In this document: positions 1-64,000 of the stretch, piece by piece
Position numbering within the stretch: the first letter of the stretch is position 1
Layout of the letters: the number at the start of each line of letters is the position of its first letter
Virus record (IMG/VR): IMGVR_UViG_3300028045_001344
Span: 62,001 to 126,000 of that record
DNA length: 64,000 nt
From: a virus
Direction: 5' to 3' (one strand)
Translations under genes and position numbers: made by a program
The notes under the pieces: generated by a model
Database searches by the model: none
What the model was told of the DNA's origin: nothing
Seen by the model: the letters and a program-made list of their open reading frames with translations, nothing else

Positions 1-393
1 CCCAGTAACACCACCACCATAGATAGATTCACATGCGTCATCTCCAAGTTTATCATTCGCTGTAGTAAAGTCGAGGAAGAAGATAAGACCACTCGGCAAG
101 CTCATAGGCTGAACCGAGACAAGCTCATTCGCTACCAGTCCGCCGAATACACGACGAACGATTGGAAATGCAACTGCTGCAAATCCTTCAACATCACCAC
201 TAGCCATGGTGGAAGCTTCACGAAGAAGTTCCTTGGCTTGGTTTTCTAGAAGACATGCCATACTGTTTTTGTTATGGTCGCCTTCAATTCCTTCTAAAAG
301 TCCAGTGTTCTCCCATTTTGATAAGAGAGCATTGGCTTCACGCGAAAGATCACGATTAATGATTCCTTCGGTTAGTTTTTCAATAATACTCAT
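1..393 (-). CDS. 23: Major capsid protein, gp23-like (N-terminal part only)
   Basis: Forms the hexameric shell of the T4-type head. The first 131 residues are present; the rest runs off the left edge. The N terminus follows the T4 gp23 pattern: a basic, Trp-containing helix (LLSKW, residues 23-27), an ENQ motif (50-52), then ELLREAS at 55-61, where L57-R58-E59|A60 fits the prohead-protease consensus at nearly the T4 cleavage position (E65|A66). After this come FAAVAFPIVRRVFGG and NELVSVQPMS, the start of the mature protein, where T4 has VRRAIPN and CGVQPMN. The start at 393 has an AAGGAG ribosome site. The gene lies 15 bp downstream of the scaffold gene, as gp23 follows gp22 in T4. Identification is firm; the missing C-terminal part cannot be judged. 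Confidence 0.93.
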   Translation of the reverse strand, partial: MSIIEKLTEGIINRDLSREANALLSKWENTGLLEGIEGDHNKNSMACLLENQAKELLREASTMASGDVEGFAAVAFPIVRRVFGGLVANELVSVQPMSLPSGLIFFLDFTTANDKLGDDACESIYGGGVTG

Positions 394-408
394 TATTTTT
401 TTTTCTCC

Positions 409-1623
409 TTAAATAATGCCCGCAAGTCGCCTCAGTCTATCGACTTGATTTTGACCAGCGGGTTGTTTTTCTTTATTTGATTTCAATATAAGCGGATTGT
501 TTTTATTCACTGCTTCATTCAATGTCTTCGGAGCAGTCTTGCTCTTGGACGAAAGATTTTCATTCAATGTATCATAAACAATCTTGGCTTCTTCTACTGA
601 ACCAACTTTTGAAATTGCTTCGACAAGTTTTTCTTTTTGTCGCTCATTCAAGGAGTCGCTTTTCAGGATGCGATTCGTGTAGATTAATTTTGCGTTAGAA
701 AAATTAACTTCTTCTAACTTCTTTGTTGCCTTTAGTGCAATACTCTTAAGATTATCAAAATCTTTTTTCTGCTTATTCAATTTAAGCTTCTGAGATTTAT
801 TTTGCTCTTGCAACTTCTTTAATGCTTGGCGCAATTGTTCTTGCTCCTCTGCAAATTCTGTGTCTTGTTCTTGCGCTAAAGCAATATCAAGACCTCGTTC
901 GTTTTGTCCCATAGTTGGGTGTGTATGAAAGATATCCCCGGAAGGAACATTCTTCATATCGACTACTAATGCCTCGACGATTTCATCAAGTAGTTCTTCG
1001 TCAAGTTCTTCGTTCTCATCAATTTCTTGTTCTCTCGAATCCTCAAAAATTTCAGGGGCGATTTTTTCAGCACCCTCGTTTTTGGGTTTGTCTTTCTTTT
1101 CTTCTTCTTTAGATTGTTTAATGGCTTTATCTCGCGATCCTTTCCATTCAGCTTCTTTAGATTCAACTTCGCCATCACCATCATAATCCTCGTAGGCATC
1201 TTCCTCATTCAGTGCTTGGGCAATTGCCTCAAGAAGATTGTCCTCGCTCACTTCAAAGAGTTCTTCTTCGTCGGCAGCAACTTCACCACCAAGATCCATT
1301 TCTTCTTCGCTCTCGGCTGCTTGTGCTGCCGCGACTATTTGATCTAGATCAAGAACCATTGGCTCTTCTTCTTCGGGGCACGGACACATGTTCTCGCCAT
1401 CGGTCGCAGCAATCGGCATTTGATCGGCGATGCCTGGTTCCGCATCAAGACCTTCCTCGTCTTCCATACCAAACATATCTTCCTCTTGTTCTAAAAGGGA
1501 TGTGACGGCTTCTTTGATTTCTCCTGAATACTTTTCGAGAACTTCTTGTTCTGCGTTTTTCATCGCCGCTTCTCGAAGTGCTTCGGCGTCAATGACGGCT
1601 TGATCTAACATAGTTGATGACAT
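409..1623 (-). CDS. 22: Prohead core scaffold, gp22-like
   Basis: Probable internal scaffold around which the capsid assembles and which the protease later degrades. Identification rests on position (protease, then this gene, then capsid) and composition: very rich in Glu and Asp, with no recognisable enzyme domain. L16-R17-E18|A19 near the N terminus matches the cleavage motif seen in the capsid protein (LRE|A), and further LxE sites occur (for example LLE|A near residue 131). Roughly residues 225-345 are Gln/Glu/Lys-rich and read as a long coiled coil; the C-terminal end is basic. At 404 aa it is longer than T4 gp22 (about 270 aa), mainly through acidic inserts. A good GGAG ribosome site precedes 1623, and a repeated AT-rich element lies 31 nt upstream of the start. 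Confidence 0.8.
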   Translation of the reverse strand: MSSTMLDQAVIDAEALREAAMKNAEQEVLEKYSGEIKEAVTSLLEQEEDMFGMEDEEGLDAEPGIADQMPIAATDGENMCPCPEEEEPMVLDLDQIVAAAQAAESEEEMDLGGEVAADEEELFEVSEDNLLEAIAQALNEEDAYEDYDGDGEVESKEAEWKGSRDKAIKQSKEEEKKDKPKNEGAEKIAPEIFEDSREQEIDENEELDEELLDEIVEALVVDMKNVPSGDIFHTHPTMGQNERGLDIALAQEQDTEFAEEQEQLRQALKKLQEQNKSQKLKLNKQKKDFDNLKSIALKATKKLEEVNFSNAKLIYTNRILKSDSLNERQKEKLVEAISKVGSVEEAKIVYDTLNENLSSKSKTAPKTLNEAVNKNNPLILKSNKEKQPAGQNQVDRLRRLAGII

Positions 1624-1654
1624 TTATTTCTCCTAAAAAATTACAGTGGTCTTC

Positions 1655-1664
1655 AATAAATAGT
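1655..1664 (-). promoter_or_regulatory. ACTATTTATT element upstream of scaffold gene (candidate late promoter)
   Basis: On the minus strand this reads ACTATTTATT, 31 nt before the scaffold start, in a 70-bp gap. Near-identical elements precede four other start codons (19383, 22635, 23535, 28239). Its place upstream of the scaffold and capsid genes, which are late genes in T4-type phages, suggests a late promoter core. The function is inferred. Confidence 0.45.
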
Positions 1665-1693
1665 AAGTAGGATTAGTAAAATACTATAAATCA

Positions 1694-1942
1694 TCACCCT
1701 GTCGGACCAGGAGGCATCCACGGTGCTGTTTTGCACAAGGCTCGAATTTCTGTATGCGTATAAGTCGAAAGTCCAAGCGTTGCAACCCAAGCTGGTGGTT
1801 CACCTTTCCATTTTAAAATTGCTTGAGATCCGTCTATTGATTTGGCTAATGTATTTATGCTGCTTTCCAGACAATCATTCACAATAGATGGTGTAATATC
1901 AGAAATGCTTATTGTTGTATATGTTAGGTTATTGTTGCTCAT
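1694..1942 (-). CDS. Small protein of unknown function in head cluster
   Basis: An 82-residue protein that I do not recognise. I chose ATG at 1942 because a strong GGAGAAGGA site lies just upstream; a longer reading from 1969 would use a non-ATG codon overlapping the previous gene. The N-terminal half is polar (NNNLTYTTISISDI). The C-terminal half has aromatic and proline motifs (WKGEPPAWVATLG, then CKTAPWMPPGPTG). It starts 1 bp after the LamG protein ends, so the two are probably co-translated; it may be a partner or a small virion component. No membrane segment or catalytic motif is visible. Confidence 0.7.
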   Translation of the reverse strand: MSNNNLTYTTISISDITPSIVNDCLESSINTLAKSIDGSQAILKWKGEPPAWVATLGLSTYTHTEIRALCKTAPWMPPGPTG

Positions 1943-1943
1943 T

Positions 1944-4900
1944 TTATCCTTCTCCACAAGTTCCTGCATCTGAATTAACTAAAGTTCCCGACACACTGTT
2001 TCCAGACAGATCTAGTACGTTAGTAGAGCCTGGTCCATCGCATTCCATATCCAAATAAGAAGAAAGGGTTGCGGCTGCGGGTGCGGCGGCTCCGTCGTTC
2101 ATGTTTGTTAAGGTGCCGTTATAGCCGTTACCAGTTTGATCTGTTAGTGTTGAACTTCCGGGTCCATCTTCCATATTCCAATAAGCAAGAAGATTGGAAG
2201 AACTGATGGCGTTTGGTGCCGTACCTGGAAGGGACGCTAAAGAAGCATTATCCAAAACAACATCCCAGACACCTACTGCATCCATTGAGCCTGACCAATA
2301 ACTTCCCAAATCGCGACTATGAAGTCCCATTAGCCATTCGCGATTTGCTTTATCATCTGAAGAATCCCACGATGTACCGGTAAAGCCTCCATTATCATCA
2401 ATTTGCACACCATTACGATACATTGCGACATCAGTTCGAGCCGTCATTGGGTTTTTCCAAGTCATTGCTAAATGAACCCAGGAATTCACATCCCCATTAA
2501 AAGAAGAGTCAGCAGGAGAAGCTGAATAGGCATAGTAACTGCCATCACCAACATTCGCATAATATGTTAAATTTGCTCCTCTACGCCATTGTATAATCGT
2601 TGGTCCAAGATTTGCATTTCCACCACCTGCTGGGCGACCTGCGCCGATTATACCTCTGGTTTCATCACCAGCGCCAATCCAAAACCAACCAGCAATTGTT
2701 CCTGAAGATGGTTGCAAAGCATTACTTTGCGCCGAGCCGACTGTACCACATTGAATATAGTCATCTATTCCATCAAAGGCAAGCGCATAACTTCCTGAAA
2801 CTCCCGCAACCCAGTTACCCGGATCTGACGACCCAGTCGCCGTAGTTATAGCATTTGCTTTTGCGCCCGCAGCAAGATTAGCAATACTGCCAGTATCTAA
2901 AACACCATCCCAAAATGAAACTTCATCGATGTTTCCAGGCCAGGTGTACCCCGGCGCTGGCAATAGGCCCGTGGTTGACAAAACACCAATACGGGTGTCG
3001 CCCGTTCCAGGCAACGGGGTGGCTGTACTTTTTGCTCCATCAGTCCCTTTAACGCCGTCTACCCATAATTGAGAAACATCCGTATCTGTATTGTAAGTTG
3101 CAACCACATGTCTAAAAGTTGTGTTGGGGCCGCTGCCCCAGACTTTATAGGCTTGGTCGGTGGCATTATAATACGAACCCACTGAAAATCTCATTGTCTG
3201 AGATTGTCCATGATTATATTGTATATTATAGCCATCCGTCCAAGCTTGCGCTGCCGTGTTGCTGCTATGACGACCAATTATAGTTTCATAAGAGTCTAAA
3301 CCAGCAGGGTTATTTGCCCAAAAAGAAATAGAAAAGCTTTCGTTTCCATCTCCAAGAGGCAAATATGAAGATGATGCTATATTAATGGAAGTATCTACAC
3401 CATCACACAAGAATGAATACTTCCCAAGTTTTCCTTGACCCCATGCACCAAAATCCGCAACATCCATATTGACGTTCATGGTTCCATTGTGTGCGGTTGA
3501 TGGATGAAAAGATGCTGTCGTAACATCATAAACTGTTCTGGATGTCGGAAAGTTTCCTGAAACTGGGTTTGAGTCGCCAATTTCCCAGTCATAATATACT
3601 AAGAGTGAGCCGGTTGTGCCGAGATCAGAAAACCCAGTCAATGTACCATCATAACCGTTTGCAGTTTGATCTGCGAGAGTGGTTGAGGGAGGACCGTCTT
3701 CCATGTTCCAATAACTCACAAGATTTGAAGAACTAACAGAACTTGGTGGTGTTCCCATTAGTGATGCGATTGCGGCTGGGTCCAAAACAACATCCCATAC
3801 GGCTACATCGTCCAATTTTCCACCCCAGTCATAAAATCCAACAGCCCGACTACTAACACCCAAATTAAACTCACGGGATACCCTGTCGCCCACAGGATCA
3901 AAAGTGCTACCACCATCAAAAGATCCTACTCCGGGTGAAATAAAGTTTCCATTCACATACATTCTTAATTTGTCCGGATCATCAATTGAACTTTCCCAAG
4001 TCATGGCTAAATGATGCCAGGTGTCGAGCGCCCAGCCAACGCCAACGGAGGACCAAGCAACGTTATAAACAAGTTTTAGGTTGGTGCCGTCGCCAGCATT
4101 TGCATAGAACGTCTGCTGTCCACCTTGGTTCCAAGCTTGGAGAGTGAGGAGCTTATTATTAGCACCACCAGTATTCGCAAAACTTGCTCCCATGATTGTG
4201 TAATGACCAAGAACAGACATATTCACCCAACATGCGTATGTACCCGATGATGGTTGGAGCGCATTGGAAGCTGCGCTGTTCGCAGCACCTATCGACACAT
4301 AATCAGTAGTGCCGTTAAAATCAAGCGCATAACTTCCTGAAACTCCCGCAACCCAAGCACCATCACTTGCATTTGGCGGCGTAATGCTGTCGGCTCTTGC
4401 GCCAGCGCCAGAATTATAAAGTTCAGAAATTTCAGTGCTTGTAAGTTCAGTATTCCACACAGCCATTTCGTCCAAACTACCAGCAAAAGGCTCAACTTGA
4501 GTTCCACCACTCCAATACCCACCAAGAGTATAGCCTACCGGACTGTCATAGATATCAAAAGATCCACCAACACCGCCGCCAGATTCATCTAGTGAGCCAT
4601 TAATATAAATTTTTGCAGTTGGTGTGGAAGCGTCAATAACAACTGCCACGTGCGTCCAAGTTCCAGCCACTAATGCTGTTCCAGTTCCAGTTAAACTTAT
4701 GTAAGGTGATGTCCAGTCTCCTGCTGATGTAGCAAACACACGGATATACCCATTCGGACTTGGTGTCCCGCCAATTCCAATAGCCCAACCCCGTTCATTG
4801 GCAGAAGTATACCTATATTCGGATGCTATAATCGCATTGGCGTCGAAGTTATCAGCTTTTACCCAACCAGCAATTGTTATTTTATCTGTATATTGAGCGT

Positions 4901-5078
4901 TTAAGGTATCGGATAAGATGTATTCATTGGTTCCATTAAAACTCATCCCATAATTGCCGACTTTGCCTTGAACCCAATCGCCGCCATAGCAGTATGTGAA
5001 GTCGCAAGATGCGCCACCACCGCCAGAATTACTTGAACGGTTTGCGCCGAACATTGTGAATGGAAAAGGAAAAGGCAT
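1944..5078 (-). CDS. Adhesin-like virion protein with four LamG domains
   Basis: A 1,044-residue protein made almost entirely of concanavalin-like (LamG/LamGL) jelly rolls at about residues 43-230, 250-440, 552-730 and 763-970. Each shows the family pattern: a Y-x-L-x-F-x-G start, a WV or FW strand, a TWHH(L/V)A or WVHLAMTW centre and a DE(M/V)(A/S)(V/F)W end. Linkers with the motif WNMEDGP occur near residues 457 and 968 and follow domains 2 and 4, so the protein is a doubled two-domain unit. LamG domains commonly bind glycans, so attachment to host or environmental polysaccharide is likely. The gene sits in the head cluster, beside a fibre-like gene and upstream of the scaffold, so the product could decorate the capsid or form a fibre. 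GGAGG precedes the ATG. The short Gly/Ser-rich N terminus carries no signal peptide. Confidence 0.8.
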   Translation of the reverse strand: MPFPFPFTMFGANRSSNSGGGGASCDFTYCYGGDWVQGKVGNYGMSFNGTNEYILSDTLNAQYTDKITIAGWVKADNFDANAIIASEYRYTSANERGWAIGIGGTPSPNGYIRVFATSAGDWTSPYISLTGTGTALVAGTWTHVAVVIDASTPTAKIYINGSLDESGGGVGGSFDIYDSPVGYTLGGYWSGGTQVEPFAGSLDEMAVWNTELTSTEISELYNSGAGARADSITPPNASDGAWVAGVSGSYALDFNGTTDYVSIGAANSAASNALQPSSGTYACWVNMSVLGHYTIMGASFANTGGANNKLLTLQAWNQGGQQTFYANAGDGTNLKLVYNVAWSSVGVGWALDTWHHLAMTWESSIDDPDKLRMYVNGNFISPGVGSFDGGSTFDPVGDRVSREFNLGVSSRAVGFYDWGGKLDDVAVWDVVLDPAAIASLMGTPPSSVSSSNLVSYWNMEDGPPSTTLADQTANGYDGTLTGFSDLGTTGSLLVYYDWEIGDSNPVSGNFPTSRTVYDVTTASFHPSTAHNGTMNVNMDVADFGAWGQGKLGKYSFLCDGVDTSINIASSSYLPLGDGNESFSISFWANNPAGLDSYETIIGRHSSNTAAQAWTDGYNIQYNHGQSQTMRFSVGSYYNATDQAYKVWGSGPNTTFRHVVATYNTDTDVSQLWVDGVKGTDGAKSTATPLPGTGDTRIGVLSTTGLLPAPGYTWPGNIDEVSFWDGVLDTGSIANLAAGAKANAITTATGSSDPGNWVAGVSGSYALAFDGIDDYIQCGTVGSAQSNALQPSSGTIAGWFWIGAGDETRGIIGAGRPAGGGNANLGPTIIQWRRGANLTYYANVGDGSYYAYSASPADSSFNGDVNSWVHLAMTWKNPMTARTDVAMYRNGVQIDDNGGFTGTSWDSSDDKANREWLMGLHSRDLGSYWSGSMDAVGVWDVVLDNASLASLPGTAPNAISSSNLLAYWNMEDGPGSSTLTDQTGNGYNGTLTNMNDGAAAPAAATLSSYLDMECDGPGSTNVLDLSGNSVSGTLVNSDAGTCGEG
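2781..2813 (-). repeat. 33-bp copy A of an internal LamG-gene duplication
   Basis: Identical over 33 bp to 4323-4355 in the same gene. Both encode the start of a LamG domain (VAGVSGSYAL). The spacing of 1,542 bp is exactly 514 codons, which indicates an in-frame tandem duplication of a two-domain unit, recent enough to retain stretches of DNA identity. Confidence 0.85.
4323..4355 (-). repeat. 33-bp copy B of the internal LamG-gene duplication
   Basis: Partner of 2781-2813, identical over 33 bp. It marks the beginning of LamG domain 2, as the other copy marks domain 4. Confidence 0.85.
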
Positions 5079-5090
5079 TATGTTGCCTCC

Positions 5091-6158
5091 TTAACTAAAT
5101 GCTTTCGTAGTATCGGCATAAATATATGTTCCATCACTTATACCGCTGACAATATCAACTGCGCCCGCTGCGGTTGAAAGCGTTGGAGCCGTTCCTCCTG
5201 GCCATTTAAATCCTGAAAAACTAACTGTTCGCGTACCAGTTCCATCTTGTCTAAAGAAGAACAAATAAGACGTTCCAGCCACAGGACTGCTTGCAGTTAC
5301 TTCTGAATTAGCAGTTAAATGATAATTAAATACATTATATAAACTACACGTTGCATTTACGGGAGTTGAAATTGATGCTGAGAAATATTGCTGCTGGATT
5401 ATCCCGCCAGAAACATGTAGTGTGCCTGAGACTTGGTGATAATCGGTAGAATTGTCTCCTAATGTTGTGTTTCCTTGAATTGTAAAATTATTAGAATAAG
5501 TCGCAATACCAGCATTAGTCATTGTCAATTGGGTTCCATTATTGGTTCCAATTTGTAGGGTGCCGTTTTGACCGCTTTCGGTTTGGATAAATGCGTTTGC
5601 GCCATTCAGACCAATTGTGAGTCCTCCGTTATCTGATTGATCCGTGCTATTGAGAATACGGAAAAACGAATACACATCATCTGAAATCAATCTCATCGCC
5701 CCAGGTGTTAGAAAACTAGAGCCATCAACTCGAATATCTAATGCGCCTGTGACTTGATGAATATCACCAAATTTATTTCTACCCAAAATTGTTGAGCCAG
5801 AAACATCCAATGTTCCTGAAACTTGGTGATAATCAGTCGAAGTATTTCCAAGAGTTGTGTTACCAGTAGAAGCAAGATCAACAATACCTGTTATATTATT
5901 TGAGTCATCAATTGTGACTCCCGAGTTTTGTATTATTTTGCCAGTAGTTAGATCATATCTTGCAATCGCATTATCAGTTGCAGCACCAGGACCAGTGACA
6001 TCACCAGATCCGCCGCCGCCGCCAGTAATGTTCACACCATTGACAGCCAAACTACCAGTAATAGTAACACTTCCTGTAAATTGATGAGAGTCCGCCAAGC
6101 CCGAACCCATCTCGGTGTCGCCGGGTAAAAAGTTTGGTGATGGGGTCCATTTAGCCAT
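5091..6158 (-). CDS. Fibre-like structural protein with repeated TDYHQVSG segments
   Basis: A 355-residue fibre-type protein. The short N-terminal part (WTPSPNFLPGDTEMGSGLADSHQFTGSV) is followed by repeats of the form TTLG-N-TDYHQVSGTL-VSG near residues 100, 115, 130 and 230, typical of trimeric beta-structured shafts. The C-terminal 90 residues (SYLFFFRQDGTGTRTVSF, KWPGGTAPTLS) resemble a knob-like domain found at the end of many phage fibres. It probably forms a head or tail fibre together with the LamG protein encoded 12 bp downstream. A GGAG site precedes the ATG. No enzyme motif is visible. The family assignment rests on repeat style rather than on a specific homologue. Confidence 0.65.
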   Translation of the reverse strand: MAKWTPSPNFLPGDTEMGSGLADSHQFTGSVTITGSLAVNGVNITGGGGGSGDVTGPGAATDNAIARYDLTTGKIIQNSGVTIDDSNNITGIVDLASTGNTTLGNTSTDYHQVSGTLDVSGSTILGRNKFGDIHQVTGALDIRVDGSSFLTPGAMRLISDDVYSFFRILNSTDQSDNGGLTIGLNGANAFIQTESGQNGTLQIGTNNGTQLTMTNAGIATYSNNFTIQGNTTLGDNSTDYHQVSGTLHVSGGIIQQQYFSASISTPVNATCSLYNVFNYHLTANSEVTASSPVAGTSYLFFFRQDGTGTRTVSFSGFKWPGGTAPTLSTAAGAVDIVSGISDGTYIYADTTKAFS

Positions 6159-6170
6159 TGGGAGTTCTCC

Positions 6171-6578
6171 TTAATCGGTCAAGCCAGAGCCGGTTAGCGT
6201 CATCATGTTTTGGGCTCCAATATCTGTTAAATCCGCCAACACAATATACCCGGACGATGCACCACTGTCATTAGATATAAAAATTTCCTTGCACTTTGTA
6301 TCAAATGTAATAGCATCGCGGTTAGTAGTTAGGGGGAAAAAATGATTTCCCGCAATAACATTTCCCGAACCAGTAGAATTAAAATGAACCCGAATATCGT
6401 CGGTGCCCGGTGAGGTATCGGATAACATTACTGTAACCGATCTTGCCACGGTCGGAAAAGTGATTTGATGTTCGGCTCCGTTAGCTAAACCTTCTGCCCC
6501 GGAGCCCGTTATCCAGGGATTGCCGGATACTTGATATGATCCAACTGCTCCTATTCCAGATTTATATTGATAAGCCAT
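6171..6578 (-). CDS. Small beta-rich structural protein
   Basis: A 135-residue protein rich in Gly, Ser and Thr, beginning AYQYKSGIGAVGSYQVSG and containing alternating hydrophobic and polar strands (RSVTVMLSD, DDIRVHFN, EIFISNDSGASSGYIVLAD). The composition suggests a single beta-sandwich domain, as in capsid decoration or fibre-base proteins. It lies directly upstream of the fibre-like gene with a 12-bp gap. I do not recognise a specific family; a virion role is inferred from location and from the Gly-Ser style shared with neighbouring structural genes. Confidence 0.6.
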   Translation of the reverse strand: MAYQYKSGIGAVGSYQVSGNPWITGSGAEGLANGAEHQITFPTVARSVTVMLSDTSPGTDDIRVHFNSTGSGNVIAGNHFFPLTTNRDAITFDTKCKEIFISNDSGASSGYIVLADLTDIGAQNMMTLTGSGLTD

Positions 6579-6608
6579 GTTTTTATATTCCTCTTTTCTT
6601 AAATAGTC

Positions 6609-6815
6609 TTAATAATCATTTGATTCTTGTTCTTTTCGTTTTTGCCGCTCAATTTCAATTAGGCGACGTTGATGCTTTTCACGCCTTTTCTCGGATGGCT
6701 TTTTATAATAACGCCTTTCGAGATATTCTTCAATTATGTTGTCTTTTTTCATCTTGCGAGTAAACCTCTTAATTAAGTTTTCAGAGGTTTCATTTCTTCT
6801 AATTTTTATTTCCAT
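6609..6815 (-). CDS. rpsU: Phage-encoded ribosomal protein bS21
   Basis: A 68-residue homologue of bacterial 30S protein bS21. Family landmarks are in order: IKIRRNE near the N terminus (IKVRENE in E. coli), LIKRF (ALRRF), then ERRYYKKPSEKRREK (RRREFYEKPTTERKRAK), followed by a basic C-terminal helix. The length matches the family (about 70 aa). bS21 sits next to the anti-Shine-Dalgarno end of 16S rRNA and influences initiation, so the phage copy may replace or supplement the host protein and bias translation toward phage messages. Phage S21 genes are known from other aquatic phages. Here it lies between head-cluster and fibre genes and so may be expressed late. The start has only a weak AAGAAG-type ribosome site. 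Confidence 0.9.
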   Translation of the reverse strand: MEIKIRRNETSENLIKRFTRKMKKDNIIEEYLERRYYKKPSEKRREKHQRRLIEIERQKRKEQESNDY

Positions 6816-6825
6816 TTGTTTCTTC

Positions 6826-7239
6826 TTATTCCGCTAAATGGGACCAGCCCCCAGTCATTTTTACTAGACCGTCAATATTTACACCAGCATCACTCGGGTC
6901 TTTATCCCGCAACGCACCATATTTATTGGATTGACCACCACCGCTTGACGGCATCGGTTTGGTTCCTTCAAAGATTCCATGTAGCCCAGTTGCTTTTTGT
7001 AGCGAGTCTTTCACTTCCTTGAGTTGATTCTTTGCTTCAATGAGGCTTTGGCTTTGTTGTTGTTTTTTCGGGGTTATGGGTTGGGCGATGTGTTGCATCT
7101 GTGGGGCTGCATTAACATTTCCTAATCCCTGAACTACTTCAGTTATAAGGCCCGCAAGAACACCTTCTTCAAAAATAGACTCACGGATACATTCTTTAAT
7201 GAGGGGCTTTAAGATTTCCTTCAACTCTGATTTTTTCAT
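6826..7239 (-). CDS. Leader-bearing head-cluster protein, unknown function
   Basis: A 137-residue protein with an amphipathic N-terminal helix, MKKSELKEILKPLIKE, followed by VLAGLITE, where I32-T33-E34|V35 fits a prohead-protease type site. The helix resembles, in loose form, the leaders of the proteins starting at 8545, 18691 and 18943. The middle is Gln-rich and probably coiled (SLIEAKNQLKEVKDSLQKA); the end has a Gly-Ser linker and a compact tail (VKMTGGWSHLAE). It overlaps the upstream gene by 4 bp (ATGA), and bS21 begins 10 bp downstream. A core or packaged protein is my best guess, based on leader and position only. Confidence 0.6.
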   Translation of the reverse strand: MKKSELKEILKPLIKECIRESIFEEGVLAGLITEVVQGLGNVNAAPQMQHIAQPITPKKQQQSQSLIEAKNQLKEVKDSLQKATGLHGIFEGTKPMPSSGGGQSNKYGALRDKDPSDAGVNIDGLVKMTGGWSHLAE

Positions 7240-7514
7240 ATTTCATCCCGAAGTTTTTTTTCATTTTTTAATTCTCTGAGTTCATTAGTTTTTCCGATCA
7301 GGTAATCTTTCCCTTGTATTTTTAACATAGCATCGCTTAAGGAATCAATTTCAGATTTAAGTTGTTCAATTTCATCTTCAACATTCCGATTGCCCCACTT
7401 TAATAATCGTCTGGATGCTTCATCTGTGGCAAATTGGGCATCCAAGATAACAAGCTCTTCGGCATCAATTTCATCGATTAAATTTTGTAATCGTTTTATA
7501 CGCTTTTCAGCCAT
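7236..7514 (-). CDS. Small coiled-coil protein
   Basis: A 92-residue protein made of two charged helices. The first runs RIKRLQNLIDEIDAEELV; the second, NVEDEIEQLKSEIDSLSDAM, has clear heptad spacing. No Cys, membrane or catalytic motif is visible. It overlaps the next gene by 4 bp, which suggests coupled translation and perhaps a shared complex with the leader-bearing 137-aa protein. It is likely a head-core or assembly component by location; the family is not recognised. Confidence 0.6.
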   Translation of the reverse strand: MAEKRIKRLQNLIDEIDAEELVILDAQFATDEASRRLLKWGNRNVEDEIEQLKSEIDSLSDAMLKIQGKDYLIGKTNELRELKNEKKLRDEI

Positions 7515-7552
7515 TATTTTTCTCCAATAATATCATTTAATATTTATTTTTT

Positions 7553-8545
7553 TCACATCATCTTCTTTCGATTATCAATCTCTTCTTTGATGATTTCTTG
7601 TAGTCTTTCTTTAGAAATTGACATAAGGTTGCGTGATTCTGCGACGGGAGGTTGACCAACGGGATCTTCTTCAGGTTTTCCCCAGGGAGGACTAACATCA
7701 ACATGTCCCTTCTCAAGAGCATTTACTGCGGCTGGAATATCAGGTTCATCGATTACTGGCATATCAGGTCTTGCTGGTGCCCAACTTGGAGTTGACATAT
7801 TAATGCCGCCAAGATTATTAACCATTTTTGTAACCGCAGACTCAACTGCATCTTCACCTTGTTTGCCTGTCCAATCTTGTAAGAGCTTCATTACTTGTTC
7901 CGGGGTTCGTCCTTGCCATCCCTTGAAGGTGTCTGGTACTGTGTCTTGACTGATTCCTCCCTTTGCCATTGATGTTAACATATCTCTAATAGGTTTTTCC
8001 TTAAATTGTTCAAAACCGCCCGAAGCTGGTTTCCCTTTCATCACTTGAAACTGACCCTTTGTCATCGCATTTAAAACCGCAACAAGTTGTTCACCTGGAA
8101 AGTCAACATCATAACCACCAACCGATTGAGATGGATCAACCATCGCTGTAGCAATCCATCTATGATGTCCATCCATGATATATTTATCACTACTAATGAA
8201 AGCGCCAAGATCGCCGCCCGGTTCCATTTTACTTGTAGGATCGATCATATGTAAAACAAATGTCATGGCTTTACCAATATTCATGCTAGATTGAGAAGGA
8301 CTTAAATCTTGAACTGCTGCCACTCCGCTTGGTTTGTAATCCACATTAATTTCGTCATCGGCAGGATCTTGATCAAACTTTGAATGACCATGAGTTACGG
8401 CAACTTCAGCCGCAGCGGGATCTACATCAGATAATTTCATCGGGAAGCGTGCTGGATCAAACTCGTCGGGGTTTGCTTTTTCTCCTAATAGATCTTCCGT
8501 TTCTTCTTTGATCATTCGTTCTAAATCTTCTCGTGATAGTTTCAT
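7553..8545 (-). CDS. ParB/sulfiredoxin-like domain protein with leader-type helices at both ends
   Basis: A 330-residue protein. The N terminus MKLSREDLERMIKEE belongs to the leader type shared with proteins starting at 18691 and 18943, and L20-G21-E22 is a possible protease site. The central part, about residues 65-165, ends a strand with YIMDGHHRWIATAM, the DGHHRW signature of ParB/Srx-like (ParBc_2-type) domains; such domains include nucleases, CTPases and ATPases, so the activity here is open. A Pro-rich linker leads to a C-terminal helix, SISKERLQEIIKEE, that repeats the leader pattern. It lies 4 bp downstream of the S80 protease gene, has an AGGAGA ribosome site, and fits an internal head protein that may be delivered with DNA. 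Confidence 0.7.
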   Translation of the reverse strand: MKLSREDLERMIKEETEDLLGEKANPDEFDPARFPMKLSDVDPAAAEVAVTHGHSKFDQDPADDEINVDYKPSGVAAVQDLSPSQSSMNIGKAMTFVLHMIDPTSKMEPGGDLGAFISSDKYIMDGHHRWIATAMVDPSQSVGGYDVDFPGEQLVAVLNAMTKGQFQVMKGKPASGGFEQFKEKPIRDMLTSMAKGGISQDTVPDTFKGWQGRTPEQVMKLLQDWTGKQGEDAVESAVTKMVNNLGGINMSTPSWAPARPDMPVIDEPDIPAAVNALEKGHVDVSPPWGKPEEDPVGQPPVAESRNLMSISKERLQEIIKEEIDNRKKMM

Positions 8546-8549
8546 CTCT

Positions 8550-9149
8550 TTAGTCTCCTATAATATCGTTCAGTATTCTATTGATTCGATCAGCCTTTGA
8601 ATATGGTTGTTTTATTCTTGATTCGGTAAGGCTCATAAATGCACCTTGCGTTGAGGGTTCAGAAACTATATCAAAACATATCAACTGAAGATCTTCTTCT
8701 ACAATCGTTTTCCCTTGGCTTTCGTGAACAGACCCCAAAGCCCGAGACGAAATCCCTAAAGTAACCCCGTCGTTTACTAGAGATTCTAAAATTTTTCCTG
8801 CTGGTGTAGATAATACTTTAATTTTTCCCTTCAAGTCTTTACCTTCCCACCACAAATCAGTAACCATGTGAGAAGCATTTTTAAGATTGACAACTGAATC
8901 TTCTGGATGGTCTAATTCTCCACAAGCCCGGTTCTCCTTGACTGTCTTCATATAGTTTTTGACTTCTCTTTCCAGAACTAGTTTAGGATAGACACGACCA
9001 TTACCGTTTTGCTCATCTACTCTCTGCATAATTCCTGATAAGAAAGTTGCGCCATTCTTAACTTGTATCTTTTCCGCCTCTGTTAATAAATCTTCACAGA
9101 CTCCGCCCGCGCACAATTCATAATATTCTCTAAGAAGGTACTTGCTCAT
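8550..9149 (-). CDS. 21: Prohead core protease, gp21-like (peptidase family S80)
   Basis: Matures the prohead by cutting core and shell proteins at (L/I)-x-E sites. The 199 residues align with T4 gp21: RVYPKLVLEREVKNY (T4 has RLYPKRILEKAVKDY), GELDHPED with the catalytic His near residue 80 (T4 GELNHP), DLWWEGKDLKGKI (T4 DMWWKGNDVYGRA), and GISSRALGS near residues 131-139 with the nucleophilic Ser (T4 GVSSRGLGS). Its own N-terminal segment carries L22-T23-E24|A25, a plausible autoprocessing site. Position between portal and scaffold matches T4 order. It follows the FtsZ-like gene by 4 bp. Identification is firm. Confidence 0.93.
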   Translation of the reverse strand: MSKYLLREYYELCAGGVCEDLLTEAEKIQVKNGATFLSGIMQRVDEQNGNGRVYPKLVLEREVKNYMKTVKENRACGELDHPEDSVVNLKNASHMVTDLWWEGKDLKGKIKVLSTPAGKILESLVNDGVTLGISSRALGSVHESQGKTIVEEDLQLICFDIVSEPSTQGAFMSLTESRIKQPYSKADRINRILNDIIGD

Positions 9150-9153
9150 TTTA

Positions 9154-10362
9154 TTATCTCCCGTCTAATCCATTCACCGACAAGACCGCAACAAGCCCTG
9201 GTAAGTTCTCTTTGATATATACCCCAGAAAACAAGGTTTCGCACCTTCCACCGACATAAGACACGGCTGCGTCTAAGTGTTTGCTAATCTCTGGATCTGT
9301 TGCCATTTCCGGTGTAATAATTAGTAGCATCGTTCCTGTAACGGACTTGCCTTTAGGCATGGGACATGGAGAACGCTTAATACAATTTTGATAAATAGCT
9401 GCGCCAAGTTTAGGATCTGCTGGATTTGCTATCATAGTCGAGCCCAAAAACATTCTTCCCTCGGTAGCCAAGCAACGCCCAAGATCTTTTGAATCAAAGG
9501 TTTGAACATAAGACTTTTCCGAAGCTAGTTTTAAAACTTGATGAAACAACTTAGCAAATGTAGAATTCGCTACGGGATACATATTTAGGATACCAACCTT
9601 TCCGCGAAGCAATTGTGTCTGTCTCTCGTTATCAATAAGAATATGAGGATGTGGTGCTACATCATTAGCTAGGGAGAGCGCATTTTTAGAGATAGTGTGG
9701 TTAAGAGATTCTTGCGCCGTGGGCCAAGATATAATATAAACCACTTTACCTTCACCCTGCACCGAACTAAGATACCGCTCGAACACTTCATGAAGTTCTA
9801 CGCAGGAACTTCCGGTTCCTCCGCCTCCGCCAGCTAAAACAAAAATCCAATCCACTTTTCCAAGTTTGGTACGAATAGCGTCTTCAACAACCGCACTGTT
9901 TTCACTAAACACTTTCTTTCCATAAGCGACATTTTTGGCTACGCCATCAGCGTCAGGAATAAGAATTAAGTGGTCCGCGTCTACACCTTCCGGCTGATCC
10001 TTTTCAGTAGTATTGAGAAGTAGTGTTTTATTAAATCCTAAATCTAAAAAAGCTTTGGCTAGTTTTCCACCAGCACCACCAACACCAATAAAGGCACAGT
10101 TTAAAGCAGACACCGCTTCATTCTCGGGAAGTTGCTCATCATGCTGAATTGTGATTTCCTCACCATAGTGCTCAATAAACCCAAAGTCTTCGGCATCAAA
10201 AGTTTCAAAAGAGGTGCTAGTCACTGGCTCATCATTTGGTAAACTAAAAGCATCTGCTTCTGTGATTAATTCCTCTTTTACTTCTTCTTCCGGTTTTGTT
10301 TCTTCAATTTCACCAGCAGTAATTTCTTCGTCTACATCTGGTTCTTGCTCGTCGTCGATCAT
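9154..10362 (-). CDS. FtsZ/tubulin-superfamily GTPase in the head gene cluster
   Basis: A 402-residue protein. Residues 1-85 are an unusual acidic extension. From about 88 the FtsZ/tubulin GTPase fold follows: FIGVGGAGGKLA (FtsZ IGVGGGGGNA), the glycine-rich nucleotide loop AGGGGGTGSS near 175-184 (tubulin signature), ILIDNERQ near 235 (FtsZ PNDRL region), and FDSKDL near 285-290, which I align with the FtsZ T7 loop VDFADV; both acidic residues are kept, so GTP hydrolysis on polymerisation is plausible. Known phage members are PhuZ, which positions heads or a phage nucleus, and plasmid-type TubZ. Here the gene sits between core genes and the protease, so a role in head assembly, head positioning or as a structural protein are all possible. 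It could also be a non-polymerising relative. Confidence 0.8.
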   Translation of the reverse strand: MIDDEQEPDVDEEITAGEIEETKPEEEVKEELITEADAFSLPNDEPVTSTSFETFDAEDFGFIEHYGEEITIQHDEQLPENEAVSALNCAFIGVGGAGGKLAKAFLDLGFNKTLLLNTTEKDQPEGVDADHLILIPDADGVAKNVAYGKKVFSENSAVVEDAIRTKLGKVDWIFVLAGGGGGTGSSCVELHEVFERYLSSVQGEGKVVYIISWPTAQESLNHTISKNALSLANDVAPHPHILIDNERQTQLLRGKVGILNMYPVANSTFAKLFHQVLKLASEKSYVQTFDSKDLGRCLATEGRMFLGSTMIANPADPKLGAAIYQNCIKRSPCPMPKGKSVTGTMLLIITPEMATDPEISKHLDAAVSYVGGRCETLFSGVYIKENLPGLVAVLSVNGLDGR

Positions 10363-10365
10363 TTC

Positions 10366-10479
10366 TTATCTCCATTCATTATAAAAAGCGGGCGCAACCC
10401 GCGTGACTATGCATCCTGATTTGCATCGACGCACTGGTCGAAGCATACGAGATTTGCTTGTCCATAGATTTTCTAACAT
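10366..10479 (-). CDS. Possible 37-aa basic Cys protein (contains a hairpin)
   Basis: A short reading frame that fills the gap exactly. Its ATG at 10479 overlaps the upstream stop (TAATG) and its stop lies 3 bp before the FtsZ-like start codon. The product is basic with a CKSGC motif (RRCKSGCIVTRVAPAF). The fit to both neighbours argues for a real gene or a translational coupler. Against it, the region also contains a terminator-like hairpin and there is no length or domain support. Confidence 0.4.
   Translation of the reverse strand: MLENLWTSKSRMLRPVRRCKSGCIVTRVAPAFYNEWR
10383..10402 (-). terminator. Rho-independent terminator-like hairpin upstream of the FtsZ-like gene
   Basis: On the minus strand GCGGG-TTGCG-CCCGC forms a perfect 5-bp GC stem with a 5-nt loop, followed directly by TTTTTA. 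It lies inside the possible 37-aa gene, between the small membrane protein gene and the FtsZ-like gene, so it would separate or attenuate transcription between portal-side and protease-side head genes. The short stem suggests partial termination. Confidence 0.6.
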
Positions 10480-10772
10480 TATTTTTCACCCCACATTTTA
10501 AAGTTTATTCCTTGATCTCCAAAGATCATGTTTCCAATATATGAAGTTCCAGAACTCACGCACCCCAAAATAAGTGCCGTGGTTATGGAATATTCATAAG
10601 TAAATAGTTCTGTTTGTCCGTTTATCGCCCACAAAAACCATCCGACATGAAACCCTATACACATGGGACAATGAAACAAATGATATGATGGTCTGATTTT
10701 GTCAAATATTTTAGCATACACTAAGAGTTGCGTTAAGCCATAAGCGGCTAAAACAAAATATACTAGGCTCAT
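10479..10772 (-). CDS. Small membrane protein with CPMC motif
   Basis: A 97-residue protein with about three membrane segments (SLVYFVLAAYGLTQLLVY, IGFHVGWFLWAI, TTALILGCVSSGTSYIG). HCPMCIGFHVGW at about residues 34-45 resembles the C-x-x-C-x-G-F/W motif of the DUF1360 membrane family. I chose ATG at 10772 because it overlaps the upstream stop as ATGA; the alternative at 10799 would use TTG. It is encoded among head genes, where T4 has no membrane protein, so its role is unclear; anchoring of prohead assembly at the inner membrane or a redox/metal function via the two Cys are guesses. Confidence 0.65.
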   Translation of the reverse strand: MSLVYFVLAAYGLTQLLVYAKIFDKIRPSYHLFHCPMCIGFHVGWFLWAINGQTELFTYEYSITTALILGCVSSGTSYIGNMIFGDQGINFKMWGEK

Positions 10773-11329
10773 GAATAATAGCCGGAATAATATGTCCAAG
10801 GATTATTTGGGTTGATTGAGCCCTTGTCTGGTGACTCAGGAACTTCCCCTAATACAGTCGAATCCTCTGCGTCGGGCTCCGTATACCAATCATCAATTTC
10901 TTCTTCGTATCTTTCTTCTGCTTCAAACTTTGGTCTTTCTTGTTCTATGAATTGATAAGTAGAAAGAAGCACGACTTGTGTAGCATCTACACCCTCGTCA
11001 ATGGCTTCAGGATAGCTCCCCTGAATGCTCGCATATACATCACCCGCATGGACTGATGATCTTTCGACGACGCCTTTTTGTGACAGGAAATTGAAATAAT
11101 TATTTTGAATCTGGTAGATTTCATCACTCATTTCATTTTTTGGAAATGTAATAATCTTCTTGTTTGCGTGGTCAATAACAATATCCAAGTCCTTATGATC
11201 CAAAACCATAATTTTTCCATCAACGGTCTTACGAGCAATCAAAGAAATCTGTGGGTGTGTTTCACTTTCTTCTTTGATTTCTTCTGCGCTCAAGGCATCA
11301 GGAGTAACATTTATTTTAATTGACGCCAT
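10769..11329 (-). CDS. Head-cluster protein of unknown function
   Basis: A 186-residue protein, moderately acidic, beginning ASIKINVTPDALSAEEIKEE. The middle has short beta-like strands (KIMVLDHKDLDIVID, KKIITFPKNEM) and a helix (DEIYQIQNNYFNFL). The C-terminal third is acidic (RYEEEIDDWYTEPDAE) and ends in an aromatic tail (NPWTYYSGYYS). It occupies the slot between portal and protease where T4 has the small core proteins gp67 and gp68, so a core or chaperone role is possible, but I see no sequence match. It overlaps both neighbours by a few bases, indicating coupled translation. Confidence 0.6.
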   Translation of the reverse strand: MASIKINVTPDALSAEEIKEESETHPQISLIARKTVDGKIMVLDHKDLDIVIDHANKKIITFPKNEMSDEIYQIQNNYFNFLSQKGVVERSSVHAGDVYASIQGSYPEAIDEGVDATQVVLLSTYQFIEQERPKFEAEERYEEEIDDWYTEPDAEDSTVLGEVPESPDKGSINPNNPWTYYSGYYS

Positions 11330-12152
11330 CGGATTTTATCTCATGTATCAAGCCTTGTACCTTGATCACTTTTTGTATCATTTCCTTTTTTGGTTCTTCA
11401 TTTTTAAATTCTTCTAAGGATTCTATTATGGCTTGAACCTTTTTTGTCATAGCCGCATCACTTATAATTTCTTCCATCATTAAAGATTTTTTCAAATCCT
11501 TTTTCAGTCTAGATATCTCCTCGTTCAAATATAACTTTAGACGAAGACCGTTGTCCACAAAGGAAGAAACAAATTTAGATAATAGTTCCTTCTGTTCTTT
11601 CAGGAGTTCACCAGAGTATTCAGCATTAAACTTTTTAGTAAAAGTCTTATATACCAAGTTGTCAATAGGAACCATTTGATCTTTGTCTTTAGCTTCAGAT
11701 AAGATCATTCCTTTTATGATCTGATTCTCTAATAGAACTTTTGTTTTTATGGTACTGCGTTGATTAAAGATTTGATAAATAGTAGCAAGAGATTTATAGT
11801 TAGGAACAAAATTATTGAAAGTGTCTTCTGGAAGCATTTTCTTGATTTTGCGAACTAGTTTATTTTGTTCCGATAATAGTCGTTTCTTATCAATAACCTC
11901 TCTCTGCTTAAGCACTTCCGATAATATTCTCTCTGCCGTGCGAGGGTGAGCATTTTGAGTTTTTGTCAGCGAATGATATAGTTTCAATTCTTGATGGAGA
12001 GAAGTATCAAACCTAAAAGATTCTTTTATCAGAGAGGCTATTTGTGTTTTGGAACTCTCATCTTTTTTCAAGATTGCTTTTGTTAATTCTATAACCAGAG
12101 CCTCATATAAAAAGGCACTATTCTTTTTCTTGTTGTGTTTAAATTTTACCAT
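11316..12152 (-). CDS. Helical portal-adjacent protein, possible head-core component
   Basis: A 278-residue, basic, almost entirely helical protein beginning VKFKHNKKKNSAFLYEALVIELTKAI, an N-terminal pattern I associate with a family found next to the portal gene in marine T4-like phages. The rest is Lys/Glu-rich with heptad-like helices (SRLKKDLKKSLMMEEI, IIESLEEFKNEEPKKEMIQKVIKV). I set the start at ATG 12152, which has a GGAGAAAAG site and overlaps the portal stop by 14 bp. No catalytic motif is visible. Its location suggests prohead initiation or core assembly with the portal; the function is unproven. Confidence 0.62.
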   Translation of the reverse strand: MVKFKHNKKKNSAFLYEALVIELTKAILKKDESSKTQIASLIKESFRFDTSLHQELKLYHSLTKTQNAHPRTAERILSEVLKQREVIDKKRLLSEQNKLVRKIKKMLPEDTFNNFVPNYKSLATIYQIFNQRSTIKTKVLLENQIIKGMILSEAKDKDQMVPIDNLVYKTFTKKFNAEYSGELLKEQKELLSKFVSSFVDNGLRLKLYLNEEISRLKKDLKKSLMMEEIISDAAMTKKVQAIIESLEEFKNEEPKKEMIQKVIKVQGLIHEIKSDGVN

Positions 12153-14061
12153 TTTTTGCTTCTTCTCTTTTCTCCAAATTCTCAATAATTTGTTGGATTT
12201 CTCTACTATTACTTAAAACTTCGTTTTCTACCTTGGAGTCCTCAGTATAATTAGTTTCGGTATTTTCCTTTATCCCTTTGTATTGTTGCTTAAATCCATC
12301 AAGACCTGGGAAAACATTTCTTTGTGTATTCTTTCCCATCTCGGAAGCCACTTTCCCCATCATGTTTTTTCTTCTTCCGGCTTCTTCTCGATCATCATGT
12401 TTTTCTGGGATGTATGCTTTTCCTTTATCCTTTGGTGTATGGTGGGGCTTTGGGTTTTGAGTTCTCCACTTCATATCATTGCGCTTCCCCGGTTCAGCCA
12501 ATAACGTTTCGTCTTCGCCGCTGTCTTCATCATCCCCGAGGTCATCACCGAGGTCATCACCGAGGTCATCACCACCAAGGTCATCACCAAAGTCGTCGCC
12601 GCCTTCTGCGTCTCCGCCTTCTTCAGCGGTGCCCTCAAGCATGGCTTCAAATCTCTTGTCATAAAACATTTCGCGCTGGTTGCGAACAATTTCTTCATCG
12701 GATAGATTGAGAAGATTTTTTGCTACCCATTGTTTACTAAAGTATCCTTCAGTCGCAGCACCAGCAATTTCGAATTTTGTTCTCCAATGCTCTAATTCCT
12801 GAAGTTCAGCAATTTTAGAAGGGCTATTGAGATGTAATTTAAAAGATAATAAATCCTTTCCTTTGAAGCCTAGTGTATACAAATGAACAACCGCAATCTT
12901 TTCCAGTTCTGATACCACACTTCTTTGAAGCCTTTGTATTGTTCTGGCAAAACGCACATCCTTTTGTGCAAGGGTAGTTTTTTCGTCACCACCTTCATCT
13001 GATTGCGTAAGGTATGATGGTGGGACTTTCAACGCAGAAAATAGTTTATCACGCAAATATTTTACATCGTCCACATCACCCGTGTAAGTTCCGCCTGGAA
13101 GACTTTCAACTCTCGTATTAGAAGCTCCTCCGCGAACAGGGATAAAATAATCTTCATCGGTGCTCATGGGGTTGTAGCGCAAATCAACACGACCAGTTTG
13201 AGAATCAATAACTTGATTTCTTTTCATCTGTGTTACAATGCGTTGCATATGCTGTTCAATTTCCTTTTCAGGAATTCCACCAACATCCACATAAAAAACA
13301 CGTCGCTCGGGTGAGCGCACAACACGATAAGCCATCATCGCATCTTCTAATAGTTGTAGTTGTCTCCAAATGCGTCGGCAAGGCTCCAAAACAGAAGTTC
13401 CATAAGGAGCATATTTATCGTTTCCTAAAATTCGGAAATGTCCTATTTGCCAATTCTCAAAAGTAAGGCCACCACTGTTCCATTGGAATTGAACATAGTT
13501 GGGGTTTGTTTTATCTTCACCCTCCATTCTTTCTACTTCCATAGACGGAAGTCCAATGACGTTGGTGATTCCCAATTCTTCGTTAATATCAAGATATAGA
13601 AACATATCCCCAAATTTGCACATTGATCGACACCATCCAAAAATATTAAACTCAATATTCAAAACATCATAAAACAGTTGTGATAATATCTCTTTGATTT
13701 CTTCGTTGGGACAATTGATTAGAAGTAGTTTTTGAATTGCTGACGATGTGGTCATTTCATCTGCATAGATGTCTAACCCTGAAGCAATCTCGGGCATGTA
13801 TTCCATTTGATCAAAATCAATATATCGCTCCGCTCGGTTGACGTTTTGATATGCGGCTGTTCTAAAATTATCAAAAGGATTATGAGTTTGCTTTTTAAAG
13901 CTCAAGCCACCAGGAGATGTAAAACTATATTTATTCAACTGACGACGCTTAAGCTGACGTGGGTTTTGCTTTCGCCGATCAGTAATAGGACCAGATAAGA
14001 GTCTAGTTAGTGCGCGGTACAATGGGTTCTGATCATTGTTGGGGTTTCTTTTATTTTCCAT
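12139..14061 (-). CDS. 20: Portal vertex protein, gp20-like
   Basis: Forms the dodecameric ring through which DNA is packaged and to which the tail joins. The 640 residues contain the gp20 core: YIDFDQMEYMPEIASGLDIYADE near residue 85, FGWCRSMCKFGDMFLYLDI near 145, EPCRRIWRQLQLLEDAMMAYRVVRSPERRVFYVDVGG near 230-270, and VKYLRDKLFSALKVPPSYL near 335. These match the T4-type portal in order and spacing. The C-terminal region, from about 485, is a low-complexity acidic tail with repeated GDDL units, followed by a basic stretch; T4 gp20 (524 aa) lacks this. The terminase gene is 3 bp upstream. Identification is firm. Confidence 0.92.
   Translation of the reverse strand: MENKRNPNNDQNPLYRALTRLLSGPITDRRKQNPRQLKRRQLNKYSFTSPGGLSFKKQTHNPFDNFRTAAYQNVNRAERYIDFDQMEYMPEIASGLDIYADEMTTSSAIQKLLLINCPNEEIKEILSQLFYDVLNIEFNIFGWCRSMCKFGDMFLYLDINEELGITNVIGLPSMEVERMEGEDKTNPNYVQFQWNSGGLTFENWQIGHFRILGNDKYAPYGTSVLEPCRRIWRQLQLLEDAMMAYRVVRSPERRVFYVDVGGIPEKEIEQHMQRIVTQMKRNQVIDSQTGRVDLRYNPMSTDEDYFIPVRGGASNTRVESLPGGTYTGDVDDVKYLRDKLFSALKVPPSYLTQSDEGGDEKTTLAQKDVRFARTIQRLQRSVVSELEKIAVVHLYTLGFKGKDLLSFKLHLNSPSKIAELQELEHWRTKFEIAGAATEGYFSKQWVAKNLLNLSDEEIVRNQREMFYDKRFEAMLEGTAEEGGDAEGGDDFGDDLGGDDLGDDLGDDLGDDEDSGEDETLLAEPGKRNDMKWRTQNPKPHHTPKDKGKAYIPEKHDDREEAGRRKNMMGKVASEMGKNTQRNVFPGLDGFKQQYKGIKENTETNYTEDSKVENEVLSNSREIQQIIENLEKREEAKNGKI
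12538..12588 (-). repeat. 12-bp tandem repeat coding the portal GDDL tail
   Basis: Three perfect tandem copies of a 12-bp unit (plus strand GAGGTCATCACC, 12538-12573) followed by a 15-bp variant. They encode repeated Gly-Asp-Asp-Leu in the acidic portal tail. Slippage at this repeat would change tail length in frame. Confidence 0.9.
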
Positions 14062-14063
14062 TT

Positions 14064-15653
14064 CTATCCTTTTATAATCCAGCCGAAGTCTTCATAAAGT
14101 TTTTTAGCTTCTTGTATTCTATCACTACTTTCCACACTTTTGTAGCCGGTCATGCCGGGTATTGTAGTATTTAGTTTTGTGTTTGATACAATCATCGCGT
14201 TCAGTGTTGCCCTCTTAAATTGTAAGTCGCGGGTATTCTCCTGTAAGACCGTATCTCTAATCCAACAAGTTATAGCCAGAGCCATAACTAGGTCGTCATT
14301 ATAGCTTCGCTGTGCTTCTGGTCTTCCGTTTCTCCATACAAATGTTTTTAGTTCTTGATAAGTCCTCTCCGAATTTATAGTAATTAGTTCGTTGCGAACG
14401 AATTCTTCTAACTTGGCGACGATGAGCGGTCGTGTCTTTTGTGAAGTGGTGAAGCCTGGAACAGAGTTAGAAATTTGCTCGGCTTCATATTGTTCAATAT
14501 ATTGATGAGTTCCTTTAGTAGAATAATATAAATTTGGATAACCGGCATCAATGAGTTTTTCCAATACCGAGAAACCGATATTGTTGTTTTCAACAACCAG
14601 CATCGCATTTCCATATTCTTTTCCAGCATCAAATAAAATCCTCGCAAACAAATCAGTCGTAGGTTTGCCTCGATATTCGGCAACCTGAACCATCGTGTTT
14701 GTATTAAAAATGTGAAACACTGAATAATCAGCGCCGTCGCCTCGTGAAACATCACCAACTAATAGATACTTGTTATCTGGATCATATTGTTCCCAGATCC
14801 AAAAGTTTCTATCAAAACCTGTTTGGTGTTCTGGACTGCGACAAGCTAGTGCCATCTTATTTAAATTATCCGGGTGAATAACTGTTTCGCCTGAAGCATT
14901 AAAGTTGCACTCATACTCTTGTGCAACTTTACGGCGCGAAAGGTTTCTAGTTGTTTCATCGAACCAGGCTTGATCTCTTTCCGGGTGTAATGTCCAATGA
15001 AGGATCGTGGGGTGAAAATCATTTTCGCCAGCTTGGGCAGAAACATAAGTTTTATGAAACCAGTTGCCCACCCCATTAGGAGAAGACAAGGCAATACAAC
15101 GGCCGCCCGCTGCCATTGTAGGTTGAAGTGCTGTCCATAATTCACTGAAGCCATCGATATGGGCGGCTTCGTCAATTACTAACAATGAGAGTGCTTCAGA
15201 GCGACCAGCATCAGCCGAAGTGGACGTTGCTTTAATTTCAGAACCGTTACTCAAAACAAATGATGAACGATTATCAATGGCAATTTTGGCGATCTGATCA
15301 AACCAAGGAGGTAATAATTTGATCATCGCTTTTACTTTTTTTACAAGGTTGGCTGCTGTGCTAAATTTCGTTGCAATAACAAGAACATTTTTATCACGAT
15401 GAAAAAGAAGCATCCACGAAACATATGCGGCTGTAATTGTTGAAATACCCATTTGACGGGATTTTAAAATAACGTTGTTACGGTAGTCATTAAACTTCTG
15501 TAAAAGATCTTTTTGGAAGTCCCAGGTCTTAAATGCAATTTGACCACGTTGAGGGTGGGCAATCTTACAATAATTGTCTATAAAATAAACTGGATCTTTG
15601 CCGCACTTAACAAGTTCTCGGACAAGTTCTTTTTTGGAAAGATACTGAGACAT
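14064..15653 (-). CDS. 17: Terminase large subunit, gp17-like
   Basis: The packaging motor ATPase and headful nuclease. In 529 residues: the N-terminal ATPase with Walker A-like KSRQMGIST (64-72), Walker B LLVIDEAAHI (157-166, D161 and E162), and SPNGVGNWFHKTY as the coupling region; then the RNase H-like nuclease with LLVGDVSRGDGADY near 297-310, MLVVENNNIG near 350, and NDDLVMALAI near 450, which supply the acidic metal ligands. I chose ATG at 15653; a TTG two codons earlier is less likely. The portal follows after 3 bp; in T4 the sheath and tube genes (18, 19) come between, and here they are absent. Identification is firm. Confidence 0.94.
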   Translation of the reverse strand: MSQYLSKKELVRELVKCGKDPVYFIDNYCKIAHPQRGQIAFKTWDFQKDLLQKFNDYRNNVILKSRQMGISTITAAYVSWMLLFHRDKNVLVIATKFSTAANLVKKVKAMIKLLPPWFDQIAKIAIDNRSSFVLSNGSEIKATSTSADAGRSEALSLLVIDEAAHIDGFSELWTALQPTMAAGGRCIALSSPNGVGNWFHKTYVSAQAGENDFHPTILHWTLHPERDQAWFDETTRNLSRRKVAQEYECNFNASGETVIHPDNLNKMALACRSPEHQTGFDRNFWIWEQYDPDNKYLLVGDVSRGDGADYSVFHIFNTNTMVQVAEYRGKPTTDLFARILFDAGKEYGNAMLVVENNNIGFSVLEKLIDAGYPNLYYSTKGTHQYIEQYEAEQISNSVPGFTTSQKTRPLIVAKLEEFVRNELITINSERTYQELKTFVWRNGRPEAQRSYNDDLVMALAITCWIRDTVLQENTRDLQFKRATLNAMIVSNTKLNTTIPGMTGYKSVESSDRIQEAKKLYEDFGWIIKG

Positions 15654-15662
15654 ACACAATAA

Positions 15663-16505
15663 TTAGTTTTTATTTGAGACTTGTTTTAGCTTCTTTTGTA
15701 AAGGAACGATAACTTTTTTTAATAAAGTAAGTTCGCTTCCCGATGCCAGATTTCCCTGTTGGGCATATTTTCTTAGAATCTTGACAACATTTTGAATCAA
15801 ACCTCGCTCCTGATCTGAAATACCTTTGTTTAGCTCGGATGCTGCGGAAAGGTCTGCGCGTTGCGATGTCGTTGCTGATGAACTCGAAACCTTTTCCTTT
15901 CCCAGTTCTAGTTCTTCCGCTTCATTGATTTTTTTTTTAGGTTCTTCGTCTCGCTTTCCAGACACATTTTCTGGCTTCTTGGTTTTTGGGAACTTATCTT
16001 TTCCAAGACCAAGCCAATTCTTGATGCTCGTATCTAGGCGTTCTTCTACCGTGTGCCCTAGCTCGGGTTCATCTGGGATTCCACCAATCTTATATTCTTG
16101 TTGGGCTTGTACCCAAGACCTTACCTTGCTCGTAGTTTGAACAATCATATGGGGCTCACTGTCTTTTGGCTTGGTGAGAGTAAGTCCATTACCTGTAATC
16201 TTTTTATATTCCTTCTTTAGAAAGTTGGCAATATCTTGGAGTCGTTGTTCGATCTCTCCTTCATAATCACCCTTGTAGACTTCACGCAAGGTGACTTCAC
16301 CCTGATACTTGATGGTGAGCATATTGCCGTGAAAGGTTACACCAAATCCATCCATGACTCTCTTATCGAGAATTGGATGACCCTCCTCTCTTTGAAGACC
16401 AACCTTGAGTGGTTCTCCATTTTCATCAAGCGCACCGTCAAAAGCGTTTGATGCCGCTTGCTGGATACCTTGGATAATTTCTAGGACATTTGATTTTTCA
16501 GCCAT
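15663..16505 (-). CDS. Conserved protein upstream of terminase, unknown function
   Basis: A 280-residue protein. Residues 1-130 form a compact domain (NAFDGALDENGEPLKVGL, ILDKRVMDGFGVTFHGN, EVTLREVYKGDYEGEIE, IANFLKKEYKKITG) that I associate with marine phage genomes, usually near terminase. About 170-235 is a Lys/Glu/Ser-rich linker. The C-terminal 45 residues are helical (QERGLIQNVVKILRKYAQQ). The position before the large terminase gene is where a small terminase would be expected, but the sequence does not look like T4 gp16, so I leave it unassigned. It overlaps the upstream gene by 25 bp. Confidence 0.65.
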   Translation of the reverse strand: MAEKSNVLEIIQGIQQAASNAFDGALDENGEPLKVGLQREEGHPILDKRVMDGFGVTFHGNMLTIKYQGEVTLREVYKGDYEGEIEQRLQDIANFLKKEYKKITGNGLTLTKPKDSEPHMIVQTTSKVRSWVQAQQEYKIGGIPDEPELGHTVEERLDTSIKNWLGLGKDKFPKTKKPENVSGKRDEEPKKKINEAEELELGKEKVSSSSATTSQRADLSAASELNKGISDQERGLIQNVVKILRKYAQQGNLASGSELTLLKKVIVPLQKKLKQVSNKN

Positions 16506-16837
16506 TTTTCTTCTCTTCCTTCAACGTGTTGAATATAACATTTAAAGCAACATTTAAACTTTGCCATATATAAATCATCCCTTCCGTGAAAGGAATAAAT
16601 ATTACATACTGGGCAAGTGCGCTCTGATTCTTTTATAAATAGTTTCTTGGGCAACAAAACACCATCAACCTCCACCTTCTCTTTGGTCTTTTCGTTTCGG
16701 GATGCCTCTTTGATTTGAGATAGGTAATCTTTTTCTTTTTTTTGATCCCAATTATTTTTAGGATTCTGTATTGCTTCATCACCATACTTCTCTTGTATGG
16801 CTTTCTCAACTTTTATAAGATGATCGGGATCTTTCAT
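16481..16837 (-). CDS. Zinc-ribbon protein of unknown function
   Basis: A 118-residue protein with a charged N-terminal half and a C-terminal metal-binding region: CPVCNIYSFHGRDDLYMAKF then CCFKCYIQHVEGREEKW. CPVC and CFKC provide four Cys ligands in a zinc-ribbon arrangement. I associate this motif pair with a family found near terminase genes in aquatic phages, without a known function. Regulatory, packaging-accessory or structural roles are all possible. It overlaps both neighbours (4 bp upstream as ATGA, 25 bp downstream), so it is probably translated with the terminase operon. Confidence 0.65.
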   Translation of the reverse strand: MKDPDHLIKVEKAIQEKYGDEAIQNPKNNWDQKKEKDYLSQIKEASRNEKTKEKVEVDGVLLPKKLFIKESERTCPVCNIYSFHGRDDLYMAKFKCCFKCYIQHVEGREEKWLKNQMS

Positions 16838-17301
16838 CTCTTTACTATTTCGCTAGCGGCGAAAAAGATTGCGATTGATGTAATCATTCCCACTGTTATT
16901 CCACCGCCAAACCACAGTATATCATAATCTCCAACATCAGTTGCAATTTTTTGTAAGCGCAAGATTTCCTCATCTTGAGCCGAGACAATGATTTTGTATT
17001 TCTTTTTCTCTATCTTGAGTTCGCTAGAAAGTAAATCATTGTCTCTCGTACACTTTGCTTGTAGTATGTCCGTTTCATATTTTACTTTTAGTTTGCACTC
17101 TTGTTCTGCTCGCGCTTTTTCTGCTAATAGTTTTGCAGTTGCTTCTATTGAGAATAGTGTTCCTGTAAATGGTGCGACATCACCTTCGTTTAGAAAAGTA
17201 AATTTCGCACTTGTGCTCGTGGTTGTTTGGGCGTTGGCTATGACCGACGAGGAAATAAAAATAATACTAATCAGTATTGCTATTGTTTTTTTTAGGTTCA
17301 T
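16834..17301 (-). CDS. Exported membrane protein with central coiled coil (possible lysis protein)
   Basis: A 155-residue protein with an N-terminal signal sequence (NLKKTIAILISIIFISSSVIA) and a likely signal peptidase site ANA|Q near residue 25. A helical, Glu/Lys-rich middle with two Cys (QECKLKVKY, QAKCTRD) follows, then a C-terminal membrane segment (GGGITVGMITSIAIFFAA). The protein would span the periplasm side with its end anchored in the inner membrane. No lipobox is present, so it is not a typical o- or u-spanin, although the topology and the neighbouring membrane genes suggest a lysis or envelope role. I chose ATG at 17301 over a TTG at 17313. Confidence 0.62.
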   Translation of the reverse strand: MNLKKTIAILISIIFISSSVIANAQTTTSTSAKFTFLNEGDVAPFTGTLFSIEATAKLLAEKARAEQECKLKVKYETDILQAKCTRDNDLLSSELKIEKKKYKIIVSAQDEEILRLQKIATDVGDYDILWFGGGITVGMITSIAIFFAASEIVKR

Positions 17302-17665
17302 ATTCAAATCCAAACTCTAGTGTAATTCTTTCCGCCATTTGATCGGGATCATCAGTCCACTCTTTTATGACAGACTTTACAAATTTCTTTTCTTTCTTGT
17401 CTAGTATCTTATTTTCTTTAGAATACTTTTCTTCAATTTTTTTAATGGCATTATCATATTCTTTATCGATCCACTCTTTCTCTTTCTTTTTATTTATCTC
17501 AGCCGCTTCGATTGCGTCTAGTTGTTTCTTGTGAGAGTCATCAGCGGCTTTGATAATCTCCTCAATCTTGCTTTCTTTAGAACGAAAAACTAAAGCGACT
17601 ATTATGAGAACAGGTATATACCAATACGACTTTAGGAAAGACCAGATTTTTTTAAGTGCGATCAT
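17267..17665 (-). CDS. Membrane-anchored coiled-coil protein (i-spanin-like topology)
   Basis: A 132-residue protein with one N-terminal membrane segment (SYWYIPVLIIVALVF) followed by a long Lys/Glu-rich helix (residues 28-100) and a short acidic end. One N-terminal anchor plus a charged coiled coil is the layout of inner-membrane spanins, and the next gene encodes a signal-peptide protein that it overlaps by 35 bp, as spanin pairs often do. The partner lacks a lipobox, which argues against a classical pair. Function is inferred from layout only. Confidence 0.55.
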   Translation of the reverse strand: MIALKKIWSFLKSYWYIPVLIIVALVFRSKESKIEEIIKAADDSHKKQLDAIEAAEINKKKEKEWIDKEYDNAIKKIEEKYSKENKILDKKEKKFVKSVIKEWTDDPDQMAERITLEFGFEYEPKKNNSNTD

Positions 17666-17684
17666 TTTTTATTTCAATACCAAT

Positions 17685-18296
17685 TCAGTCTTCGCCCTCA
17701 TAACCAGTCACAGTTCGACCATCATTTTGATTTTTAAGAAAATCCCGCAACTGATCTGTAACATCCCAATCATCAGGAATATCCCTCTCAAAGTTACCTT
17801 CGTCCTGCATTGTAGAGACAAGCCACCTAACAAACGCTTTTTCGATCTTATCAGATATGATCTCCGATACTGAATCGTCCATATCTAATTTTCCTAAATT
17901 CCCTTGGGGTCGTTGGCCATCGGGCACCTGATACATTCCCAGAACAAATTCAGAAACCTCATCGGAATTAGAAAATATTTCTTTTGCGGCTGCAACACCG
18001 GGAACAAAATTTGTCAAAATTCCTAAAACTTTTTTTCTATTTTTATATTCTAAGGTACACTTTAACAGAGCATGTAATTCACCAAATGTTTTAACATCCC
18101 CACTGGATTGTAGGGTAGATGGAACTGTCTTCGTACAATAATCATCCTTTAGTTTATCATCGGCTTTATCCCACCCTTTGCCAAATAAATCCCGAAGATT
18201 TTTGACCTTATCTAGTGCTCTCGCTGTACGACTGGGCGCTTCGGCAAGCTTGTCGGCTTCTAAATAAGAACGCCAATTTTCCATTAAGATTTTCAT
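17685..18296 (-). CDS. MENWR-leader protein, probable packaged cargo
   Basis: A 203-residue protein starting MKILMENWRSYLEADKLAEA, nearly the same leader as the protein starting at 23503. L17-A18-E19|A20 is a good prohead-protease site, so the first 19 residues may be a removable capsid-targeting peptide. The body is helical and acidic (DSVSEIISDKIEKAFVRWL, DDWDVTDQLRDFLKNQNDGR), with three Cys and a short hydrophobic stretch (GILTNFVPGVAAAKEIF). I recognise the body only as a family of marine phage proteins with no known function. I chose ATG at 18296 because it overlaps the upstream stop as ATGA and starts the conserved leader. Confidence 0.65.
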   Translation of the reverse strand: MKILMENWRSYLEADKLAEAPSRTARALDKVKNLRDLFGKGWDKADDKLKDDYCTKTVPSTLQSSGDVKTFGELHALLKCTLEYKNRKKVLGILTNFVPGVAAAKEIFSNSDEVSEFVLGMYQVPDGQRPQGNLGKLDMDDSVSEIISDKIEKAFVRWLVSTMQDEGNFERDIPDDWDVTDQLRDFLKNQNDGRTVTGYEGED

Positions 18297-18691
18297 TTGT
18301 TCTTCTTTTTGTTTTTTTCCGCCCACGCTATTCGAAATGCTGCGGGGCAATCATCTTTACCGCCGCATTCTTGATCCTTCAACGCCTTTACTTTGTCTTC
18401 CATTCCGGGTGGGGCTACTTCTTGGAGAGGGGTTGGTTGAAAACTATCAACAACATCATTAATGGCTGTCGTGATTTTCTCTCTTAGTTCTTTGGCATCC
18501 CTAGTGTCCAACATCTTAAACTTCAAACGAATTATTTTAGTGATCGCAGAATCCATACTCGTGCCTGGGACTGACTTTTTTTGCGGAGGGATTGGGGTGT
18601 GTCCGCTAGGAGAACCTGGGTCCATAAAGCCTGAATCCTCTTGGAGTTCTTCTTGAATAATTCTCTTAAGTTGTGACCTTGTGAGTTTCAT
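18293..18691 (-). CDS. SQLKRII-leader protein, probable packaged cargo
   Basis: A 132-residue protein starting MKLTRSQLKRIIQEELQE. The leader is shared almost exactly, including DNA, with the protein starting at 18943. L16-Q17-E18|D19 and I12-Q13-E14 fit LxE/IxE cleavage. A Pro/Gly-rich linker follows, then a helical region (DAKELREKITTAINDVVDSF) and a C-terminal part with two Cys (ECGGKDDCPAAFRIAWAEK) and a Lys-rich end. The family is unknown. AAGGA precedes the ATG by about 10 nt. It is grouped with the next gene by a 4-bp overlap, so the two leader classes are co-expressed. Confidence 0.65.
   Translation of the reverse strand: MKLTRSQLKRIIQEELQEDSGFMDPGSPSGHTPIPPQKKSVPGTSMDSAITKIIRLKFKMLDTRDAKELREKITTAINDVVDSFQPTPLQEVAPPGMEDKVKALKDQECGGKDDCPAAFRIAWAEKNKKKNK
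18656..18676 (-). repeat. 21-bp leader-coding repeat, copy 1
   Basis: Identical to 18908-18928. It encodes part of the SQLKRII leader. The bodies of the two proteins are unrelated, so the repeat marks the shared leader, not a gene duplication. Confidence 0.85.
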
Positions 18692-18694
18692 TTT

Positions 18695-18943
18695 TTATTC
18701 CTTGATATAATCATCCCTAGCGATCCGCACAGCCCAAAAGTCGCTTTGAGGTTTATACTCCACAACTAACTTATCTCGTTGCGGGTGCTTCTTAATGAAC
18801 TTCTTTGCATCCTTCTCTGTGTAAAACAATTTTAGTGTTACCAAGGCTGCGCTTCGGGCTGCTGCTGCCGAAATATCCGCCATACGAGACTCTGAGGATT
18901 CCTCTATAATAATTCTCTTAAGTTGTGATCTTGTAATTTTCAT
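18695..18943 (-). CDS. Small SQLKRII-leader protein, probable packaged cargo
   Basis: An 82-residue protein starting MKITRSQLKRIIIEESSE. After the leader comes an Ala-rich helix (ADISAAAARSAALVTL) and an alpha/beta segment (FYTEKDAKKFIKKHP, KLVVEYKPQSDFWAVRIA) that looks like a small folded domain. IIE and IEE|S sites follow the leader. I chose ATG at 18943; an upstream extension to 18973 uses another codon inside the preceding gene and would bury the leader. Function is unknown; the shared leader links it to the adjacent 132-aa gene and to the ParB-like protein. Confidence 0.65.
   Translation of the reverse strand: MKITRSQLKRIIIEESSESRMADISAAAARSAALVTLKLFYTEKDAKKFIKKHPQRDKLVVEYKPQSDFWAVRIARDDYIKE
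18908..18928 (-). repeat. 21-bp leader-coding repeat, copy 2
   Basis: Partner of 18656-18676, lying 252 bp away and encoding the same leader positions in the next upstream gene. Confidence 0.85.
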
Positions 18944-18944
18944 T

Positions 18945-19133
18945 TTAGTTTCCGTGTTTCCAGTTAGTCGCAATATCTGCGATGCCCTGTATTCCTATGT
19001 AGCCCAACGCAATAGCAACCCATTGATCGCCACTGATCGGACCTAGATATAAAAAGAGAGTGGCTAAAGAGAAAACCGTAAATTTTCTCGATACCACTTT
19101 CTCTAAAGCTTTATCAACAAATGATGAGTTCAC
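18945..19133 (-). CDS. Small membrane protein, holin-like
   Basis: A 62-residue protein that I read from GTG at 19133, overlapping the previous stop as GTGA with AAAGGA upstream. It has a short basic N terminus (DKALEKVVSRKF) and two hydrophobic segments (TVFSLATLFLYLGPI and WVAIALGYIGIQGIADI) separated by GD. Size and two-segment topology fit class II holins and many other small phage membrane proteins. It is paired with another small membrane protein directly upstream. No sequence match to a specific holin family is claimed. Confidence 0.55.
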   Translation of the reverse strand: MNSSFVDKALEKVVSRKFTVFSLATLFLYLGPISGDQWVAIALGYIGIQGIADIATNWKHGN

Positions 19134-19360
19134 TCTTTTCCTTTGTTAAATAAACTCAGTAAAACAATGAGCGATAACAAACCAACAAAACCACTTGATC
19201 CCATTGATTCAATTAATTTAACAACGTTGCCTACAACGCCCATTCCAAAAATACCTGCTCCATAAATTACTTCAACAAGAATTGCCAAAGCAAGCAAATT
19301 CATTACCAAACCTGTAAGTCCACTAACACCTTCATTAACTGTTTTTAAAATATCTTTCAT
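19130..19360 (-). CDS. Small two-segment membrane protein, holin or antiholin-like
   Basis: A 76-residue protein beginning MKDILKTVNEGVSGL. Two long hydrophobic stretches (GLVMNLLALAILVEVIYGAGIFGMG and GFVGLLSLIVLLSLF) flank a short polar loop, and the end is charged (NKGKE). ATG at 19360 is preceded by a strong AGGAGG site; a TTG at 19381 upstream of that site is rejected. The adjacent 62-aa membrane protein overlaps it, so the two may form a holin/antiholin-type pair. A candidate promoter element lies 22 nt upstream, making this the first gene of its unit. Confidence 0.6.
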   Translation of the reverse strand: MKDILKTVNEGVSGLTGLVMNLLALAILVEVIYGAGIFGMGVVGNVVKLIESMGSSGFVGLLSLIVLLSLFNKGKE

Positions 19361-19382
19361 ATTCACGTACCTCCTACGCAAA

Positions 19383-19392
19383 TATAAATAGT
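19383..19392 (-). promoter_or_regulatory. ACTATTTATA element upstream of membrane/leader gene cluster
   Basis: Minus strand ACTATTTATA, 22 nt before the start at 19360, lying wholly in the 35-bp gap after the SbcCD gene. It would start a unit covering the membrane proteins and leader proteins, separating them from the recombination gene upstream. Confidence 0.45.
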
Positions 19393-19395
19393 TAG

Positions 19396-22300
19396 CTACG
19401 CAGTAACATTCGCATATCCATCTTTCTTTTCTATAGTGATGATTGAGTCCGCAGCATCTTTTAAGTTATCAAGATGAGAAATTAAAATAACAGTTTTGAA
19501 AATAGAAGTTGTAATATCGAGAATACGCACAAAGCCTTCCATTCTTTCAGCATCTAAAGCAGTACCGGGCTCGTCTAAAATAAACAATTGTGATTTGGGT
19601 AATGAAGAAATATTTGTGAACGCCAAACGTATTGCCATCGCAGCCACAGTTTTTTCCGCACCACTAGCCATTTCTAATGGACTAGGATCACGATCTGGTT
19701 GTTGGATATAAATATCTAGACGATTGTCGTCCGTCTCAAAGAGCACTTGGAAATCTACTACATTCGCAAGTATCTTGGAAATCTCATTATTAATTGTTGG
19801 CAAACTCTTTTTGATTATGTTATATGCAATACCGTTCGGGTGCATACAACGCATATACAGATCGTGTGCTTCATAATCATTCTTTAGGTTTTCGCACTTG
19901 GTCTTTTCTACTTCGAGATTTTGAATTCTATGTTCGCTAAACCCATGAAGTTTATAAAGCCTTAACAATTCACTTTCGCATTCCTCTAGATTGATACCGC
20001 ACTTCCTAAGCACAGAAATCTTTAAGTTCTTATCTTTAACAATCCCTTCTAAATCTTCTATGACCTCCTTATTATCATCATAAAACTTTTCTTTCTCTTG
20101 GAGTTCTCTTATTTCGTGTTCTATGATCAATTTCTTTGAGGATAGGTTCTCTATCAAAAGTTCATCAGTAGGTATCTGATTCTCTAAATCTTTTTTGAGT
20201 TTCAGTAGATCCTCAAACTTGGCAAGATGGCTCTCTACATTATCAATTTCTAAAGAATTCATTTCCACTTGAATTGATTGGGACTCCTCCTGTTTAGTTT
20301 GTTGACCAATTTGAACTAATGGAATTTTATTTTTGGCTTCATACGCATCACGAATAAATTTACAATGTGAAAATTCAGATCCACAAGGAACCTCTTTCAA
20401 TAACTTCGCTCGCGTCTCAAATTGAGATAATTCAGTTTTACTGGCTTTTAGATCTAAAGTGATATTCACTAGTTCTTTTTCGAGTTCTAGATATTTTCGC
20501 TTCTGTGAAAATAGAAAATCCTCATCAAACGATTTAATGAAATCGTTAGCTTTAGTAATTTTGTTTTTATTTTTGATGTTCTCATCAGTCTTGTGTATTA
20601 TGTCTTTTTCGTATAGTAACAACCTCTTCTCTGACTGAGATATGGAATTACGAATATTAAGAATATCAATGATTTCTGTGGGGGCTGATTGAATTTTATC
20701 TTCTAGATCTGAAATCTGATCCTTTAGAACAACAGCCTCCTTCTTTAATATCTCACAACTATTTTTTCTTTTCATCGTCGCGGCTTCGTTATCAAGAAGA
20801 TCTTTATGGGCTATCCTTATGTCTTCATCATAATCAACCGCATCAAGAACTTTAATCTCGGATTTGATATCGGCTGCATCTTCCTTGGCTGTCTTAAACT
20901 TTTTATCAAAGATTTCTAAATCTAAAAACTTTGCCAATATTTCTTTACGCCTTGTAGAGCCTTCATTAATAAATGCTAGCGCACCCAATTGAGAACTCAT
21001 AGAAGTTATTAAGAAATCGTCAAGACTTCCAAAATATTTCATAATATTCTTGTCGGTGTCTGAGCGAGTAAGCCCATTTAAAGATTCTTCCTTTTCAGTC
21101 GCTATGTCCCAAGATTTAAAGTCTACAACAGTTTTAGCCTCAACTGTTTCTGCCCCTTTTAGCCGCTTGAGATACTTGCTGGATTCTCTCCTGATTGTAT
21201 ATACTTTGTTGCCTCGCCTAATCTTAACCTGACCAAAGCCTTCGGTCTTGTTGTTATTGATTATGTTGAGGTTCTTGCGTGAATTCTTTGAAATTGAGTT
21301 GTAGATCGTATACAAAAGTGAATCAACGATACTGGACTTGCCTGAAAAGTTACGACCATAAATCCCAGTAATTCCACTATAATTGGTAAAGTCTATGCGA
21401 TTGTCTTCACCATAATTAAACAGGTTGCTCCACTCTAGTTCCAAGATTTCAAAATCCACATTACGATAAGTCTCGTCATTGTTCTCGACAATCTGTTTAT
21501 ATTTTTTATTTAGATCCCGGATCTTCTTTTCAAGAGCTTCATCAATTTTATAGTCTTCTAGATATTCGCCAATTAGTTTTTCTTGAACTACAAGATCTCT
21601 GAGGTTTTCTTTTTGAAAGGAGTCTCCTATCTCTACACCGTTGGTAAACGTAGATTTATTCACGACCGTAATTGATTCTGGCTTGTGCCGTTTTTTTGCA
21701 ACATCCACAGCCTTCTTTAGTGCTATAGCAGAAATACTATTCTCTACCACCAATCGCAAACGAGCACCTTCAGGAACAGAAGTTTCGGGAACTTTACCAT
21801 CCGTGGTAAGAGGTAGTGAGATAAATGGTTTTGGATTTGTAAGAGTAACGGGTCTAACAGTAAAATCTTCTTTACTTTCAATATCCCAAATCAAGAAACC
21901 TTTACAAGTTCCTTCGCCATGATTTTGTTGGATAGTGCTACCAGCATAGCGAACGCGGCCGGCTTTGTCCATAATTTGATTTGTGAGATGAATATCTCCC
22001 AACATCGCATAATCAAATTTATCAAAGATCGAAATGTCATGCTCGCCAATATCCATCTTCCAGCCTATGTCTGTTTGACAACCACTAATGGAGCCATGAT
22101 AAAGAGCAATATTTATTTGATCAGGATTGGATGGCTCTTTCCAATTTTCTTCATCAAACACGCTCAACACGTTTAAGGTAAACTCGTGACCCATATCAAC
22201 TTCGCAAGAGTTCTTTAGTAAATGTAGGTTGGAATGATTAAGAGATTTTACGATTGGAGTGATTGCATCTTGTCTGCTTGTGTTTCTTAAGTTGCCGTCG

Positions 22301-22539
22301 TGATTGCCTAAGATGATATATGTTGGGGCAATCTCCGCTAAATTATAAAGAAAGTCAGAAGTCATCTCCACATATTCAGGAGAAATCTGTGTCTTGGTGT
22401 GGCATATGTCGCCACAATGAACAATATAATCCACCTTCTCTTTTCGGAGAGTTTCATATATTTTATTAAATATAATCTTATATTCGGTGTGATATTTGAG
22501 ATTGCGAATATGGGTATCCGCGATGTGAGCAAACTTCAT
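19396..22539 (-). CDS. Single-chain SbcD-SbcC (Mre11-Rad50, gp47-gp46) recombination nuclease
   Basis: A 1,047-residue fusion of the two subunits that T4 makes separately as gp47 and gp46; they resect DNA ends for recombination-dependent replication. Residues 1-340 are the Mre11/SbcD phosphoesterase: HIADTHI (5-11), HCGDICH (41-47), LGNHDGN (77-83), LYHGS and LGDIHLTNQ. From about 365 comes Rad50/SbcC: ELEWSNLFNYG, Walker A GRNFSGKSS (395-403), a coiled coil, a hook-like C-GSEFSH-C pair near 718-726, the returning coil, ABC signature ASGAEKT near 956, and Walker B LFILDEPG near 985. The hook spacing C-x6-C differs from canonical C-x-x-C. There is no Shine-Dalgarno; TATAAT lies 8 nt before the ATG. 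Confidence 0.92.
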   Translation of the reverse strand: MKFAHIADTHIRNLKYHTEYKIIFNKIYETLRKEKVDYIVHCGDICHTKTQISPEYVEMTSDFLYNLAEIAPTYIILGNHDGNLRNTSRQDAITPIVKSLNHSNLHLLKNSCEVDMGHEFTLNVLSVFDEENWKEPSNPDQINIALYHGSISGCQTDIGWKMDIGEHDISIFDKFDYAMLGDIHLTNQIMDKAGRVRYAGSTIQQNHGEGTCKGFLIWDIESKEDFTVRPVTLTNPKPFISLPLTTDGKVPETSVPEGARLRLVVENSISAIALKKAVDVAKKRHKPESITVVNKSTFTNGVEIGDSFQKENLRDLVVQEKLIGEYLEDYKIDEALEKKIRDLNKKYKQIVENNDETYRNVDFEILELEWSNLFNYGEDNRIDFTNYSGITGIYGRNFSGKSSIVDSLLYTIYNSISKNSRKNLNIINNNKTEGFGQVKIRRGNKVYTIRRESSKYLKRLKGAETVEAKTVVDFKSWDIATEKEESLNGLTRSDTDKNIMKYFGSLDDFLITSMSSQLGALAFINEGSTRRKEILAKFLDLEIFDKKFKTAKEDAADIKSEIKVLDAVDYDEDIRIAHKDLLDNEAATMKRKNSCEILKKEAVVLKDQISDLEDKIQSAPTEIIDILNIRNSISQSEKRLLLYEKDIIHKTDENIKNKNKITKANDFIKSFDEDFLFSQKRKYLELEKELVNITLDLKASKTELSQFETRAKLLKEVPCGSEFSHCKFIRDAYEAKNKIPLVQIGQQTKQEESQSIQVEMNSLEIDNVESHLAKFEDLLKLKKDLENQIPTDELLIENLSSKKLIIEHEIRELQEKEKFYDDNKEVIEDLEGIVKDKNLKISVLRKCGINLEECESELLRLYKLHGFSEHRIQNLEVEKTKCENLKNDYEAHDLYMRCMHPNGIAYNIIKKSLPTINNEISKILANVVDFQVLFETDDNRLDIYIQQPDRDPSPLEMASGAEKTVAAMAIRLAFTNISSLPKSQLFILDEPGTALDAERMEGFVRILDITTSIFKTVILISHLDNLKDAADSIITIEKKDGYANVTA

Positions 22540-22603
22540 TACTTACCATTATACCAGGAGATATGGTTAAGTCAAGAGAAAGTTTTGATTTAGTTAATTT
22601 CAT
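22478..22603 (-). pseudogene. Relic leader reading frame upstream of SbcCD
   Basis: A 41-codon frame with a good ribosome site (AGGAGAAAC) starting MKLTKSKLSLDL, which matches the start of the SQLKRII leaders in protein and DNA (ATGAAA-T-AC-A--TCA-AACTT), then loses the pattern and runs out of frame into the SbcCD gene. I read it as the 5' remnant of a lost cargo gene. It could still be translated as a leader peptide coupling ribosomes to the SbcCD start. Confidence 0.4.
22548..22575 (-). promoter_or_regulatory. Sigma70-type promoter for the SbcCD gene
   Basis: On the minus strand TTGACT (22570-22575) and TATAAT (22548-22553) are separated by 16 bp. Transcription would begin about 1-3 nt before the ATG at 22539, giving a leaderless or nearly leaderless message, consistent with the lack of a ribosome site there. 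Confidence 0.5.
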
Positions 22604-22650
22604 TTGTTTCTCCTATTAAAACGAAAGTTTCTCCAATAAATAGTTGTTTA
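22601..22650. repeat. 50-bp direct repeat, copy next to SbcCD
   Basis: 47 of 50 bases match 23501-23550, exactly 900 bp away. It comprises a copy of the primase 3' end (codons for LLEKLSF and stop in the other copy), a ribosome site and the first ATG-A of a gene. Together the two copies bracket the 279-aa MENWR-leader gene. Confidence 0.9.
22635..22644 (-). promoter_or_regulatory. ACTATTTATT element, repeat copy beside the relic leader
   Basis: Lies within the 50-bp repeat, 31 nt before the relic start at 22603, the same spacing as at 23535 and 1655. Confidence 0.4.
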
Positions 22651-22663
22651 GAGAAGTAAAACA

Positions 22664-23503
22664 CTACCCTTTATATAACTTATCAAAAAGGTTACTACCA
22701 CCATCGTAAAGCATTTCTTCTATAGTGTTTACAAGTTCTTCTGGTGTTGCATATGGGGAGCCACCTGAATATGCGCGATTGATAAATTCTTTTATAGAAG
22801 TTCTTGCTTTTTTTTGTAGCACACGAACTGGGGTGGCTGAAGACTTTGTAGAATAAACATAGTTGGATGCGGGGTCGGCTTTTCCTTTTCCCGTTTCGGG
22901 ATGTATATAACAATCATCTCCTTTCGGTTTTGTTTGTGGATCGTCTATATCGTCAAATTTTCTAGCTTTAATTTTTATTCCCGTCGCTCCGGTTCCTCTT
23001 GCAAGCCACTGTTTGTAGATATTTTGAGCGGGTTTTGAAAGAGCAAACCTATCCGCCATTAATCCCCCCGCTACTGACTTAGTATAAAGAAGTGCCGTAT
23101 CATACAGAAGTGGACCATACCCATTTCTTGCCGCGCTTCTCTTGATTGTAAATATTTTCTTACCAGCCGCAAAACACGGCACACCGCGTTCAGCCCATAT
23201 CTCCACATCGATGATTCCCTTAATGCTTTGAGAAATCTTTTTTTGGACTGTCTTATTTTCAAGTGGATCATTTTTCCGATTTTGTCGATGGAACATAAAC
23301 TGATCTTGCTCATCCCACTCGTCGAAATCACTAGGTTTGGGTTTCAATTTATTTTTTCCTATCGAATTTATAAACTCCTCTGTGTCAAAGAGTAACAAAT
23401 ACTTACCGTCCCTACTTGAGTTAATAAGCATACCCAAATTCGTAGTGTCGGTGACAGCTTCCTCGTTCAAATACTCACGCCAGTTTTCCATTAAAAGCTT
23501 CAT
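22664..23503 (-). CDS. MENWR-leader protein with possible GNAT-like core (probable packaged cargo)
   Basis: A 279-residue protein starting MKLLMENWREYLNEEA, the same leader as the protein starting at 18296; L12-N13-E14 is a possible cleavage site. Near residues 125-160 it has RNGYGPLLYDTALLY then GGLMADRFALSKPAQNIYKQW. The first resembles the acetyl-CoA loop (R/Q-x-x-G-x-G/A) of GNAT acetyltransferases; the whole pattern recurs in phage proteins I know only as hypothetical, so acetyl transfer is possible but unproven. The gene sits between primase and SbcCD, away from other leader genes, and is flanked by 50-bp direct repeats, as if acquired as a cassette. Its start, ribosome site and upstream promoter-like element all lie in one repeat copy. 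Confidence 0.65.
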   Translation of the reverse strand: MKLLMENWREYLNEEAVTDTTNLGMLINSSRDGKYLLLFDTEEFINSIGKNKLKPKPSDFDEWDEQDQFMFHRQNRKNDPLENKTVQKKISQSIKGIIDVEIWAERGVPCFAAGKKIFTIKRSAARNGYGPLLYDTALLYTKSVAGGLMADRFALSKPAQNIYKQWLARGTGATGIKIKARKFDDIDDPQTKPKGDDCYIHPETGKGKADPASNYVYSTKSSATPVRVLQKKARTSIKEFINRAYSGGSPYATPEELVNTIEEMLYDGGSNLFDKLYKG

Positions 23504-23550
23504 TTGTTTCTCTGATTAAAACGAAAGTTTCTCCAATAAATAGTTGTCTA
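23501..23550. repeat. 50-bp direct repeat, copy at the primase 3' end
   Basis: Partner of 22601-22650. In this copy the repeat covers the last codons and stop of the primase gene, the gap, and the ribosome site and ATG of the 279-aa gene. It is probably the original copy because part of it is coding for the primase. Confidence 0.9.
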
Positions 23551-24427
23551 AAGAAACAAAAGTGGAAGTTTTCTTGCGAGCTTGGAATGTTTCCTTATCC
23601 ATCTCTCCAATGTCTCCAAACCCCGAAGTATCAACCCGGTAAACATCCACGCCATATGACATAAATAGTTTGCTTATTTTAAACTCTTTTGCGCGGGCAT
23701 CATCATCCAGGGCAATATATATCTTATCGCAGTTCTCCACAATCTTTTGAAAACTATAGCTATTTTCTCGTAGTGTAGAGCCAAGCAAAGGAATTGCGTT
23801 GGTTGCCTTTATTGCGTCGAACACACCTTCCACAATTGTGATGTCTTTATCCCAATCAAGATACAGTTCGTTAAAGATGAAGTCGCGTTCTGCTGGTGGG
23901 TTTTTATATTTCATCCAGTCGTCGCTATATCCTCTAGCAATAAAATAATTAATGTTTCCGTCAAGATCAAATGAAGGCACGATCACTCTTTTGGCATACT
24001 GCCCGTCTGGGCAATATCCAATCTTCCACCACAAAATATCTTCGCGGTCAATGCCTCGGGTCTTTAAATAATTTCTGGCTGGCAAAGAAAGCGGAGTAGG
24101 TTTCTTTTTGGTTAAAGAAATAAATTCTTCTGGAAGTGTGACGATGATCTTTTCTTCTTCCGGCTTTTCCAGATCGGACATGTCAACAATTCCGCAAAGT
24201 GTTTTCCACTCGGAACGGTTTTTTGGTTTTCCATAAGATGAAACAAGATGCGAAATCCTGCGACCGTTATAATCGCAGACCCAACACTTAAAAACATTCT
24301 TGTCGAAATTTACTGAAAACTTTGGTTTGTGGTGTTTGCACTTGGGGCAATAAAAAAGAAACTCATCTTTTGATTTGGAATAAGATCCAAGGAAATCTTC
24401 AATTATTCTAACTTTTCTTTCAGACAT
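23516..24427 (-). CDS. DNA primase, DnaG-type (gp61-like role)
   Basis: Synthesises RNA primers for lagging-strand replication. In 303 residues: an N-terminal zinc-binding domain (FYCPKCKHH and FKCWVCDYNG, residues about 20-55), then a linker and RNA polymerase domain (PARNYLKTRGIDREDILWWKIGY, a DnaG-like pattern), then TOPRIM with the acidic motif ITIVEGVFDAI near 193-203 and the DxD-type IYIALDDDARAKE near 230-242. There is no clear helicase-binding C-terminal domain, so it is close to a minimal primase. It overlaps the RuvC-like gene by 25 bp. The last codons lie in the 50-bp repeat. Confidence 0.88.
   Translation of the reverse strand: MSERKVRIIEDFLGSYSKSKDEFLFYCPKCKHHKPKFSVNFDKNVFKCWVCDYNGRRISHLVSSYGKPKNRSEWKTLCGIVDMSDLEKPEEEKIIVTLPEEFISLTKKKPTPLSLPARNYLKTRGIDREDILWWKIGYCPDGQYAKRVIVPSFDLDGNINYFIARGYSDDWMKYKNPPAERDFIFNELYLDWDKDITIVEGVFDAIKATNAIPLLGSTLRENSYSFQKIVENCDKIYIALDDDARAKEFKISKLFMSYGVDVYRVDTSGFGDIGEMDKETFQARKKTSTFVSLDNYLLEKLSF
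23535..23544 (-). promoter_or_regulatory. ACTATTTATT element embedded in primase codons
   Basis: 31 nt before the 279-aa gene start at 23503, overlapping primase codons for N-Y-L-L. Same sequence and spacing as the repeat copy at 22635. Confidence 0.4.
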
Positions 24428-24936
24428 TCAAAACCTGCTCTCGCAATTATTAAGGAATCAGCCTGGTCATAACAATATGGCTTTGGCTTACCTGTTCTTC
24501 CATACTCTACAGTAAAGTGGGGTTCGTTGTCAATAAGAAAATTCATAACCTGCTCTTTTGCCTTGGTTCCTCTTTTAATAGTAATTCCACATTTCTTTCT
24601 TGCGGAGATTGCAGGGATGTATTCTGGGATTATATCAAATGCCTCATAACATAGCCAAGACACAATACCGTTGAACTTTGATAAAGTTGCGATTGTGTGA
24701 GAAGATGACTTTCCCATCATAAACATATTAAGCGCGGGCTCAATAAAAATATTCTCAAATGGATAAGAGTCTTTTAGTTTATTTATTTTATCTTTGATGT
24801 AAAGGGCTTTGGAAAAGAGATCGGTGAAGTGGTTTTTATTTCTTGTATCCCAGTGGCCTATCTCTGCGATTTGTCCGTTATTCAAAAGAACAGTATATCC
24901 CGTAATGCTCGTGGATATATCAAGTCCCAAAATCAT
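24403..24936 (-). CDS. RuvC-like Holliday junction resolvase
   Basis: Cuts branched DNA before packaging, the task of endonuclease VII (gp49) in T4. The 177 residues have an RNase H-like fold with acidic sites in RuvC order: LGLDIS (D5 within residues 3-8), IFIEPAL near 64-70, and YDQADSLIIA near 158-167. GKSSSHTIATLSKFNG fits the helix between the second and third motifs. The length is normal for RuvC. The gene begins with no Shine-Dalgarno and has TATAAT only 6 nt before the ATG. It precedes and overlaps the primase gene, placing replication and recombination genes together. Confidence 0.88.
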   Translation of the reverse strand: MILGLDISTSITGYTVLLNNGQIAEIGHWDTRNKNHFTDLFSKALYIKDKINKLKDSYPFENIFIEPALNMFMMGKSSSHTIATLSKFNGIVSWLCYEAFDIIPEYIPAISARKKCGITIKRGTKAKEQVMNFLIDNEPHFTVEYGRTGKPKPYCYDQADSLIIARAGFECLKEKLE

Positions 24937-24942
24937 AATTTT

Positions 24943-24948
24943 ATTATA
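24943..24948 (-). promoter_or_regulatory. TATAAT box just before the RuvC-like gene
   Basis: Minus strand TATAAT, ending 6 nt before the start codon at 24936 in a 12-bp gap. No good -35 box is seen at the usual distance. It resembles the arrangement before SbcCD (TATAAT 8 nt before ATG) and may give a leaderless message. Confidence 0.35.
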
Positions 24949-26121
24949 CTAGAAGTCGAGCTTAAGTTTAAGAGTAAACTCATCAATATTTCGTTTTCTA
25001 ATTGGACTAGCCAGTTTTGCTACCGCAATTAAGTTTTTGTCTTTGTCGAATATGCCGACCTTGTTTATATAAGTGACCGGAGAAAAAGAACCAGTCGGAT
25101 CTGGAAAATTAGTTTTTACAATATTTTTAATGGCTAGATTTTTATTTTCCAAATATAAACTAGAGCCTGTGATAAAACCAGAGTTTGCCGCTGTGCCTGT
25201 TACTTGTTGACCATACTCTATAAATGTAGGATTATTAGAAAAGTTAAGTTCACCCTTTGGCATGTGTGTCAGCATAGTTAGGGTTGGTACATAGTTTGTC
25301 CCGCTGAAAGCCATTTGAAAACTCGATGACAAAGCAGTAGATCCTGTATAACCAAAGTCCAGCCATCTCGGGTTAGTTGACCCGCCAGCACCATAGTCTT
25401 CAGTATGGGTAGAAAGAGCCCACGAGCCTGTAAGAACAATAAATCCCTCATTATATAAAACAACACCCGCAACCGAAGCTGAATCCGCCGTGGATGCGGA
25501 GATTACTTGACGCAATTCTCCATTATATATGTCATCTCTTAATTCATTGACCAAGGTTCCTGAGATATAAAATTTTAGAGAGCAAGAACCTTTTTTGATA
25601 GACGACCCGTAGAAGATAGAGGGAATGCTTATTATTTTTATTTCTTGTGTAGCTTTGTCTCCGAGGCTAGAACTATAAAGATAACTCGGACTAAGGCACG
25701 CATATTTATTGAAAGTATTCTCAAGCGCATCCCTATAATATTTACACGCCGAACCTGTTACGCCAGTATCAAACCTCTCAAAAGAAAGACTAGAAGATAG
25801 AGGATAACTGCCAGTTATTGTGTCGCCATAGGCAAAATCATTATTGTAAGCTGTAGTAGAAATGGTTCTAAAAGAAGTGAGCGAGCCTTGTTTTGTAATG
25901 AACGGATAAATCAACTCACCTGTCGGTCGATCTACATTCATCTCATAGAGACTAATATTGCCAGCCGAAACATGAGTTATGTTAGCGTTGCTGAGTGGGC
26001 CTGTGTATTGAGTGTCTTTGTTGTATATTACTGTCCCACTATAGATATGAAAATCTAGTGCAGGATAAGTCTTTATACGATTGTAGAAAAGATCGTTCCG
26101 ATCAAATTTATACAAGGACAT
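24949..26121 (-). CDS. Virion structural protein, paralogue of the upstream gene
   Basis: A 390-residue protein rich in Ser, Thr, Tyr and Gly. The C-terminal part, including VTYINKVGIFDKDKNLIAVA and LKLKLDF, aligns with the end of the protein at 26145-27224. Shared central features are a KKGS-F motif, a VLYNEG or IFYQAG strand, and a GELNFSNNPTF or SDFNYSSNPSY segment. The family occurs among virion proteins of marine T4-like phages in my knowledge; the exact location in the particle is not known. It is the last gene of the structural block before the replication genes. No signal peptide or enzyme motif is visible. Confidence 0.7.
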   Translation of the reverse strand: MSLYKFDRNDLFYNRIKTYPALDFHIYSGTVIYNKDTQYTGPLSNANITHVSAGNISLYEMNVDRPTGELIYPFITKQGSLTSFRTISTTAYNNDFAYGDTITGSYPLSSSLSFERFDTGVTGSACKYYRDALENTFNKYACLSPSYLYSSSLGDKATQEIKIISIPSIFYGSSIKKGSCSLKFYISGTLVNELRDDIYNGELRQVISASTADSASVAGVVLYNEGFIVLTGSWALSTHTEDYGAGGSTNPRWLDFGYTGSTALSSSFQMAFSGTNYVPTLTMLTHMPKGELNFSNNPTFIEYGQQVTGTAANSGFITGSSLYLENKNLAIKNIVKTNFPDPTGSFSPVTYINKVGIFDKDKNLIAVAKLASPIRKRNIDEFTLKLKLDF

Positions 26122-26144
26122 GGCTAAAGGTAATTAGTTAGTAA

Positions 26145-27224
26145 CTAATAATCCAGGCGAACTCGTAAAATCATTTCGTTGGTTGGATCTTTCTTAAGGG
26201 GCTCACTAAGTTTGGCGACTGCCAACAATTCATTGTCTGCGCCGTAAAGACCAACTGTGGTGATATAAGATACCGGCGCGTCCAATTGAGAATTCTTGAC
26301 ACGAATCTTGCTTTCACTCAAATATGAAGGATTGGAACTATAATTGAAATCACTATTATTTGCTCGACAAAAATGAATAGTAGAATTGAGTTCAGTTGTG
26401 TTATTGAATGATATGTTTTGAACACGGTGCCTAAACATATCACACGTTCCAGAAATGGACGTTCCAGTAAGGGCACCACTAATTGTAGTGACCGCTGGCA
26501 ACGCATCCATAAGTGCGCCAACTTTCATTGATCCTGTATTACACCCATCAAATATGGAAGCAGTAAGAACTGCAATTCCGGCTTGATAAAAAATAAGTCC
26601 AGCTTTGGAGTATGTGCCAGTGACACAAGTTGCTGGGGAAGAACAAGTTAAGATTCCATATTCACCCACGGCACTATTCACCTTAAAAGAATTTTGTGCG
26701 TTTGTGTCTCCAAAGGTCAAAAGCCCACCGAAAGGACTAGCATAAGCCGAACCACTTCCGATAATCATTTGAAACGATCCTTTTTTGATTTCATCTTTTT
26801 GGAGTAGCCTAGCAAAGTTTACAAAAACGGCTTCTCTGATTTTGGCTCCAGCAGACGCAATATCACCATCTACATCAAACAAAATCACATCTCCAGCAGT
26901 ATCGTAACCCATGAGTGTCGATGCCATTTGATTATACATATTGATCTTTTTAGCATTTTGAACATTCGTCGATGAACTAAGTTCCGAGTCAGAGGAGTAT
27001 CCAACCGTCAAATCAAAAATGTGGTTGGCTGATGAACTAAGATAAGGATAATCATAAACTGACTGAAACATTCCGTGAGCATAGTTTTTAATATTTAGCT
27101 CCTCTCCAAGCGACCCGGTATATGTTCCAGATACAATCGCTCCGGTAATTGGAATTGCTTCGTGTAAAAGCGTTCTTGTGCTCTTTATATCGTTATTGAG
27201 AAAAGTTTTATAAACTGTTGCCAT
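26145..27224 (-). CDS. Virion structural protein, paralogue of the downstream gene
   Basis: A 359-residue protein related to the 390-residue neighbour, as shown by the closing motif VGLYGADNELLAVAKLSEPL and end LRVRLDY. The N terminus is VYKTFLNNDIKSTRTLLHEAIPITG. It contains KKGSFQMIIGSG, an LTFGDTNAQNSF strand and about seven Cys, unusual for a phage cytoplasmic-assembled protein. The two genes are separated by 23 bp, so a tandem duplication followed by divergence is the simplest history. It is likely part of the tail, baseplate or fibre system. Confidence 0.7.
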   Translation of the reverse strand: MATVYKTFLNNDIKSTRTLLHEAIPITGAIVSGTYTGSLGEELNIKNYAHGMFQSVYDYPYLSSSANHIFDLTVGYSSDSELSSSTNVQNAKKINMYNQMASTLMGYDTAGDVILFDVDGDIASAGAKIREAVFVNFARLLQKDEIKKGSFQMIIGSGSAYASPFGGLLTFGDTNAQNSFKVNSAVGEYGILTCSSPATCVTGTYSKAGLIFYQAGIAVLTASIFDGCNTGSMKVGALMDALPAVTTISGALTGTSISGTCDMFRHRVQNISFNNTTELNSTIHFCRANNSDFNYSSNPSYLSESKIRVKNSQLDAPVSYITTVGLYGADNELLAVAKLSEPLKKDPTNEMILRVRLDY

Positions 27225-27234
27225 CGTGTTTTCC

Positions 27235-28218
27235 TTATGTTGTGATCTGTTTTATAAATCGAACGGGGATGTCTAATCTATAGCCGGTTGTTGCTCCGGT
27301 GATTTTAATGATTGTATCAATATATTTATATGTTCCTGTTGCCCCGGTAAGACCCCAGGCGGTAGCTACGGCTGCATCTGCGATATCTAAATCTCCGCCG
27401 ATTTGCGTAAACAAGAAATTGCTTGAAATTAATTCCAGGGTAGACTTTATAGAAAAGAACAGTGTGGTTCCTTGTGGTCCCTGGATTGTCGCAATAGAGG
27501 GGGCAGCAATCAAGGTGCTGTTGTTCCATAGTGCGTCCGTGCCGATATATTGCTTGTTGTTGACAATAAATTGTGGATCTGTTTCCTGTGACAAGTAATA
27601 GCTGGCGATATTGTCATCGTCAATAAAAGAAATCGTGGCATTTGTTCCATCGGATGTGCTGGCGATAATCCCCAACCGACTATCAATCTCGATAATATAT
27701 TGGGTTTCTTTGAGATCCTGATCAAGTTCATATTGCCAACTTATTTCCGTTGTGTCTAAGCCTTGATCAATTTTGGCTATCGCTGACCTATCCCAATTTT
27801 CTCCGTTAAAGGTTCCGAGTGGATTGTTAGCCTGCATTTCGGTAACGGTTGCCTGTGTGACTGCCACCGCATATCCTTGGTTCGCCGCAACAACTGATGA
27901 GTCAAGAGCAGTGTTACTGTTTATTTTCAATTCAGGCAAGTAAAGCAAATTTGTTCTGGGAATAGAGAGTAACTTATACTGTAGCATTGACGTGTTGTTT
28001 GTAAACGCTTCCAAGATTGGTGTTTGCATAATCTCTAAATCATAATAAGCCGAACCACTGGAGTTATCCTTGTCATAAAGTTTATAATTTATTTCATCAT
28101 CACCAAGCGCAAACTTTGTGATCCTAAATGAGCCATCGCCCTTCGCGAGCCTATATCGTCCCGTATCTGTTAAAACTGCGTCCAATATAATGTCGCCGCT
28201 ATTGTCAAGAAATGCCAT
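27235..28218 (-). CDS. Virion structural protein (MAFLDNSGDIILDAV family)
   Basis: A 327-residue protein whose start AFLDNSGDIILDAVLTDTGR and the following RLAKGDGSF-KFALGDDEINY are a distinctive pattern I know from structural proteins of aquatic phages. The remainder is beta-rich, ending TGYRLDIPVRFIKQI. A similar N-terminal pattern (ITPYG-LLAKGRF) occurs in the 363-residue protein at 34822, so the two may share an N-terminal fold used to join a common partner. A candidate late-promoter element lies 20 nt upstream of the start, and a GGGAGA site precedes the ATG. Confidence 0.7.
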   Translation of the reverse strand: MAFLDNSGDIILDAVLTDTGRYRLAKGDGSFRITKFALGDDEINYKLYDKDNSSGSAYYDLEIMQTPILEAFTNNTSMLQYKLLSIPRTNLLYLPELKINSNTALDSSVVAANQGYAVAVTQATVTEMQANNPLGTFNGENWDRSAIAKIDQGLDTTEISWQYELDQDLKETQYIIEIDSRLGIIASTSDGTNATISFIDDDNIASYYLSQETDPQFIVNNKQYIGTDALWNNSTLIAAPSIATIQGPQGTTLFFSIKSTLELISSNFLFTQIGGDLDIADAAVATAWGLTGATGTYKYIDTIIKITGATTGYRLDIPVRFIKQITT

Positions 28219-28238
28219 GTTTATCTCCCATAATTACA

Positions 28239-28248
28239 AATAAATAGT
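28239..28248 (-). promoter_or_regulatory. ACTATTTATT element upstream of structural gene 27235-28218
   Basis: Minus strand ACTATTTATT, 20 nt before the ATG at 28218 in a 74-bp gap, one of the longer gaps in the structural block. It would start a unit for three virion proteins. Confidence 0.45.
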
Positions 28249-28292
28249 TTGTTTTTTTGTTTTACACCATTTTACCATGGGCTAAAATTTCC

Positions 28293-31211
28293 TTATTCAT
28301 TCGAAGTTGTTTGTGTTGTTTTAAATTTTACATTAATATCTAACTTTTTTGAACTCTTTGTTGAAGATAATCTTATTTTAAATTTTCTTCCGTTGCTTGG
28401 TTCGCCCCAAATACTTTGTTGTCCTTTTCCAAGTTGAGCAGTTACAGTCGCAGAATTGTCTCCCTCTAGTTGAAAATCGTTGTTCGCTGAACTGATTGAT
28501 TTTACTTTCGCTGATAGCTCGCTCTCATTAAGTAAAGCTTGAGAAAAAGATGGTTTGATTTGTAAAAATCTTCTAACGGGTTTTGAGACTTGTCGTCCAA
28601 CGTCTACGTCCATATCCACCAATTGTATTAAAGAATAAATGTTCTCGTTGTCTTGAACTATTTCACACTCATATACTGAAGTAGGATTTGAAGTATGATT
28701 ATGATTATCTATTGCGCGGAAACAATAATAATACTTTGTATTTGGTTTGATGTCGTCTACAAAACCTGCGGAAGTTGAACCTTGAGCGGCGAATATCTTG
28801 GTATGTGCTCCTTGTGTAAAATCGGTATATTTGGTTGGTCTGTGTTCCAATCTAAAAATATCAAATTCAGTTACATGATCGTCGCTCTTAAAATGAACTT
28901 CATCCGGCGTATTGTTACTATTTGTGTCACGCCCATGAAGACGTAACATTTCGCTGAAATCATCCGATGGCAAAACGCTAATGGGTTCCTCCCAATAGTC
29001 TCCCACGCTTCCATTGAGCCACAACAAAATTTTATCCCCGGTGTCTTGATAAGGAATTATATTAATATCAGGTCTTACAGGTGGAGTATCAACAACTGCT
29101 ATCCCCAAGGGGTAATCAATTTTTGTATCATAATAAGGAACCTCTATTATTTTTATAAGGGGCTCGTTGAAGACACAAAGGCGAGCAAGAAAGTCGCCAA
29201 GCCTAGAAGGAGGCGGAGGGGGCGTGAACGGTCCTTGTTTGCCCGATGGGTATACTACCGTCGCATTACTTATGCCACCAATTTTATTAACCTTGTATTC
29301 ATACTTGTTGCCAATAACCATTTGATAAGCCCAGATCTTATAGCGATATCTTTTATTGTATTTTACTTGAGTGTCAATGTAGCTCATAACATCAATCTTG
29401 CTTGAATTAGGAAACCAAAAATTCTGTATGGTTTGATCCGGGACATCGGCATCAACCTTCTCTATGCGGTATAATAGCGTTTCTGAATATGCTTCTTTGC
29501 CCTGTAAGATTTCTTTGAACGATCTAAAATGGCCTTGATTAGAAGTTGGCTCAACCAGTTTATCTAATTCGGCTGCAAACAAATTCATTCGCAACAGAAC
29601 GTCTAACGCATTTGCCGGGTTGGATAGTAGGTCAAGGTCTTCACGGATACGACCAAGAAATGTTATTCTAAATTCTTCCAGATCGTCAAAGAGATCTTTA
29701 TATTCGTCCTGTAGTTGGGTTGGGTCAATAACCCCATCTATGAAGCCGCCTAAATAAAACTGAGTGGAGGGAGCAAATTTATTAACATATTCGCACATTT
29801 CTGTAGCTATATTGAACCAATAGTCAAAACTATATAATCCCCTTGAGGCACCCACCCCAGTCATCCCATTGATAAACTCGGAAATATTTTTTATTAGAAG
29901 TGGGAAAAGGCCGTTACTTTCCACTAGGTCAGCAAATTTAGTTTGAACATCCGTTACAAAGTCTATCTTAATGTTCATAGGGAAAAGGATTTCGTTTCCT
30001 TTGTGGTCCTCAAGCATTCGTGTATTTGAAATTGGAAGTGCTACATTTTCATATTGACTTTTTAGTTTACTAAATGTGGTGTTGGGATCGGGAAAATTCT
30101 GTATCTTATCGGACCATGTTTCAAAATATTGACCCTTGTCAGTTTCTCCGATTTTGCGACCATTGGGACCAATAATATCAACAAATGTCTTAGTGATCTG
30201 ATTTTCTCCCCTGTCATTTTGTAAGTTTATTAATCGACTAAACCGGGAGTTGTCACCGTCTAAAAATCTATTATCAAATTCAGAAGCAAAGGCATAAAGA
30301 TTCGGCAATAAACTTTCTGGAATAGTTGAATCCGCGATTGTTTCTTCATAAGATTTTATATAGAAGTTATACGAAGGAGTTATCTTAGCATATACATCCC
30401 TCACCGAAGAAGGAATATCCGGTGATCCCTCATTGATTTCCTTATCCTCAAAGGGAATCCACATACTAAAGCTAGTATCTTCGTAACTCTTTTCATGAAA
30501 CTTTTCCTTAACAAAGAGAGCCCACTTGGTATTATCCTTCCACCACTCAGGCACACTCTCATTTGGAAAATCTATAAACTCTTGTAATTGTGCGGGAGTG
30601 AAATTCCAAGGCGTTAGTGGTGGGGTTATTTGTATAGTATATTTTTCTCTCTTAGAGGATAGAAATGTTGGGTTGCTAGGTGGAGAAGCTTCAACGCTGT
30701 TCCACGGAAAAGCCGTATAGTTATCACTCAGCAATAAGGAAGACGGAATAACACGGGATTGAAGATTAGAGTTATTTAGATTTCGAAACTCTGCTAGTGT
30801 ATTATAAGGTCTATCATCCGTAAAGCAAATCGCCAAACCTAAATCATCGTCTCGATCAGAAAGATTGGTTGATGGCGTGGCAAAAGCATCGGTCTGGTCT
30901 GGGCTTGCGGCAAACCTATTATCATAATAGTATCTAGCGGGAAAGTTTCCATACCGTGCTGGGCTATTTATTACTGGTCGTGTCCAAAATTTATTATATG
31001 CAGTGCGAAGAATATCTATGTCATTCGGTGATTTCTGGGTTACAACATAAGGTAGATATAGTTGCGGAGTAGTTCCCCAATAAGAATATTGTACCAATGG
31101 AGAGTTAGGTCCATTCGACCCCGTACATTCTCCTTCGTGGAAATATTGAATAGGCACAAGTTCTTTATTACGAAAAAGAAACTTCTTTTTGTGGATGAAA
31201 TTCAGTGGCAT
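28293..31211 (-). CDS. Large virion protein with a C-terminal FN3-like part
   Basis: A 972-residue protein of unknown family. The N-terminal two thirds mix aromatic-rich segments (VQYSYWGTTPQLYLPYV) and acidic helices. Around residues 815-865 the pattern TEFDIFRLEHRPTKYTDF, then FVDDIKPNTKYYYCFRAID, looks like a fibronectin type III domain (the Y-Y-C/Y-F-R-A strand). The C-terminal 100 residues are polar and beta-rich. It overlaps the next upstream gene by 1 bp (TAATG). The place among giant tail proteins suggests a baseplate-peripheral or fibre component. No enzyme motif is visible. Confidence 0.65.
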   Translation of the reverse strand: MPLNFIHKKKFLFRNKELVPIQYFHEGECTGSNGPNSPLVQYSYWGTTPQLYLPYVVTQKSPNDIDILRTAYNKFWTRPVINSPARYGNFPARYYYDNRFAASPDQTDAFATPSTNLSDRDDDLGLAICFTDDRPYNTLAEFRNLNNSNLQSRVIPSSLLLSDNYTAFPWNSVEASPPSNPTFLSSKREKYTIQITPPLTPWNFTPAQLQEFIDFPNESVPEWWKDNTKWALFVKEKFHEKSYEDTSFSMWIPFEDKEINEGSPDIPSSVRDVYAKITPSYNFYIKSYEETIADSTIPESLLPNLYAFASEFDNRFLDGDNSRFSRLINLQNDRGENQITKTFVDIIGPNGRKIGETDKGQYFETWSDKIQNFPDPNTTFSKLKSQYENVALPISNTRMLEDHKGNEILFPMNIKIDFVTDVQTKFADLVESNGLFPLLIKNISEFINGMTGVGASRGLYSFDYWFNIATEMCEYVNKFAPSTQFYLGGFIDGVIDPTQLQDEYKDLFDDLEEFRITFLGRIREDLDLLSNPANALDVLLRMNLFAAELDKLVEPTSNQGHFRSFKEILQGKEAYSETLLYRIEKVDADVPDQTIQNFWFPNSSKIDVMSYIDTQVKYNKRYRYKIWAYQMVIGNKYEYKVNKIGGISNATVVYPSGKQGPFTPPPPPSRLGDFLARLCVFNEPLIKIIEVPYYDTKIDYPLGIAVVDTPPVRPDINIIPYQDTGDKILLWLNGSVGDYWEEPISVLPSDDFSEMLRLHGRDTNSNNTPDEVHFKSDDHVTEFDIFRLEHRPTKYTDFTQGAHTKIFAAQGSTSAGFVDDIKPNTKYYYCFRAIDNHNHTSNPTSVYECEIVQDNENIYSLIQLVDMDVDVGRQVSKPVRRFLQIKPSFSQALLNESELSAKVKSISSANNDFQLEGDNSATVTAQLGKGQQSIWGEPSNGRKFKIRLSSTKSSKKLDINVKFKTTQTTSNE

Positions 31212-34200
31212 TATGGACCCCCTCCTACGCCCGGAATCTCTACGCGATAATATTCATCGTAAGTGGGCAAATCATAATTTGAATTTCTTGATAATAAAAC
31301 CGTATTATTTACATATGCTGTAGAGCGACAGAATGGAGCATAAGTGTCCCAACGAGGCTTAAAAAATGATTCTCTAACAAGCGAACTTCTCCAATTTGGC
31401 TGCTTTAGGAGAACACGAAAAATGGGTGTAGGCGGCGGTCGCGGAGACGAAGATGCATTCAGGTTTGTAACTCGGGGGTTGTTGGGGTTCATGATCACAC
31501 CGACGTTATAACCCGCGAGGTGTTCCATCTTATTAATAGTTTGAGTGCGATACATAAACTCAGGGTATAGTATAACATTATTTTCAATTTTGGCAAAAAA
31601 ATCTCTCGCTGCTTGGCTTAGGCGCGAAGTCGCCGAGTCTGCTAGAACATTATAATATAAAAGTGTCTTTGTTTGTGGTGGCACATCTCTCAAATAAGAA
31701 GATTCATAGCTACGTTCTATGGCATCGTTAGGAGGGTTTCGGGCCGCGACCGCTTGGGAAATCAATAAACTAGCAGAACTATTCTGTTCACTCAAATCAA
31801 AAGAAGATTTATCCAATGACATATTTTTTGTAAGTAAGCGTGGATTTAAGTCTGGGGAAGTGGATTCCTTGAGCACGTCTAAATAAAATTCATATGAAAT
31901 GTATCTGCGCTGGTTTGATAATTTTCTTAGCCCCTTATAATAAGAATCCGCAAAACTGGCAGCTTCCGGGCCAGGAGATGTTCCGTTGGGGTATTGCGAT
32001 TGTAAGTTCAATAAAAATCCGCCCTCTCCACCAATGTCGGGAGTTACAATCTCCGCACTGTGATAAGTTGAAAAATAATTTGATAAGTCATTGGCTAGCA
32101 CTTTATCATTTACAAGTGCTGAAGTTCCAGCACCTTCGACCAATGTTTCTAAAAAATTGTTATTGGTGCGCGACTTTAGTAAAGAATATGACACGGGCTT
32201 AAGAAAATCACTTGATTCATAATTACTGTCTTGAAGTGAAACTGAACCACCAGGCACTACTATACGATAAGGGGAAAAGAAAACACCTTCAGTGTTTCCC
32301 ATTTTTATGTTATCGCCAGGTGTATTACCAGCCAAAAAACCACCTAGGGGAACGATCTGAAATGAAGAATTATAAGACGGAAATAAGTTGGTGTATTGCT
32401 GTGTGGAATATGTAGAATAATCGGCATAAGAGATTGTGTTTAGTCCGCTTTCGTTTTGTGTTGTCGTTGTTGTATTCAAAAAATCAAAGCCCAGATTAGT
32501 CATAAGGTTCGCATTGAAAATTGCTTGTGGGGTATTTTTTATTTTATAGCTGCGATCTTTAGACGCAGGATTTTGCTTTTCATCAAACCCAATGGATATT
32601 ATTTCACCATCTTCATTTCGTGTCTCTTGTCTTTCCCTGCTTCTAATTGTTCCAATGATGGATTCTAAATTATTTGATATAGTTTCCATCAAGCGCATAA
32701 CCGCGTTTATGCTCGAAGGTGTCGCGCTCCAAGGATTTAGATAGTTTAACAAAGTAGTTTCAATGTTGGCCCAATTAAGATTTTTATAAGAGTGATCGCT
32801 CGCCAATAATTTTATTATGCTTACTAATCCATGAGAGTTGTTGCTTATAGTTGATGCGAATTCCACCACCAACTGTCCACCGGGAGCATAAACCTCTGAG
32901 AACTCTGATGTAAAAAAATTTGTTTTTGAATTGAAGTTTCCTGTCTGCACTTCACCACGTTGATAAATTTGTTCAGTGCGACCGGCGATTGTCCCGCCCA
33001 AATAAGGACTTCCATCTTGCGCCGGGATGCCCGGAATAGTTCTCATTACTTTTGTTGCTTCATTGTAATATTTACGAATGCCTTTTAGGTTTATATCAAG
33101 TTGTGATCGTATGTCATCAAGAACCGAAACCGACTTGTCTAGCATTTCAAATTCAATTCGATATTGATAATAGCCATCAGTAATATTTTTTATAGAGCCA
33201 TCGATTCCCTCAAAGTGTCGCAGCGTGTAACTAGGCAAATGCCTTCCGCCATCAATTGTTAAGCCAAGAGAAGTGTTTGAGATTTCTGAAATTACATTAT
33301 CATTTGTTGAAGTTTTGGAAACAGGTATTATTCCGGTGGTCGTAAGAGAATCCTTTGTTTCAAAAAGCATTTCATCAATTTGATTTTCAGAAAATGGCTT
33401 CTGTCTCACATATGCTGGCATTGTATAGTCGGGATTTGGCACTACAATTGGGTTTGCCCCAGCCTCACTACTACCTTGAATCCTGTGTCGAAAAATTCTA
33501 AAGGAGGTTATCTTGCTTTTATTTAGAAGATTGTCAAGAGCCACAGAAGATCTTTTTTCAAAAATCTTCCCAAACACTGAATTATCAAGCAACATCCTTT
33601 GCCAATCAATAGTAAAGAAAAATCTGGCTTGATCCATAATATCTCGTGTGAGAAATAAATCAGAAAAATATGTATCTTGTGTGTTGATATCAATTTTAGA
33701 ATTGCGTAAATTGTTTTTTATTGCGCCCAAGGCTGCGTTCTCAATGTGAGCAAAATCAAATTCAATATTTTCTATTTCGTTAAAGGTTCTAAAATCTTGA
33801 ACTCTTGGTAAAGAAATAATTTCTGGTACAATAACTTTGTGAATGCCCCATTTCGAAATGTCCGAGACTTGATAAGTGCTTGGTACATATTTTGGCTCCA
33901 TTTCGTGACCAGTCATCCATAGGTCTTTCTTGTCTTCAGTGCTGAAAAAAACTAAAATATCTTCTAAATTTTTAATCTTTCTTTCTCGCATCTTGTTTTT
34001 AATTAAGCGATTTGATGGGGCAGATAAATCCAACTCTTTAAGAATCGTAATCTTCTTCGCAATATCTATTCGATCAACTTTGCCATAATGAACTGGACCA
34101 TTCCATACACGACCATCACGTTCGCGATATATCTGGGATGTAGAAACTATTTTTCCATTTTCTACCACAAGTAAGCCCGATTTCTGACTTACTGCTTTGT

Positions 34201-34819
34201 TAATGATCGGGGGTGTAAGGCGACCCATAGAAGTTGAAAGTTTTGAAATTGATGAGTAGGCAATAATTCCAAGATCATTGAGTTGACCATCAATCAAAGA
34301 TACATCATCAAATCGAAATGAATATGTCATCACTCTTGTTCCGTCAGCAAGGGTTTCTTGTATGGTGCTCAAGTCCATAGAACTTATTAAAGAACTTAAA
34401 GAAACGGTCTTTATAGTGTTAGGTTGTTTTTGTTCAGCCAATGCAACGGGATTCTTAAGGATTTTTTTATAAGTTTCTGAGTTTGTTGTTGTAATAACAT
34501 TAATCAGGATACTATTGCGAACAGTGCTTGAATCAAGGGAGGTGCTTCCTACGGGAACCGAAATTGACAGATCTAATACCACACGAGTCTTGGGTGACAA
34601 AGCTCCAACGTTGATTGCTTGAGCTGCGAAACCGCGCCTTGAGATTGATACGTTGCTCCTACCCGCATCTATATGAGGATTCTTATTATAGAATGCTTCT
34701 GCATAATTAATATTTGACAAGTATGCGTTGGCACTCGCATCCGGTTGGATTTCTAAAGTTACTTTCTTGACCTTGACGACAGGCAAAAAAGGTTCAAAAT
34801 TTATTCGTGGTGTTGCCAT
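31211..34819 (-). CDS. Very large virion protein, unknown family
   Basis: A 1,202-residue protein. It begins TPRINFEPFLPVVKVKKVTLEIQPDASANAYLS; the first 260 residues look like beta-sandwich strands (RVVLDLSISVPVG, TRVMTYSFRFDDVSLIDG). Residues 270-700 are more helical, with basic patches (NKMRERKIKNLEDILVFF), and the end is Pro-rich (SSPRPPPTPIFRVLLKQP). I cannot place it in a named family. It ends at the start codon of the 972-residue gene (TAATG), so the two are probably made in equal amounts and assemble together. A tail or baseplate location is inferred from neighbours. Confidence 0.65.
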   Translation of the reverse strand: MATPRINFEPFLPVVKVKKVTLEIQPDASANAYLSNINYAEAFYNKNPHIDAGRSNVSISRRGFAAQAINVGALSPKTRVVLDLSISVPVGSTSLDSSTVRNSILINVITTTNSETYKKILKNPVALAEQKQPNTIKTVSLSSLISSMDLSTIQETLADGTRVMTYSFRFDDVSLIDGQLNDLGIIAYSSISKLSTSMGRLTPPIINKAVSQKSGLLVVENGKIVSTSQIYRERDGRVWNGPVHYGKVDRIDIAKKITILKELDLSAPSNRLIKNKMRERKIKNLEDILVFFSTEDKKDLWMTGHEMEPKYVPSTYQVSDISKWGIHKVIVPEIISLPRVQDFRTFNEIENIEFDFAHIENAALGAIKNNLRNSKIDINTQDTYFSDLFLTRDIMDQARFFFTIDWQRMLLDNSVFGKIFEKRSSVALDNLLNKSKITSFRIFRHRIQGSSEAGANPIVVPNPDYTMPAYVRQKPFSENQIDEMLFETKDSLTTTGIIPVSKTSTNDNVISEISNTSLGLTIDGGRHLPSYTLRHFEGIDGSIKNITDGYYQYRIEFEMLDKSVSVLDDIRSQLDINLKGIRKYYNEATKVMRTIPGIPAQDGSPYLGGTIAGRTEQIYQRGEVQTGNFNSKTNFFTSEFSEVYAPGGQLVVEFASTISNNSHGLVSIIKLLASDHSYKNLNWANIETTLLNYLNPWSATPSSINAVMRLMETISNNLESIIGTIRSRERQETRNEDGEIISIGFDEKQNPASKDRSYKIKNTPQAIFNANLMTNLGFDFLNTTTTTQNESGLNTISYADYSTYSTQQYTNLFPSYNSSFQIVPLGGFLAGNTPGDNIKMGNTEGVFFSPYRIVVPGGSVSLQDSNYESSDFLKPVSYSLLKSRTNNNFLETLVEGAGTSALVNDKVLANDLSNYFSTYHSAEIVTPDIGGEGGFLLNLQSQYPNGTSPGPEAASFADSYYKGLRKLSNQRRYISYEFYLDVLKESTSPDLNPRLLTKNMSLDKSSFDLSEQNSSASLLISQAVAARNPPNDAIERSYESSYLRDVPPQTKTLLYYNVLADSATSRLSQAARDFFAKIENNVILYPEFMYRTQTINKMEHLAGYNVGVIMNPNNPRVTNLNASSSPRPPPTPIFRVLLKQPNWRSSLVRESFFKPRWDTYAPFCRSTAYVNNTVLLSRNSNYDLPTYDEYYRVEIPGVGGGP

Positions 34820-34821
34820 AT

Positions 34822-35913
34822 CTAATCACAAACCTCCTCGTCAACCGTATCATAAAGATTATCTATTCCTATTTTTTTCTGATTTTCTAATTCGTTACAT
34901 TCTAACAATCTAGATGAGAAAATTCCTTGTGACTTATCTGCTGGCTTGAGGGAACAGAGTAGCTTCTGGTCGATCTCATTATCAGCAAAAATATCAAAAT
35001 AGTATTCAACATAATTAGAATCAATATAGGTATTTTCTTGCGCTATAATTTCGTCTGGTTCTAATAAAATATTTCCTTGAACTTGTGATTTTTGTTTCTT
35101 AAAATATAGAGGAACTAAGTATTCCTTTTTCCATTTGGTTGCCGGACTTGACGGTGTGGCTATTTTGTCATATTCTTGCGTATGCACTTCAAACACTTCC
35201 ACTTCAAAGTTTTCCCAATCAAAATCTGTATTATATTCGTCTATCTCCAAAACAATAGAATCTTCAATAATATTTAATACCGCACCAGTGACCGGAGAAT
35301 TTGAATTAAGCACCCACCCATCAAAATAATTTGGTGAGGAAATTTCACTAGATAGCTGCAATTCATAGTTTATATAATCCATATTGAGTTGAGGTATGGA
35401 TAAAGGTTTGTGCGAGCCAGAGGGATAGTTCCAATAAGCCACCGAACTACTTAAGGTTCCCTTGAGCATATTTATGCTCCATGCCGGTGCTTTGGATGAA
35501 TTTAAATCTGTAGTCCCTAGTGGGATTCCAAAAGTTCCTTTGTCGGGAATAGTAGCAATAGTTACTGAATCATCAGAAATATAAGGAGTGTTGTTTATGT
35601 CAGTGGGAATGCGACCATATTGTTGTGCCAAGGTTTTCTCATTTTCGGTGAGACGATAATATTCGGTTGCCGCATGGACTTGAGTCTCCGCACCATATAA
35701 AAAAGTTTGCATCTCTATTTCGGGGGCTTCAACAATTCTTACTGACGCACTATTTTGTGCCTCTGTGAATCCTCCATACTGAGAGTCGTAAAGGACTTCA
35801 TCATCAAAGAAAGCATAATATTCAGGCTTAAATCTTCCCTTTGCTAATAGGTTCTCGCCATAAGGAGTTATCTCTAGATCAATTACTTGTTCTTTTTTAT
35901 TTAAAAACTTCAT
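34822..35913 (-). CDS. Virion structural protein (MKFLNKKEQVIDLEITPYG family)
   Basis: A 363-residue protein starting KFLNKKEQVIDLEITPYGEN followed by LLAKGRFKPEYYAFFDDEVLYDS, a pattern I know from structural proteins of aquatic phages. The LAKG-x-F-KP segment resembles LAKGDGSF in the 327-residue protein at 27235, which hints at a shared N-terminal domain. The rest is acidic and beta-rich (VLEIDEYNTDFDWENFEVEVFEV). It sits between the 3,847-residue protein and the 1,202-residue protein. No enzymatic motif is visible. Likely a connector in the baseplate or tail-fibre assembly, by position only. Confidence 0.7.
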   Translation of the reverse strand: MKFLNKKEQVIDLEITPYGENLLAKGRFKPEYYAFFDDEVLYDSQYGGFTEAQNSASVRIVEAPEIEMQTFLYGAETQVHAATEYYRLTENEKTLAQQYGRIPTDINNTPYISDDSVTIATIPDKGTFGIPLGTTDLNSSKAPAWSINMLKGTLSSSVAYWNYPSGSHKPLSIPQLNMDYINYELQLSSEISSPNYFDGWVLNSNSPVTGAVLNIIEDSIVLEIDEYNTDFDWENFEVEVFEVHTQEYDKIATPSSPATKWKKEYLVPLYFKKQKSQVQGNILLEPDEIIAQENTYIDSNYVEYYFDIFADNEIDQKLLCSLKPADKSQGIFSSRLLECNELENQKKIGIDNLYDTVDEEVCD

Positions 35914-38900
35914 CTATCCTTGACCTCCGGTTGGATCAAAGGTTCCTCTATGGCTTGTTCCATCATTACTTGAGGCACCGGAGTCACCAGATTGGGCTCC
36001 TGTTCCCTCCGAGCGACTTTGATCTTGATCCGCGTTGCTAGCGCCCGTTCCTTCTGATTTACCAATGGGATCAACCTCTGTAGATGCGGGAAGAAGTTTT
36101 TTATTGAATTCTACTTCTGTATTTATTTTTCCTAGCTCCACCAAGGAATAGAAATCGTGGGGCCAGTTGTATGAAAATTTAGTCTCAATCCTTGGTATGG
36201 GTGAGGCAAATGTTGTTTGACCAGTAGACCTAAAGTCGGGTTGGGGTTGGGGCGTGACCAATCCACCAACATCATCTGTGTTCCACTGCGTAACTTGAGA
36301 ATATTCCATAGTAGCTCGTTTTTTGATTTTGAAAACAAGCCACCTCACATCAGTAGGTAGGCGTCGTTTATGAAAAAATTCATTTGAATCCAATAAAGAA
36401 TGTTTGATAGTAACGTCTTCTATCTCTGCTTTTACACCAATGCTCGGTAATACACCTTGCCAAATATCTTGTAGGTCTACTTGATCAAGTTCCTGTTCAA
36501 ATTTAAAGATATACATAACAAAAGGGTCAATCCCAGGATTTTGGACAAAATCCATTGAAGGGGGAAGAACAAATTCATTCATCATTTTTACCATATCTGT
36601 TATTGAATTCTTTGGCAACTCTGCATTTGGTGGAGCTTCGCGATAGGGATCAAAGCGTTTTCTATCTATCGCAAATAAATTTACTTCCCCGTTGCGACCC
36701 TCATTGAGCATATTATAGAGCGAAGACATTTGGGCAGGATTTGCGGTTGATGCCATTCCGGGAAGATAGCCCGGTGTGTCGGGAATGTTGGCTTGACCTG
36801 TAAACGGTATTGCAACAACGGCTTCAGATATTTTGCGCTTTTTCGCTAATACGCCGACCTCTTTGTGTAATGAAGTTTGCCCTGAGACATTGTTGAATCC
36901 AAATGCGTTGATAAGACTTGTGCTAATCTCTACACCATCTACTATCTGTGTTGGGCTAATAATGGCTGGATCAACTTTGCTTATCCCCATCGTTACAAAA
37001 TTTGAATCACCTTTGCGAACTCCGTATCCACTCCACATACCCTTTCCTAGTCGCACTGGTTGTTGATCAAGGAAGCCACTTGAAGATAAAGAGGTTGGTG
37101 GGTGTAAGCCTCCACTAACCGTCAGTGTTTGTGTCTCTTGGTTTGAGAAGTCCAATATGGGGCACTCAAACTTGCTAGAAATAATCCACCGACTTTTACC
37201 AGGGGAGTATGTATTCGTGGCAGAAATTAATTTTCCAACTCCATCATACTGTATCTTAAGCTCGTTCTTGATTCCTTTAAGGTTTATACTATCCCCAACA
37301 TTTTGAGCCATTTGATAAGCAAACGAACTCGTGCTAAATGTATCTTCAAACACGCTAGCACTAGGGCTTGTGGTGCTTGCTACATAATTCATATTGCCCA
37401 ATTTGATTTTTTCTTCAAGTTCTGTATTGACAAATTCAATTTCCATTTTCTCAAAGAATACATCAATGGGATTCGTGTTCTCGAATGCCTGTTTCGTCCA
37501 TTCGTCACCAGGAGTATATTTTATTCTAGCAATTGATTTACCATAATAATAGGGTGGAGTATATGGTGCCTGTGCCGGATCAGATACATTATAGTGTGCT
37601 CCTTCTGATGCTGATGACCAGTTAAATATACTTTTCCATTTTTGAGTTGCTGGTCCAAAATATCTGCCGTCAAATGTAGAATAAGTATTATAAATGCTAC
37701 GATCCACAGGTGGAGTATTTTCTGGTCCAAGTGACCAAGTGGCATATTCGCAGGGTTCATCAAAATCAGGTAGCCGACATACAGGATCTTTGGCTGTGAA
37801 TTGAGAAGGAGTATAAGAAAAATCACCAGAAAATCCCGACTCGCACATTGTAAATGGCTTAGCTTCTGTTTTTTCTAATATTACATCCATATAATAAGTC
37901 GCACCAGAAACAAAATGACAAGCCACCACTGGTGATGATTCAAAATAATTCAATTGACCTTGATTGAATGTTTCGGGGTTCTTTGGATCTCTCAAAAAGA
38001 ATCTCACACATTCTGACAAGAAGTTATTCATGGCTTGGTTATATTTACTAATTTTATTTTCTGGATTGCGACCATTCCAAGACAGCATAAAGTGTTGGTT
38101 TGGAGAATCAATGTTTTCACCCTGCGCTGAACACCCAGTAAGACCACAATCTAAATCCAATCCAAACCCACCGTCAAGGGCTTCAGGATAATCAATATGA
38201 AACGCTGCATCTACGGTGCCAGATGGCTTGCCCGGATCTTTGTGAAATAATTTATTCATATCATAAATTGTTTCAAAGTCAATCTTACGGGCAATAGAAG
38301 GATCTTTATACACAACGGTGTTCAAGAAATCGCCGCCCGATAAATTTCCTGAAACACTCGATGTATTAACATTTTGGAGTGTGTAGGTGTCTGAGAGGCA
38401 TGTTCCCGTAACAACAGTCCACCCAACTCCAACACCAGATTTGATAGAATTGTAAACAATCCCAGGGGCAAAGAATGGCGTCGTGATCCCTTGTTTGCGA
38501 ATTGAGTTCAAAGTTTCGCTGGAAGTATAATCTTCTTCAGTTGTTGCTACAAAACAATTCGCCGCCTTGTCCCATTTATATAATTGTAAATTTCTTCCTC
38601 CAACGCTTGAAGAATAATCAAGAGCATCAGCAAACAAAGTGGACAATTGCGTAGTTCGCGACATGGGATAGAAACCGTCATAAGGTAATAATTTTTTAAT
38701 CCCCTTACAGGTTAGACTAAGTGAACCCACAGACATCCAACCCTCACTGTCTTCTTGTTGGTCCATTAGAAGATCAAATTCTTTTAAGAAGTCGGAATTA
38801 GAATACTCTCTAATAAAATCTAAATTTAGCGCACCATCGGCGCTTACACTGCTTGTTGTCTTGCCTCCTGGTAGTTCCAAGAAATCAGTGTGTGTGGCAT

Positions 38901-41900
38901 AGGGATTCTCTTTTGCCATCATAGAAGACATTCTAAATTCAGGCATAATAGAATAGTCTTTACCCATTACACGAATATCTTGTGCATATTCGTCATAAGA
39001 ATTATAAGAAGGATATCTCAGTGATGGTGTTCCAGCGGAATTCGTGACCAAACCCATATCAACCATTCTTTTGCGTTCATTTGTCACATTCCACATCAGC
39101 CCATAATCTTTATATATTCCACCAGAACTAGTATAATAGCCTGTATCATTTGTAATAAATCCAGCCGGATAAGTATATGAAATAGAAGCTGTCCAGTATG
39201 AAGATTCTGGGCAACTCTGTTCATAATTGGTTTCAAAATTTGTCATTGAAGCAGACTTATAATATGCAGTGTCGGCGACATCGGAACCCGAGAAATCGAC
39301 CACCGCATAATACGATTGGTTAAGTGCAACACAAGATTGTGTAAGATCTAATATTGGACCACCATCAACTGAAGTGTCGTTGTAATGTAATGTGTTCACG
39401 TCCTCGCGATGAAAAGTTTCCCAACACGAACCCGTGTTTCTTTGAAAAAGAATTTCTCTTTGAAGGTTGACTTGAACAGAGGTGTATGGTAATCCTGTTA
39501 CAGAACTTGTAATTTGATCATTCCAGTTTCGCATAATTCTGTAGCGATCTGTTTCCGGGTCTAATGTTCCAGGTCCAGAGTCAGAGTCAGACTTAAATCG
39601 ACAAACGTTGTTGCCATTATGCGAGGTCTTTATAGAAGCTACGCTACTTGACACCCAAGCGGAATAAGACCAGAGCCCAACGTCGTAGGCATTTTCAGTT
39701 TGATCCGGGGCTCCTACCATAATTGAGAATGTCATTGTGTAATCATTCGAACCCGTCACCACACTTGTGCAGACAGTATCGCATGTTGCGCCCAAGGTGG
39801 CTAAACACGCAGAAGAAGTCGAGGCAAGATAAGTGGAGCCCGATGGCTGAAGACCCATTCTCATACACCAAAAGCGCACAAGAGGCGTTGGTCCCCCTGG
39901 GGGAACGATAGTTCCCGAAGGTTGAAAAGTGTAGTGCCCTATGTTGCCAACTGTGTATAAAGTATAAATGCCGGTGGTGAAATCGCAACCATAGCATCCC
40001 TCCGATCCAGTTCCACCAGGACAAGAAGCGGAGCCAAGATATGTTTGAGCAGAAGAAGTATCCCAAAAGCCATGGTTCCAGCCACAACACCACGGACCTA
40101 TGCCGATCCCATTCCACTTATAGTCAATAGTTTGAGCGCCGCAGGAGGTATCGGTAAAATTAATATATCCACTCGAAGCAGTTATTGGGCAAGTCACATT
40201 TCCAACGTGGTTATTACCTGAGAGATATAGTGAAGATGATGGAATAATTTCACCATTAAAAACACTAATCAAGTTATCATAATTTAATCTTGTAAGTTCT
40301 CCAAAATCGCCGCCTGTCTTCGAAGTATAAGTTGTTGCCAAGATTAGTGTGTCTGAAGAAGCTGTATTGTGAAAAGTTTTGTTGGTTCCCATTGGCCAGA
40401 TGCTACTTGCCCAGCCATCAGTGTATCCCAATGAAGATGAAAGAGTTGTTCGAAAATCAAAATTACCAGTAAGAAGATTTCCGTTATCTCCGAATTCTTG
40501 AAGGGTTTCAAGTTTTCTGTTTCTGGTCAACCAATCATCTTTCCAGAAAGTTCTTCGGTATGTAGAATTTCGATCTATCCCGTTTGAACCATAAGATGCG
40601 ATTGCGAACCCGTTGAAATCAACTGATGCTGTTTCCGAATAATTTGTGCGACCTCGGTTTTCCGCTAGTCCTGTATAAATCTGTCTTGGGTAGTTCCATT
40701 CAGAGTATTTAAGAAACTTGAATTTATCAGGATTGCGCTGATATTGCTGTCGCAAAAGATCGTGCATTTGTGTTTGAGGTGTGCGACCAAAGCGGCGTGT
40801 TTGAGTATTGTAATCACCAAGCCCTAAATCTTCAGTAAGCCCATAGTTAGCACAAAACGAAAGATTGTTGCTAAATGTGTTTCTTATCATAACTGGTGGT
40901 ATCGAATTTCTCGCAACTCCATCAGCCAATGATGGATTTTGATTTATCAATCCAGTAGTTAAGGGATTGTATTTGAATGTAACTGGGGGCTCTGTATAGT
41001 AAGCTGTTGATCCCGAATCTTTATACCAATTTGGTGTCTCGGGGAAGCTTGAGTCAGCGGCGAAAATAGCTGCTTTTTCTAAGGGAGTTAGCAATATTTT
41101 GTCTTTGGAACCCACCGTAATGATATTGTTATTTTTTTGATAGCGGGCAATTGATGTTTCACCAGTCCTTATTTGTTTCCAAGAAGGATATTGATAGGGT
41201 CCATCGCGATGTAATAATAAAGCGTGAAGCATATCTCTGGCTGGATTGATGCGAGGGCACAAATAAGCAAATGCGCGGTTTTCATAATCGCTGTCCGAAG
41301 AACTTAAGAGATTTTGTGATTCGACAATCGGATCATTGATATATGTGTTAAGACCTACAAAATCTAAAGAAGCGGTGAAGCCGCCAGTCGAAGCAGTATA
41401 TTCACATGGAACATCAGGCACATCTAACACAATAGACGTATATTTTGCTTGTGAATAAGCATTATAAATTGGTGTGGCCAAGCTATAAACATCTGCTATA
41501 TACCCACCCAAAGAAGAATTAACACTATCGCCAAATGTATCACCCATTCTCCACCAAGATTGTAGGGCATTCTCGGCTGTGTCGGGAAGGATTGATAAAT
41601 CATTTGGGCATCCTCCATTATATATCTCGTGTATTGATGCCGATGTTAACGTGGAATACCAAAAACTAATTTCATCTAAGGCTCCCGAATGAAAATTATA
41701 ATAATTGTTATAATTAACTGGCTTATCTTTTTGAGCCCCAATAAACGTGCTGGAAGACACAGTAGTGGTTCGGCCGGAGGCTATATAAGATGTGGGCGGA
41801 TCTTCATATCCATCAATATAAACATTCAAGTTCCAATCATAGGGTGGGAAGACCGGAGTTGAAGTATTAAACGTAGCTACAATATGGTGCCAGGTGCCGC

Positions 41901-44900
41901 TAACAATACCGGGCAACCCAACCGACGAAGTATGTTGGCGTATTGTTCCGCCAGAGTCAGTATCCATAACCTCAAAGATAATCTGATTTCGCGCAGCCGC
42001 AGCAGACGCAGTTTGTGATCCAATGTATAGCCGCCAATCACAGTCACCCTTATCGACAGCTACACCACCAGTTGACTTCCATCTCGACATCAATACTCGG
42101 GGATGATCGTGGCTTGATGTAACCATCATCCAGAGAGAAATTGAGAAATCTCCCGTTGCGCCATCGGGACCGAAAACACCGGGAATAGAGGGGGTGACAG
42201 AAGATACTGTGCCCGGTTCTAAATAACCAATTGTCAGTGGATCTCCTTTCGCATTTGTAAAATTTACAGAAGATGAATTAAAGAACCCGCCATGTGGATC
42301 ACACGATGGATAATGAGGCACCCAGGAACTACCATCCCAATCTAACAAATTAGATCGAAACGCATATGCCGAACCGGATGGAGTGAATTGAACCATCGGT
42401 GCGTTCGTTGAGAGTGCTCCGCTTGGAACAGTAAAATTAGAACGACCACCATCACCTGATCCAAGCAAACCAAATGGTTGGGCTTTTGTATTATCATAAG
42501 AGGCGTTTATCCACGAATATTGTAACTCACTTCTTGGAATTTGATGTTGAACAAACCAGTTATCGTATTGAATACTTGTTGTTAATTCAGTCGAAGAGGT
42601 TCCAACTAAGGCACCCAAAGTTTTTGGATTTCTATTGACTTTAAAATATGCGCCTATTGTGCCGGTGTAACAACAAGCCCTCACAGCATGTTGTTCGGGG
42701 GTTGTGCCGTCTCCTGGGCTTCCAGTGGGATCAATTCCAAATGGACCACAATGTTCCATAGACCACTCGTTAAGAGGCGCACGAACAACCATGTTCCTTT
42801 GATTGAGTTCGTTGCGGATTGCATATTCTTCTGCATATAAATCTAGAACACCACGCGAACTAACATCAGGTCCACCAGGGGCATTAAATCTTTCTACAAA
42901 GATATTTTTTGTTGCGCCGTATTTGCTGAAGTCTGGGAGTTTATAATCTACAAGTCCAACAACCCACGGCGAAGCAGCATACTCTGGAATAAAGCCACCA
43001 TTCTTAACAAAGAATCTGTTATTTAATTTTCGCCCTGAAGTTTGTAGGACTTCATATTCGTGAGAATAGTTTCCAATAATGGTTGATCCGGTTGTTTGTT
43101 TTATGTTGCGAATGTTTACTGGACGCTTAGCCAAAGGTTCTCGCAAAATTGTTGAACGGGCTTGGTGGGTTGTGCGGGGTGTTATTTCCAAATCGGAACC
43201 ATCAAAACCTAGGTTCCAAGCTTCTGGTCTGCACTCAGCGGCTAAAGAACCAGTCGCAAGTGATCCGGTTGATGGCGAACAATTTGTGTTTGGAAAAGGA
43301 ACATGCCTGTGAACCCAGCCACCCACATACTTTTCAGTAAACGGACCTTGGGCTGGAATTTCATAGTCACCACCATATACATCATTGTGATAATTTCTGA
43401 GGTCGATCTGTTTCGGTGTGGCTCCCATTGGTGGAATTGCGCTAGCATATCCCGTTGTCACCGAGGAACTGTATAAATCAAAAGGAGCAAAAATGTCTCC
43501 ATCACCCGAAGCATAACTAATCGGATTATTAGTGAGTTTATAACGAAGCTTTACTTTATCATTCGGATTAATAATATCATCACAATCAATATCATCTTCA
43601 ACTTGAGAAGAACTAATAGTTAGTTGTGTTGATGTTCCAAACGGTAGTTCTGTGTGAGCATACTGAAGATTTTTTATTTTTGATACATTCGTTCCGCCTT
43701 TTAGTTCGGGCATTATTTTTGTTTTAAAACGATAGGGTTTTGTAAAGTTCTTCAGGGCATATGTACTTCCCTCATATTGTACGGGTGTCACGCCCGCGAT
43801 ATCTGTTAAAGTGGGTGGCGTAGAATTTGGTCGCCAATCATTAGCCTCGCGAAACGTATTTCTCTGTGAATCAATAATAGGATCACCAGAAGAAAATGTT
43901 TCGGCTTCCGCTCTTTCGTGTGCCCATACGCAGCTAGAAGTTTGGTTCAAAGGAATTGGAGCTTTGCCACGCTTATAGGGATACATCATTTCATTAATGC
44001 CGTATAGACCTGCTTCTGGATCTTTAGCCTTCATCTCTAGTGTGGGAAACTTATTCCAGTATTTATTTCTTTCTAAAACATGACTCTCGATCATAGAGAA
44101 TACTTTGGGAGAAAAATTAGCACTTGCGGGGAATAGTTGTGTTACCATCTTTCCCATTGAATCATCAATCCATTTAAAATAATCAACAAATTTTTCAAAA
44201 TCCATTGTGGAGTTCTGAACTCTCTCGAAAAATAGTTGCCGCATTTTTTCAAGCGACTTGTAATCTTGACGATATCTATTGACCGGCTCGCCAATCAAAT
44301 TATTGAAATCAATAACGGTGGCAAAGAGTTTTATCATTTCCGCAGAAATGATTGCATTCATACTTTTTTCAATAGTAAAGAAGAATCTTATTGGTCTAGT
44401 ATCTCTAGTAAAAATTTCGATATCTTCATCATTACGAATTTGAACCATGTCAGAACTATTAATAACTTCGGGCGAGTCTTGCTTTGCGGTATATACAAAC
44501 TCACGGATGGTGGCATCTGCGTTGCTTGCGGGAAACGAAAACCCCTTTCCGGGGTGTTTGATTTTTACAAGATCACCATAATCACCATAAGGAGCCGCAG
44601 CAGAAGTTGAGCCAGAAGAAAAATCTCCAACAAAAAATTCACCTAGAGCATCGGAGCCAGTGACTTGAGCGAAATCCCACTGAAGCGCCAAGGTTTCTAT
44701 TTCAGGAACCTTAGTGACTTCTTCTGAAAAGAGATTACCGGGCTGGTTAAGAAAAGTATTTTCTCCGGGATGCTTACGACCAAAGTTGGAAGGATCTTTT
44801 GCATGAGCTAATATTGTAGAATCTTCTAAGTAATCCATCCAATATCGAACAGAAGATATTTTGGTATCAGATCTTTCTAAAACCGAACCAGTGAAATTAG

Positions 44901-47457
44901 TTCTATGAGCACCAACGTACATTCTCTTAGAAGATGATAAAAAGCTTTGACCGTCTGCGTATGACATAGTCCCGGTAATTCGAAATGAATTATCAGTGGA
45001 ATCTAAGATATTATTATAACCTATAAATTCTACATCATAGGTGGTAGGAGTGGAGCCTAGAACAACATTGGGCCACTGGTAGTTTGTTGGCTTTACTTTT
45101 ACTGCTATGTTCCACCTAGAGTTTTCATATACATCCTTTTGTAGACTACTGGTAAGTGTTGGGAAAACTCCGCCAGTGCTACTTGAAAGCATAAACTTGG
45201 CATCTTTATCATTTGCGGCTGGGCGAATTGCATATATTTGAAAGTTAGCAGTATCCGGGGATAGCCAGGTCAGATCAGATTCCGTAGCACTTGGCGTGTG
45301 ACAGCCACCCAAAGAGGAAGTAAGGAATGGGGTAGACCACCAGGAAATATTGTCAGGAGATACCTGCTTCGGAAAAAGAGATTCTAATTGAAAAGTCTGA
45401 CCACGATAAATTTGATCAGCAGAAGAAGATATATAAGATAGTGATGAAGCATCCGATGTGCTTGATGTTTGAAAAACAGTAGCTTCCCAACTAGAAGTAG
45501 TATTAAAATTTGCGTATTCTTTACGAGTTATAGTAGATACATAATTTTCTTTAATGTCATAAGTTACTTCATCTCCATAAAGATTTAGTTTGATTAATTC
45601 TTCGCCTACCCCATAACACCGTATTAGGTTACGAATAGATTTTTCTGCGCCTTTGGATTTGAAGATATAAACCAAATTATTATAGATGTTCTTGTAGATT
45701 CTATTTTTTGTATCATCCAGTTTTTCTGCAAAATTAAGAACATCATCACGATTTGCCAATGATTCTAATTCGGCAGCGTCAGCAAATAATTCTCCCACTG
45801 AAAGACCTGATGATTCTAAAAGCCTGTCCGCAAATGGAAGTGGCTTAAAACTAGAACTGATATAATCTACATCCTTAAGTCTGGGCAATCTTTCAGTTTG
45901 AAGCTGCAAAATATCAAAATAACTTCCCATCACTTGAATGAGTTTTAAAAGGGTGTGACGATCATTTACTGCGTCATCATCTCTGATCCAGCCTGGTAAG
46001 GAATTATAAATGGACGCATTATTATTTATATCATAATTGAACCCTTGCAATAGCAAATTTTCCAATGCCGCTGATACCAGTGGGTTGTATGAATATAAAA
46101 TCGGATCTTTGAATTCTACTAAAGACGCACTAGATTCTACCATAGCAGAACCAGTATCTCGTGAGCCAATATTGTACCCCGTCCAAGCACCATTTGTTAT
46201 ACGACCAGAATAATCTAAAATTATTGCATCTGTATTTTCGACTGAAGCTGTATTGATAATACCTTCGTTGAATTTGTAATAAACACCCAAATCAACGGGA
46301 TTACTATAACTATATTTTGTGGGAGCATACCAATTTTCAGAAACATCGGTATTTGTTCCGCCGCCAACTTGCGTAAACCAATATTGACCAATCTGTTCAG
46401 AACTTCGTTTTGTTTTCCAAAACCTAAACTCATCCATGGAACCTGAAAGTTTTGCAAAGCCCAAGCCGCCCGTAACGGGTGTGTCTATGGTGGTGCCCAT
46501 AGCGCCAATCCAACCCAGCATAGAGCCAGTAATTTCGCCAATACTTCCAGTAGATATTGTGTCGTTGAGTTCACCATTGAGATAAAGTTTAGCTTCTAAA
46601 TTTGCCCCATTATTGACAAAAGTAAAGGCATAGTGATTCCAAGTAGAACCAGTAAGATCAATGTTTTGACCGAGCTGCCCAAGATTAGAATCCAAAAACC
46701 CACCGGCAGTTCCCGACTGAAAGGCAACTGAAAACTGATGAGGCGTAATACTAAAATCACATTCAACACGAAAACGACCATAAGTGCCGCCAAGAGATGC
46801 ACTATTCCATATATCAACAAATATCTGCTTGTCAGACTCAACCGGATCTCCGGTCCATCCATTCTTCTTGAACCAAAATTCTGCTGTGTTTCCAGCGGCG
46901 GCATTGAGTTCTAAATTAGATTGTTGATTAGTATCTTCGTCATAATAGTTGGCATCAGGAACAGCACCTTGATGAGAATCAAAATATTGCGACAAAGAAG
47001 CATTAGGCACATTAGATGGATGAGGACCACCTTTGAAAGAAATATATTCATCTACGGTAGGGGCTTCATAGCCACTAACACCACCCGGACCAACTCCACC
47101 ATAATTTACACCAAGGTTTATATAGCCGGTTGTTCGGGGATATTCATTATCGTAAATATATTTATCAAAAGACGAACCACCATATAGCCACTCGGTTTGC
47201 TCTTTTTTGGAGCCATCATAAGGAAACTCGTTTCCAATATATGAGAAGGCATCAGTATAATATTGTTGTGCTGAGCCATACCGGGAAAAGTTGGCTGGCT
47301 CCGAAAAATCTATTTGTAAATCTACTTGATTCTTTAATTTAATAGTAGAATTAACCCAGTCAGCGCCCTCGCCTTCGGGAGCCAAATCGTTCAGGCTTTT
47401 AGAAGCAAGAACTTTCTGGTTTTTATATAATTCAAATAGATCTTTAATATTCGACAT
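35914..47457 (-). CDS. Giant virion protein (3,847 aa) with two LamG domains
   Basis: The largest gene here. The start SNIKDLFELYKNQKVLASKSLNDLAPEGEGADW is typical of giant structural proteins in aquatic phages. LamG domains lie near residues 185-350 (AEFWFKK, TWNHYAFTF, GSMDEFRFWK) and 1755-1970 (FSISLWMMV, TWHHIVATF, GALDEISFWY). A Cys-rich stretch near 2420-2570 (GPWCCGWNHG, CPGGTGSEGCYGCDF) is unusual. The end is a low-complexity Gly/Ser/Asp-rich tail (TGASNADQDQSRSEG). No protease, lyase or hydrolase motif is apparent. Size and position after the baseplate genes suggest a multi-domain tail or baseplate-peripheral protein that contacts surface glycans. The frame is open throughout, with no sign of disruption. 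Confidence 0.8.
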   Translation of the reverse strand: MSNIKDLFELYKNQKVLASKSLNDLAPEGEGADWVNSTIKLKNQVDLQIDFSEPANFSRYGSAQQYYTDAFSYIGNEFPYDGSKKEQTEWLYGGSSFDKYIYDNEYPRTTGYINLGVNYGGVGPGGVSGYEAPTVDEYISFKGGPHPSNVPNASLSQYFDSHQGAVPDANYYDEDTNQQSNLELNAAAGNTAEFWFKKNGWTGDPVESDKQIFVDIWNSASLGGTYGRFRVECDFSITPHQFSVAFQSGTAGGFLDSNLGQLGQNIDLTGSTWNHYAFTFVNNGANLEAKLYLNGELNDTISTGSIGEITGSMLGWIGAMGTTIDTPVTGGLGFAKLSGSMDEFRFWKTKRSSEQIGQYWFTQVGGGTNTDVSENWYAPTKYSYSNPVDLGVYYKFNEGIINTASVENTDAIILDYSGRITNGAWTGYNIGSRDTGSAMVESSASLVEFKDPILYSYNPLVSAALENLLLQGFNYDINNNASIYNSLPGWIRDDDAVNDRHTLLKLIQVMGSYFDILQLQTERLPRLKDVDYISSSFKPLPFADRLLESSGLSVGELFADAAELESLANRDDVLNFAEKLDDTKNRIYKNIYNNLVYIFKSKGAEKSIRNLIRCYGVGEELIKLNLYGDEVTYDIKENYVSTITRKEYANFNTTSSWEATVFQTSSTSDASSLSYISSSADQIYRGQTFQLESLFPKQVSPDNISWWSTPFLTSSLGGCHTPSATESDLTWLSPDTANFQIYAIRPAANDKDAKFMLSSSTGGVFPTLTSSLQKDVYENSRWNIAVKVKPTNYQWPNVVLGSTPTTYDVEFIGYNNILDSTDNSFRITGTMSYADGQSFLSSSKRMYVGAHRTNFTGSVLERSDTKISSVRYWMDYLEDSTILAHAKDPSNFGRKHPGENTFLNQPGNLFSEEVTKVPEIETLALQWDFAQVTGSDALGEFFVGDFSSGSTSAAAPYGDYGDLVKIKHPGKGFSFPASNADATIREFVYTAKQDSPEVINSSDMVQIRNDEDIEIFTRDTRPIRFFFTIEKSMNAIISAEMIKLFATVIDFNNLIGEPVNRYRQDYKSLEKMRQLFFERVQNSTMDFEKFVDYFKWIDDSMGKMVTQLFPASANFSPKVFSMIESHVLERNKYWNKFPTLEMKAKDPEAGLYGINEMMYPYKRGKAPIPLNQTSSCVWAHERAEAETFSSGDPIIDSQRNTFREANDWRPNSTPPTLTDIAGVTPVQYEGSTYALKNFTKPYRFKTKIMPELKGGTNVSKIKNLQYAHTELPFGTSTQLTISSSQVEDDIDCDDIINPNDKVKLRYKLTNNPISYASGDGDIFAPFDLYSSSVTTGYASAIPPMGATPKQIDLRNYHNDVYGGDYEIPAQGPFTEKYVGGWVHRHVPFPNTNCSPSTGSLATGSLAAECRPEAWNLGFDGSDLEITPRTTHQARSTILREPLAKRPVNIRNIKQTTGSTIIGNYSHEYEVLQTSGRKLNNRFFVKNGGFIPEYAASPWVVGLVDYKLPDFSKYGATKNIFVERFNAPGGPDVSSRGVLDLYAEEYAIRNELNQRNMVVRAPLNEWSMEHCGPFGIDPTGSPGDGTTPEQHAVRACCYTGTIGAYFKVNRNPKTLGALVGTSSTELTTSIQYDNWFVQHQIPRSELQYSWINASYDNTKAQPFGLLGSGDGGRSNFTVPSGALSTNAPMVQFTPSGSAYAFRSNLLDWDGSSWVPHYPSCDPHGGFFNSSSVNFTNAKGDPLTIGYLEPGTVSSVTPSIPGVFGPDGATGDFSISLWMMVTSSHDHPRVLMSRWKSTGGVAVDKGDCDWRLYIGSQTASAAAARNQIIFEVMDTDSGGTIRQHTSSVGLPGIVSGTWHHIVATFNTSTPVFPPYDWNLNVYIDGYEDPPTSYIASGRTTTVSSSTFIGAQKDKPVNYNNYYNFHSGALDEISFWYSTLTSASIHEIYNGGCPNDLSILPDTAENALQSWWRMGDTFGDSVNSSLGGYIADVYSLATPIYNAYSQAKYTSIVLDVPDVPCEYTASTGGFTASLDFVGLNTYINDPIVESQNLLSSSDSDYENRAFAYLCPRINPARDMLHALLLHRDGPYQYPSWKQIRTGETSIARYQKNNNIITVGSKDKILLTPLEKAAIFAADSSFPETPNWYKDSGSTAYYTEPPVTFKYNPLTTGLINQNPSLADGVARNSIPPVMIRNTFSNNLSFCANYGLTEDLGLGDYNTQTRRFGRTPQTQMHDLLRQQYQRNPDKFKFLKYSEWNYPRQIYTGLAENRGRTNYSETASVDFNGFAIASYGSNGIDRNSTYRRTFWKDDWLTRNRKLETLQEFGDNGNLLTGNFDFRTTLSSSLGYTDGWASSIWPMGTNKTFHNTASSDTLILATTYTSKTGGDFGELTRLNYDNLISVFNGEIIPSSSLYLSGNNHVGNVTCPITASSGYINFTDTSCGAQTIDYKWNGIGIGPWCCGWNHGFWDTSSAQTYLGSASCPGGTGSEGCYGCDFTTGIYTLYTVGNIGHYTFQPSGTIVPPGGPTPLVRFWCMRMGLQPSGSTYLASTSSACLATLGATCDTVCTSVVTGSNDYTMTFSIMVGAPDQTENAYDVGLWSYSAWVSSSVASIKTSHNGNNVCRFKSDSDSGPGTLDPETDRYRIMRNWNDQITSSVTGLPYTSVQVNLQREILFQRNTGSCWETFHREDVNTLHYNDTSVDGGPILDLTQSCVALNQSYYAVVDFSGSDVADTAYYKSASMTNFETNYEQSCPESSYWTASISYTYPAGFITNDTGYYTSSGGIYKDYGLMWNVTNERKRMVDMGLVTNSAGTPSLRYPSYNSYDEYAQDIRVMGKDYSIMPEFRMSSMMAKENPYATHTDFLELPGGKTTSSVSADGALNLDFIREYSNSDFLKEFDLLMDQQEDSEGWMSVGSLSLTCKGIKKLLPYDGFYPMSRTTQLSTLFADALDYSSSVGGRNLQLYKWDKAANCFVATTEEDYTSSETLNSIRKQGITTPFFAPGIVYNSIKSGVGVGWTVVTGTCLSDTYTLQNVNTSSVSGNLSGGDFLNTVVYKDPSIARKIDFETIYDMNKLFHKDPGKPSGTVDAAFHIDYPEALDGGFGLDLDCGLTGCSAQGENIDSPNQHFMLSWNGRNPENKISKYNQAMNNFLSECVRFFLRDPKNPETFNQGQLNYFESSPVVACHFVSGATYYMDVILEKTEAKPFTMCESGFSGDFSYTPSQFTAKDPVCRLPDFDEPCEYATWSLGPENTPPVDRSIYNTYSTFDGRYFGPATQKWKSIFNWSSASEGAHYNVSDPAQAPYTPPYYYGKSIARIKYTPGDEWTKQAFENTNPIDVFFEKMEIEFVNTELEEKIKLGNMNYVASTTSPSASVFEDTFSTSSFAYQMAQNVGDSINLKGIKNELKIQYDGVGKLISATNTYSPGKSRWIISSKFECPILDFSNQETQTLTVSGGLHPPTSLSSSGFLDQQPVRLGKGMWSGYGVRKGDSNFVTMGISKVDPAIISPTQIVDGVEISTSLINAFGFNNVSGQTSLHKEVGVLAKKRKISEAVVAIPFTGQANIPDTPGYLPGMASTANPAQMSSLYNMLNEGRNGEVNLFAIDRKRFDPYREAPPNAELPKNSITDMVKMMNEFVLPPSMDFVQNPGIDPFVMYIFKFEQELDQVDLQDIWQGVLPSIGVKAEIEDVTIKHSLLDSNEFFHKRRLPTDVRWLVFKIKKRATMEYSQVTQWNTDDVGGLVTPQPQPDFRSTGQTTFASPIPRIETKFSYNWPHDFYSLVELGKINTEVEFNKKLLPASTEVDPIGKSEGTGASNADQDQSRSEGTGAQSGDSGASSNDGTSHRGTFDPTGGQG

Positions 47458-47463
47458 AATGAC

Positions 47464-48918
47464 TTACTCTATTATCTTAAATTTGTATATATTTTCATCT
47501 TCAATATATTTGCCACCAAGTGAAAACAATAATCTAATTCCATATTCAAAGCCAACCTCAAGCATCGACATATCAAATGTAAAATAACTGCCAGAAACAT
47601 CATAAGAAAGACGAGTGTGATTTTCACTTCCTGTGCCGTATGGCACTATCTGCAAGTCATCCACAGTTCGATATACACTATAATAGATATTATCTAAAAT
47701 GTCTTTTTGTATTCCCGCAATAGCTACAGTGTAGATTGTGGGGTTCCAATTTTTTAAACGAGTATAGAGACGAAAATCATAAACATCCTCATTGTAATAT
47801 TCACATTGAAGATTTGTCATCGCGGAAATATACTCTGCTGTTTGGAAAGTAGGTGAAGCTGTTAGCGATTTTGGTTTATAACTACCAGTATAATAACATA
47901 CTGACTCATCGGAATTGAACCATCTATCGTAGACTACTTCTTCAGTCGTATCAAGGGCAAAGGACGCGCTATAAATTCCAGTCGCGACCCACCCACCCGT
48001 AATTGGATTATTTGGGGCTGCTAGGATTTCAGAACCAGTTGAAGCAGAAATATAATTACGAACATAAATTGCGCCGGTTCCAATAGTGGGAAGATCTACC
48101 AACTGATTTCTATAATAATTATAAAAATAAATCGTGTTTATATTATCTGCGGCTGAACGAGCTGAGCTTGATACAAAGAAATTGCCTCTCTGATCTTTGC
48201 GGGTTGAGTCCCATCGCGCTTCGATGATTGGTCTTTTAAAGAAATATTCACTATCTCTAGCAGAGAACTTTTTAGTATAATAAGAACGGTTTCCATTTTC
48301 TTGGCTCGAAGTCAAATGAACACCAACACCATTGTTCGTATACTCGCCCCCTGCCGCACCAGTCAACCAGTTCTCAACCATCTCTGTTATGTCAACCGAT
48401 AAATCTCCTGTTCCTACATCAAAAACCTGTTGGTAAGTAGGAGAGGATAAATAATCACCACCGGCTGTAGTCCATGGTGTTCCTGCCGAAGCATTGATCC
48501 AATTTGAGCCTGTTCCATTATAAGTTTGATCGCTATAATTTTCCATGTCTAGTCCGTAGCCCTCTTGCCAAGATTGGGAAACAGGCTGTGCCACTAGTGT
48601 AAAATCTCTTGGAGTAGTTTGATCATGGGCTACATTAAATAATCTAAGATAAAAACTGACACTACCACTAGCCGGAATATCACCTGACGCCCGAGCACTT
48701 GCAATAGATAATGTAGAAGAATCCTCTAGTGTCACTGGAAATTGAACTAAAAGCCTTGTAAGTTCGACAGAAGCACTACTGGCTTGTCCAAATATTGAAA
48801 ACACTTCCAAAGAGTCGGCAAGGCCCATGTTGCTGCCCGTGCCTCTGGTTACGAGGTTGGATTCAAATGCATTTGTTATGGTATTATCCTTTATGGCAAC
48901 CCATCTTTTAATTCCCAT
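47464..48918 (-). CDS. Virion structural protein with DNRLRE-like N-terminal domain
   Basis: A 484-residue protein. Residues 1-220 have the pattern DNTITNAFESNLVTRGTGSNMG then SLEVFSIFG and RLLVQFPVTL, VSFYLRLFNVAH and DITEMVENWLTG. This order (thin, stable or bright-type start, L-V-F strands, then V-x-x-W-x-x-G) resembles DNRLRE-type beta domains found in surface proteins. Residues 220-484 are beta-rich and unassigned. It lies directly downstream of the gp6-like gene with ATGs in good context, so it may be a baseplate-attached or fibre-connecting protein. Confidence in the fold is moderate. Confidence 0.65.
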   Translation of the reverse strand: MGIKRWVAIKDNTITNAFESNLVTRGTGSNMGLADSLEVFSIFGQASSASVELTRLLVQFPVTLEDSSTLSIASARASGDIPASGSVSFYLRLFNVAHDQTTPRDFTLVAQPVSQSWQEGYGLDMENYSDQTYNGTGSNWINASAGTPWTTAGGDYLSSPTYQQVFDVGTGDLSVDITEMVENWLTGAAGGEYTNNGVGVHLTSSQENGNRSYYTKKFSARDSEYFFKRPIIEARWDSTRKDQRGNFFVSSSARSAADNINTIYFYNYYRNQLVDLPTIGTGAIYVRNYISASTGSEILAAPNNPITGGWVATGIYSASFALDTTEEVVYDRWFNSDESVCYYTGSYKPKSLTASPTFQTAEYISAMTNLQCEYYNEDVYDFRLYTRLKNWNPTIYTVAIAGIQKDILDNIYYSVYRTVDDLQIVPYGTGSENHTRLSYDVSGSYFTFDMSMLEVGFEYGIRLLFSLGGKYIEDENIYKFKIIE

Positions 48919-50721
48919 TTACTTTACACTCCCAACAATATCCGAAGCTGGATATTTTAACTCCAATATAACATTTTGTGGGACTTTAATGAAGCGACCA
49001 TCTGGAGAAATAGCTTGTTCGATATTGAATGCGGTTGTAGAATAATTATTTCCCCGCTTAATGCTTATATCAACACTTACCGTATCAACTACGCCAGGTG
49101 CTTCATTGAGTGTATTATAAACATCAGTGATAAAAAACGGTTCTCCGATATCCATCTTCCTTGAATATTCCCTAGTAAGCACTGTGATGGCATCAGATAA
49201 GACTTGATATTTGTTAGTCTCTAGATCCGCTATAATATTAAAACTAATTTGTATATTGGCAATCTTGGCATCAAATATATCTATAGTATCATTTATCATC
49301 CGAGATCGATTAACCCAAGATTTTAGGTTTTCTTTGATTGCATTATTTGAGGTTTCCAAATTTCCATCAGCATCTTCTGAAATAATATATAAATTAACGT
49401 TTCTCTTATTAGAATTATTATCTCTATAAACATTAACTCTTTTTACCGCTCCAAACTGTGCTGGCATTTTATACGCTATGGAACGATAATCTTGTTGTGT
49501 TACTGCTCGATTTTGACTGGCAAAAGTGTCATAGATTCTTATCTTGAGTTCTTCAATAGACGGCAGCGTTACGTCCCCAATAATAGGTTCCTCATTTGAA
49601 ACTTCCAAAGAAGCCCTAACTGATGATACTAGGACTTGATCTAAACTATTGACATTCTCAAATTGGAATATTGGATCAGAAACACTCGCAAGTGTATTGG
49701 CACCGATATTTACAGTTGCATTTGTGTTTGAGCGGAACACAACCCTTAGTTCTGTGTTTGCTGGTGAAATACCAAGCTTGTCGGTTCCTAAAAGATTGGT
49801 TGGATCAAAGGATGTTTCAGTAACATAATCTTTTGAATGAAAATTCAAAACCGTTGTTGCCGGATCAATTAGTGGATTTGAAGCTACGTCTCTGGCAGAA
49901 CCAAAGCCAAACTGTAAAAATGTTTTAAATTTTTGTCGTTCCACTGTAAATCGTCTTGGGACAACCACCGGCTTTAAAAGAGAGGGTGCCCGAGCGCGGG
50001 TAATGGCATCGCGATTAGTTATGGATTTATAGATTATATCCTGGGATAAATAATCTACTTCAAAATACTGATTGCCTTCCTTATCAAATACATTTACAAT
50101 CTCCGTTATGTTCTCATTAGATAACTCTATTTGACGGAATTTCTCAAATGCTCCGACTGTTATTATTTCGTCACGAATTTCGCCGGATATAACTTGACCT
50201 GTGGATCTAATGGCATAATGTGTCGGCATCCCAGTTGTCTCGTTGGCTTTGGCAACCACGATTTCATTAGTTGGATTAGAAAAATCTACATCTTCATTCA
50301 GAATGAAGCCGGTCCCATCATTCGAAGTCAATGATGTACCTCGTTGTAAGATTGGAATATAATTTGTATCTGGTCCTAGTCCAGTAGAATTTGCTGGTAT
50401 GACAATATATAGAGAAGCAATACCTGTAGAAGACGGGGTTCCAGTAAAACGAAAACCCATTTGGCGACCAAGTTTTAAAATATTGTTATATTCAAGTGCT
50501 GTATCTAGAAAGGATTCATTGGCACTATAATCTACATAAAAAGAAGAAATGTCACCCACATAGGCAACTGTATCTAGCATTAGTGCGCCGAAGCCAGCCT
50601 CATTGAAATCTCTAAATGTATTAGGATAATATCGTTTTGCATAATTAACTAATTCATCTTTGATAGAATTGAAATCTCTCGCAGTATAGTTTATGGCGGG
50701 GAATAATTTTTTATGACTCAT
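48919..50721 (-). CDS. 6: Baseplate wedge protein, gp6-like (Baseplate J family)
   Basis: Forms the ring of wedges that drives baseplate rearrangement during contraction. The 600 residues begin INYTARDFNSIKDELVNYAKRYYPNTFRDFNEAGFGALMLDTVAYVGDISSFYVDYSANESFLDTA (given here in part by its key words INYTARDF, NEAGFGALM, DTVAYVGD, NESFLDTA), which is the hallmark of marine gp6 proteins. The C-terminal part contains NRAVTQQDYRSIAYKMP and VKRVNVYRDNNS, typical of gp6/gpJ-type proteins, then the SRKMDIGEPFFITDVYNTL segment. The gp25-like gene is 20 bp upstream, as these two wedge proteins interact in T4. Confidence 0.9.
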   Translation of the reverse strand: MSHKKLFPAINYTARDFNSIKDELVNYAKRYYPNTFRDFNEAGFGALMLDTVAYVGDISSFYVDYSANESFLDTALEYNNILKLGRQMGFRFTGTPSSTGIASLYIVIPANSTGLGPDTNYIPILQRGTSLTSNDGTGFILNEDVDFSNPTNEIVVAKANETTGMPTHYAIRSTGQVISGEIRDEIITVGAFEKFRQIELSNENITEIVNVFDKEGNQYFEVDYLSQDIIYKSITNRDAITRARAPSLLKPVVVPRRFTVERQKFKTFLQFGFGSARDVASNPLIDPATTVLNFHSKDYVTETSFDPTNLLGTDKLGISPANTELRVVFRSNTNATVNIGANTLASVSDPIFQFENVNSLDQVLVSSVRASLEVSNEEPIIGDVTLPSIEELKIRIYDTFASQNRAVTQQDYRSIAYKMPAQFGAVKRVNVYRDNNSNKRNVNLYIISEDADGNLETSNNAIKENLKSWVNRSRMINDTIDIFDAKIANIQISFNIIADLETNKYQVLSDAITVLTREYSRKMDIGEPFFITDVYNTLNEAPGVVDTVSVDISIKRGNNYSTTAFNIEQAISPDGRFIKVPQNVILELKYPASDIVGSVK

Positions 50722-50740
50722 GGGCGCGTCCTGCTAATAA

Positions 50741-51136
50741 TTAGTTATGAGGTAGAGTTATTTCTAATTTATCCACTTGACTCAATGGCAGGATCGTGTA
50801 GCCAAGATCGACTTTTAATAAATTACGATCAAGGGCATCAACCAACGAATCATAAGGTGAGAAATCAATGTAAGTAATTGAAACAAAAGGTATGTATCTC
50901 GTCACCTGTTCATGTATTTTTGCTCGGATGGCAGAATATAGAGCCTCGCCGTCATTTTCGAAAAGATAATTTCTTATACCCACTCCGAAATTAGGGTCCA
51001 TCATTCGTTCTCCTGGTGCAGTTAAAATAAGGTTTCGAAAATTTTGTTTTATCAAGTTCTTGTATGATTTGATGAGTTTGTAAGTTCCATCTTCATCGCT
51101 CCTAATTAAAGGTAATTTTGGTGTAAGTCCAGACAT
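50741..51136 (-). CDS. 25: Baseplate wedge protein, gp25-like
   Basis: A 131-residue member of the GPW/gp25 family, an essential inner baseplate component of contractile injection machines that starts sheath assembly. Key features are the helix IKQNFRNLILTAPGERMMDPNFGVGIRNYLFE near residues 33-63 (motif words LTAPGERMM, NFGVGIRNYLFE), AIRAKIHEQVTRYIPFVSI near 73-91, and a final beta strand pair. The EPR-type core motif of the family (here PGER and IRNYLFE) is intact. Length is normal. It supports a contractile tail even though sheath and tube genes are outside the window. Confidence 0.92.
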   Translation of the reverse strand: MSGLTPKLPLIRSDEDGTYKLIKSYKNLIKQNFRNLILTAPGERMMDPNFGVGIRNYLFENDGEALYSAIRAKIHEQVTRYIPFVSITYIDFSPYDSLVDALDRNLLKVDLGYTILPLSQVDKLEITLPHN

Positions 51137-51153
51137 ATTGTTCTCCTAGATAT

Positions 51154-54100
51154 TTAGTCACATTCATCTTTTCCGCTTGGATTAATTTCATTACTTGGTG
51201 AGCTTGGTTGCCCCGAACAATCATCCTTTCCGGTTAAATCCGGTCCGTTTAGCTTTTTAATATTACAGCGATCCCTCTTTTTCTGATCTGCTGTTTTCAA
51301 CGCTCGTGATCCAGGGAGTTCTTCGTGTCCGAAAGCCGCAAGATATGCAGCACCTAAACCAGTTATCGGAGGACCAACGCCTATACCAAGTGGAGGCACA
51401 CCAAAAATATTAATAGGCAATAACCCAAATGATATAAGCAACAACGGAATATCAATCTCTGGTAAATTGAGAGCACATTCAGTGATCTGATTTTTTCTTA
51501 TTTCTTCTTCACTTTGACCTTGTAATCTTCCAACAGAAGATTTTCCTCTATTAATTGCTGACGTTAACGCTGGTCCTATCAACTCCATAGCATCTTTAAT
51601 CTTCTTGGCTACAGCAATATTTGGATCAAAAGCCTCACCAGCACCCTTTAGTATTCCCCAGAAAAACTGCTCTATTATTGAAAAATCAAAACCAGGAATG
51701 TCGGCACCATTTATAGCAGCATTTGCCTGTGCCTTATTAGTAAAGACAAGATCACGCGACTTATAATCGCCACTGCTCGCAACAGAACTAAAAGACATCC
51801 TTAGTTGTTCTTTGGTTCCCAAGAATGCGTTATTTAGCCCAGGAAATGGAAGTGAATAAGTGATCCCATATAAAGCTGTCAAAGAAACCAAACGATCCAT
51901 TGGAAAACAATAATCAAAAATAAAAGAGTATTCTGGTGTTTCTTTTATTTTGGTGACAAGTTCTGGATATACATTATTATATCCATCGCTAAAATAATTG
52001 GGATCGTTACGAATATCTGAAACTGATATATCTAAAGGAAGTTCTTTTTCCACGCACACAATTGGTATCGTATAGGCGTCTATCCTTTCTGCATTGGCTT
52101 CTTCTTTATAGTGATAAGACTTATTTAGTTTTGTATTGTTGACATCATAATTATTTTGCATAGCCTGGTGGATGGGTTGGCTCGTTATTCCCCTGGAATT
52201 GTCAGCCGTATCATTGACAACTTGACACACTAACCTCAATCCATACCTCAAGGATTTAATATAACTCCCAAGTTTTTGGGGGTCTGGGGCAGTGGCGATC
52301 AGTGGGGCTAATTCTCCGGGAATGACAATTTCTTGTTCGGCGCAATCGTCGGCGGCAATAATCGTTGAATCCAAGCGGACTGGGGTGGTGGGAATGATGG
52401 GCATTGAGGTTTGGCTAAAGAACTCTCCGCTCATCCAAGTGCTAAATAAATTTTTATCCACAACACCTCTATTATCAAAAGGCAGATCCTCTGGTTGATA
52501 GGTGGGGGCATATTTGGGAGGAGGGAAAGCAGAAGTGGAGTCAACACTTTTATTGTCTTTGTATTCCACTCTGATATATGTCTCAAGGTAAATATTTCCC
52601 TCACGCCAATCTTTTAAACCAATAATATCTTCTTTTGATGCCACGCCATAATCTCCAAGCCTAAAGTCTTGACCAAGCCTTTGAAGGGCGGGTTTGCGCA
52701 ATATTCCAGCGTTCCCGGACTGAGGTGCCGAGGAGGATACATTAAATTGTGGCAACCAATGAAGGGGTGCTATTTGATTGGGAACCAACTCCGCTGAAAA
52801 AAGTAAATCATCTACTGCTTGGGGGGAAGATGGTAACGAAGCTAATTTCAATATTTCAGTAACGGCATACGCTAATTCATTTTTTACAAACCAGTTAAAA
52901 GCTTTTCTCGGATCACTCAAATTATTTGGTGACTGATGTTGGGGCAAAGAATTATAAGACTTTAAGCACTGACTCAAAAAAGAGTTCAAATAAAATTTAG
53001 CTTTGATTTCTTCAATAGCTTGAGTCGAAACATACTCTACAAAAACCTCGTCTATGTCAGTTATGGACAATGCACTAAAAGTCGGGGCTGTTCTTATTAT
53101 AGCTTCAAGCGCATACACTCGCGCCGTAGTTTGCACAAGACCATACAGTATGGACTGCTCCAAAGCGTTATCTTTATTGGAGACTGTTCCACAAACATTA
53201 GGCATCGTGGGTTCGATACATTTTGTCATATCATAAACTTCTTTGAGTCTGTTTTTTATGCCCGTAAGATCTAATAAACTATTATCATTTCCTTCCTGTG
53301 ATGGATCTGAACTTACGCATGGTTGCGGCGTTAGGTTTAGACTTTGAAAGACATTATCTTCTAAAAGCTTTGATTTACTTACTTCAAACAAACACATAGC
53401 TTGCAAGCCCCTCAACAATTCATCATATAAGGTTCCAACTAATTCCCCTTGGTTTCCTGTGCTTAGAATGTTTTGTCCCTGGATTTGTAAAAGAGTGTTG
53501 GGATCTAGAGAGTGGGCGGAGGCTCCGCCAGGAGTTTGGATGATGTTACCAATTGCGTTAGCATATCCTGGACGTTCTGAAATTGGTAATTTTCTTATTT
53601 CTCCCAAATCTTGAATTGTATATATGCTTTCTCCCAAATTCCAAGAATTACTCAAAAACTCTGCGAACCTTCTTTCTACTAAAGAAAAATCACTATTGGT
53701 CTTGGGTGGATGCGTGGGATCAAGAGGGGGAACATTTACAGGACTTAATTGAGTTTCGCCTAAACCCTTTTCCTCTATAACTTCTTGCGTTTTGATAGGT
53801 ATGTCAGATTGTTGGAACCCTTTGGACCAAATAACATTTTGTTGTCCCGCTTGAATGGAAACGGCAAAGTTTTCTTTTCCAGTTATAGGTTCTTCTGAAA
53901 ATTGAGTGTAAAACAAAGCGTAAGTGCTATCTCTAAATACATCGCCTAATATTCCATCGAGTGTTTGTTCGCTGTTCAGATCATCTGAAGAAGTGCCAAA
54001 GCCGCCCCAAGACTTTCTTAACTCATTTTTTACATAGTTTTTTACTTGATCAATTTGACTTTGACCAGACGTAGGAGTAGAGAGCTTTGTGCTCAACGAG

Positions 54101-57036
54101 TCTTCTATAGTAAATTGTAATATTTTAGAACGTGAATTTAGAAGATCTCTACGATCCCTGTTCTCCATAAAATCGTGGCCCGTGCGTAAACTGGTTTGAA
54201 ACCTTGTATAAACGCCAACGTTCTTGTCGCCTTCTGTGTCTGCCATCCCAGGAAGAAACACGTTTTCAAAGGTTTGGGCTTTGATGGGGCTTGGGTTTGT
54301 GGTGTTATAGCGGAGAGTGTCTCGGCGGGCATCATCTGGGTTTTTTTTGTTGGATTCCCAAAATGGCATTTGGCCCGTGGGTCGCTGACCCTGATCATAA
54401 AGCATACGAAATTCTGGGTTGATGATCTCCCGATTATTAACCGTGACTAATCGAGGAACGTCCTTTCCCTCGCCAAGCACCCTTGGTGATAAAAGACTTG
54501 GAACGGAGGAGACATCAGTAATAAACGAATTATAAATCCCATCAAAAGTTGTATCAAGCACACGATCCATCATAAATGTATAAGAAGGATGATCCTGTTT
54601 GATTAGTCCTTCCACAAAATTACCATCAGCATCTATCGCACAATAAACTGGTGGGACAACTCCGTCTAACGGATCTTCTTTATCTAAAATTTCAGCAAGC
54701 TCATTGATGCGGCTTTTTGCTCGCTCGCGAGATGCATTTATTTGAGCATTACAAACTTCTAAACTTGTTATTCCTTTTCCTTCTAAAAGCTCACAGCGAA
54801 GAAAGTTATCATCTTCATCGCAAAGGCTTGTGGCAAGTATCGGCGTAAGATCTTCAAAATTGTCTATTTGTTTTTGTATTTCTTCTTCATCAACCAGTTT
54901 GCCAACGTTTCCAAAGAAATCGTTAATTTTATCTTCATCACCCAATAGGTCACATAAAGGACCATAAATCTCTGGGTTTATGGCACACATTTGATCGGCA
55001 GTAGATTGAACAATTTTTATTGTATCTTTTGTAGTTTTTCCCTGAAGCATTTTATTTACTTCTCCGCAAGTGAGTGTGCTGCCAAGTGTATCCAGAAAGG
55101 AGCCAATAGGTGATTGTGTAATAGCCTGGGCTGTGGCTTGAGTTGCCTGTTGTACCGCTTGTCCTGCTGCTTGCTGAACTTGTGACGCCGGTTGAGCCAA
55201 TGGAGCTGTTAGTTTGTCCACTTGCTCATCTGTTACGTGAGATTGAAGATTACTTAAAAATTTGCGTGATTGTTGAGAAATCCCTGGGGAAACAATACCG
55301 GCTTTCATGCCATCAAGTACGGCACCACCAACATTTTCTCCCATTACACCTAGCGTACCGGCAATTACGCCCGCAGTGTTTCCTTCACTAAGCATTTTGC
55401 CGATAGGAAGACTACCGAAATTTAACTTACATGGATCTCCGCAAGCCTCCAAATACATCATTACAACTTGTTTGACCATTGATATAAGTGCTTTCTTGAC
55501 TGCTTCTGCAATTGAAAGCAATATTTGTTCAACAATATCCCCCATGATATCGACGGTGGGTATAATGTCGTCCAAACTTATAACAGGAATCTTTAATATT
55601 TTTACAACTTCACCCGCGAAGCGATTCACATCAAGCAAGAAGCTCTTTATCTCATCTATGGGAAGATCTAGATTCAAGCATTCCACAGCAGCTTTCACGA
55701 TATAGGTTATACCAAATTTATTCAAATAATGATAATAAACATCCTCAATACTGTTTATTGTATTGATTGTTTTATTCAGGTTTCCAATTACAGTATCGCC
55801 AACAAAATCTTTTGATTGTTTGCGAAACTCATTCATCTCTTTTTTTAATTCTTTAGACTTTAGTCTCCAAGATTCTTCACTTAAAGCTTTAGCATCTTTC
55901 GCAGAGTTTGAGTTAACTTTTTTTATCTCTGTTTCCATTTGAGCATTTTGATCTGGTGATCTCGGACGACCCACTGTATATTCAATTACTGGTGATGGAA
56001 ATTTAATAAACTCAGTAATAAAAGTTTCCCAACCCATTGGTGGACTGCCGATGCCATCTTTTACTGTTGGTCGCTGTTGAGCTATTTGTGTTATTTTCTC
56101 TAAATGTTTATACAGATACATCGTGTTGCTTGTTATAAACATAGAATCACTAAATGTACTAAAGCCAGCAGATAAATTCCGAAAGGAGTTTCCTTGATTT
56201 ATTTGAGCATATTGTGGCAAATAGGCTGAACCTGTTAGTCCAGAACCCGACATACCCATCATAATAAGATCGGATTGAGATTCCGAGTAGAGATACCCAT
56301 TTGTCCTAACTAGATCACGTAATACTGGTACAAACTCACGAAACCTCTCTGCTTCTTTCGCAAGATCGGCGTTATATACTTTTCCCTCAAAATCCATCAT
56401 AACGCTATTATAATTTTCTAATAGTTGAGAAACCTTGGATACCTTTTTTTCTAGACCATAGGTGTTTAATTGAATCTCATCATAAACCGCAGGAGCCACA
56501 AATTTTTTCTCTGGAAGATTACTAAAAAGTGACTGGAAACGAAGATTGGATGATTCTGGGGCTCCCACAGATGGAACACCACCAAATGCTGTAGATGTAT
56601 CCAATTGAATTGAAGGATTAGAAAAGCTGTTGCTATAGTTCCCTGGAAGTATTTCTGGTATGGTTACTAATACTTTAATATTTGATGCAGGTCGCAAAGG
56701 AACATACAACCCCTGTGCTTCTTCTTCTGGTGTTCCGTTTTCTCCCGGTATAATAACATCTGAAATTAATCCAGAAATAGTTTGGTCATCGGAGTCTTTA
56801 TTATAAAAATCTAAAATAGAACGCAACCCTTCTTCTTTGTATGGCGACTTATCAGAAGGCACAAGATCATATTGAGCAATCCCAGTATCGACGGCAACAC
56901 CATAATATCCTCCCACAGAACCAGACCGAGGGACAAAAAATGGTGTCTCACCTTCTGGCTTAGTCCAGTCTAATGAGATAAGAGGTTTTATATTCCGCCC
57001 GACTCGTTCAGTGTTTTTTTGATTAGCGTTAGACAT
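51154..57036 (-). CDS. Very large baseplate-region protein (1,960 aa), unknown family
   Basis: Encoded between the hub-type genes and gp25. The N-terminal part contains charged helices (SKDAKALSEESWRLKSKELKK). A hydrophobic helix near 500-535 (ILLSIAEAVKKALISMV) precedes ACGDPC, and about 610-645 is Ala/Gln-rich (QVQQAAGQAVQQATQ). Near 1860-1900 is a Gly/Pro-rich hydrophobic stretch (LLLISFGLLPINIFG, PPLGIGVGPP). The end is polar with several Cys. Length, hydrophobic helices and the A/Q-rich part recall a tape measure or a membrane-penetrating tail protein, but the mixed, non-repetitive sequence and the position also fit a large wedge protein (T4 gp7 role). I do not assign it. Confidence 0.65.
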   Translation of the reverse strand: MSNANQKNTERVGRNIKPLISLDWTKPEGETPFFVPRSGSVGGYYGVAVDTGIAQYDLVPSDKSPYKEEGLRSILDFYNKDSDDQTISGLISDVIIPGENGTPEEEAQGLYVPLRPASNIKVLVTIPEILPGNYSNSFSNPSIQLDTSTAFGGVPSVGAPESSNLRFQSLFSNLPEKKFVAPAVYDEIQLNTYGLEKKVSKVSQLLENYNSVMMDFEGKVYNADLAKEAERFREFVPVLRDLVRTNGYLYSESQSDLIMMGMSGSGLTGSAYLPQYAQINQGNSFRNLSAGFSTFSDSMFITSNTMYLYKHLEKITQIAQQRPTVKDGIGSPPMGWETFITEFIKFPSPVIEYTVGRPRSPDQNAQMETEIKKVNSNSAKDAKALSEESWRLKSKELKKEMNEFRKQSKDFVGDTVIGNLNKTINTINSIEDVYYHYLNKFGITYIVKAAVECLNLDLPIDEIKSFLLDVNRFAGEVVKILKIPVISLDDIIPTVDIMGDIVEQILLSIAEAVKKALISMVKQVVMMYLEACGDPCKLNFGSLPIGKMLSEGNTAGVIAGTLGVMGENVGGAVLDGMKAGIVSPGISQQSRKFLSNLQSHVTDEQVDKLTAPLAQPASQVQQAAGQAVQQATQATAQAITQSPIGSFLDTLGSTLTCGEVNKMLQGKTTKDTIKIVQSTADQMCAINPEIYGPLCDLLGDEDKINDFFGNVGKLVDEEEIQKQIDNFEDLTPILATSLCDEDDNFLRCELLEGKGITSLEVCNAQINASRERAKSRINELAEILDKEDPLDGVVPPVYCAIDADGNFVEGLIKQDHPSYTFMMDRVLDTTFDGIYNSFITDVSSVPSLLSPRVLGEGKDVPRLVTVNNREIINPEFRMLYDQGQRPTGQMPFWESNKKNPDDARRDTLRYNTTNPSPIKAQTFENVFLPGMADTEGDKNVGVYTRFQTSLRTGHDFMENRDRRDLLNSRSKILQFTIEDSLSTKLSTPTSGQSQIDQVKNYVKNELRKSWGGFGTSSDDLNSEQTLDGILGDVFRDSTYALFYTQFSEEPITGKENFAVSIQAGQQNVIWSKGFQQSDIPIKTQEVIEEKGLGETQLSPVNVPPLDPTHPPKTNSDFSLVERRFAEFLSNSWNLGESIYTIQDLGEIRKLPISERPGYANAIGNIIQTPGGASAHSLDPNTLLQIQGQNILSTGNQGELVGTLYDELLRGLQAMCLFEVSKSKLLEDNVFQSLNLTPQPCVSSDPSQEGNDNSLLDLTGIKNRLKEVYDMTKCIEPTMPNVCGTVSNKDNALEQSILYGLVQTTARVYALEAIIRTAPTFSALSITDIDEVFVEYVSTQAIEEIKAKFYLNSFLSQCLKSYNSLPQHQSPNNLSDPRKAFNWFVKNELAYAVTEILKLASLPSSPQAVDDLLFSAELVPNQIAPLHWLPQFNVSSSAPQSGNAGILRKPALQRLGQDFRLGDYGVASKEDIIGLKDWREGNIYLETYIRVEYKDNKSVDSTSAFPPPKYAPTYQPEDLPFDNRGVVDKNLFSTWMSGEFFSQTSMPIIPTTPVRLDSTIIAADDCAEQEIVIPGELAPLIATAPDPQKLGSYIKSLRYGLRLVCQVVNDTADNSRGITSQPIHQAMQNNYDVNNTKLNKSYHYKEEANAERIDAYTIPIVCVEKELPLDISVSDIRNDPNYFSDGYNNVYPELVTKIKETPEYSFIFDYCFPMDRLVSLTALYGITYSLPFPGLNNAFLGTKEQLRMSFSSVASSGDYKSRDLVFTNKAQANAAINGADIPGFDFSIIEQFFWGILKGAGEAFDPNIAVAKKIKDAMELIGPALTSAINRGKSSVGRLQGQSEEEIRKNQITECALNLPEIDIPLLLISFGLLPINIFGVPPLGIGVGPPITGLGAAYLAAFGHEELPGSRALKTADQKKRDRCNIKKLNGPDLTGKDDCSGQPSSPSNEINPSGKDECD

Positions 57037-57039
57037 GAC

Positions 57040-58017
57040 TCAAGTTGTGTTATTAAACCTACTATTAATGTATTTAGAGCCAGCAGGATTTAAATAAGAA
57101 AACTGGAATAAAGCTAAATTAGCTTTATGAGTGGCTAATGATTTCTTGGTCTGTGAAAGATGATCAATCATTGTCCTCATGCCCGCAGCTACAACTGGGA
57201 ACGAGGGGAATGTTTCCCAAGGGCCGGTGCCGTCCCATGGTTTTCCAGGTGCGAGATGAGTATGATGTGTGAGGGTTTCATTGAGCCCGATTTGATACAT
57301 TAACAATGAATCCACAATACCATTTAACTTATCAACATGCGTTGTTAGTCTTTCTAGTGCAGCTCGTAAGTTTTCACCCTTTACTAGCGGCTGTAAATCT
57401 TCATCATTATTGGAGGCTAACAAATCAATTCCATTAACACTTTCGATATCAGAACCTTGAGAATTACGCCGATCTGTTCGCGTTACTAATTTTATTCCTT
57501 CACGACCAATAATTCTAATTCCATCAGCTTTGAGAGCAATTCCTGATTTAGTCTTAGAATTTCCGATGCTTCCATCGACAAGATTAAAATTCTCATCAAT
57601 ATCGGTTTTTTGACTCATATAGATTCGGGCGGCATCCTTGTTGATATCAGGATCAACCCATGTTCTTTGTTTAGAGTCGTCAGATCCTTTGGTTACGCTA
57701 AAAGATCTCGCTTCAGCACCAAGTCGTCCCACAACTAAATCTAAAGAACCACACTGAGTATCACCTTTGCCGCCATAGCCGCTCAACCTACTTTGTGGTC
57801 GATCTCTGCCAAACACAATCCATGAGTTATTCATTCCACTAATAACTTTTTCAGAGGGTGTTTGAATATAAGCAGGTATAGGTTCTGAAATTGGATCGCC
57901 AGCTACGCCCGCATAATCAAGCCTTAAAGACTCGGGCACATTATTTAGTCTTGCTTCCTTTGCCTCATCTGTGGAGTTAATTCCTCCAATAGCGATTGCT
58001 TTTTTCTTTGTTGCCAT
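57040..58017 (-). CDS. Baseplate hub/spike-associated protein, probable
   Basis: A 325-residue protein. Residues 75-210 contain short repeated beta elements, including DENFNLVDGS, KSGIALKADGIRIIGREGIKLVTRTD, that read like a beta-helix or spike domain (segment words GIALKADG, IRIIGREG). Residues 225-300 have helices (LRAALERLTTHVDKLNGIV) and a His-rich loop (NETLTHHTHLAPGKPW) that may bind metal, as in the tips of phage spikes. It lies next to the OB-fold/M15 hub gene (1-bp gap), so the two may together perform the role of T4 gp5. The assignment is by pattern and neighbourhood. Confidence 0.6.
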   Translation of the reverse strand: MATKKKAIAIGGINSTDEAKEARLNNVPESLRLDYAGVAGDPISEPIPAYIQTPSEKVISGMNNSWIVFGRDRPQSRLSGYGGKGDTQCGSLDLVVGRLGAEARSFSVTKGSDDSKQRTWVDPDINKDAARIYMSQKTDIDENFNLVDGSIGNSKTKSGIALKADGIRIIGREGIKLVTRTDRRNSQGSDIESVNGIDLLASNNDEDLQPLVKGENLRAALERLTTHVDKLNGIVDSLLMYQIGLNETLTHHTHLAPGKPWDGTGPWETFPSFPVVAAGMRTMIDHLSQTKKSLATHKANLALFQFSYLNPAGSKYINSRFNNTT

Positions 58018-58018
58018 A

Positions 58019-59137
58019 TTATGAACGACCCCTTATGCTTTCAAGCGATGGTTGATGTTCCCAGTGCCAATGCTCGGATGCTATTCGTTTGAATCCAAAA
58101 TCTTTGCCATGCGCAGCCAACCATTCGTAATTTTTGCCCGCTCCACGACGCTTATTTTCCTTCGAAACGCCCAATGTATTGAGATCTAGTGCTACTCCAC
58201 TTTGGTGGTTTGAATGGCCCGGCTTGTTGGCAGCGTTTCCATTTGAATTTTTGTATCGACAATAAAAATAGTCTTGTTCCTGCATCGTGCGAAAAGCACT
58301 TACTATTTCCAATGTAACATCATCCCTTGCCGCCGCATCTCTCATGCGAATAAAGTCCCTAGCAGCACGAACGTCCATAACCCACTTGCCAACTTTAGTA
58401 GCCTGAAATGTATACTGCTTTCCTTTTACAAACCCCTGTAAGCTAAAAGTTGCGCCGCTTGTGTCGGGTGCTGGCTCTCGTTTACATTTTCCGCCACCGT
58501 CGCCATCTGCGTTTGGAACCCACGCAGCACCTGTATAGCCATTTGCGAATGCGGGCCCGGGTCCGTTTAGTTTGTTTCCTTGGGCGTCAAAATGAGTTTT
58601 TGATTTATTTCCAACAGCTAATCCAATGGGATTTTCAAAAACTTTCCCCAGATATACTCCTCCCCTTCTCGTGGTTCGATCATCATAATCTACTCTTACG
58701 ATGTCCCCAATACTTGGAACATCTCCACTTATTTCCTCATCAGCCGCAACAAAAGTGTTATATAACTGTACGACATCCCAGTCCAGTAGAGGTTCAGTCT
58801 TAAATGGATCAGGTAACATAGAATCTAAAAAAGGAATCCTAACTTTTATAGCCAGCAAAGGCTTAGGATTTTCTTCCGAATTGGAAAACATACGAGATAC
58901 CCACCCTTCGCCACTATCCGCGTTATAAAGTTGTGTTATACCGATACATATACCCTTGAGAGCCCCCAATCCAGACATAGTATCATAAGAATAAATTGTT
59001 TCCAGCGAGTTCTTGAGTGAATCAACACCAGAAGTTGTATCTGGATTATATGTCGGTCCCACGTTTGTGCGCGAAACATCATTGAGCTGGCCATAGCCAA
59101 AATTTAATATAAACTGTGGGGGCACCGGATCAGCCAT
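58019..59137 (-). CDS. Baseplate hub/spike protein with M15 peptidoglycan peptidase domain
   Basis: A 372-residue protein. Near residues 140-165 it has GDIVRVDYDDRTTRRGGVYLG, an OB-fold segment like the N-terminal domain of T4 gp5. The C-terminal 130 residues are an M15 (VanY/L-Ala-D-Glu type) metallopeptidase: SAFRTMQEQDYFY, then GHSNHQSGVALDL near 305-317 (His and Asp ligands), then EHWHWEH near 354-360 (catalytic Glu/His region). In T4 the gp5 lytic domain is a glycosidase (lysozyme); here a peptidase would cut peptide stems during tail entry. Position in the baseplate block supports a virion role over a lysis endolysin, although the latter cannot be excluded. Confidence 0.85.
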   Translation of the reverse strand: MADPVPPQFILNFGYGQLNDVSRTNVGPTYNPDTTSGVDSLKNSLETIYSYDTMSGLGALKGICIGITQLYNADSGEGWVSRMFSNSEENPKPLLAIKVRIPFLDSMLPDPFKTEPLLDWDVVQLYNTFVAADEEISGDVPSIGDIVRVDYDDRTTRRGGVYLGKVFENPIGLAVGNKSKTHFDAQGNKLNGPGPAFANGYTGAAWVPNADGDGGGKCKREPAPDTSGATFSLQGFVKGKQYTFQATKVGKWVMDVRAARDFIRMRDAAARDDVTLEIVSAFRTMQEQDYFYCRYKNSNGNAANKPGHSNHQSGVALDLNTLGVSKENKRRGAGKNYEWLAAHGKDFGFKRIASEHWHWEHQPSLESIRGRS

Positions 59138-59433
59138 CAGCTTTCTTCTCCTAATTCCTTAAATATCTCGTCTCTTTCTTCAGCCGTGAGAGCTGAATCT
59201 GATACTTGTTCTTTCTGTTTTAGCGAAGCTACTTTAACTAATTGCTCGTTGGACCTTTGCAAAGTTTCAACATATTTTGCAGCAGTCGTGCCAACGTCTC
59301 GATGACGATCTTCCGAAGACGCCATATATTTAATAAGATCCCGTAATAGCTCTTGTGTCTGCTCGCGATCTGAACGAATATTATCTATCGCCTCGCTAGT
59401 GAGAGATTCAAAGTTTTTCCCTATTCGTGCCAT
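59137..59433 (-). CDS. Small helical protein, unknown
   Basis: A 98-residue, wholly helical protein (EAIDNIRSDREQTQELLRDL, AAKYVETLQRSNEQLVKVAS) that ends in an acidic tail (EERDEIFKELGEES). It overlaps the hub/M15 gene by 1 bp and the sigma-factor gene by 13 bp, so it is probably translated with both. I associate the KYVETLQRSNEQLVK pattern with a small protein near baseplate genes in marine phages, function unknown. A hub chaperone or a baseplate component would fit its position. Confidence 0.6.
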   Translation of the reverse strand: MARIGKNFESLTSEAIDNIRSDREQTQELLRDLIKYMASSEDRHRDVGTTAAKYVETLQRSNEQLVKVASLKQKEQVSDSALTAEERDEIFKELGEES

Positions 59434-60104
59434 TTCTTTTTTATTATAGAATAATCTCTTCTAAACCTGTTCAAACTATTCAATATCTGCTTTGTGTTTA
59501 AATTTGTTATTTCCCTAATGTATAAATAAATAGCCTTCTTATTGAAAATTTCAATGGCTTCTGGTTCTGAAAGCAAGATTTTGATTGCTTCTAAGACCTT
59601 GCGCTCATTGTCCTTAAGTGACTGCTTGTTCCACTTTTCAATTTCTATCCAAAGGTGCTCCATGTATTCTTTTTTCTCTCTATCTTCTTCGTAAGTATTA
59701 TATACCGATAAGTGTTGAGATTCACAACTTTTAGAAATATCTTCAAAGGCGGATTCGCGACGGCGCTGAATTGCTGTTTTTTTGATTTTTGCTATAAACC
59801 AATTTTTTGTTATAACGCTGAAATATGAGAAAGCCTTAGAACCCTTGGATTCATCAAAATTGCTCAAAATGGTTATAAGATGTATTTCGCACTCATCTTT
59901 GAGCATGTGTATGTTGGGTAAATTAGTAAATTTATATGTGAAGACAATCTTGTTAATCATTTCAAGAAATACAGGGCGGATTACATCTCGGTATATTACA
60001 TTACGATGAGATGGATCATCACAACCCTTATATTCTAAAATTGCATCTTCATGAACTTGGGTAAAATACTTCTTACCCTTCTTGCGACGTTTCTTCTTCG
60101 TCAT
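59421..60104 (-). CDS. 55: Late-transcription sigma factor, gp55-like
   Basis: Directs host RNA polymerase to phage late promoters. The 227 residues start with a basic segment (KKKRRKKGKKYF). Residues 64-115 carry a sigma region 2 pattern: LKDECEIHLITILSNFDESKGSKAFSYFSVITKNWFIAKIKK (key words DECEIHLITIL, FDESKGSKAFSYF, ITKNWFIAKIKK), matching the promoter-melting/-10 recognition helix of gp55-type factors. The C-terminal half is helical (NERKVLEAIKILL, ITNLNTKQILNSLNRFRRDY), possibly a short region 4. It overlaps neighbours on both sides. A repeated AT-rich motif in this window is a candidate recognition site. Confidence 0.85.
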   Translation of the reverse strand: MTKKKRRKKGKKYFTQVHEDAILEYKGCDDPSHRNVIYRDVIRPVFLEMINKIVFTYKFTNLPNIHMLKDECEIHLITILSNFDESKGSKAFSYFSVITKNWFIAKIKKTAIQRRRESAFEDISKSCESQHLSVYNTYEEDREKKEYMEHLWIEIEKWNKQSLKDNERKVLEAIKILLSEPEAIEIFNKKAIYLYIREITNLNTKQILNSLNRFRRDYSIIKKKWHE

Positions 60105-60441
60105 TTTCCATATCCTCCGATGCCTGAAGTAATTGTTGTGCTAATTCTGGCTGTGTAAAGGAGTAAATTTCTTCATACCCCTTGAGATATTCTATCATCT
60201 CGTTTGTGTGGTCGAGGAGGGATTTCAATGTTTCATCGCCATAAAAGGTGGGCATTTCGTAAACAGAACTCAAGTGCTCTCTGAACGCATCCATTAAGCT
60301 AAAAATTTCAGTGCTTGCTTCGGCGGCATTATAAACCGTCTCGATCTTCACCAAAGTATTTTTAGCATAACCAACCATAAAAATATTAATGAGAACAGAA
60401 ATAGCGGCGAGGACCGAGAGAGAAATTATTGCATAACTCAT
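60073..60441 (-). CDS. Membrane-anchored protein, unknown
   Basis: A 122-residue protein with one N-terminal membrane segment (AIISLSVLAAISVLINIFMVGY) and a helical body (EASTEIFSLMDAFREHLSSVYEMPTFYGDET, LLDHTNEMIEYLKGYEEIY; key words MDAFREHLSSVY and HTNEMIEYL), with an acidic end (DMENDEEE). I know the MPTFYGDETL pattern from marine phage proteins of unknown role. It overlaps the sigma gene by 32 bp. A single anchor with a cytoplasmic or periplasmic helical body gives no clear function. Confidence 0.6.
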   Translation of the reverse strand: MSYAIISLSVLAAISVLINIFMVGYAKNTLVKIETVYNAAEASTEIFSLMDAFREHLSSVYEMPTFYGDETLKSLLDHTNEMIEYLKGYEEIYSFTQPELAQQLLQASEDMENDEEETSQEG

Positions 60442-60704
60442 TTTTTATACCTCCTGGTTTTCAAGTCAGATTGATCCTGCTTCAATTCTTCTTTCGCTTC
60501 GGCGATGGCACTCTCCACAACGCTTCCAACTTTAGAATCTCCGCTAATTTTAGAATCTTTTTGGGCTATAAAAATCTCGCTTGGTATGCGGGCGATATAA
60601 CCGTCTTCTCCACAATTTTTACAAATTGTATAAGTTTCGTGCAAGGAGTGGAAAATCTCAAAGTGTGAATCGCACTCGCTACAAATATAAGAATACCTAG
60701 GCAA
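60438..60704 (-). CDS. FmdB-type zinc-ribbon protein
   Basis: An 88-residue protein with an N-terminal zinc ribbon: PRYSYICSECDSHFE and TICKNCGEDG, giving four Cys in the C-x-x-C...C-x-x-C order of FmdB-family regulators. The rest is a helical Glu/Lys-rich tail. I read it from TTG at 60704 because this places Met before PRYSY, as in the family, with AGGAAA upstream; no ATG fits. It overlaps the 63-residue gene. A transcription-related role is possible given the sigma factor nearby, but members of this family are poorly understood. Confidence 0.75.
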   Translation of the reverse strand: MPRYSYICSECDSHFEIFHSLHETYTICKNCGEDGYIARIPSEIFIAQKDSKISGDSKVGSVVESAIAEAKEELKQDQSDLKTRRYKK

Positions 60705-60888
60705 CTGTTTCCTGTTCTGGTTCTTTTACTTCTAATATGGGTGGGTTCTCCACAACCAAGCCATCGGCTGTGCTTACCAAAACAAATTCTTTTAACATAC
60801 CTGTTATGTCCGTTTGCTCCATTAAGCCTTTTTGAAGCGCCATCATTAGAGCCCCGATTGCTTGATTAGATAATTTATAGTTTGTCAT
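60697..60888 (-). CDS. Small protein near the sigma factor gene
   Basis: A 63-residue protein: NYKLSNQAIGALMMALQKGL, then MEQTDITGMLKEFVL and NPPILEVKEPEQE. It looks like a helix pair followed by a short extended tail. I associate the pattern with small marine phage proteins of unknown function. Its place two genes upstream of the gp55-like factor raises the possibility of a late-transcription coactivator (gp33 role), but there is no sequence resemblance to T4 gp33. AAGGAGAAC precedes the ATG. Confidence 0.6.
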   Translation of the reverse strand: MTNYKLSNQAIGALMMALQKGLMEQTDITGMLKEFVLVSTADGLVVENPPILEVKEPEQETVA

Positions 60889-60897
60889 GTGTTCTCC

Positions 60898-61908
60898 TTA
60901 TGCTTCATTGACATATAATAGATTCTTAATTCTTTCTGGTTCCCAGAAACCTTTATACCATAGTTTATCACTTAACTGATCTTTTTTTAAATCTTCTTTC
61001 ATTGTATCAAGGATAAGATTTTCATAATGGTATAAGTATAATTCTTTGCCGTAGTACATCACACGTCGATCTTGTTCGTTTGCTCTGAGACATAAATCAA
61101 CATCCTGATACGAAGCTTTAAGAGATGGACAAAAGCCACCGCTTTTCATATACCACTCCGCGTCTATGATCAAAAAGGCGGCTGTTATAAACAATTCGCC
61201 TTTGTCGCAATTTACTTTTGGATCGTCCTTGGGATAACCTCGAAACATGTGTAAGGCAAATAATCCGGCTTCTCCTGGTCTTGGTCCAAACATCGAGCCA
61301 GCGTATTGAACCTTGTCTGCTCTATCGGGCTTATGATATAAAAAATCTTTGGTAGGATAAAGGAGCTTGGTTCCTGTGATTGTATTTTTGTTTTCAGTGT
61401 GCTTCTTATAAAGCACTGGTAACATCTCTGGATTATTTGTCCATAGATCTGAACTCCACAAAATAATATCTTTTAGGTTTGGTGATTTCGTTTTCAGGGC
61501 GTGAGTTGCGAGATTGTGCAGCATTGAAAAATTAAATTGATTTGCGGTGTTATCTACCCGCATATATGAACAGTCGCTTTCAAGAGCAATCGTTTTAATA
61601 TGTTCTGTCTCTGAACGATCATCAACTATTAAGACGTTTGCAAAATCAAAAATTTTGTTCTGCTTCATATTGTTCAAAGTAAATTGCAAAAGTTCTGCAT
61701 TGTCCTTTATGCAAAGGAGGATGTGTGGTTTTTTATAATCGGTAGTTTCGGCTTCAATAAACTGACACTTGTATTCATTGGAAGTCGTTTTTAGATTATA
61801 CGAATTAGAATAGAAGCTTTTTACCACATCATCTTCAGACTGTGTTACAGTGAATTTGGATGGATTAATTTTCTTTTTAAAATTGTATACGTGTGTATGA
61901 TTATTCAT
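60898..61908 (-). CDS. Glycosyltransferase, GT2/GT-A type
   Basis: A 336-residue transferase. After a 50-residue N-terminal region it has KPHILLCIKDNAELLQFTL (GT-A start), then NVLIVDDRSETEHIKTIAL with the DDRS nucleotide-sugar site, and later GGFCPSLKASYQDVDLCLRANEQ, the acceptor-side D-x-D/D-V-D-L-C-L-R pattern of family 2 enzymes. It would transfer a sugar to a glycan or protein on a cytoplasmic acceptor. I chose ATG at 61908, with AGGAG upstream, over a TTG at 61920. It overlaps the RgpF-WbsX gene by 8 bp, so the two are translated together. Confidence 0.82.
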   Translation of the reverse strand: MNNHTHVYNFKKKINPSKFTVTQSEDDVVKSFYSNSYNLKTTSNEYKCQFIEAETTDYKKPHILLCIKDNAELLQFTLNNMKQNKIFDFANVLIVDDRSETEHIKTIALESDCSYMRVDNTANQFNFSMLHNLATHALKTKSPNLKDIILWSSDLWTNNPEMLPVLYKKHTENKNTITGTKLLYPTKDFLYHKPDRADKVQYAGSMFGPRPGEAGLFALHMFRGYPKDDPKVNCDKGELFITAAFLIIDAEWYMKSGGFCPSLKASYQDVDLCLRANEQDRRVMYYGKELYLYHYENLILDTMKEDLKKDQLSDKLWYKGFWEPERIKNLLYVNEA

Positions 61909-63832
61909 TTTGCTCCTCAATGTAATATTTTTCTATATCATCTAAGACTTCTTTTGTATCCTCAAGGGTTTGATTCCCCAGTTGAGCACTTGGCTCCATT
62001 ACGCACCCCTCTCCCCATTCATTCCATGAATTCATAAAAAGAAAGTTTTCAGATTCATCAGGATTATCTTCGAGTAACGTATTATGTAACTGTTTCATTA
62101 GATAAAGCTTATATACTTCTCTTGATGTGCTAGAAAAAACATTAGCTTCAGACTTTGAGCGTCTAGGGGTGTTATCCCAACCTGGGAAGAAGCCATTATA
62201 ATAAGAGATATTTGCTTTGCGAACTTTTTCTCCTAATGTTGTATCTCGAATGGGAACATTTTTAGACCAGTTGATTAGTGTCTTTTGATTTCCTTTTGCC
62301 ATAGTCATCTGATCGTAAAGGGCTTCTTTGTCAAAAATCGTAGAAACTCCTTTCCAATGTTCCAAAACTGATAAAGATTGATTGTGCCCCGAGAAATTAG
62401 GTTGAAATTCACACACACCATCCACACCATTAAATATCTCAGTTTCAAAATTCCCCAAACACTGAATTATGTAAATCCCATTCCAGCCTTGTTCCACGGC
62501 TCTAGTGTTCCACCACTCTATCATTTGAGGAAAAGGTTTAATATGCGGGGCGCGGTAAATTAAGAAAACAGGTTTATTGTTTATTTTTATATAATTCTTA
62601 TGATTGAAGAAATGGAACAAATATTTAAAATGCTCATCCCACTCATTTATATTGCCATAACGTTGCTCAACCAGAACTTTGTCCTCTTTTCCATCCCAGT
62701 TTTTTGTCCAAGGTTCATTCGCCCAATTAAGACAAAAGGGTAGATCAGGTTCCCCATCTTTCAGCATTTTCTCCAAAGGCTTATATAACGCCCGACGGCC
62801 ATTGAACCAATAATGATGATAACAAAATCCATAAACGCCCGCTTCTTTTGCCAAACGTGCTTGCAGCGCACGAGTTTCTTTATTCATTAGATCGTAATAG
62901 CCCAAAGCTGAGTGTGGATTCAAAAACTTTTGGTTATTAAACTTTGGCTTGGCTTTCCTTAGATTATCCCATTCAGTAAATCCGTCGCCCCATAAAATAT
63001 CATTTAAATCCGATTGGTGATATTGAGGAAAATAAAAAGAAATAATTTTTGGCTTTGAGGTGGCAACCTTTTTGATGGGAAGAAGAAACAATGTGTATTT
63101 CATATGACGAACAATGGCGGAGAAAAATCTCTCGAAAGCATGAGCCATTGTCCCGTCTAGTGGTGGGGAGCCTTGAAAACTTTCAAAATTATTTAAATCA
63201 CACGTATGCTTTTTAAAAAAGTTTAAAATATCTCCACGTACCCAGAACATTGTACCTGCCACAAAACTCTTGGACTGAGGGTATGAAGCTTTGGGGCTGA
63301 TTTTATATTTTTTACATAACTTTTCATAGTTTGCTTCGTTTGCGCCCATATCTTGGCACACATAATTTGCACAAGAAATCATCCCAACATCATGCTTCTG
63401 TTTGAAAATATCTACTATCTCTTGGATGCGCTCTGGGGTTCCTAAGAGAGTATCTAATAAATCTTTCGTCCATTGATCCCCGGCTACTTCAAAAGGGTTG
63501 GTATTGTGTTTGCCCTTCTTAGTGTGAATTTTACATATATAATCATATCTTTTTTTAAGATTATTCGCGTGGTTTGCGGAGACTGTAAAGCCACCGGGGT
63601 CCATTCCCTTGTTTTGGGAAATAGTATAGTAGAAATTATCGCCTTTCAGGTTTTGATATAGTTCGATTATTTTAGATATGTTACGTGAATTTTGTAGGCC
63701 GTCTTTTGTGTCGCGGCTAAAATTTACATACAGATCATATTCGAAAGGGATGTTTTCTAAATATGTATTGATTTGAGGTAACACATCCAAGTGAAAGGCG
63801 TGTATAAAAACGGCAACTTTTGGTGAATTCAT
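61901..63832 (-). CDS. RgpF-WbsX fusion involved in surface polysaccharide synthesis
   Basis: A 643-residue two-domain protein. Residues 1-260 look like RgpF (rhamnan synthesis F): VAVFIHAFHLDVLPQI, NKGMDPGGF, YICKIHTKKGKHNTNP, FVAGTMFWVRGDIL. Residues 270-640 match WbsX: SFYFPQYHQSDLND, GDGFTEWDN, FCYHHYWFNGRR, FCLNWANEPWTKNWDG, and NEWGEG near the end. Both are normally found in O-antigen or rhamnose-polymer loci. In a phage, the product may alter the host surface against co-infection, glycosylate a virion protein, or modify another acceptor. It overlaps neighbours by 4-8 bp and forms a unit with the GT2 gene and the nucleotidyltransferase. Confidence 0.82.
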   Translation of the reverse strand: MNSPKVAVFIHAFHLDVLPQINTYLENIPFEYDLYVNFSRDTKDGLQNSRNISKIIELYQNLKGDNFYYTISQNKGMDPGGFTVSANHANNLKKRYDYICKIHTKKGKHNTNPFEVAGDQWTKDLLDTLLGTPERIQEIVDIFKQKHDVGMISCANYVCQDMGANEANYEKLCKKYKISPKASYPQSKSFVAGTMFWVRGDILNFFKKHTCDLNNFESFQGSPPLDGTMAHAFERFFSAIVRHMKYTLFLLPIKKVATSKPKIISFYFPQYHQSDLNDILWGDGFTEWDNLRKAKPKFNNQKFLNPHSALGYYDLMNKETRALQARLAKEAGVYGFCYHHYWFNGRRALYKPLEKMLKDGEPDLPFCLNWANEPWTKNWDGKEDKVLVEQRYGNINEWDEHFKYLFHFFNHKNYIKINNKPVFLIYRAPHIKPFPQMIEWWNTRAVEQGWNGIYIIQCLGNFETEIFNGVDGVCEFQPNFSGHNQSLSVLEHWKGVSTIFDKEALYDQMTMAKGNQKTLINWSKNVPIRDTTLGEKVRKANISYYNGFFPGWDNTPRRSKSEANVFSSTSREVYKLYLMKQLHNTLLEDNPDESENFLFMNSWNEWGEGCVMEPSAQLGNQTLEDTKEVLDDIEKYYIEEQNE

Positions 63833-64000
63833 TTCTCCAAGTATTTTACCACTTTATCATGAATTTTTGAATCAACATTTTCTTTCCACGAATCATCCTC
63901 GTTATTTATTTGATTGCGAATTTGTGTTGCCGAAATAAAGCCAATATCTTTCGGTGGAACATGTTCAACAATTCCATATCCAACTCCGCGTCCATAATTG
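63829..64000 (-). CDS. Nucleotidyltransferase, C-terminal end only
   Basis: The last 56 residues of a protein that begins beyond the right edge. ISATQIRNQI is the C-terminal ISxTxIR motif of HIGH-type cytidylyl/adenylyltransferases (for example glycerol-3-phosphate cytidylyltransferase or NadM-like enzymes). EHVPPKDIGF precedes it. Overlap with the RgpF-WbsX gene is ATGA. In this context an activated sugar or polyol precursor for the adjacent transferases is likely, but an NAD-related enzyme is also possible without the N-terminal part. Confidence 0.7.
   Translation of the reverse strand, partial: NYGRGVGYGIVEHVPPKDIGFISATQIRNQINNEDDSWKENVDSKIHDKVVKYLEK

Follow-up and report, generated by a model that had tools for sequence, protein, structure and literature searches.

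An FtsZ/CetZ-type tubulin-superfamily gene predicted in uncultured T4-like phages

The window, a stretch of 64,000 nucleotides from a viral contig that is 151,553 bases long, carries part of a T4-type head cluster on the minus strand. Its order runs from the large terminase subunit through the portal, three small genes, the gene of a predicted tubulin-superfamily protein and an S77 prohead protease to further genes, a scaffold-position gene, the major capsid protein (MCP), neck, sheath and tube (Table 1). The tubulin gene is a real open reading frame (ORF) on the same strand as the rest of the cluster, the plus strand across it being dense with stops, and all three motifs listed in a preliminary description of this DNA were found in its product: GVGGAGG at residue 93, GGGGGTGSS at residue 178 and FDSKDL at residue 289. 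The glycine signature loop G-G-x-T-G-[ST] of the tubulin/FtsZ superfamily is present and invariant, as are the T7 acidic residues that in this superfamily complete the active site of the neighbouring subunit (GGTG, D290 and D293 each in 127/127 sequences of type I, the subfamily to which this gene belongs). In the set of a second, divergent subfamily (type II), the outer glycines and both T7 aspartates are likewise invariant (85/85), and the glycine-loop motif occurred at a mean of 0.0 in 20 composition-shuffled windows. An apparent in-frame TAG in one relative was an artefact of a reading begun upstream of the start, and its ORF is intact. The location between core genes and the prohead protease was correctly described, whereas the assignment of that protease to S80 was not (Peptidase_S77 4e-30 versus S80 0.014).

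Table 1 Features at the tubulin locus and in the adjoining head cluster (window coordinates).
Feature	Coordinates	Strand	Evidence
Start of the major capsid protein gene (gp23), the rest lying beyond the window	1..393	-	Head-cluster analysis
Scaffold-position gene upstream of MCP	409..1623	-	Mel-JY01 has a homologue at the matching position
Prohead protease, Peptidase_S77 (gp21 type), 4 bp downstream of tubulin gene	8550..9149	-	Pfam 4.4e-30, phrog_207 1.7e-53
Tubulin-superfamily gene (type I T4-like phage tubulin), 402 aa	9154..10362	-	ORF, Pfam/PDB profile, model/Foldseek
Globular FtsZ/CetZ-type GTPase and C-terminal domain, residues 86-399	9166..10107	-	AlphaFold2 pLDDT ~97, Foldseek CetZ/FtsZ/TubZ
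FDSKDL, T7 loop with catalytic pair D290/D293	9481..9498	-	Both Asp 127/127 type I, 85/85 type II set
GGGGGTGSS tubulin signature loop (T4), residues 178-186	9805..9831	-	GGTG 127/127
GVGGAGG, first phosphate loop (T1), residues 93-99	10066..10086	-	Motif read in sequence
Disordered acidic N-terminal extension, residues 1-85	10108..10362	-	Composition, relatives
Acidic-aromatic motif (E/D)DF(G/D)F(I/V)ExY, residues 58-66, candidate binding peptide	10165..10191	-	Conservation
Basic microprotein ORF, 37 aa, conserved, upstream of tubulin gene	10366..10479	-	RRCKSGCxxxRVAPAF, window clade only
Terminator-like hairpin GCGGG-TTGCG-CCCGC and T run, between upstream genes and tubulin gene	10388..10402	-	Frequency in region no higher than in shuffles
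Small hydrophobic protein, upstream neighbour	10479..10799	-	Weak phrog_781
Core-region gene, function not assigned	10769..11329	-	Order conserved in window clade
Conserved head-region gene, homologue of Microcystis phage Mel-JY01 WWT39306	11316..12185	-	Homology
T4-type portal (gp20)	12139..14061	-	Pfam 1.1e-78
Large terminase subunit TerL (gp17 type)	14064..15659	-	phrog_2 1.9e-50

Upstream of the tubulin gene, a T4-type late promoter (TATAAATA) was not found as a conserved feature, and a promoter scan returned no more matches than it did in shuffles. The microprotein ORF (MLENLWTSKSRMLRPVRRCKSGCIVTRVAPAFYNEWR), whose codon variation is mostly third-position, overlaps the hairpin. The small hydrophobic protein carries a CPMC motif and is kept in the window clade, and it also lies near the protease in relatives whose tubulin gene has moved.

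Profile and structure searches agree on the identity of the protein. The Pfam Tubulin profile (PF00091) matches at E=2.4e-6, with a score of 28.4 bits that lies below the curated cut-off of 33 bits, while among solved structures sequence similarity is highest to CetZ (6e-10) and FtsZ (3e-5), and a profile of 100 relatives searched against the PDB retrieves CetZ (3zid, 5e-21), TubZ (1e-14) and FtsZ (2e-13). A first model, built from 25 relatives, had a pLDDT of 72; a second, built with AlphaFold2 from 100 relatives, reached ~97 over residues 85-399, its five models being close in mean confidence. Foldseek comparison of the second model with the PDB returned CetZ (1.4e-20), TubZ (7e-19) and Staphylococcus aureus FtsZ (1e-18, target-normalised TM ~0.78). 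The model and Foldseek reveal the two-domain fold joined by H7, with a long helix (residues 258-279) between the domains, and in the model the last strand of the C-terminal domain (residues 390-399) ends the chain; nearly all type I sequences have only 0-6 residues beyond the last aligned position. The identification as a tubulin/FtsZ GTPase, which a fold without the tubulin GTPase core would have undone, is borne out by a complete FtsZ/CetZ fold in the predicted structure, and the product of this ORF is, as modelled, a tubulin-superfamily protein.

Among known members of the superfamily, archaeal CetZ (PDB 3zid, 4b45) is the top match by sequence and structure and heads every search, with FtsZ and TubZ close behind, as ranked by search scores. 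CetZ and the phage protein share a GGTGSS-like loop and complete GTPase and C-terminal domains, but identity is only ~22%, and the phage protein is viral, has a long acidic N-terminal tail and shows no archaeal link. The fold and the T7 aspartate pair are also common to FtsZ, although the phage protein has neither the C-terminal linker nor the conserved C-terminal peptide of FtsZ, falls far short of the FtsZ equivalog cut-off (20.8 versus 295.2 bits) and reaches only ~20% identity to any FtsZ in structural alignments. TubZ of Bacillus plasmids and plasmid-prophages resembles it by structure and profile. A C-terminal helix and tail are features of both PhuZ and TubZ; the phage protein lacks the C-terminal tail of TubZ and shows no TubR-like neighbour or iteron array in the window, and it lacks helix H11 and the acidic tail of PhuZ, its own acidic tail being N-terminal. 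PhuZ of phiKZ and 201phi2-1 is likewise a phage-encoded member of the superfamily that probably forms an intracellular filament, but phiKZ PhuZ (gp39) does not match the phage tubulin profile (hhalign probability 0.6%), and relatives of PhuZ score no better than about 1e-9 to 1e-10 in the structure search. Other viral tubulin-fold proteins, unnamed or automatically annotated, are found in phrog_17961 and in uncultured Caudovirales entries labelled 'FtsZ' (UniProt A0A6J5RW92), but identity to A0A6J5RW92 is 17% and the PHROG match is weak (0.011 for type I, 1.9e-7 for type II).

The acidic N-terminal extension noted in the preliminary description is real, with 31 D/E against 2 K/R in the first 86 residues. 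It is of low confidence or disordered in both models and is negatively charged in 99% of 126 relatives (median length 62 aa, median charge -12). Within it, the aromatic positions of the candidate binding peptide are strongly conserved in type I (F60 in 120/127, F62 in 122/127 and Y66 in 114/127). Type II proteins (L268 9044-10183 and relatives L272-L354) instead show (D/N)IPxLxIEDF at the N-terminus, which by eye approximates DIPxF and may do so by chance. In FtsZ, DIPxF forms the core of the C-terminal peptide through which FtsA and ZipA are bound.

The family is widespread in uncultured phages. Searched at the protein level, 50,697 deposited phage genomes yielded no similar sequence, phage G ORF 138 alone appearing at E=0.1, and among cultured phages there was no carrier and no close homologue. 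The cultured phages with the most closely related portals are immuto and Mel-JY01; neither gave a match in this search, and the 361-aa product encoded between portal and protease in immuto was rejected as a hidden homologue, having none of the motifs. IMG/VR yielded 32 close relatives, then 197 and 268 in wider scans, and a scan begun from type II matched 542 stretches of either type, so that hundreds of IMG/VR contigs carry the family in its two subfamilies. Type II, first found in a terminase relative, has ~28% identity to type I. The two types are joined by hhalign over their whole length, with an E-value that is inflated because the type II alignment included three type I rows; the first-look match (3e-40) and the 100-row alignment stand independently of that mixed alignment. 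One contig carries a truncated second copy directly before the full-length gene (L027 7911-8231, the same contig as L123 9896-10216). In the literature covered (open-licence papers) we found no report of this family, the words 'tubulin' and 'FtsZ' are both absent from the Far-T4 paper, and the reviews consulted describe phage tubulins as the PhuZ and TubZ groups only. The family is therefore new in scope, while the superfamily and phage tubulins as such are already known and no new category is created.

The position of the gene varies considerably among relatives. When 126 distinct type I genes were sorted by place, portal/core genes and protease flanked 13 of them (a group in which three short window-clade contigs are counted), protease and scaffold/MCP flanked 4, MCP and neck/sheath genes 35, and gp46/47 and terminase 13; a further 5 sit beside a gp55-like sigma gene and 33 near phoH or a gene labelled NadR, the remaining genes not being placeable. 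On the type I tree the placed genes imply at least about 13 changes of place. Type II is more uniform, with 49/64 genes upstream of terminase at a median of 1.37 kb. The simplest reading is that the ancestral site would have been between gp46 and terminase, with moves later. The tie to head genes in the preliminary description thus holds loosely and not in its specific form: a dedicated role at the prohead is weakened because the type I gene has moved so often and only 13/126 genes keep the portal/core-protease place, yet a link to late virion production is plausible because about half of type I and 49/64 of type II lie inside or just beside the packaging, head and neck module. A position away from head genes in relatives, which the preliminary description named as evidence against its reading, was thus found in part of the family. 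Since the place in the genome is not fixed, synteny indicates no partner.

The gene diverges in step with the terminase and at an equal rate. In 21 contigs with both genes, tubulin averaged 0.70 identity and terminase 0.71, with correlated distance matrices (Mantel r=0.60, p=0.001); because identity and distances track terminase, the tubulin gene is old in these phages, strongly constrained and mostly inherited with the phage. In a separate search, 4/21 contigs of terminase relatives gave a tubulin match. The other 17, which may be incomplete, gave nothing with the wider alignment in a search without a positive control, and ten of them gave nothing with Pfam Tubulin either, in a search that included controls. 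Its apparent absence from these long contigs makes it unlikely that every such phage depends on the gene.

We consider it reasonably probable that the protein forms a GTP-driven phage filament of FtsZ/CetZ type that organises the contents of the infected cell, capsids or phage DNA. Because the T7 aspartate pair and the nucleotide loops are invariant, a GTPase with a working interface, and hence head-to-tail filaments, would be expected from what is known of the family. In such a filament, the T1 and T4 glycine loops would form the GTP pocket, subunits would stack head to tail with the T7 loop setting Asp290 and Asp293 over the GTP of the next subunit, and this pair would trigger hydrolysis and so make the filaments dynamic. 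The acidic extension at the N-terminus, flexible and bearing the DDFDF(V/I)ExY motif, could project from the filament and tether cargo or an anchor. If the gene is expressed late, the filament might move or position large late products, either capsids awaiting packaging or replicated phage DNA, a role akin to that of PhuZ but without a phage nucleus. PhuZ filaments treadmill, move capsids and position DNA (PMC7950403; PMC13282480). Transport or positioning of late products is judged the most likely function because of this analogy and because the gene is often found among packaging and head genes.

From sequence alone, a filament directed at the division machinery of the host would be expected to look no different. 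It is conceivable, if unlikely, that host FtsZ or its partners are the target, being titrated, replaced or drawn into joint assemblies by the phage protein, so that division is blocked or re-sited and the cell stays large. Phage inhibitors of FtsZ are well known, the domain is closer to FtsZ and CetZ than to PhuZ, the variable genome position would suit an accessory effector, and the type II (D/N)IPxL resembles, by eye, the FtsZ peptide core. Against this, the low identity to any FtsZ makes the protein too distant for easy co-polymerisation, neither an FtsZ-type linker nor a C-terminal peptide is present, and D290 and D293 are invariant, whereas known FtsZ inhibitors are small peptides without catalytic residues.

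We regard as improbable a role in head morphogenesis, in which the protein would act at the prohead as a scaffold, as part of an initiation complex or as a packaged core protein processed by the protease. Its position in the window clade, adjoining core genes and 4 bp from the prohead protease, and directly ahead of scaffold and capsid genes in four relatives, would suit such a role, but other relatives have it in the vicinity of a gp55-like sigma gene, of gp46/47 or of phoH. The gp21 protease follows the cleavage rule (L/I)xE, and a conserved LPEN precedes the globular domain; its P1 residue is E in 87/127 sequences but D in 31/127, so it is not a strict gp21 site and lends no support to the earlier suggestion of a packaged virion protein or scaffold. 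A long, near-invariant GTPase core would also be atypical of a consumable scaffold, and related phages with the same head genes appear to have no tubulin gene.

Maintenance of the phage genome as a plasmid by a TubZ-like segregation system is very improbable: TubZ structures are among the best matches, but the window neighbours are a hydrophobic protein and a protease rather than a TubR-like DNA-binding gene, neither tubR nor centromere iterons (TubRC) were seen in the window, only scattered, chance-like short repeats lying near the gene, the chain has no tail past its last strand, and the gene sits among virion genes; on neighbours and repeats in the window we rejected such a partition system. 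That the protein is the PhuZ of an unrecognised nucleus-forming chimallivirus, as its being a phage tubulin and some carrier contigs of 200-293 kb might suggest, is already refuted for the sequence family, as the preliminary description had anticipated, by the lack of a PhuZ profile match and of a PhuZ-type C-terminus, by the absence of an Rpb2-type multisubunit RNA polymerase from all 13 large carriers searched (phiKZ being positive in the same search), by the lack of a chimallin match in 13 carrier records (a search without a positive control) and by the T4-like genome, head genes and T4-type late sigma factor that carriers have instead.

Returning to the trafficking filament, a broader proposal can be made tentatively, namely that these proteins may constitute a third widespread class of phage cytoskeleton apart from PhuZ and TubZ, in which dynamic FtsZ/CetZ-type filaments would transport capsids or DNA in lytic T4-like phages that have no nucleus, whether of ordinary or jumbo size, with cargo held on the N-terminal acidic motif. 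Hundreds of T4-like phages in two subfamilies conserve this protein as tightly as terminase, with catalytic residues intact, and so many uncultured carriers suggest that possession of a cytoskeleton is far wider among phages than is now known. If filaments do form, a phage nucleus would not be needed for capsid or genome transport, and a comparison of carriers with close relatives that lack the gene would allow a test of why a cytoskeleton is needed by some phages. The family also provides a new outgroup for tracing how FtsZ, CetZ and tubulin evolved.

Several features of the window bear on the phage itself. Ribosome-binding motifs precede 18/27 of its large ORFs, compared with 0/36 in Flavobacterium phage immuto, and because of this difference the host is probably not a member of the Bacteroidota; a flavobacterial host, hinted at by the Flavobacteriales MAG titles of some relatives (L034, L035 and L037) and by phage immuto, is accordingly disfavoured. 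A 1047-aa ORF (19396-22539, minus strand) matches metallophosphoesterase at its start and SbcC/gp46 over the rest, and is possibly a gp47-gp46 fusion. Between the protease and the scaffold-position gene lies a 1044-aa repeat protein (1944-5078, minus strand) that by eye appears LamG/concanavalin-like and has no PHROG match. Two giant ORFs of 3847 and 1960 aa (35914-47457 and 51154-57036, both minus strand) are likely to encode tail or baseplate proteins.
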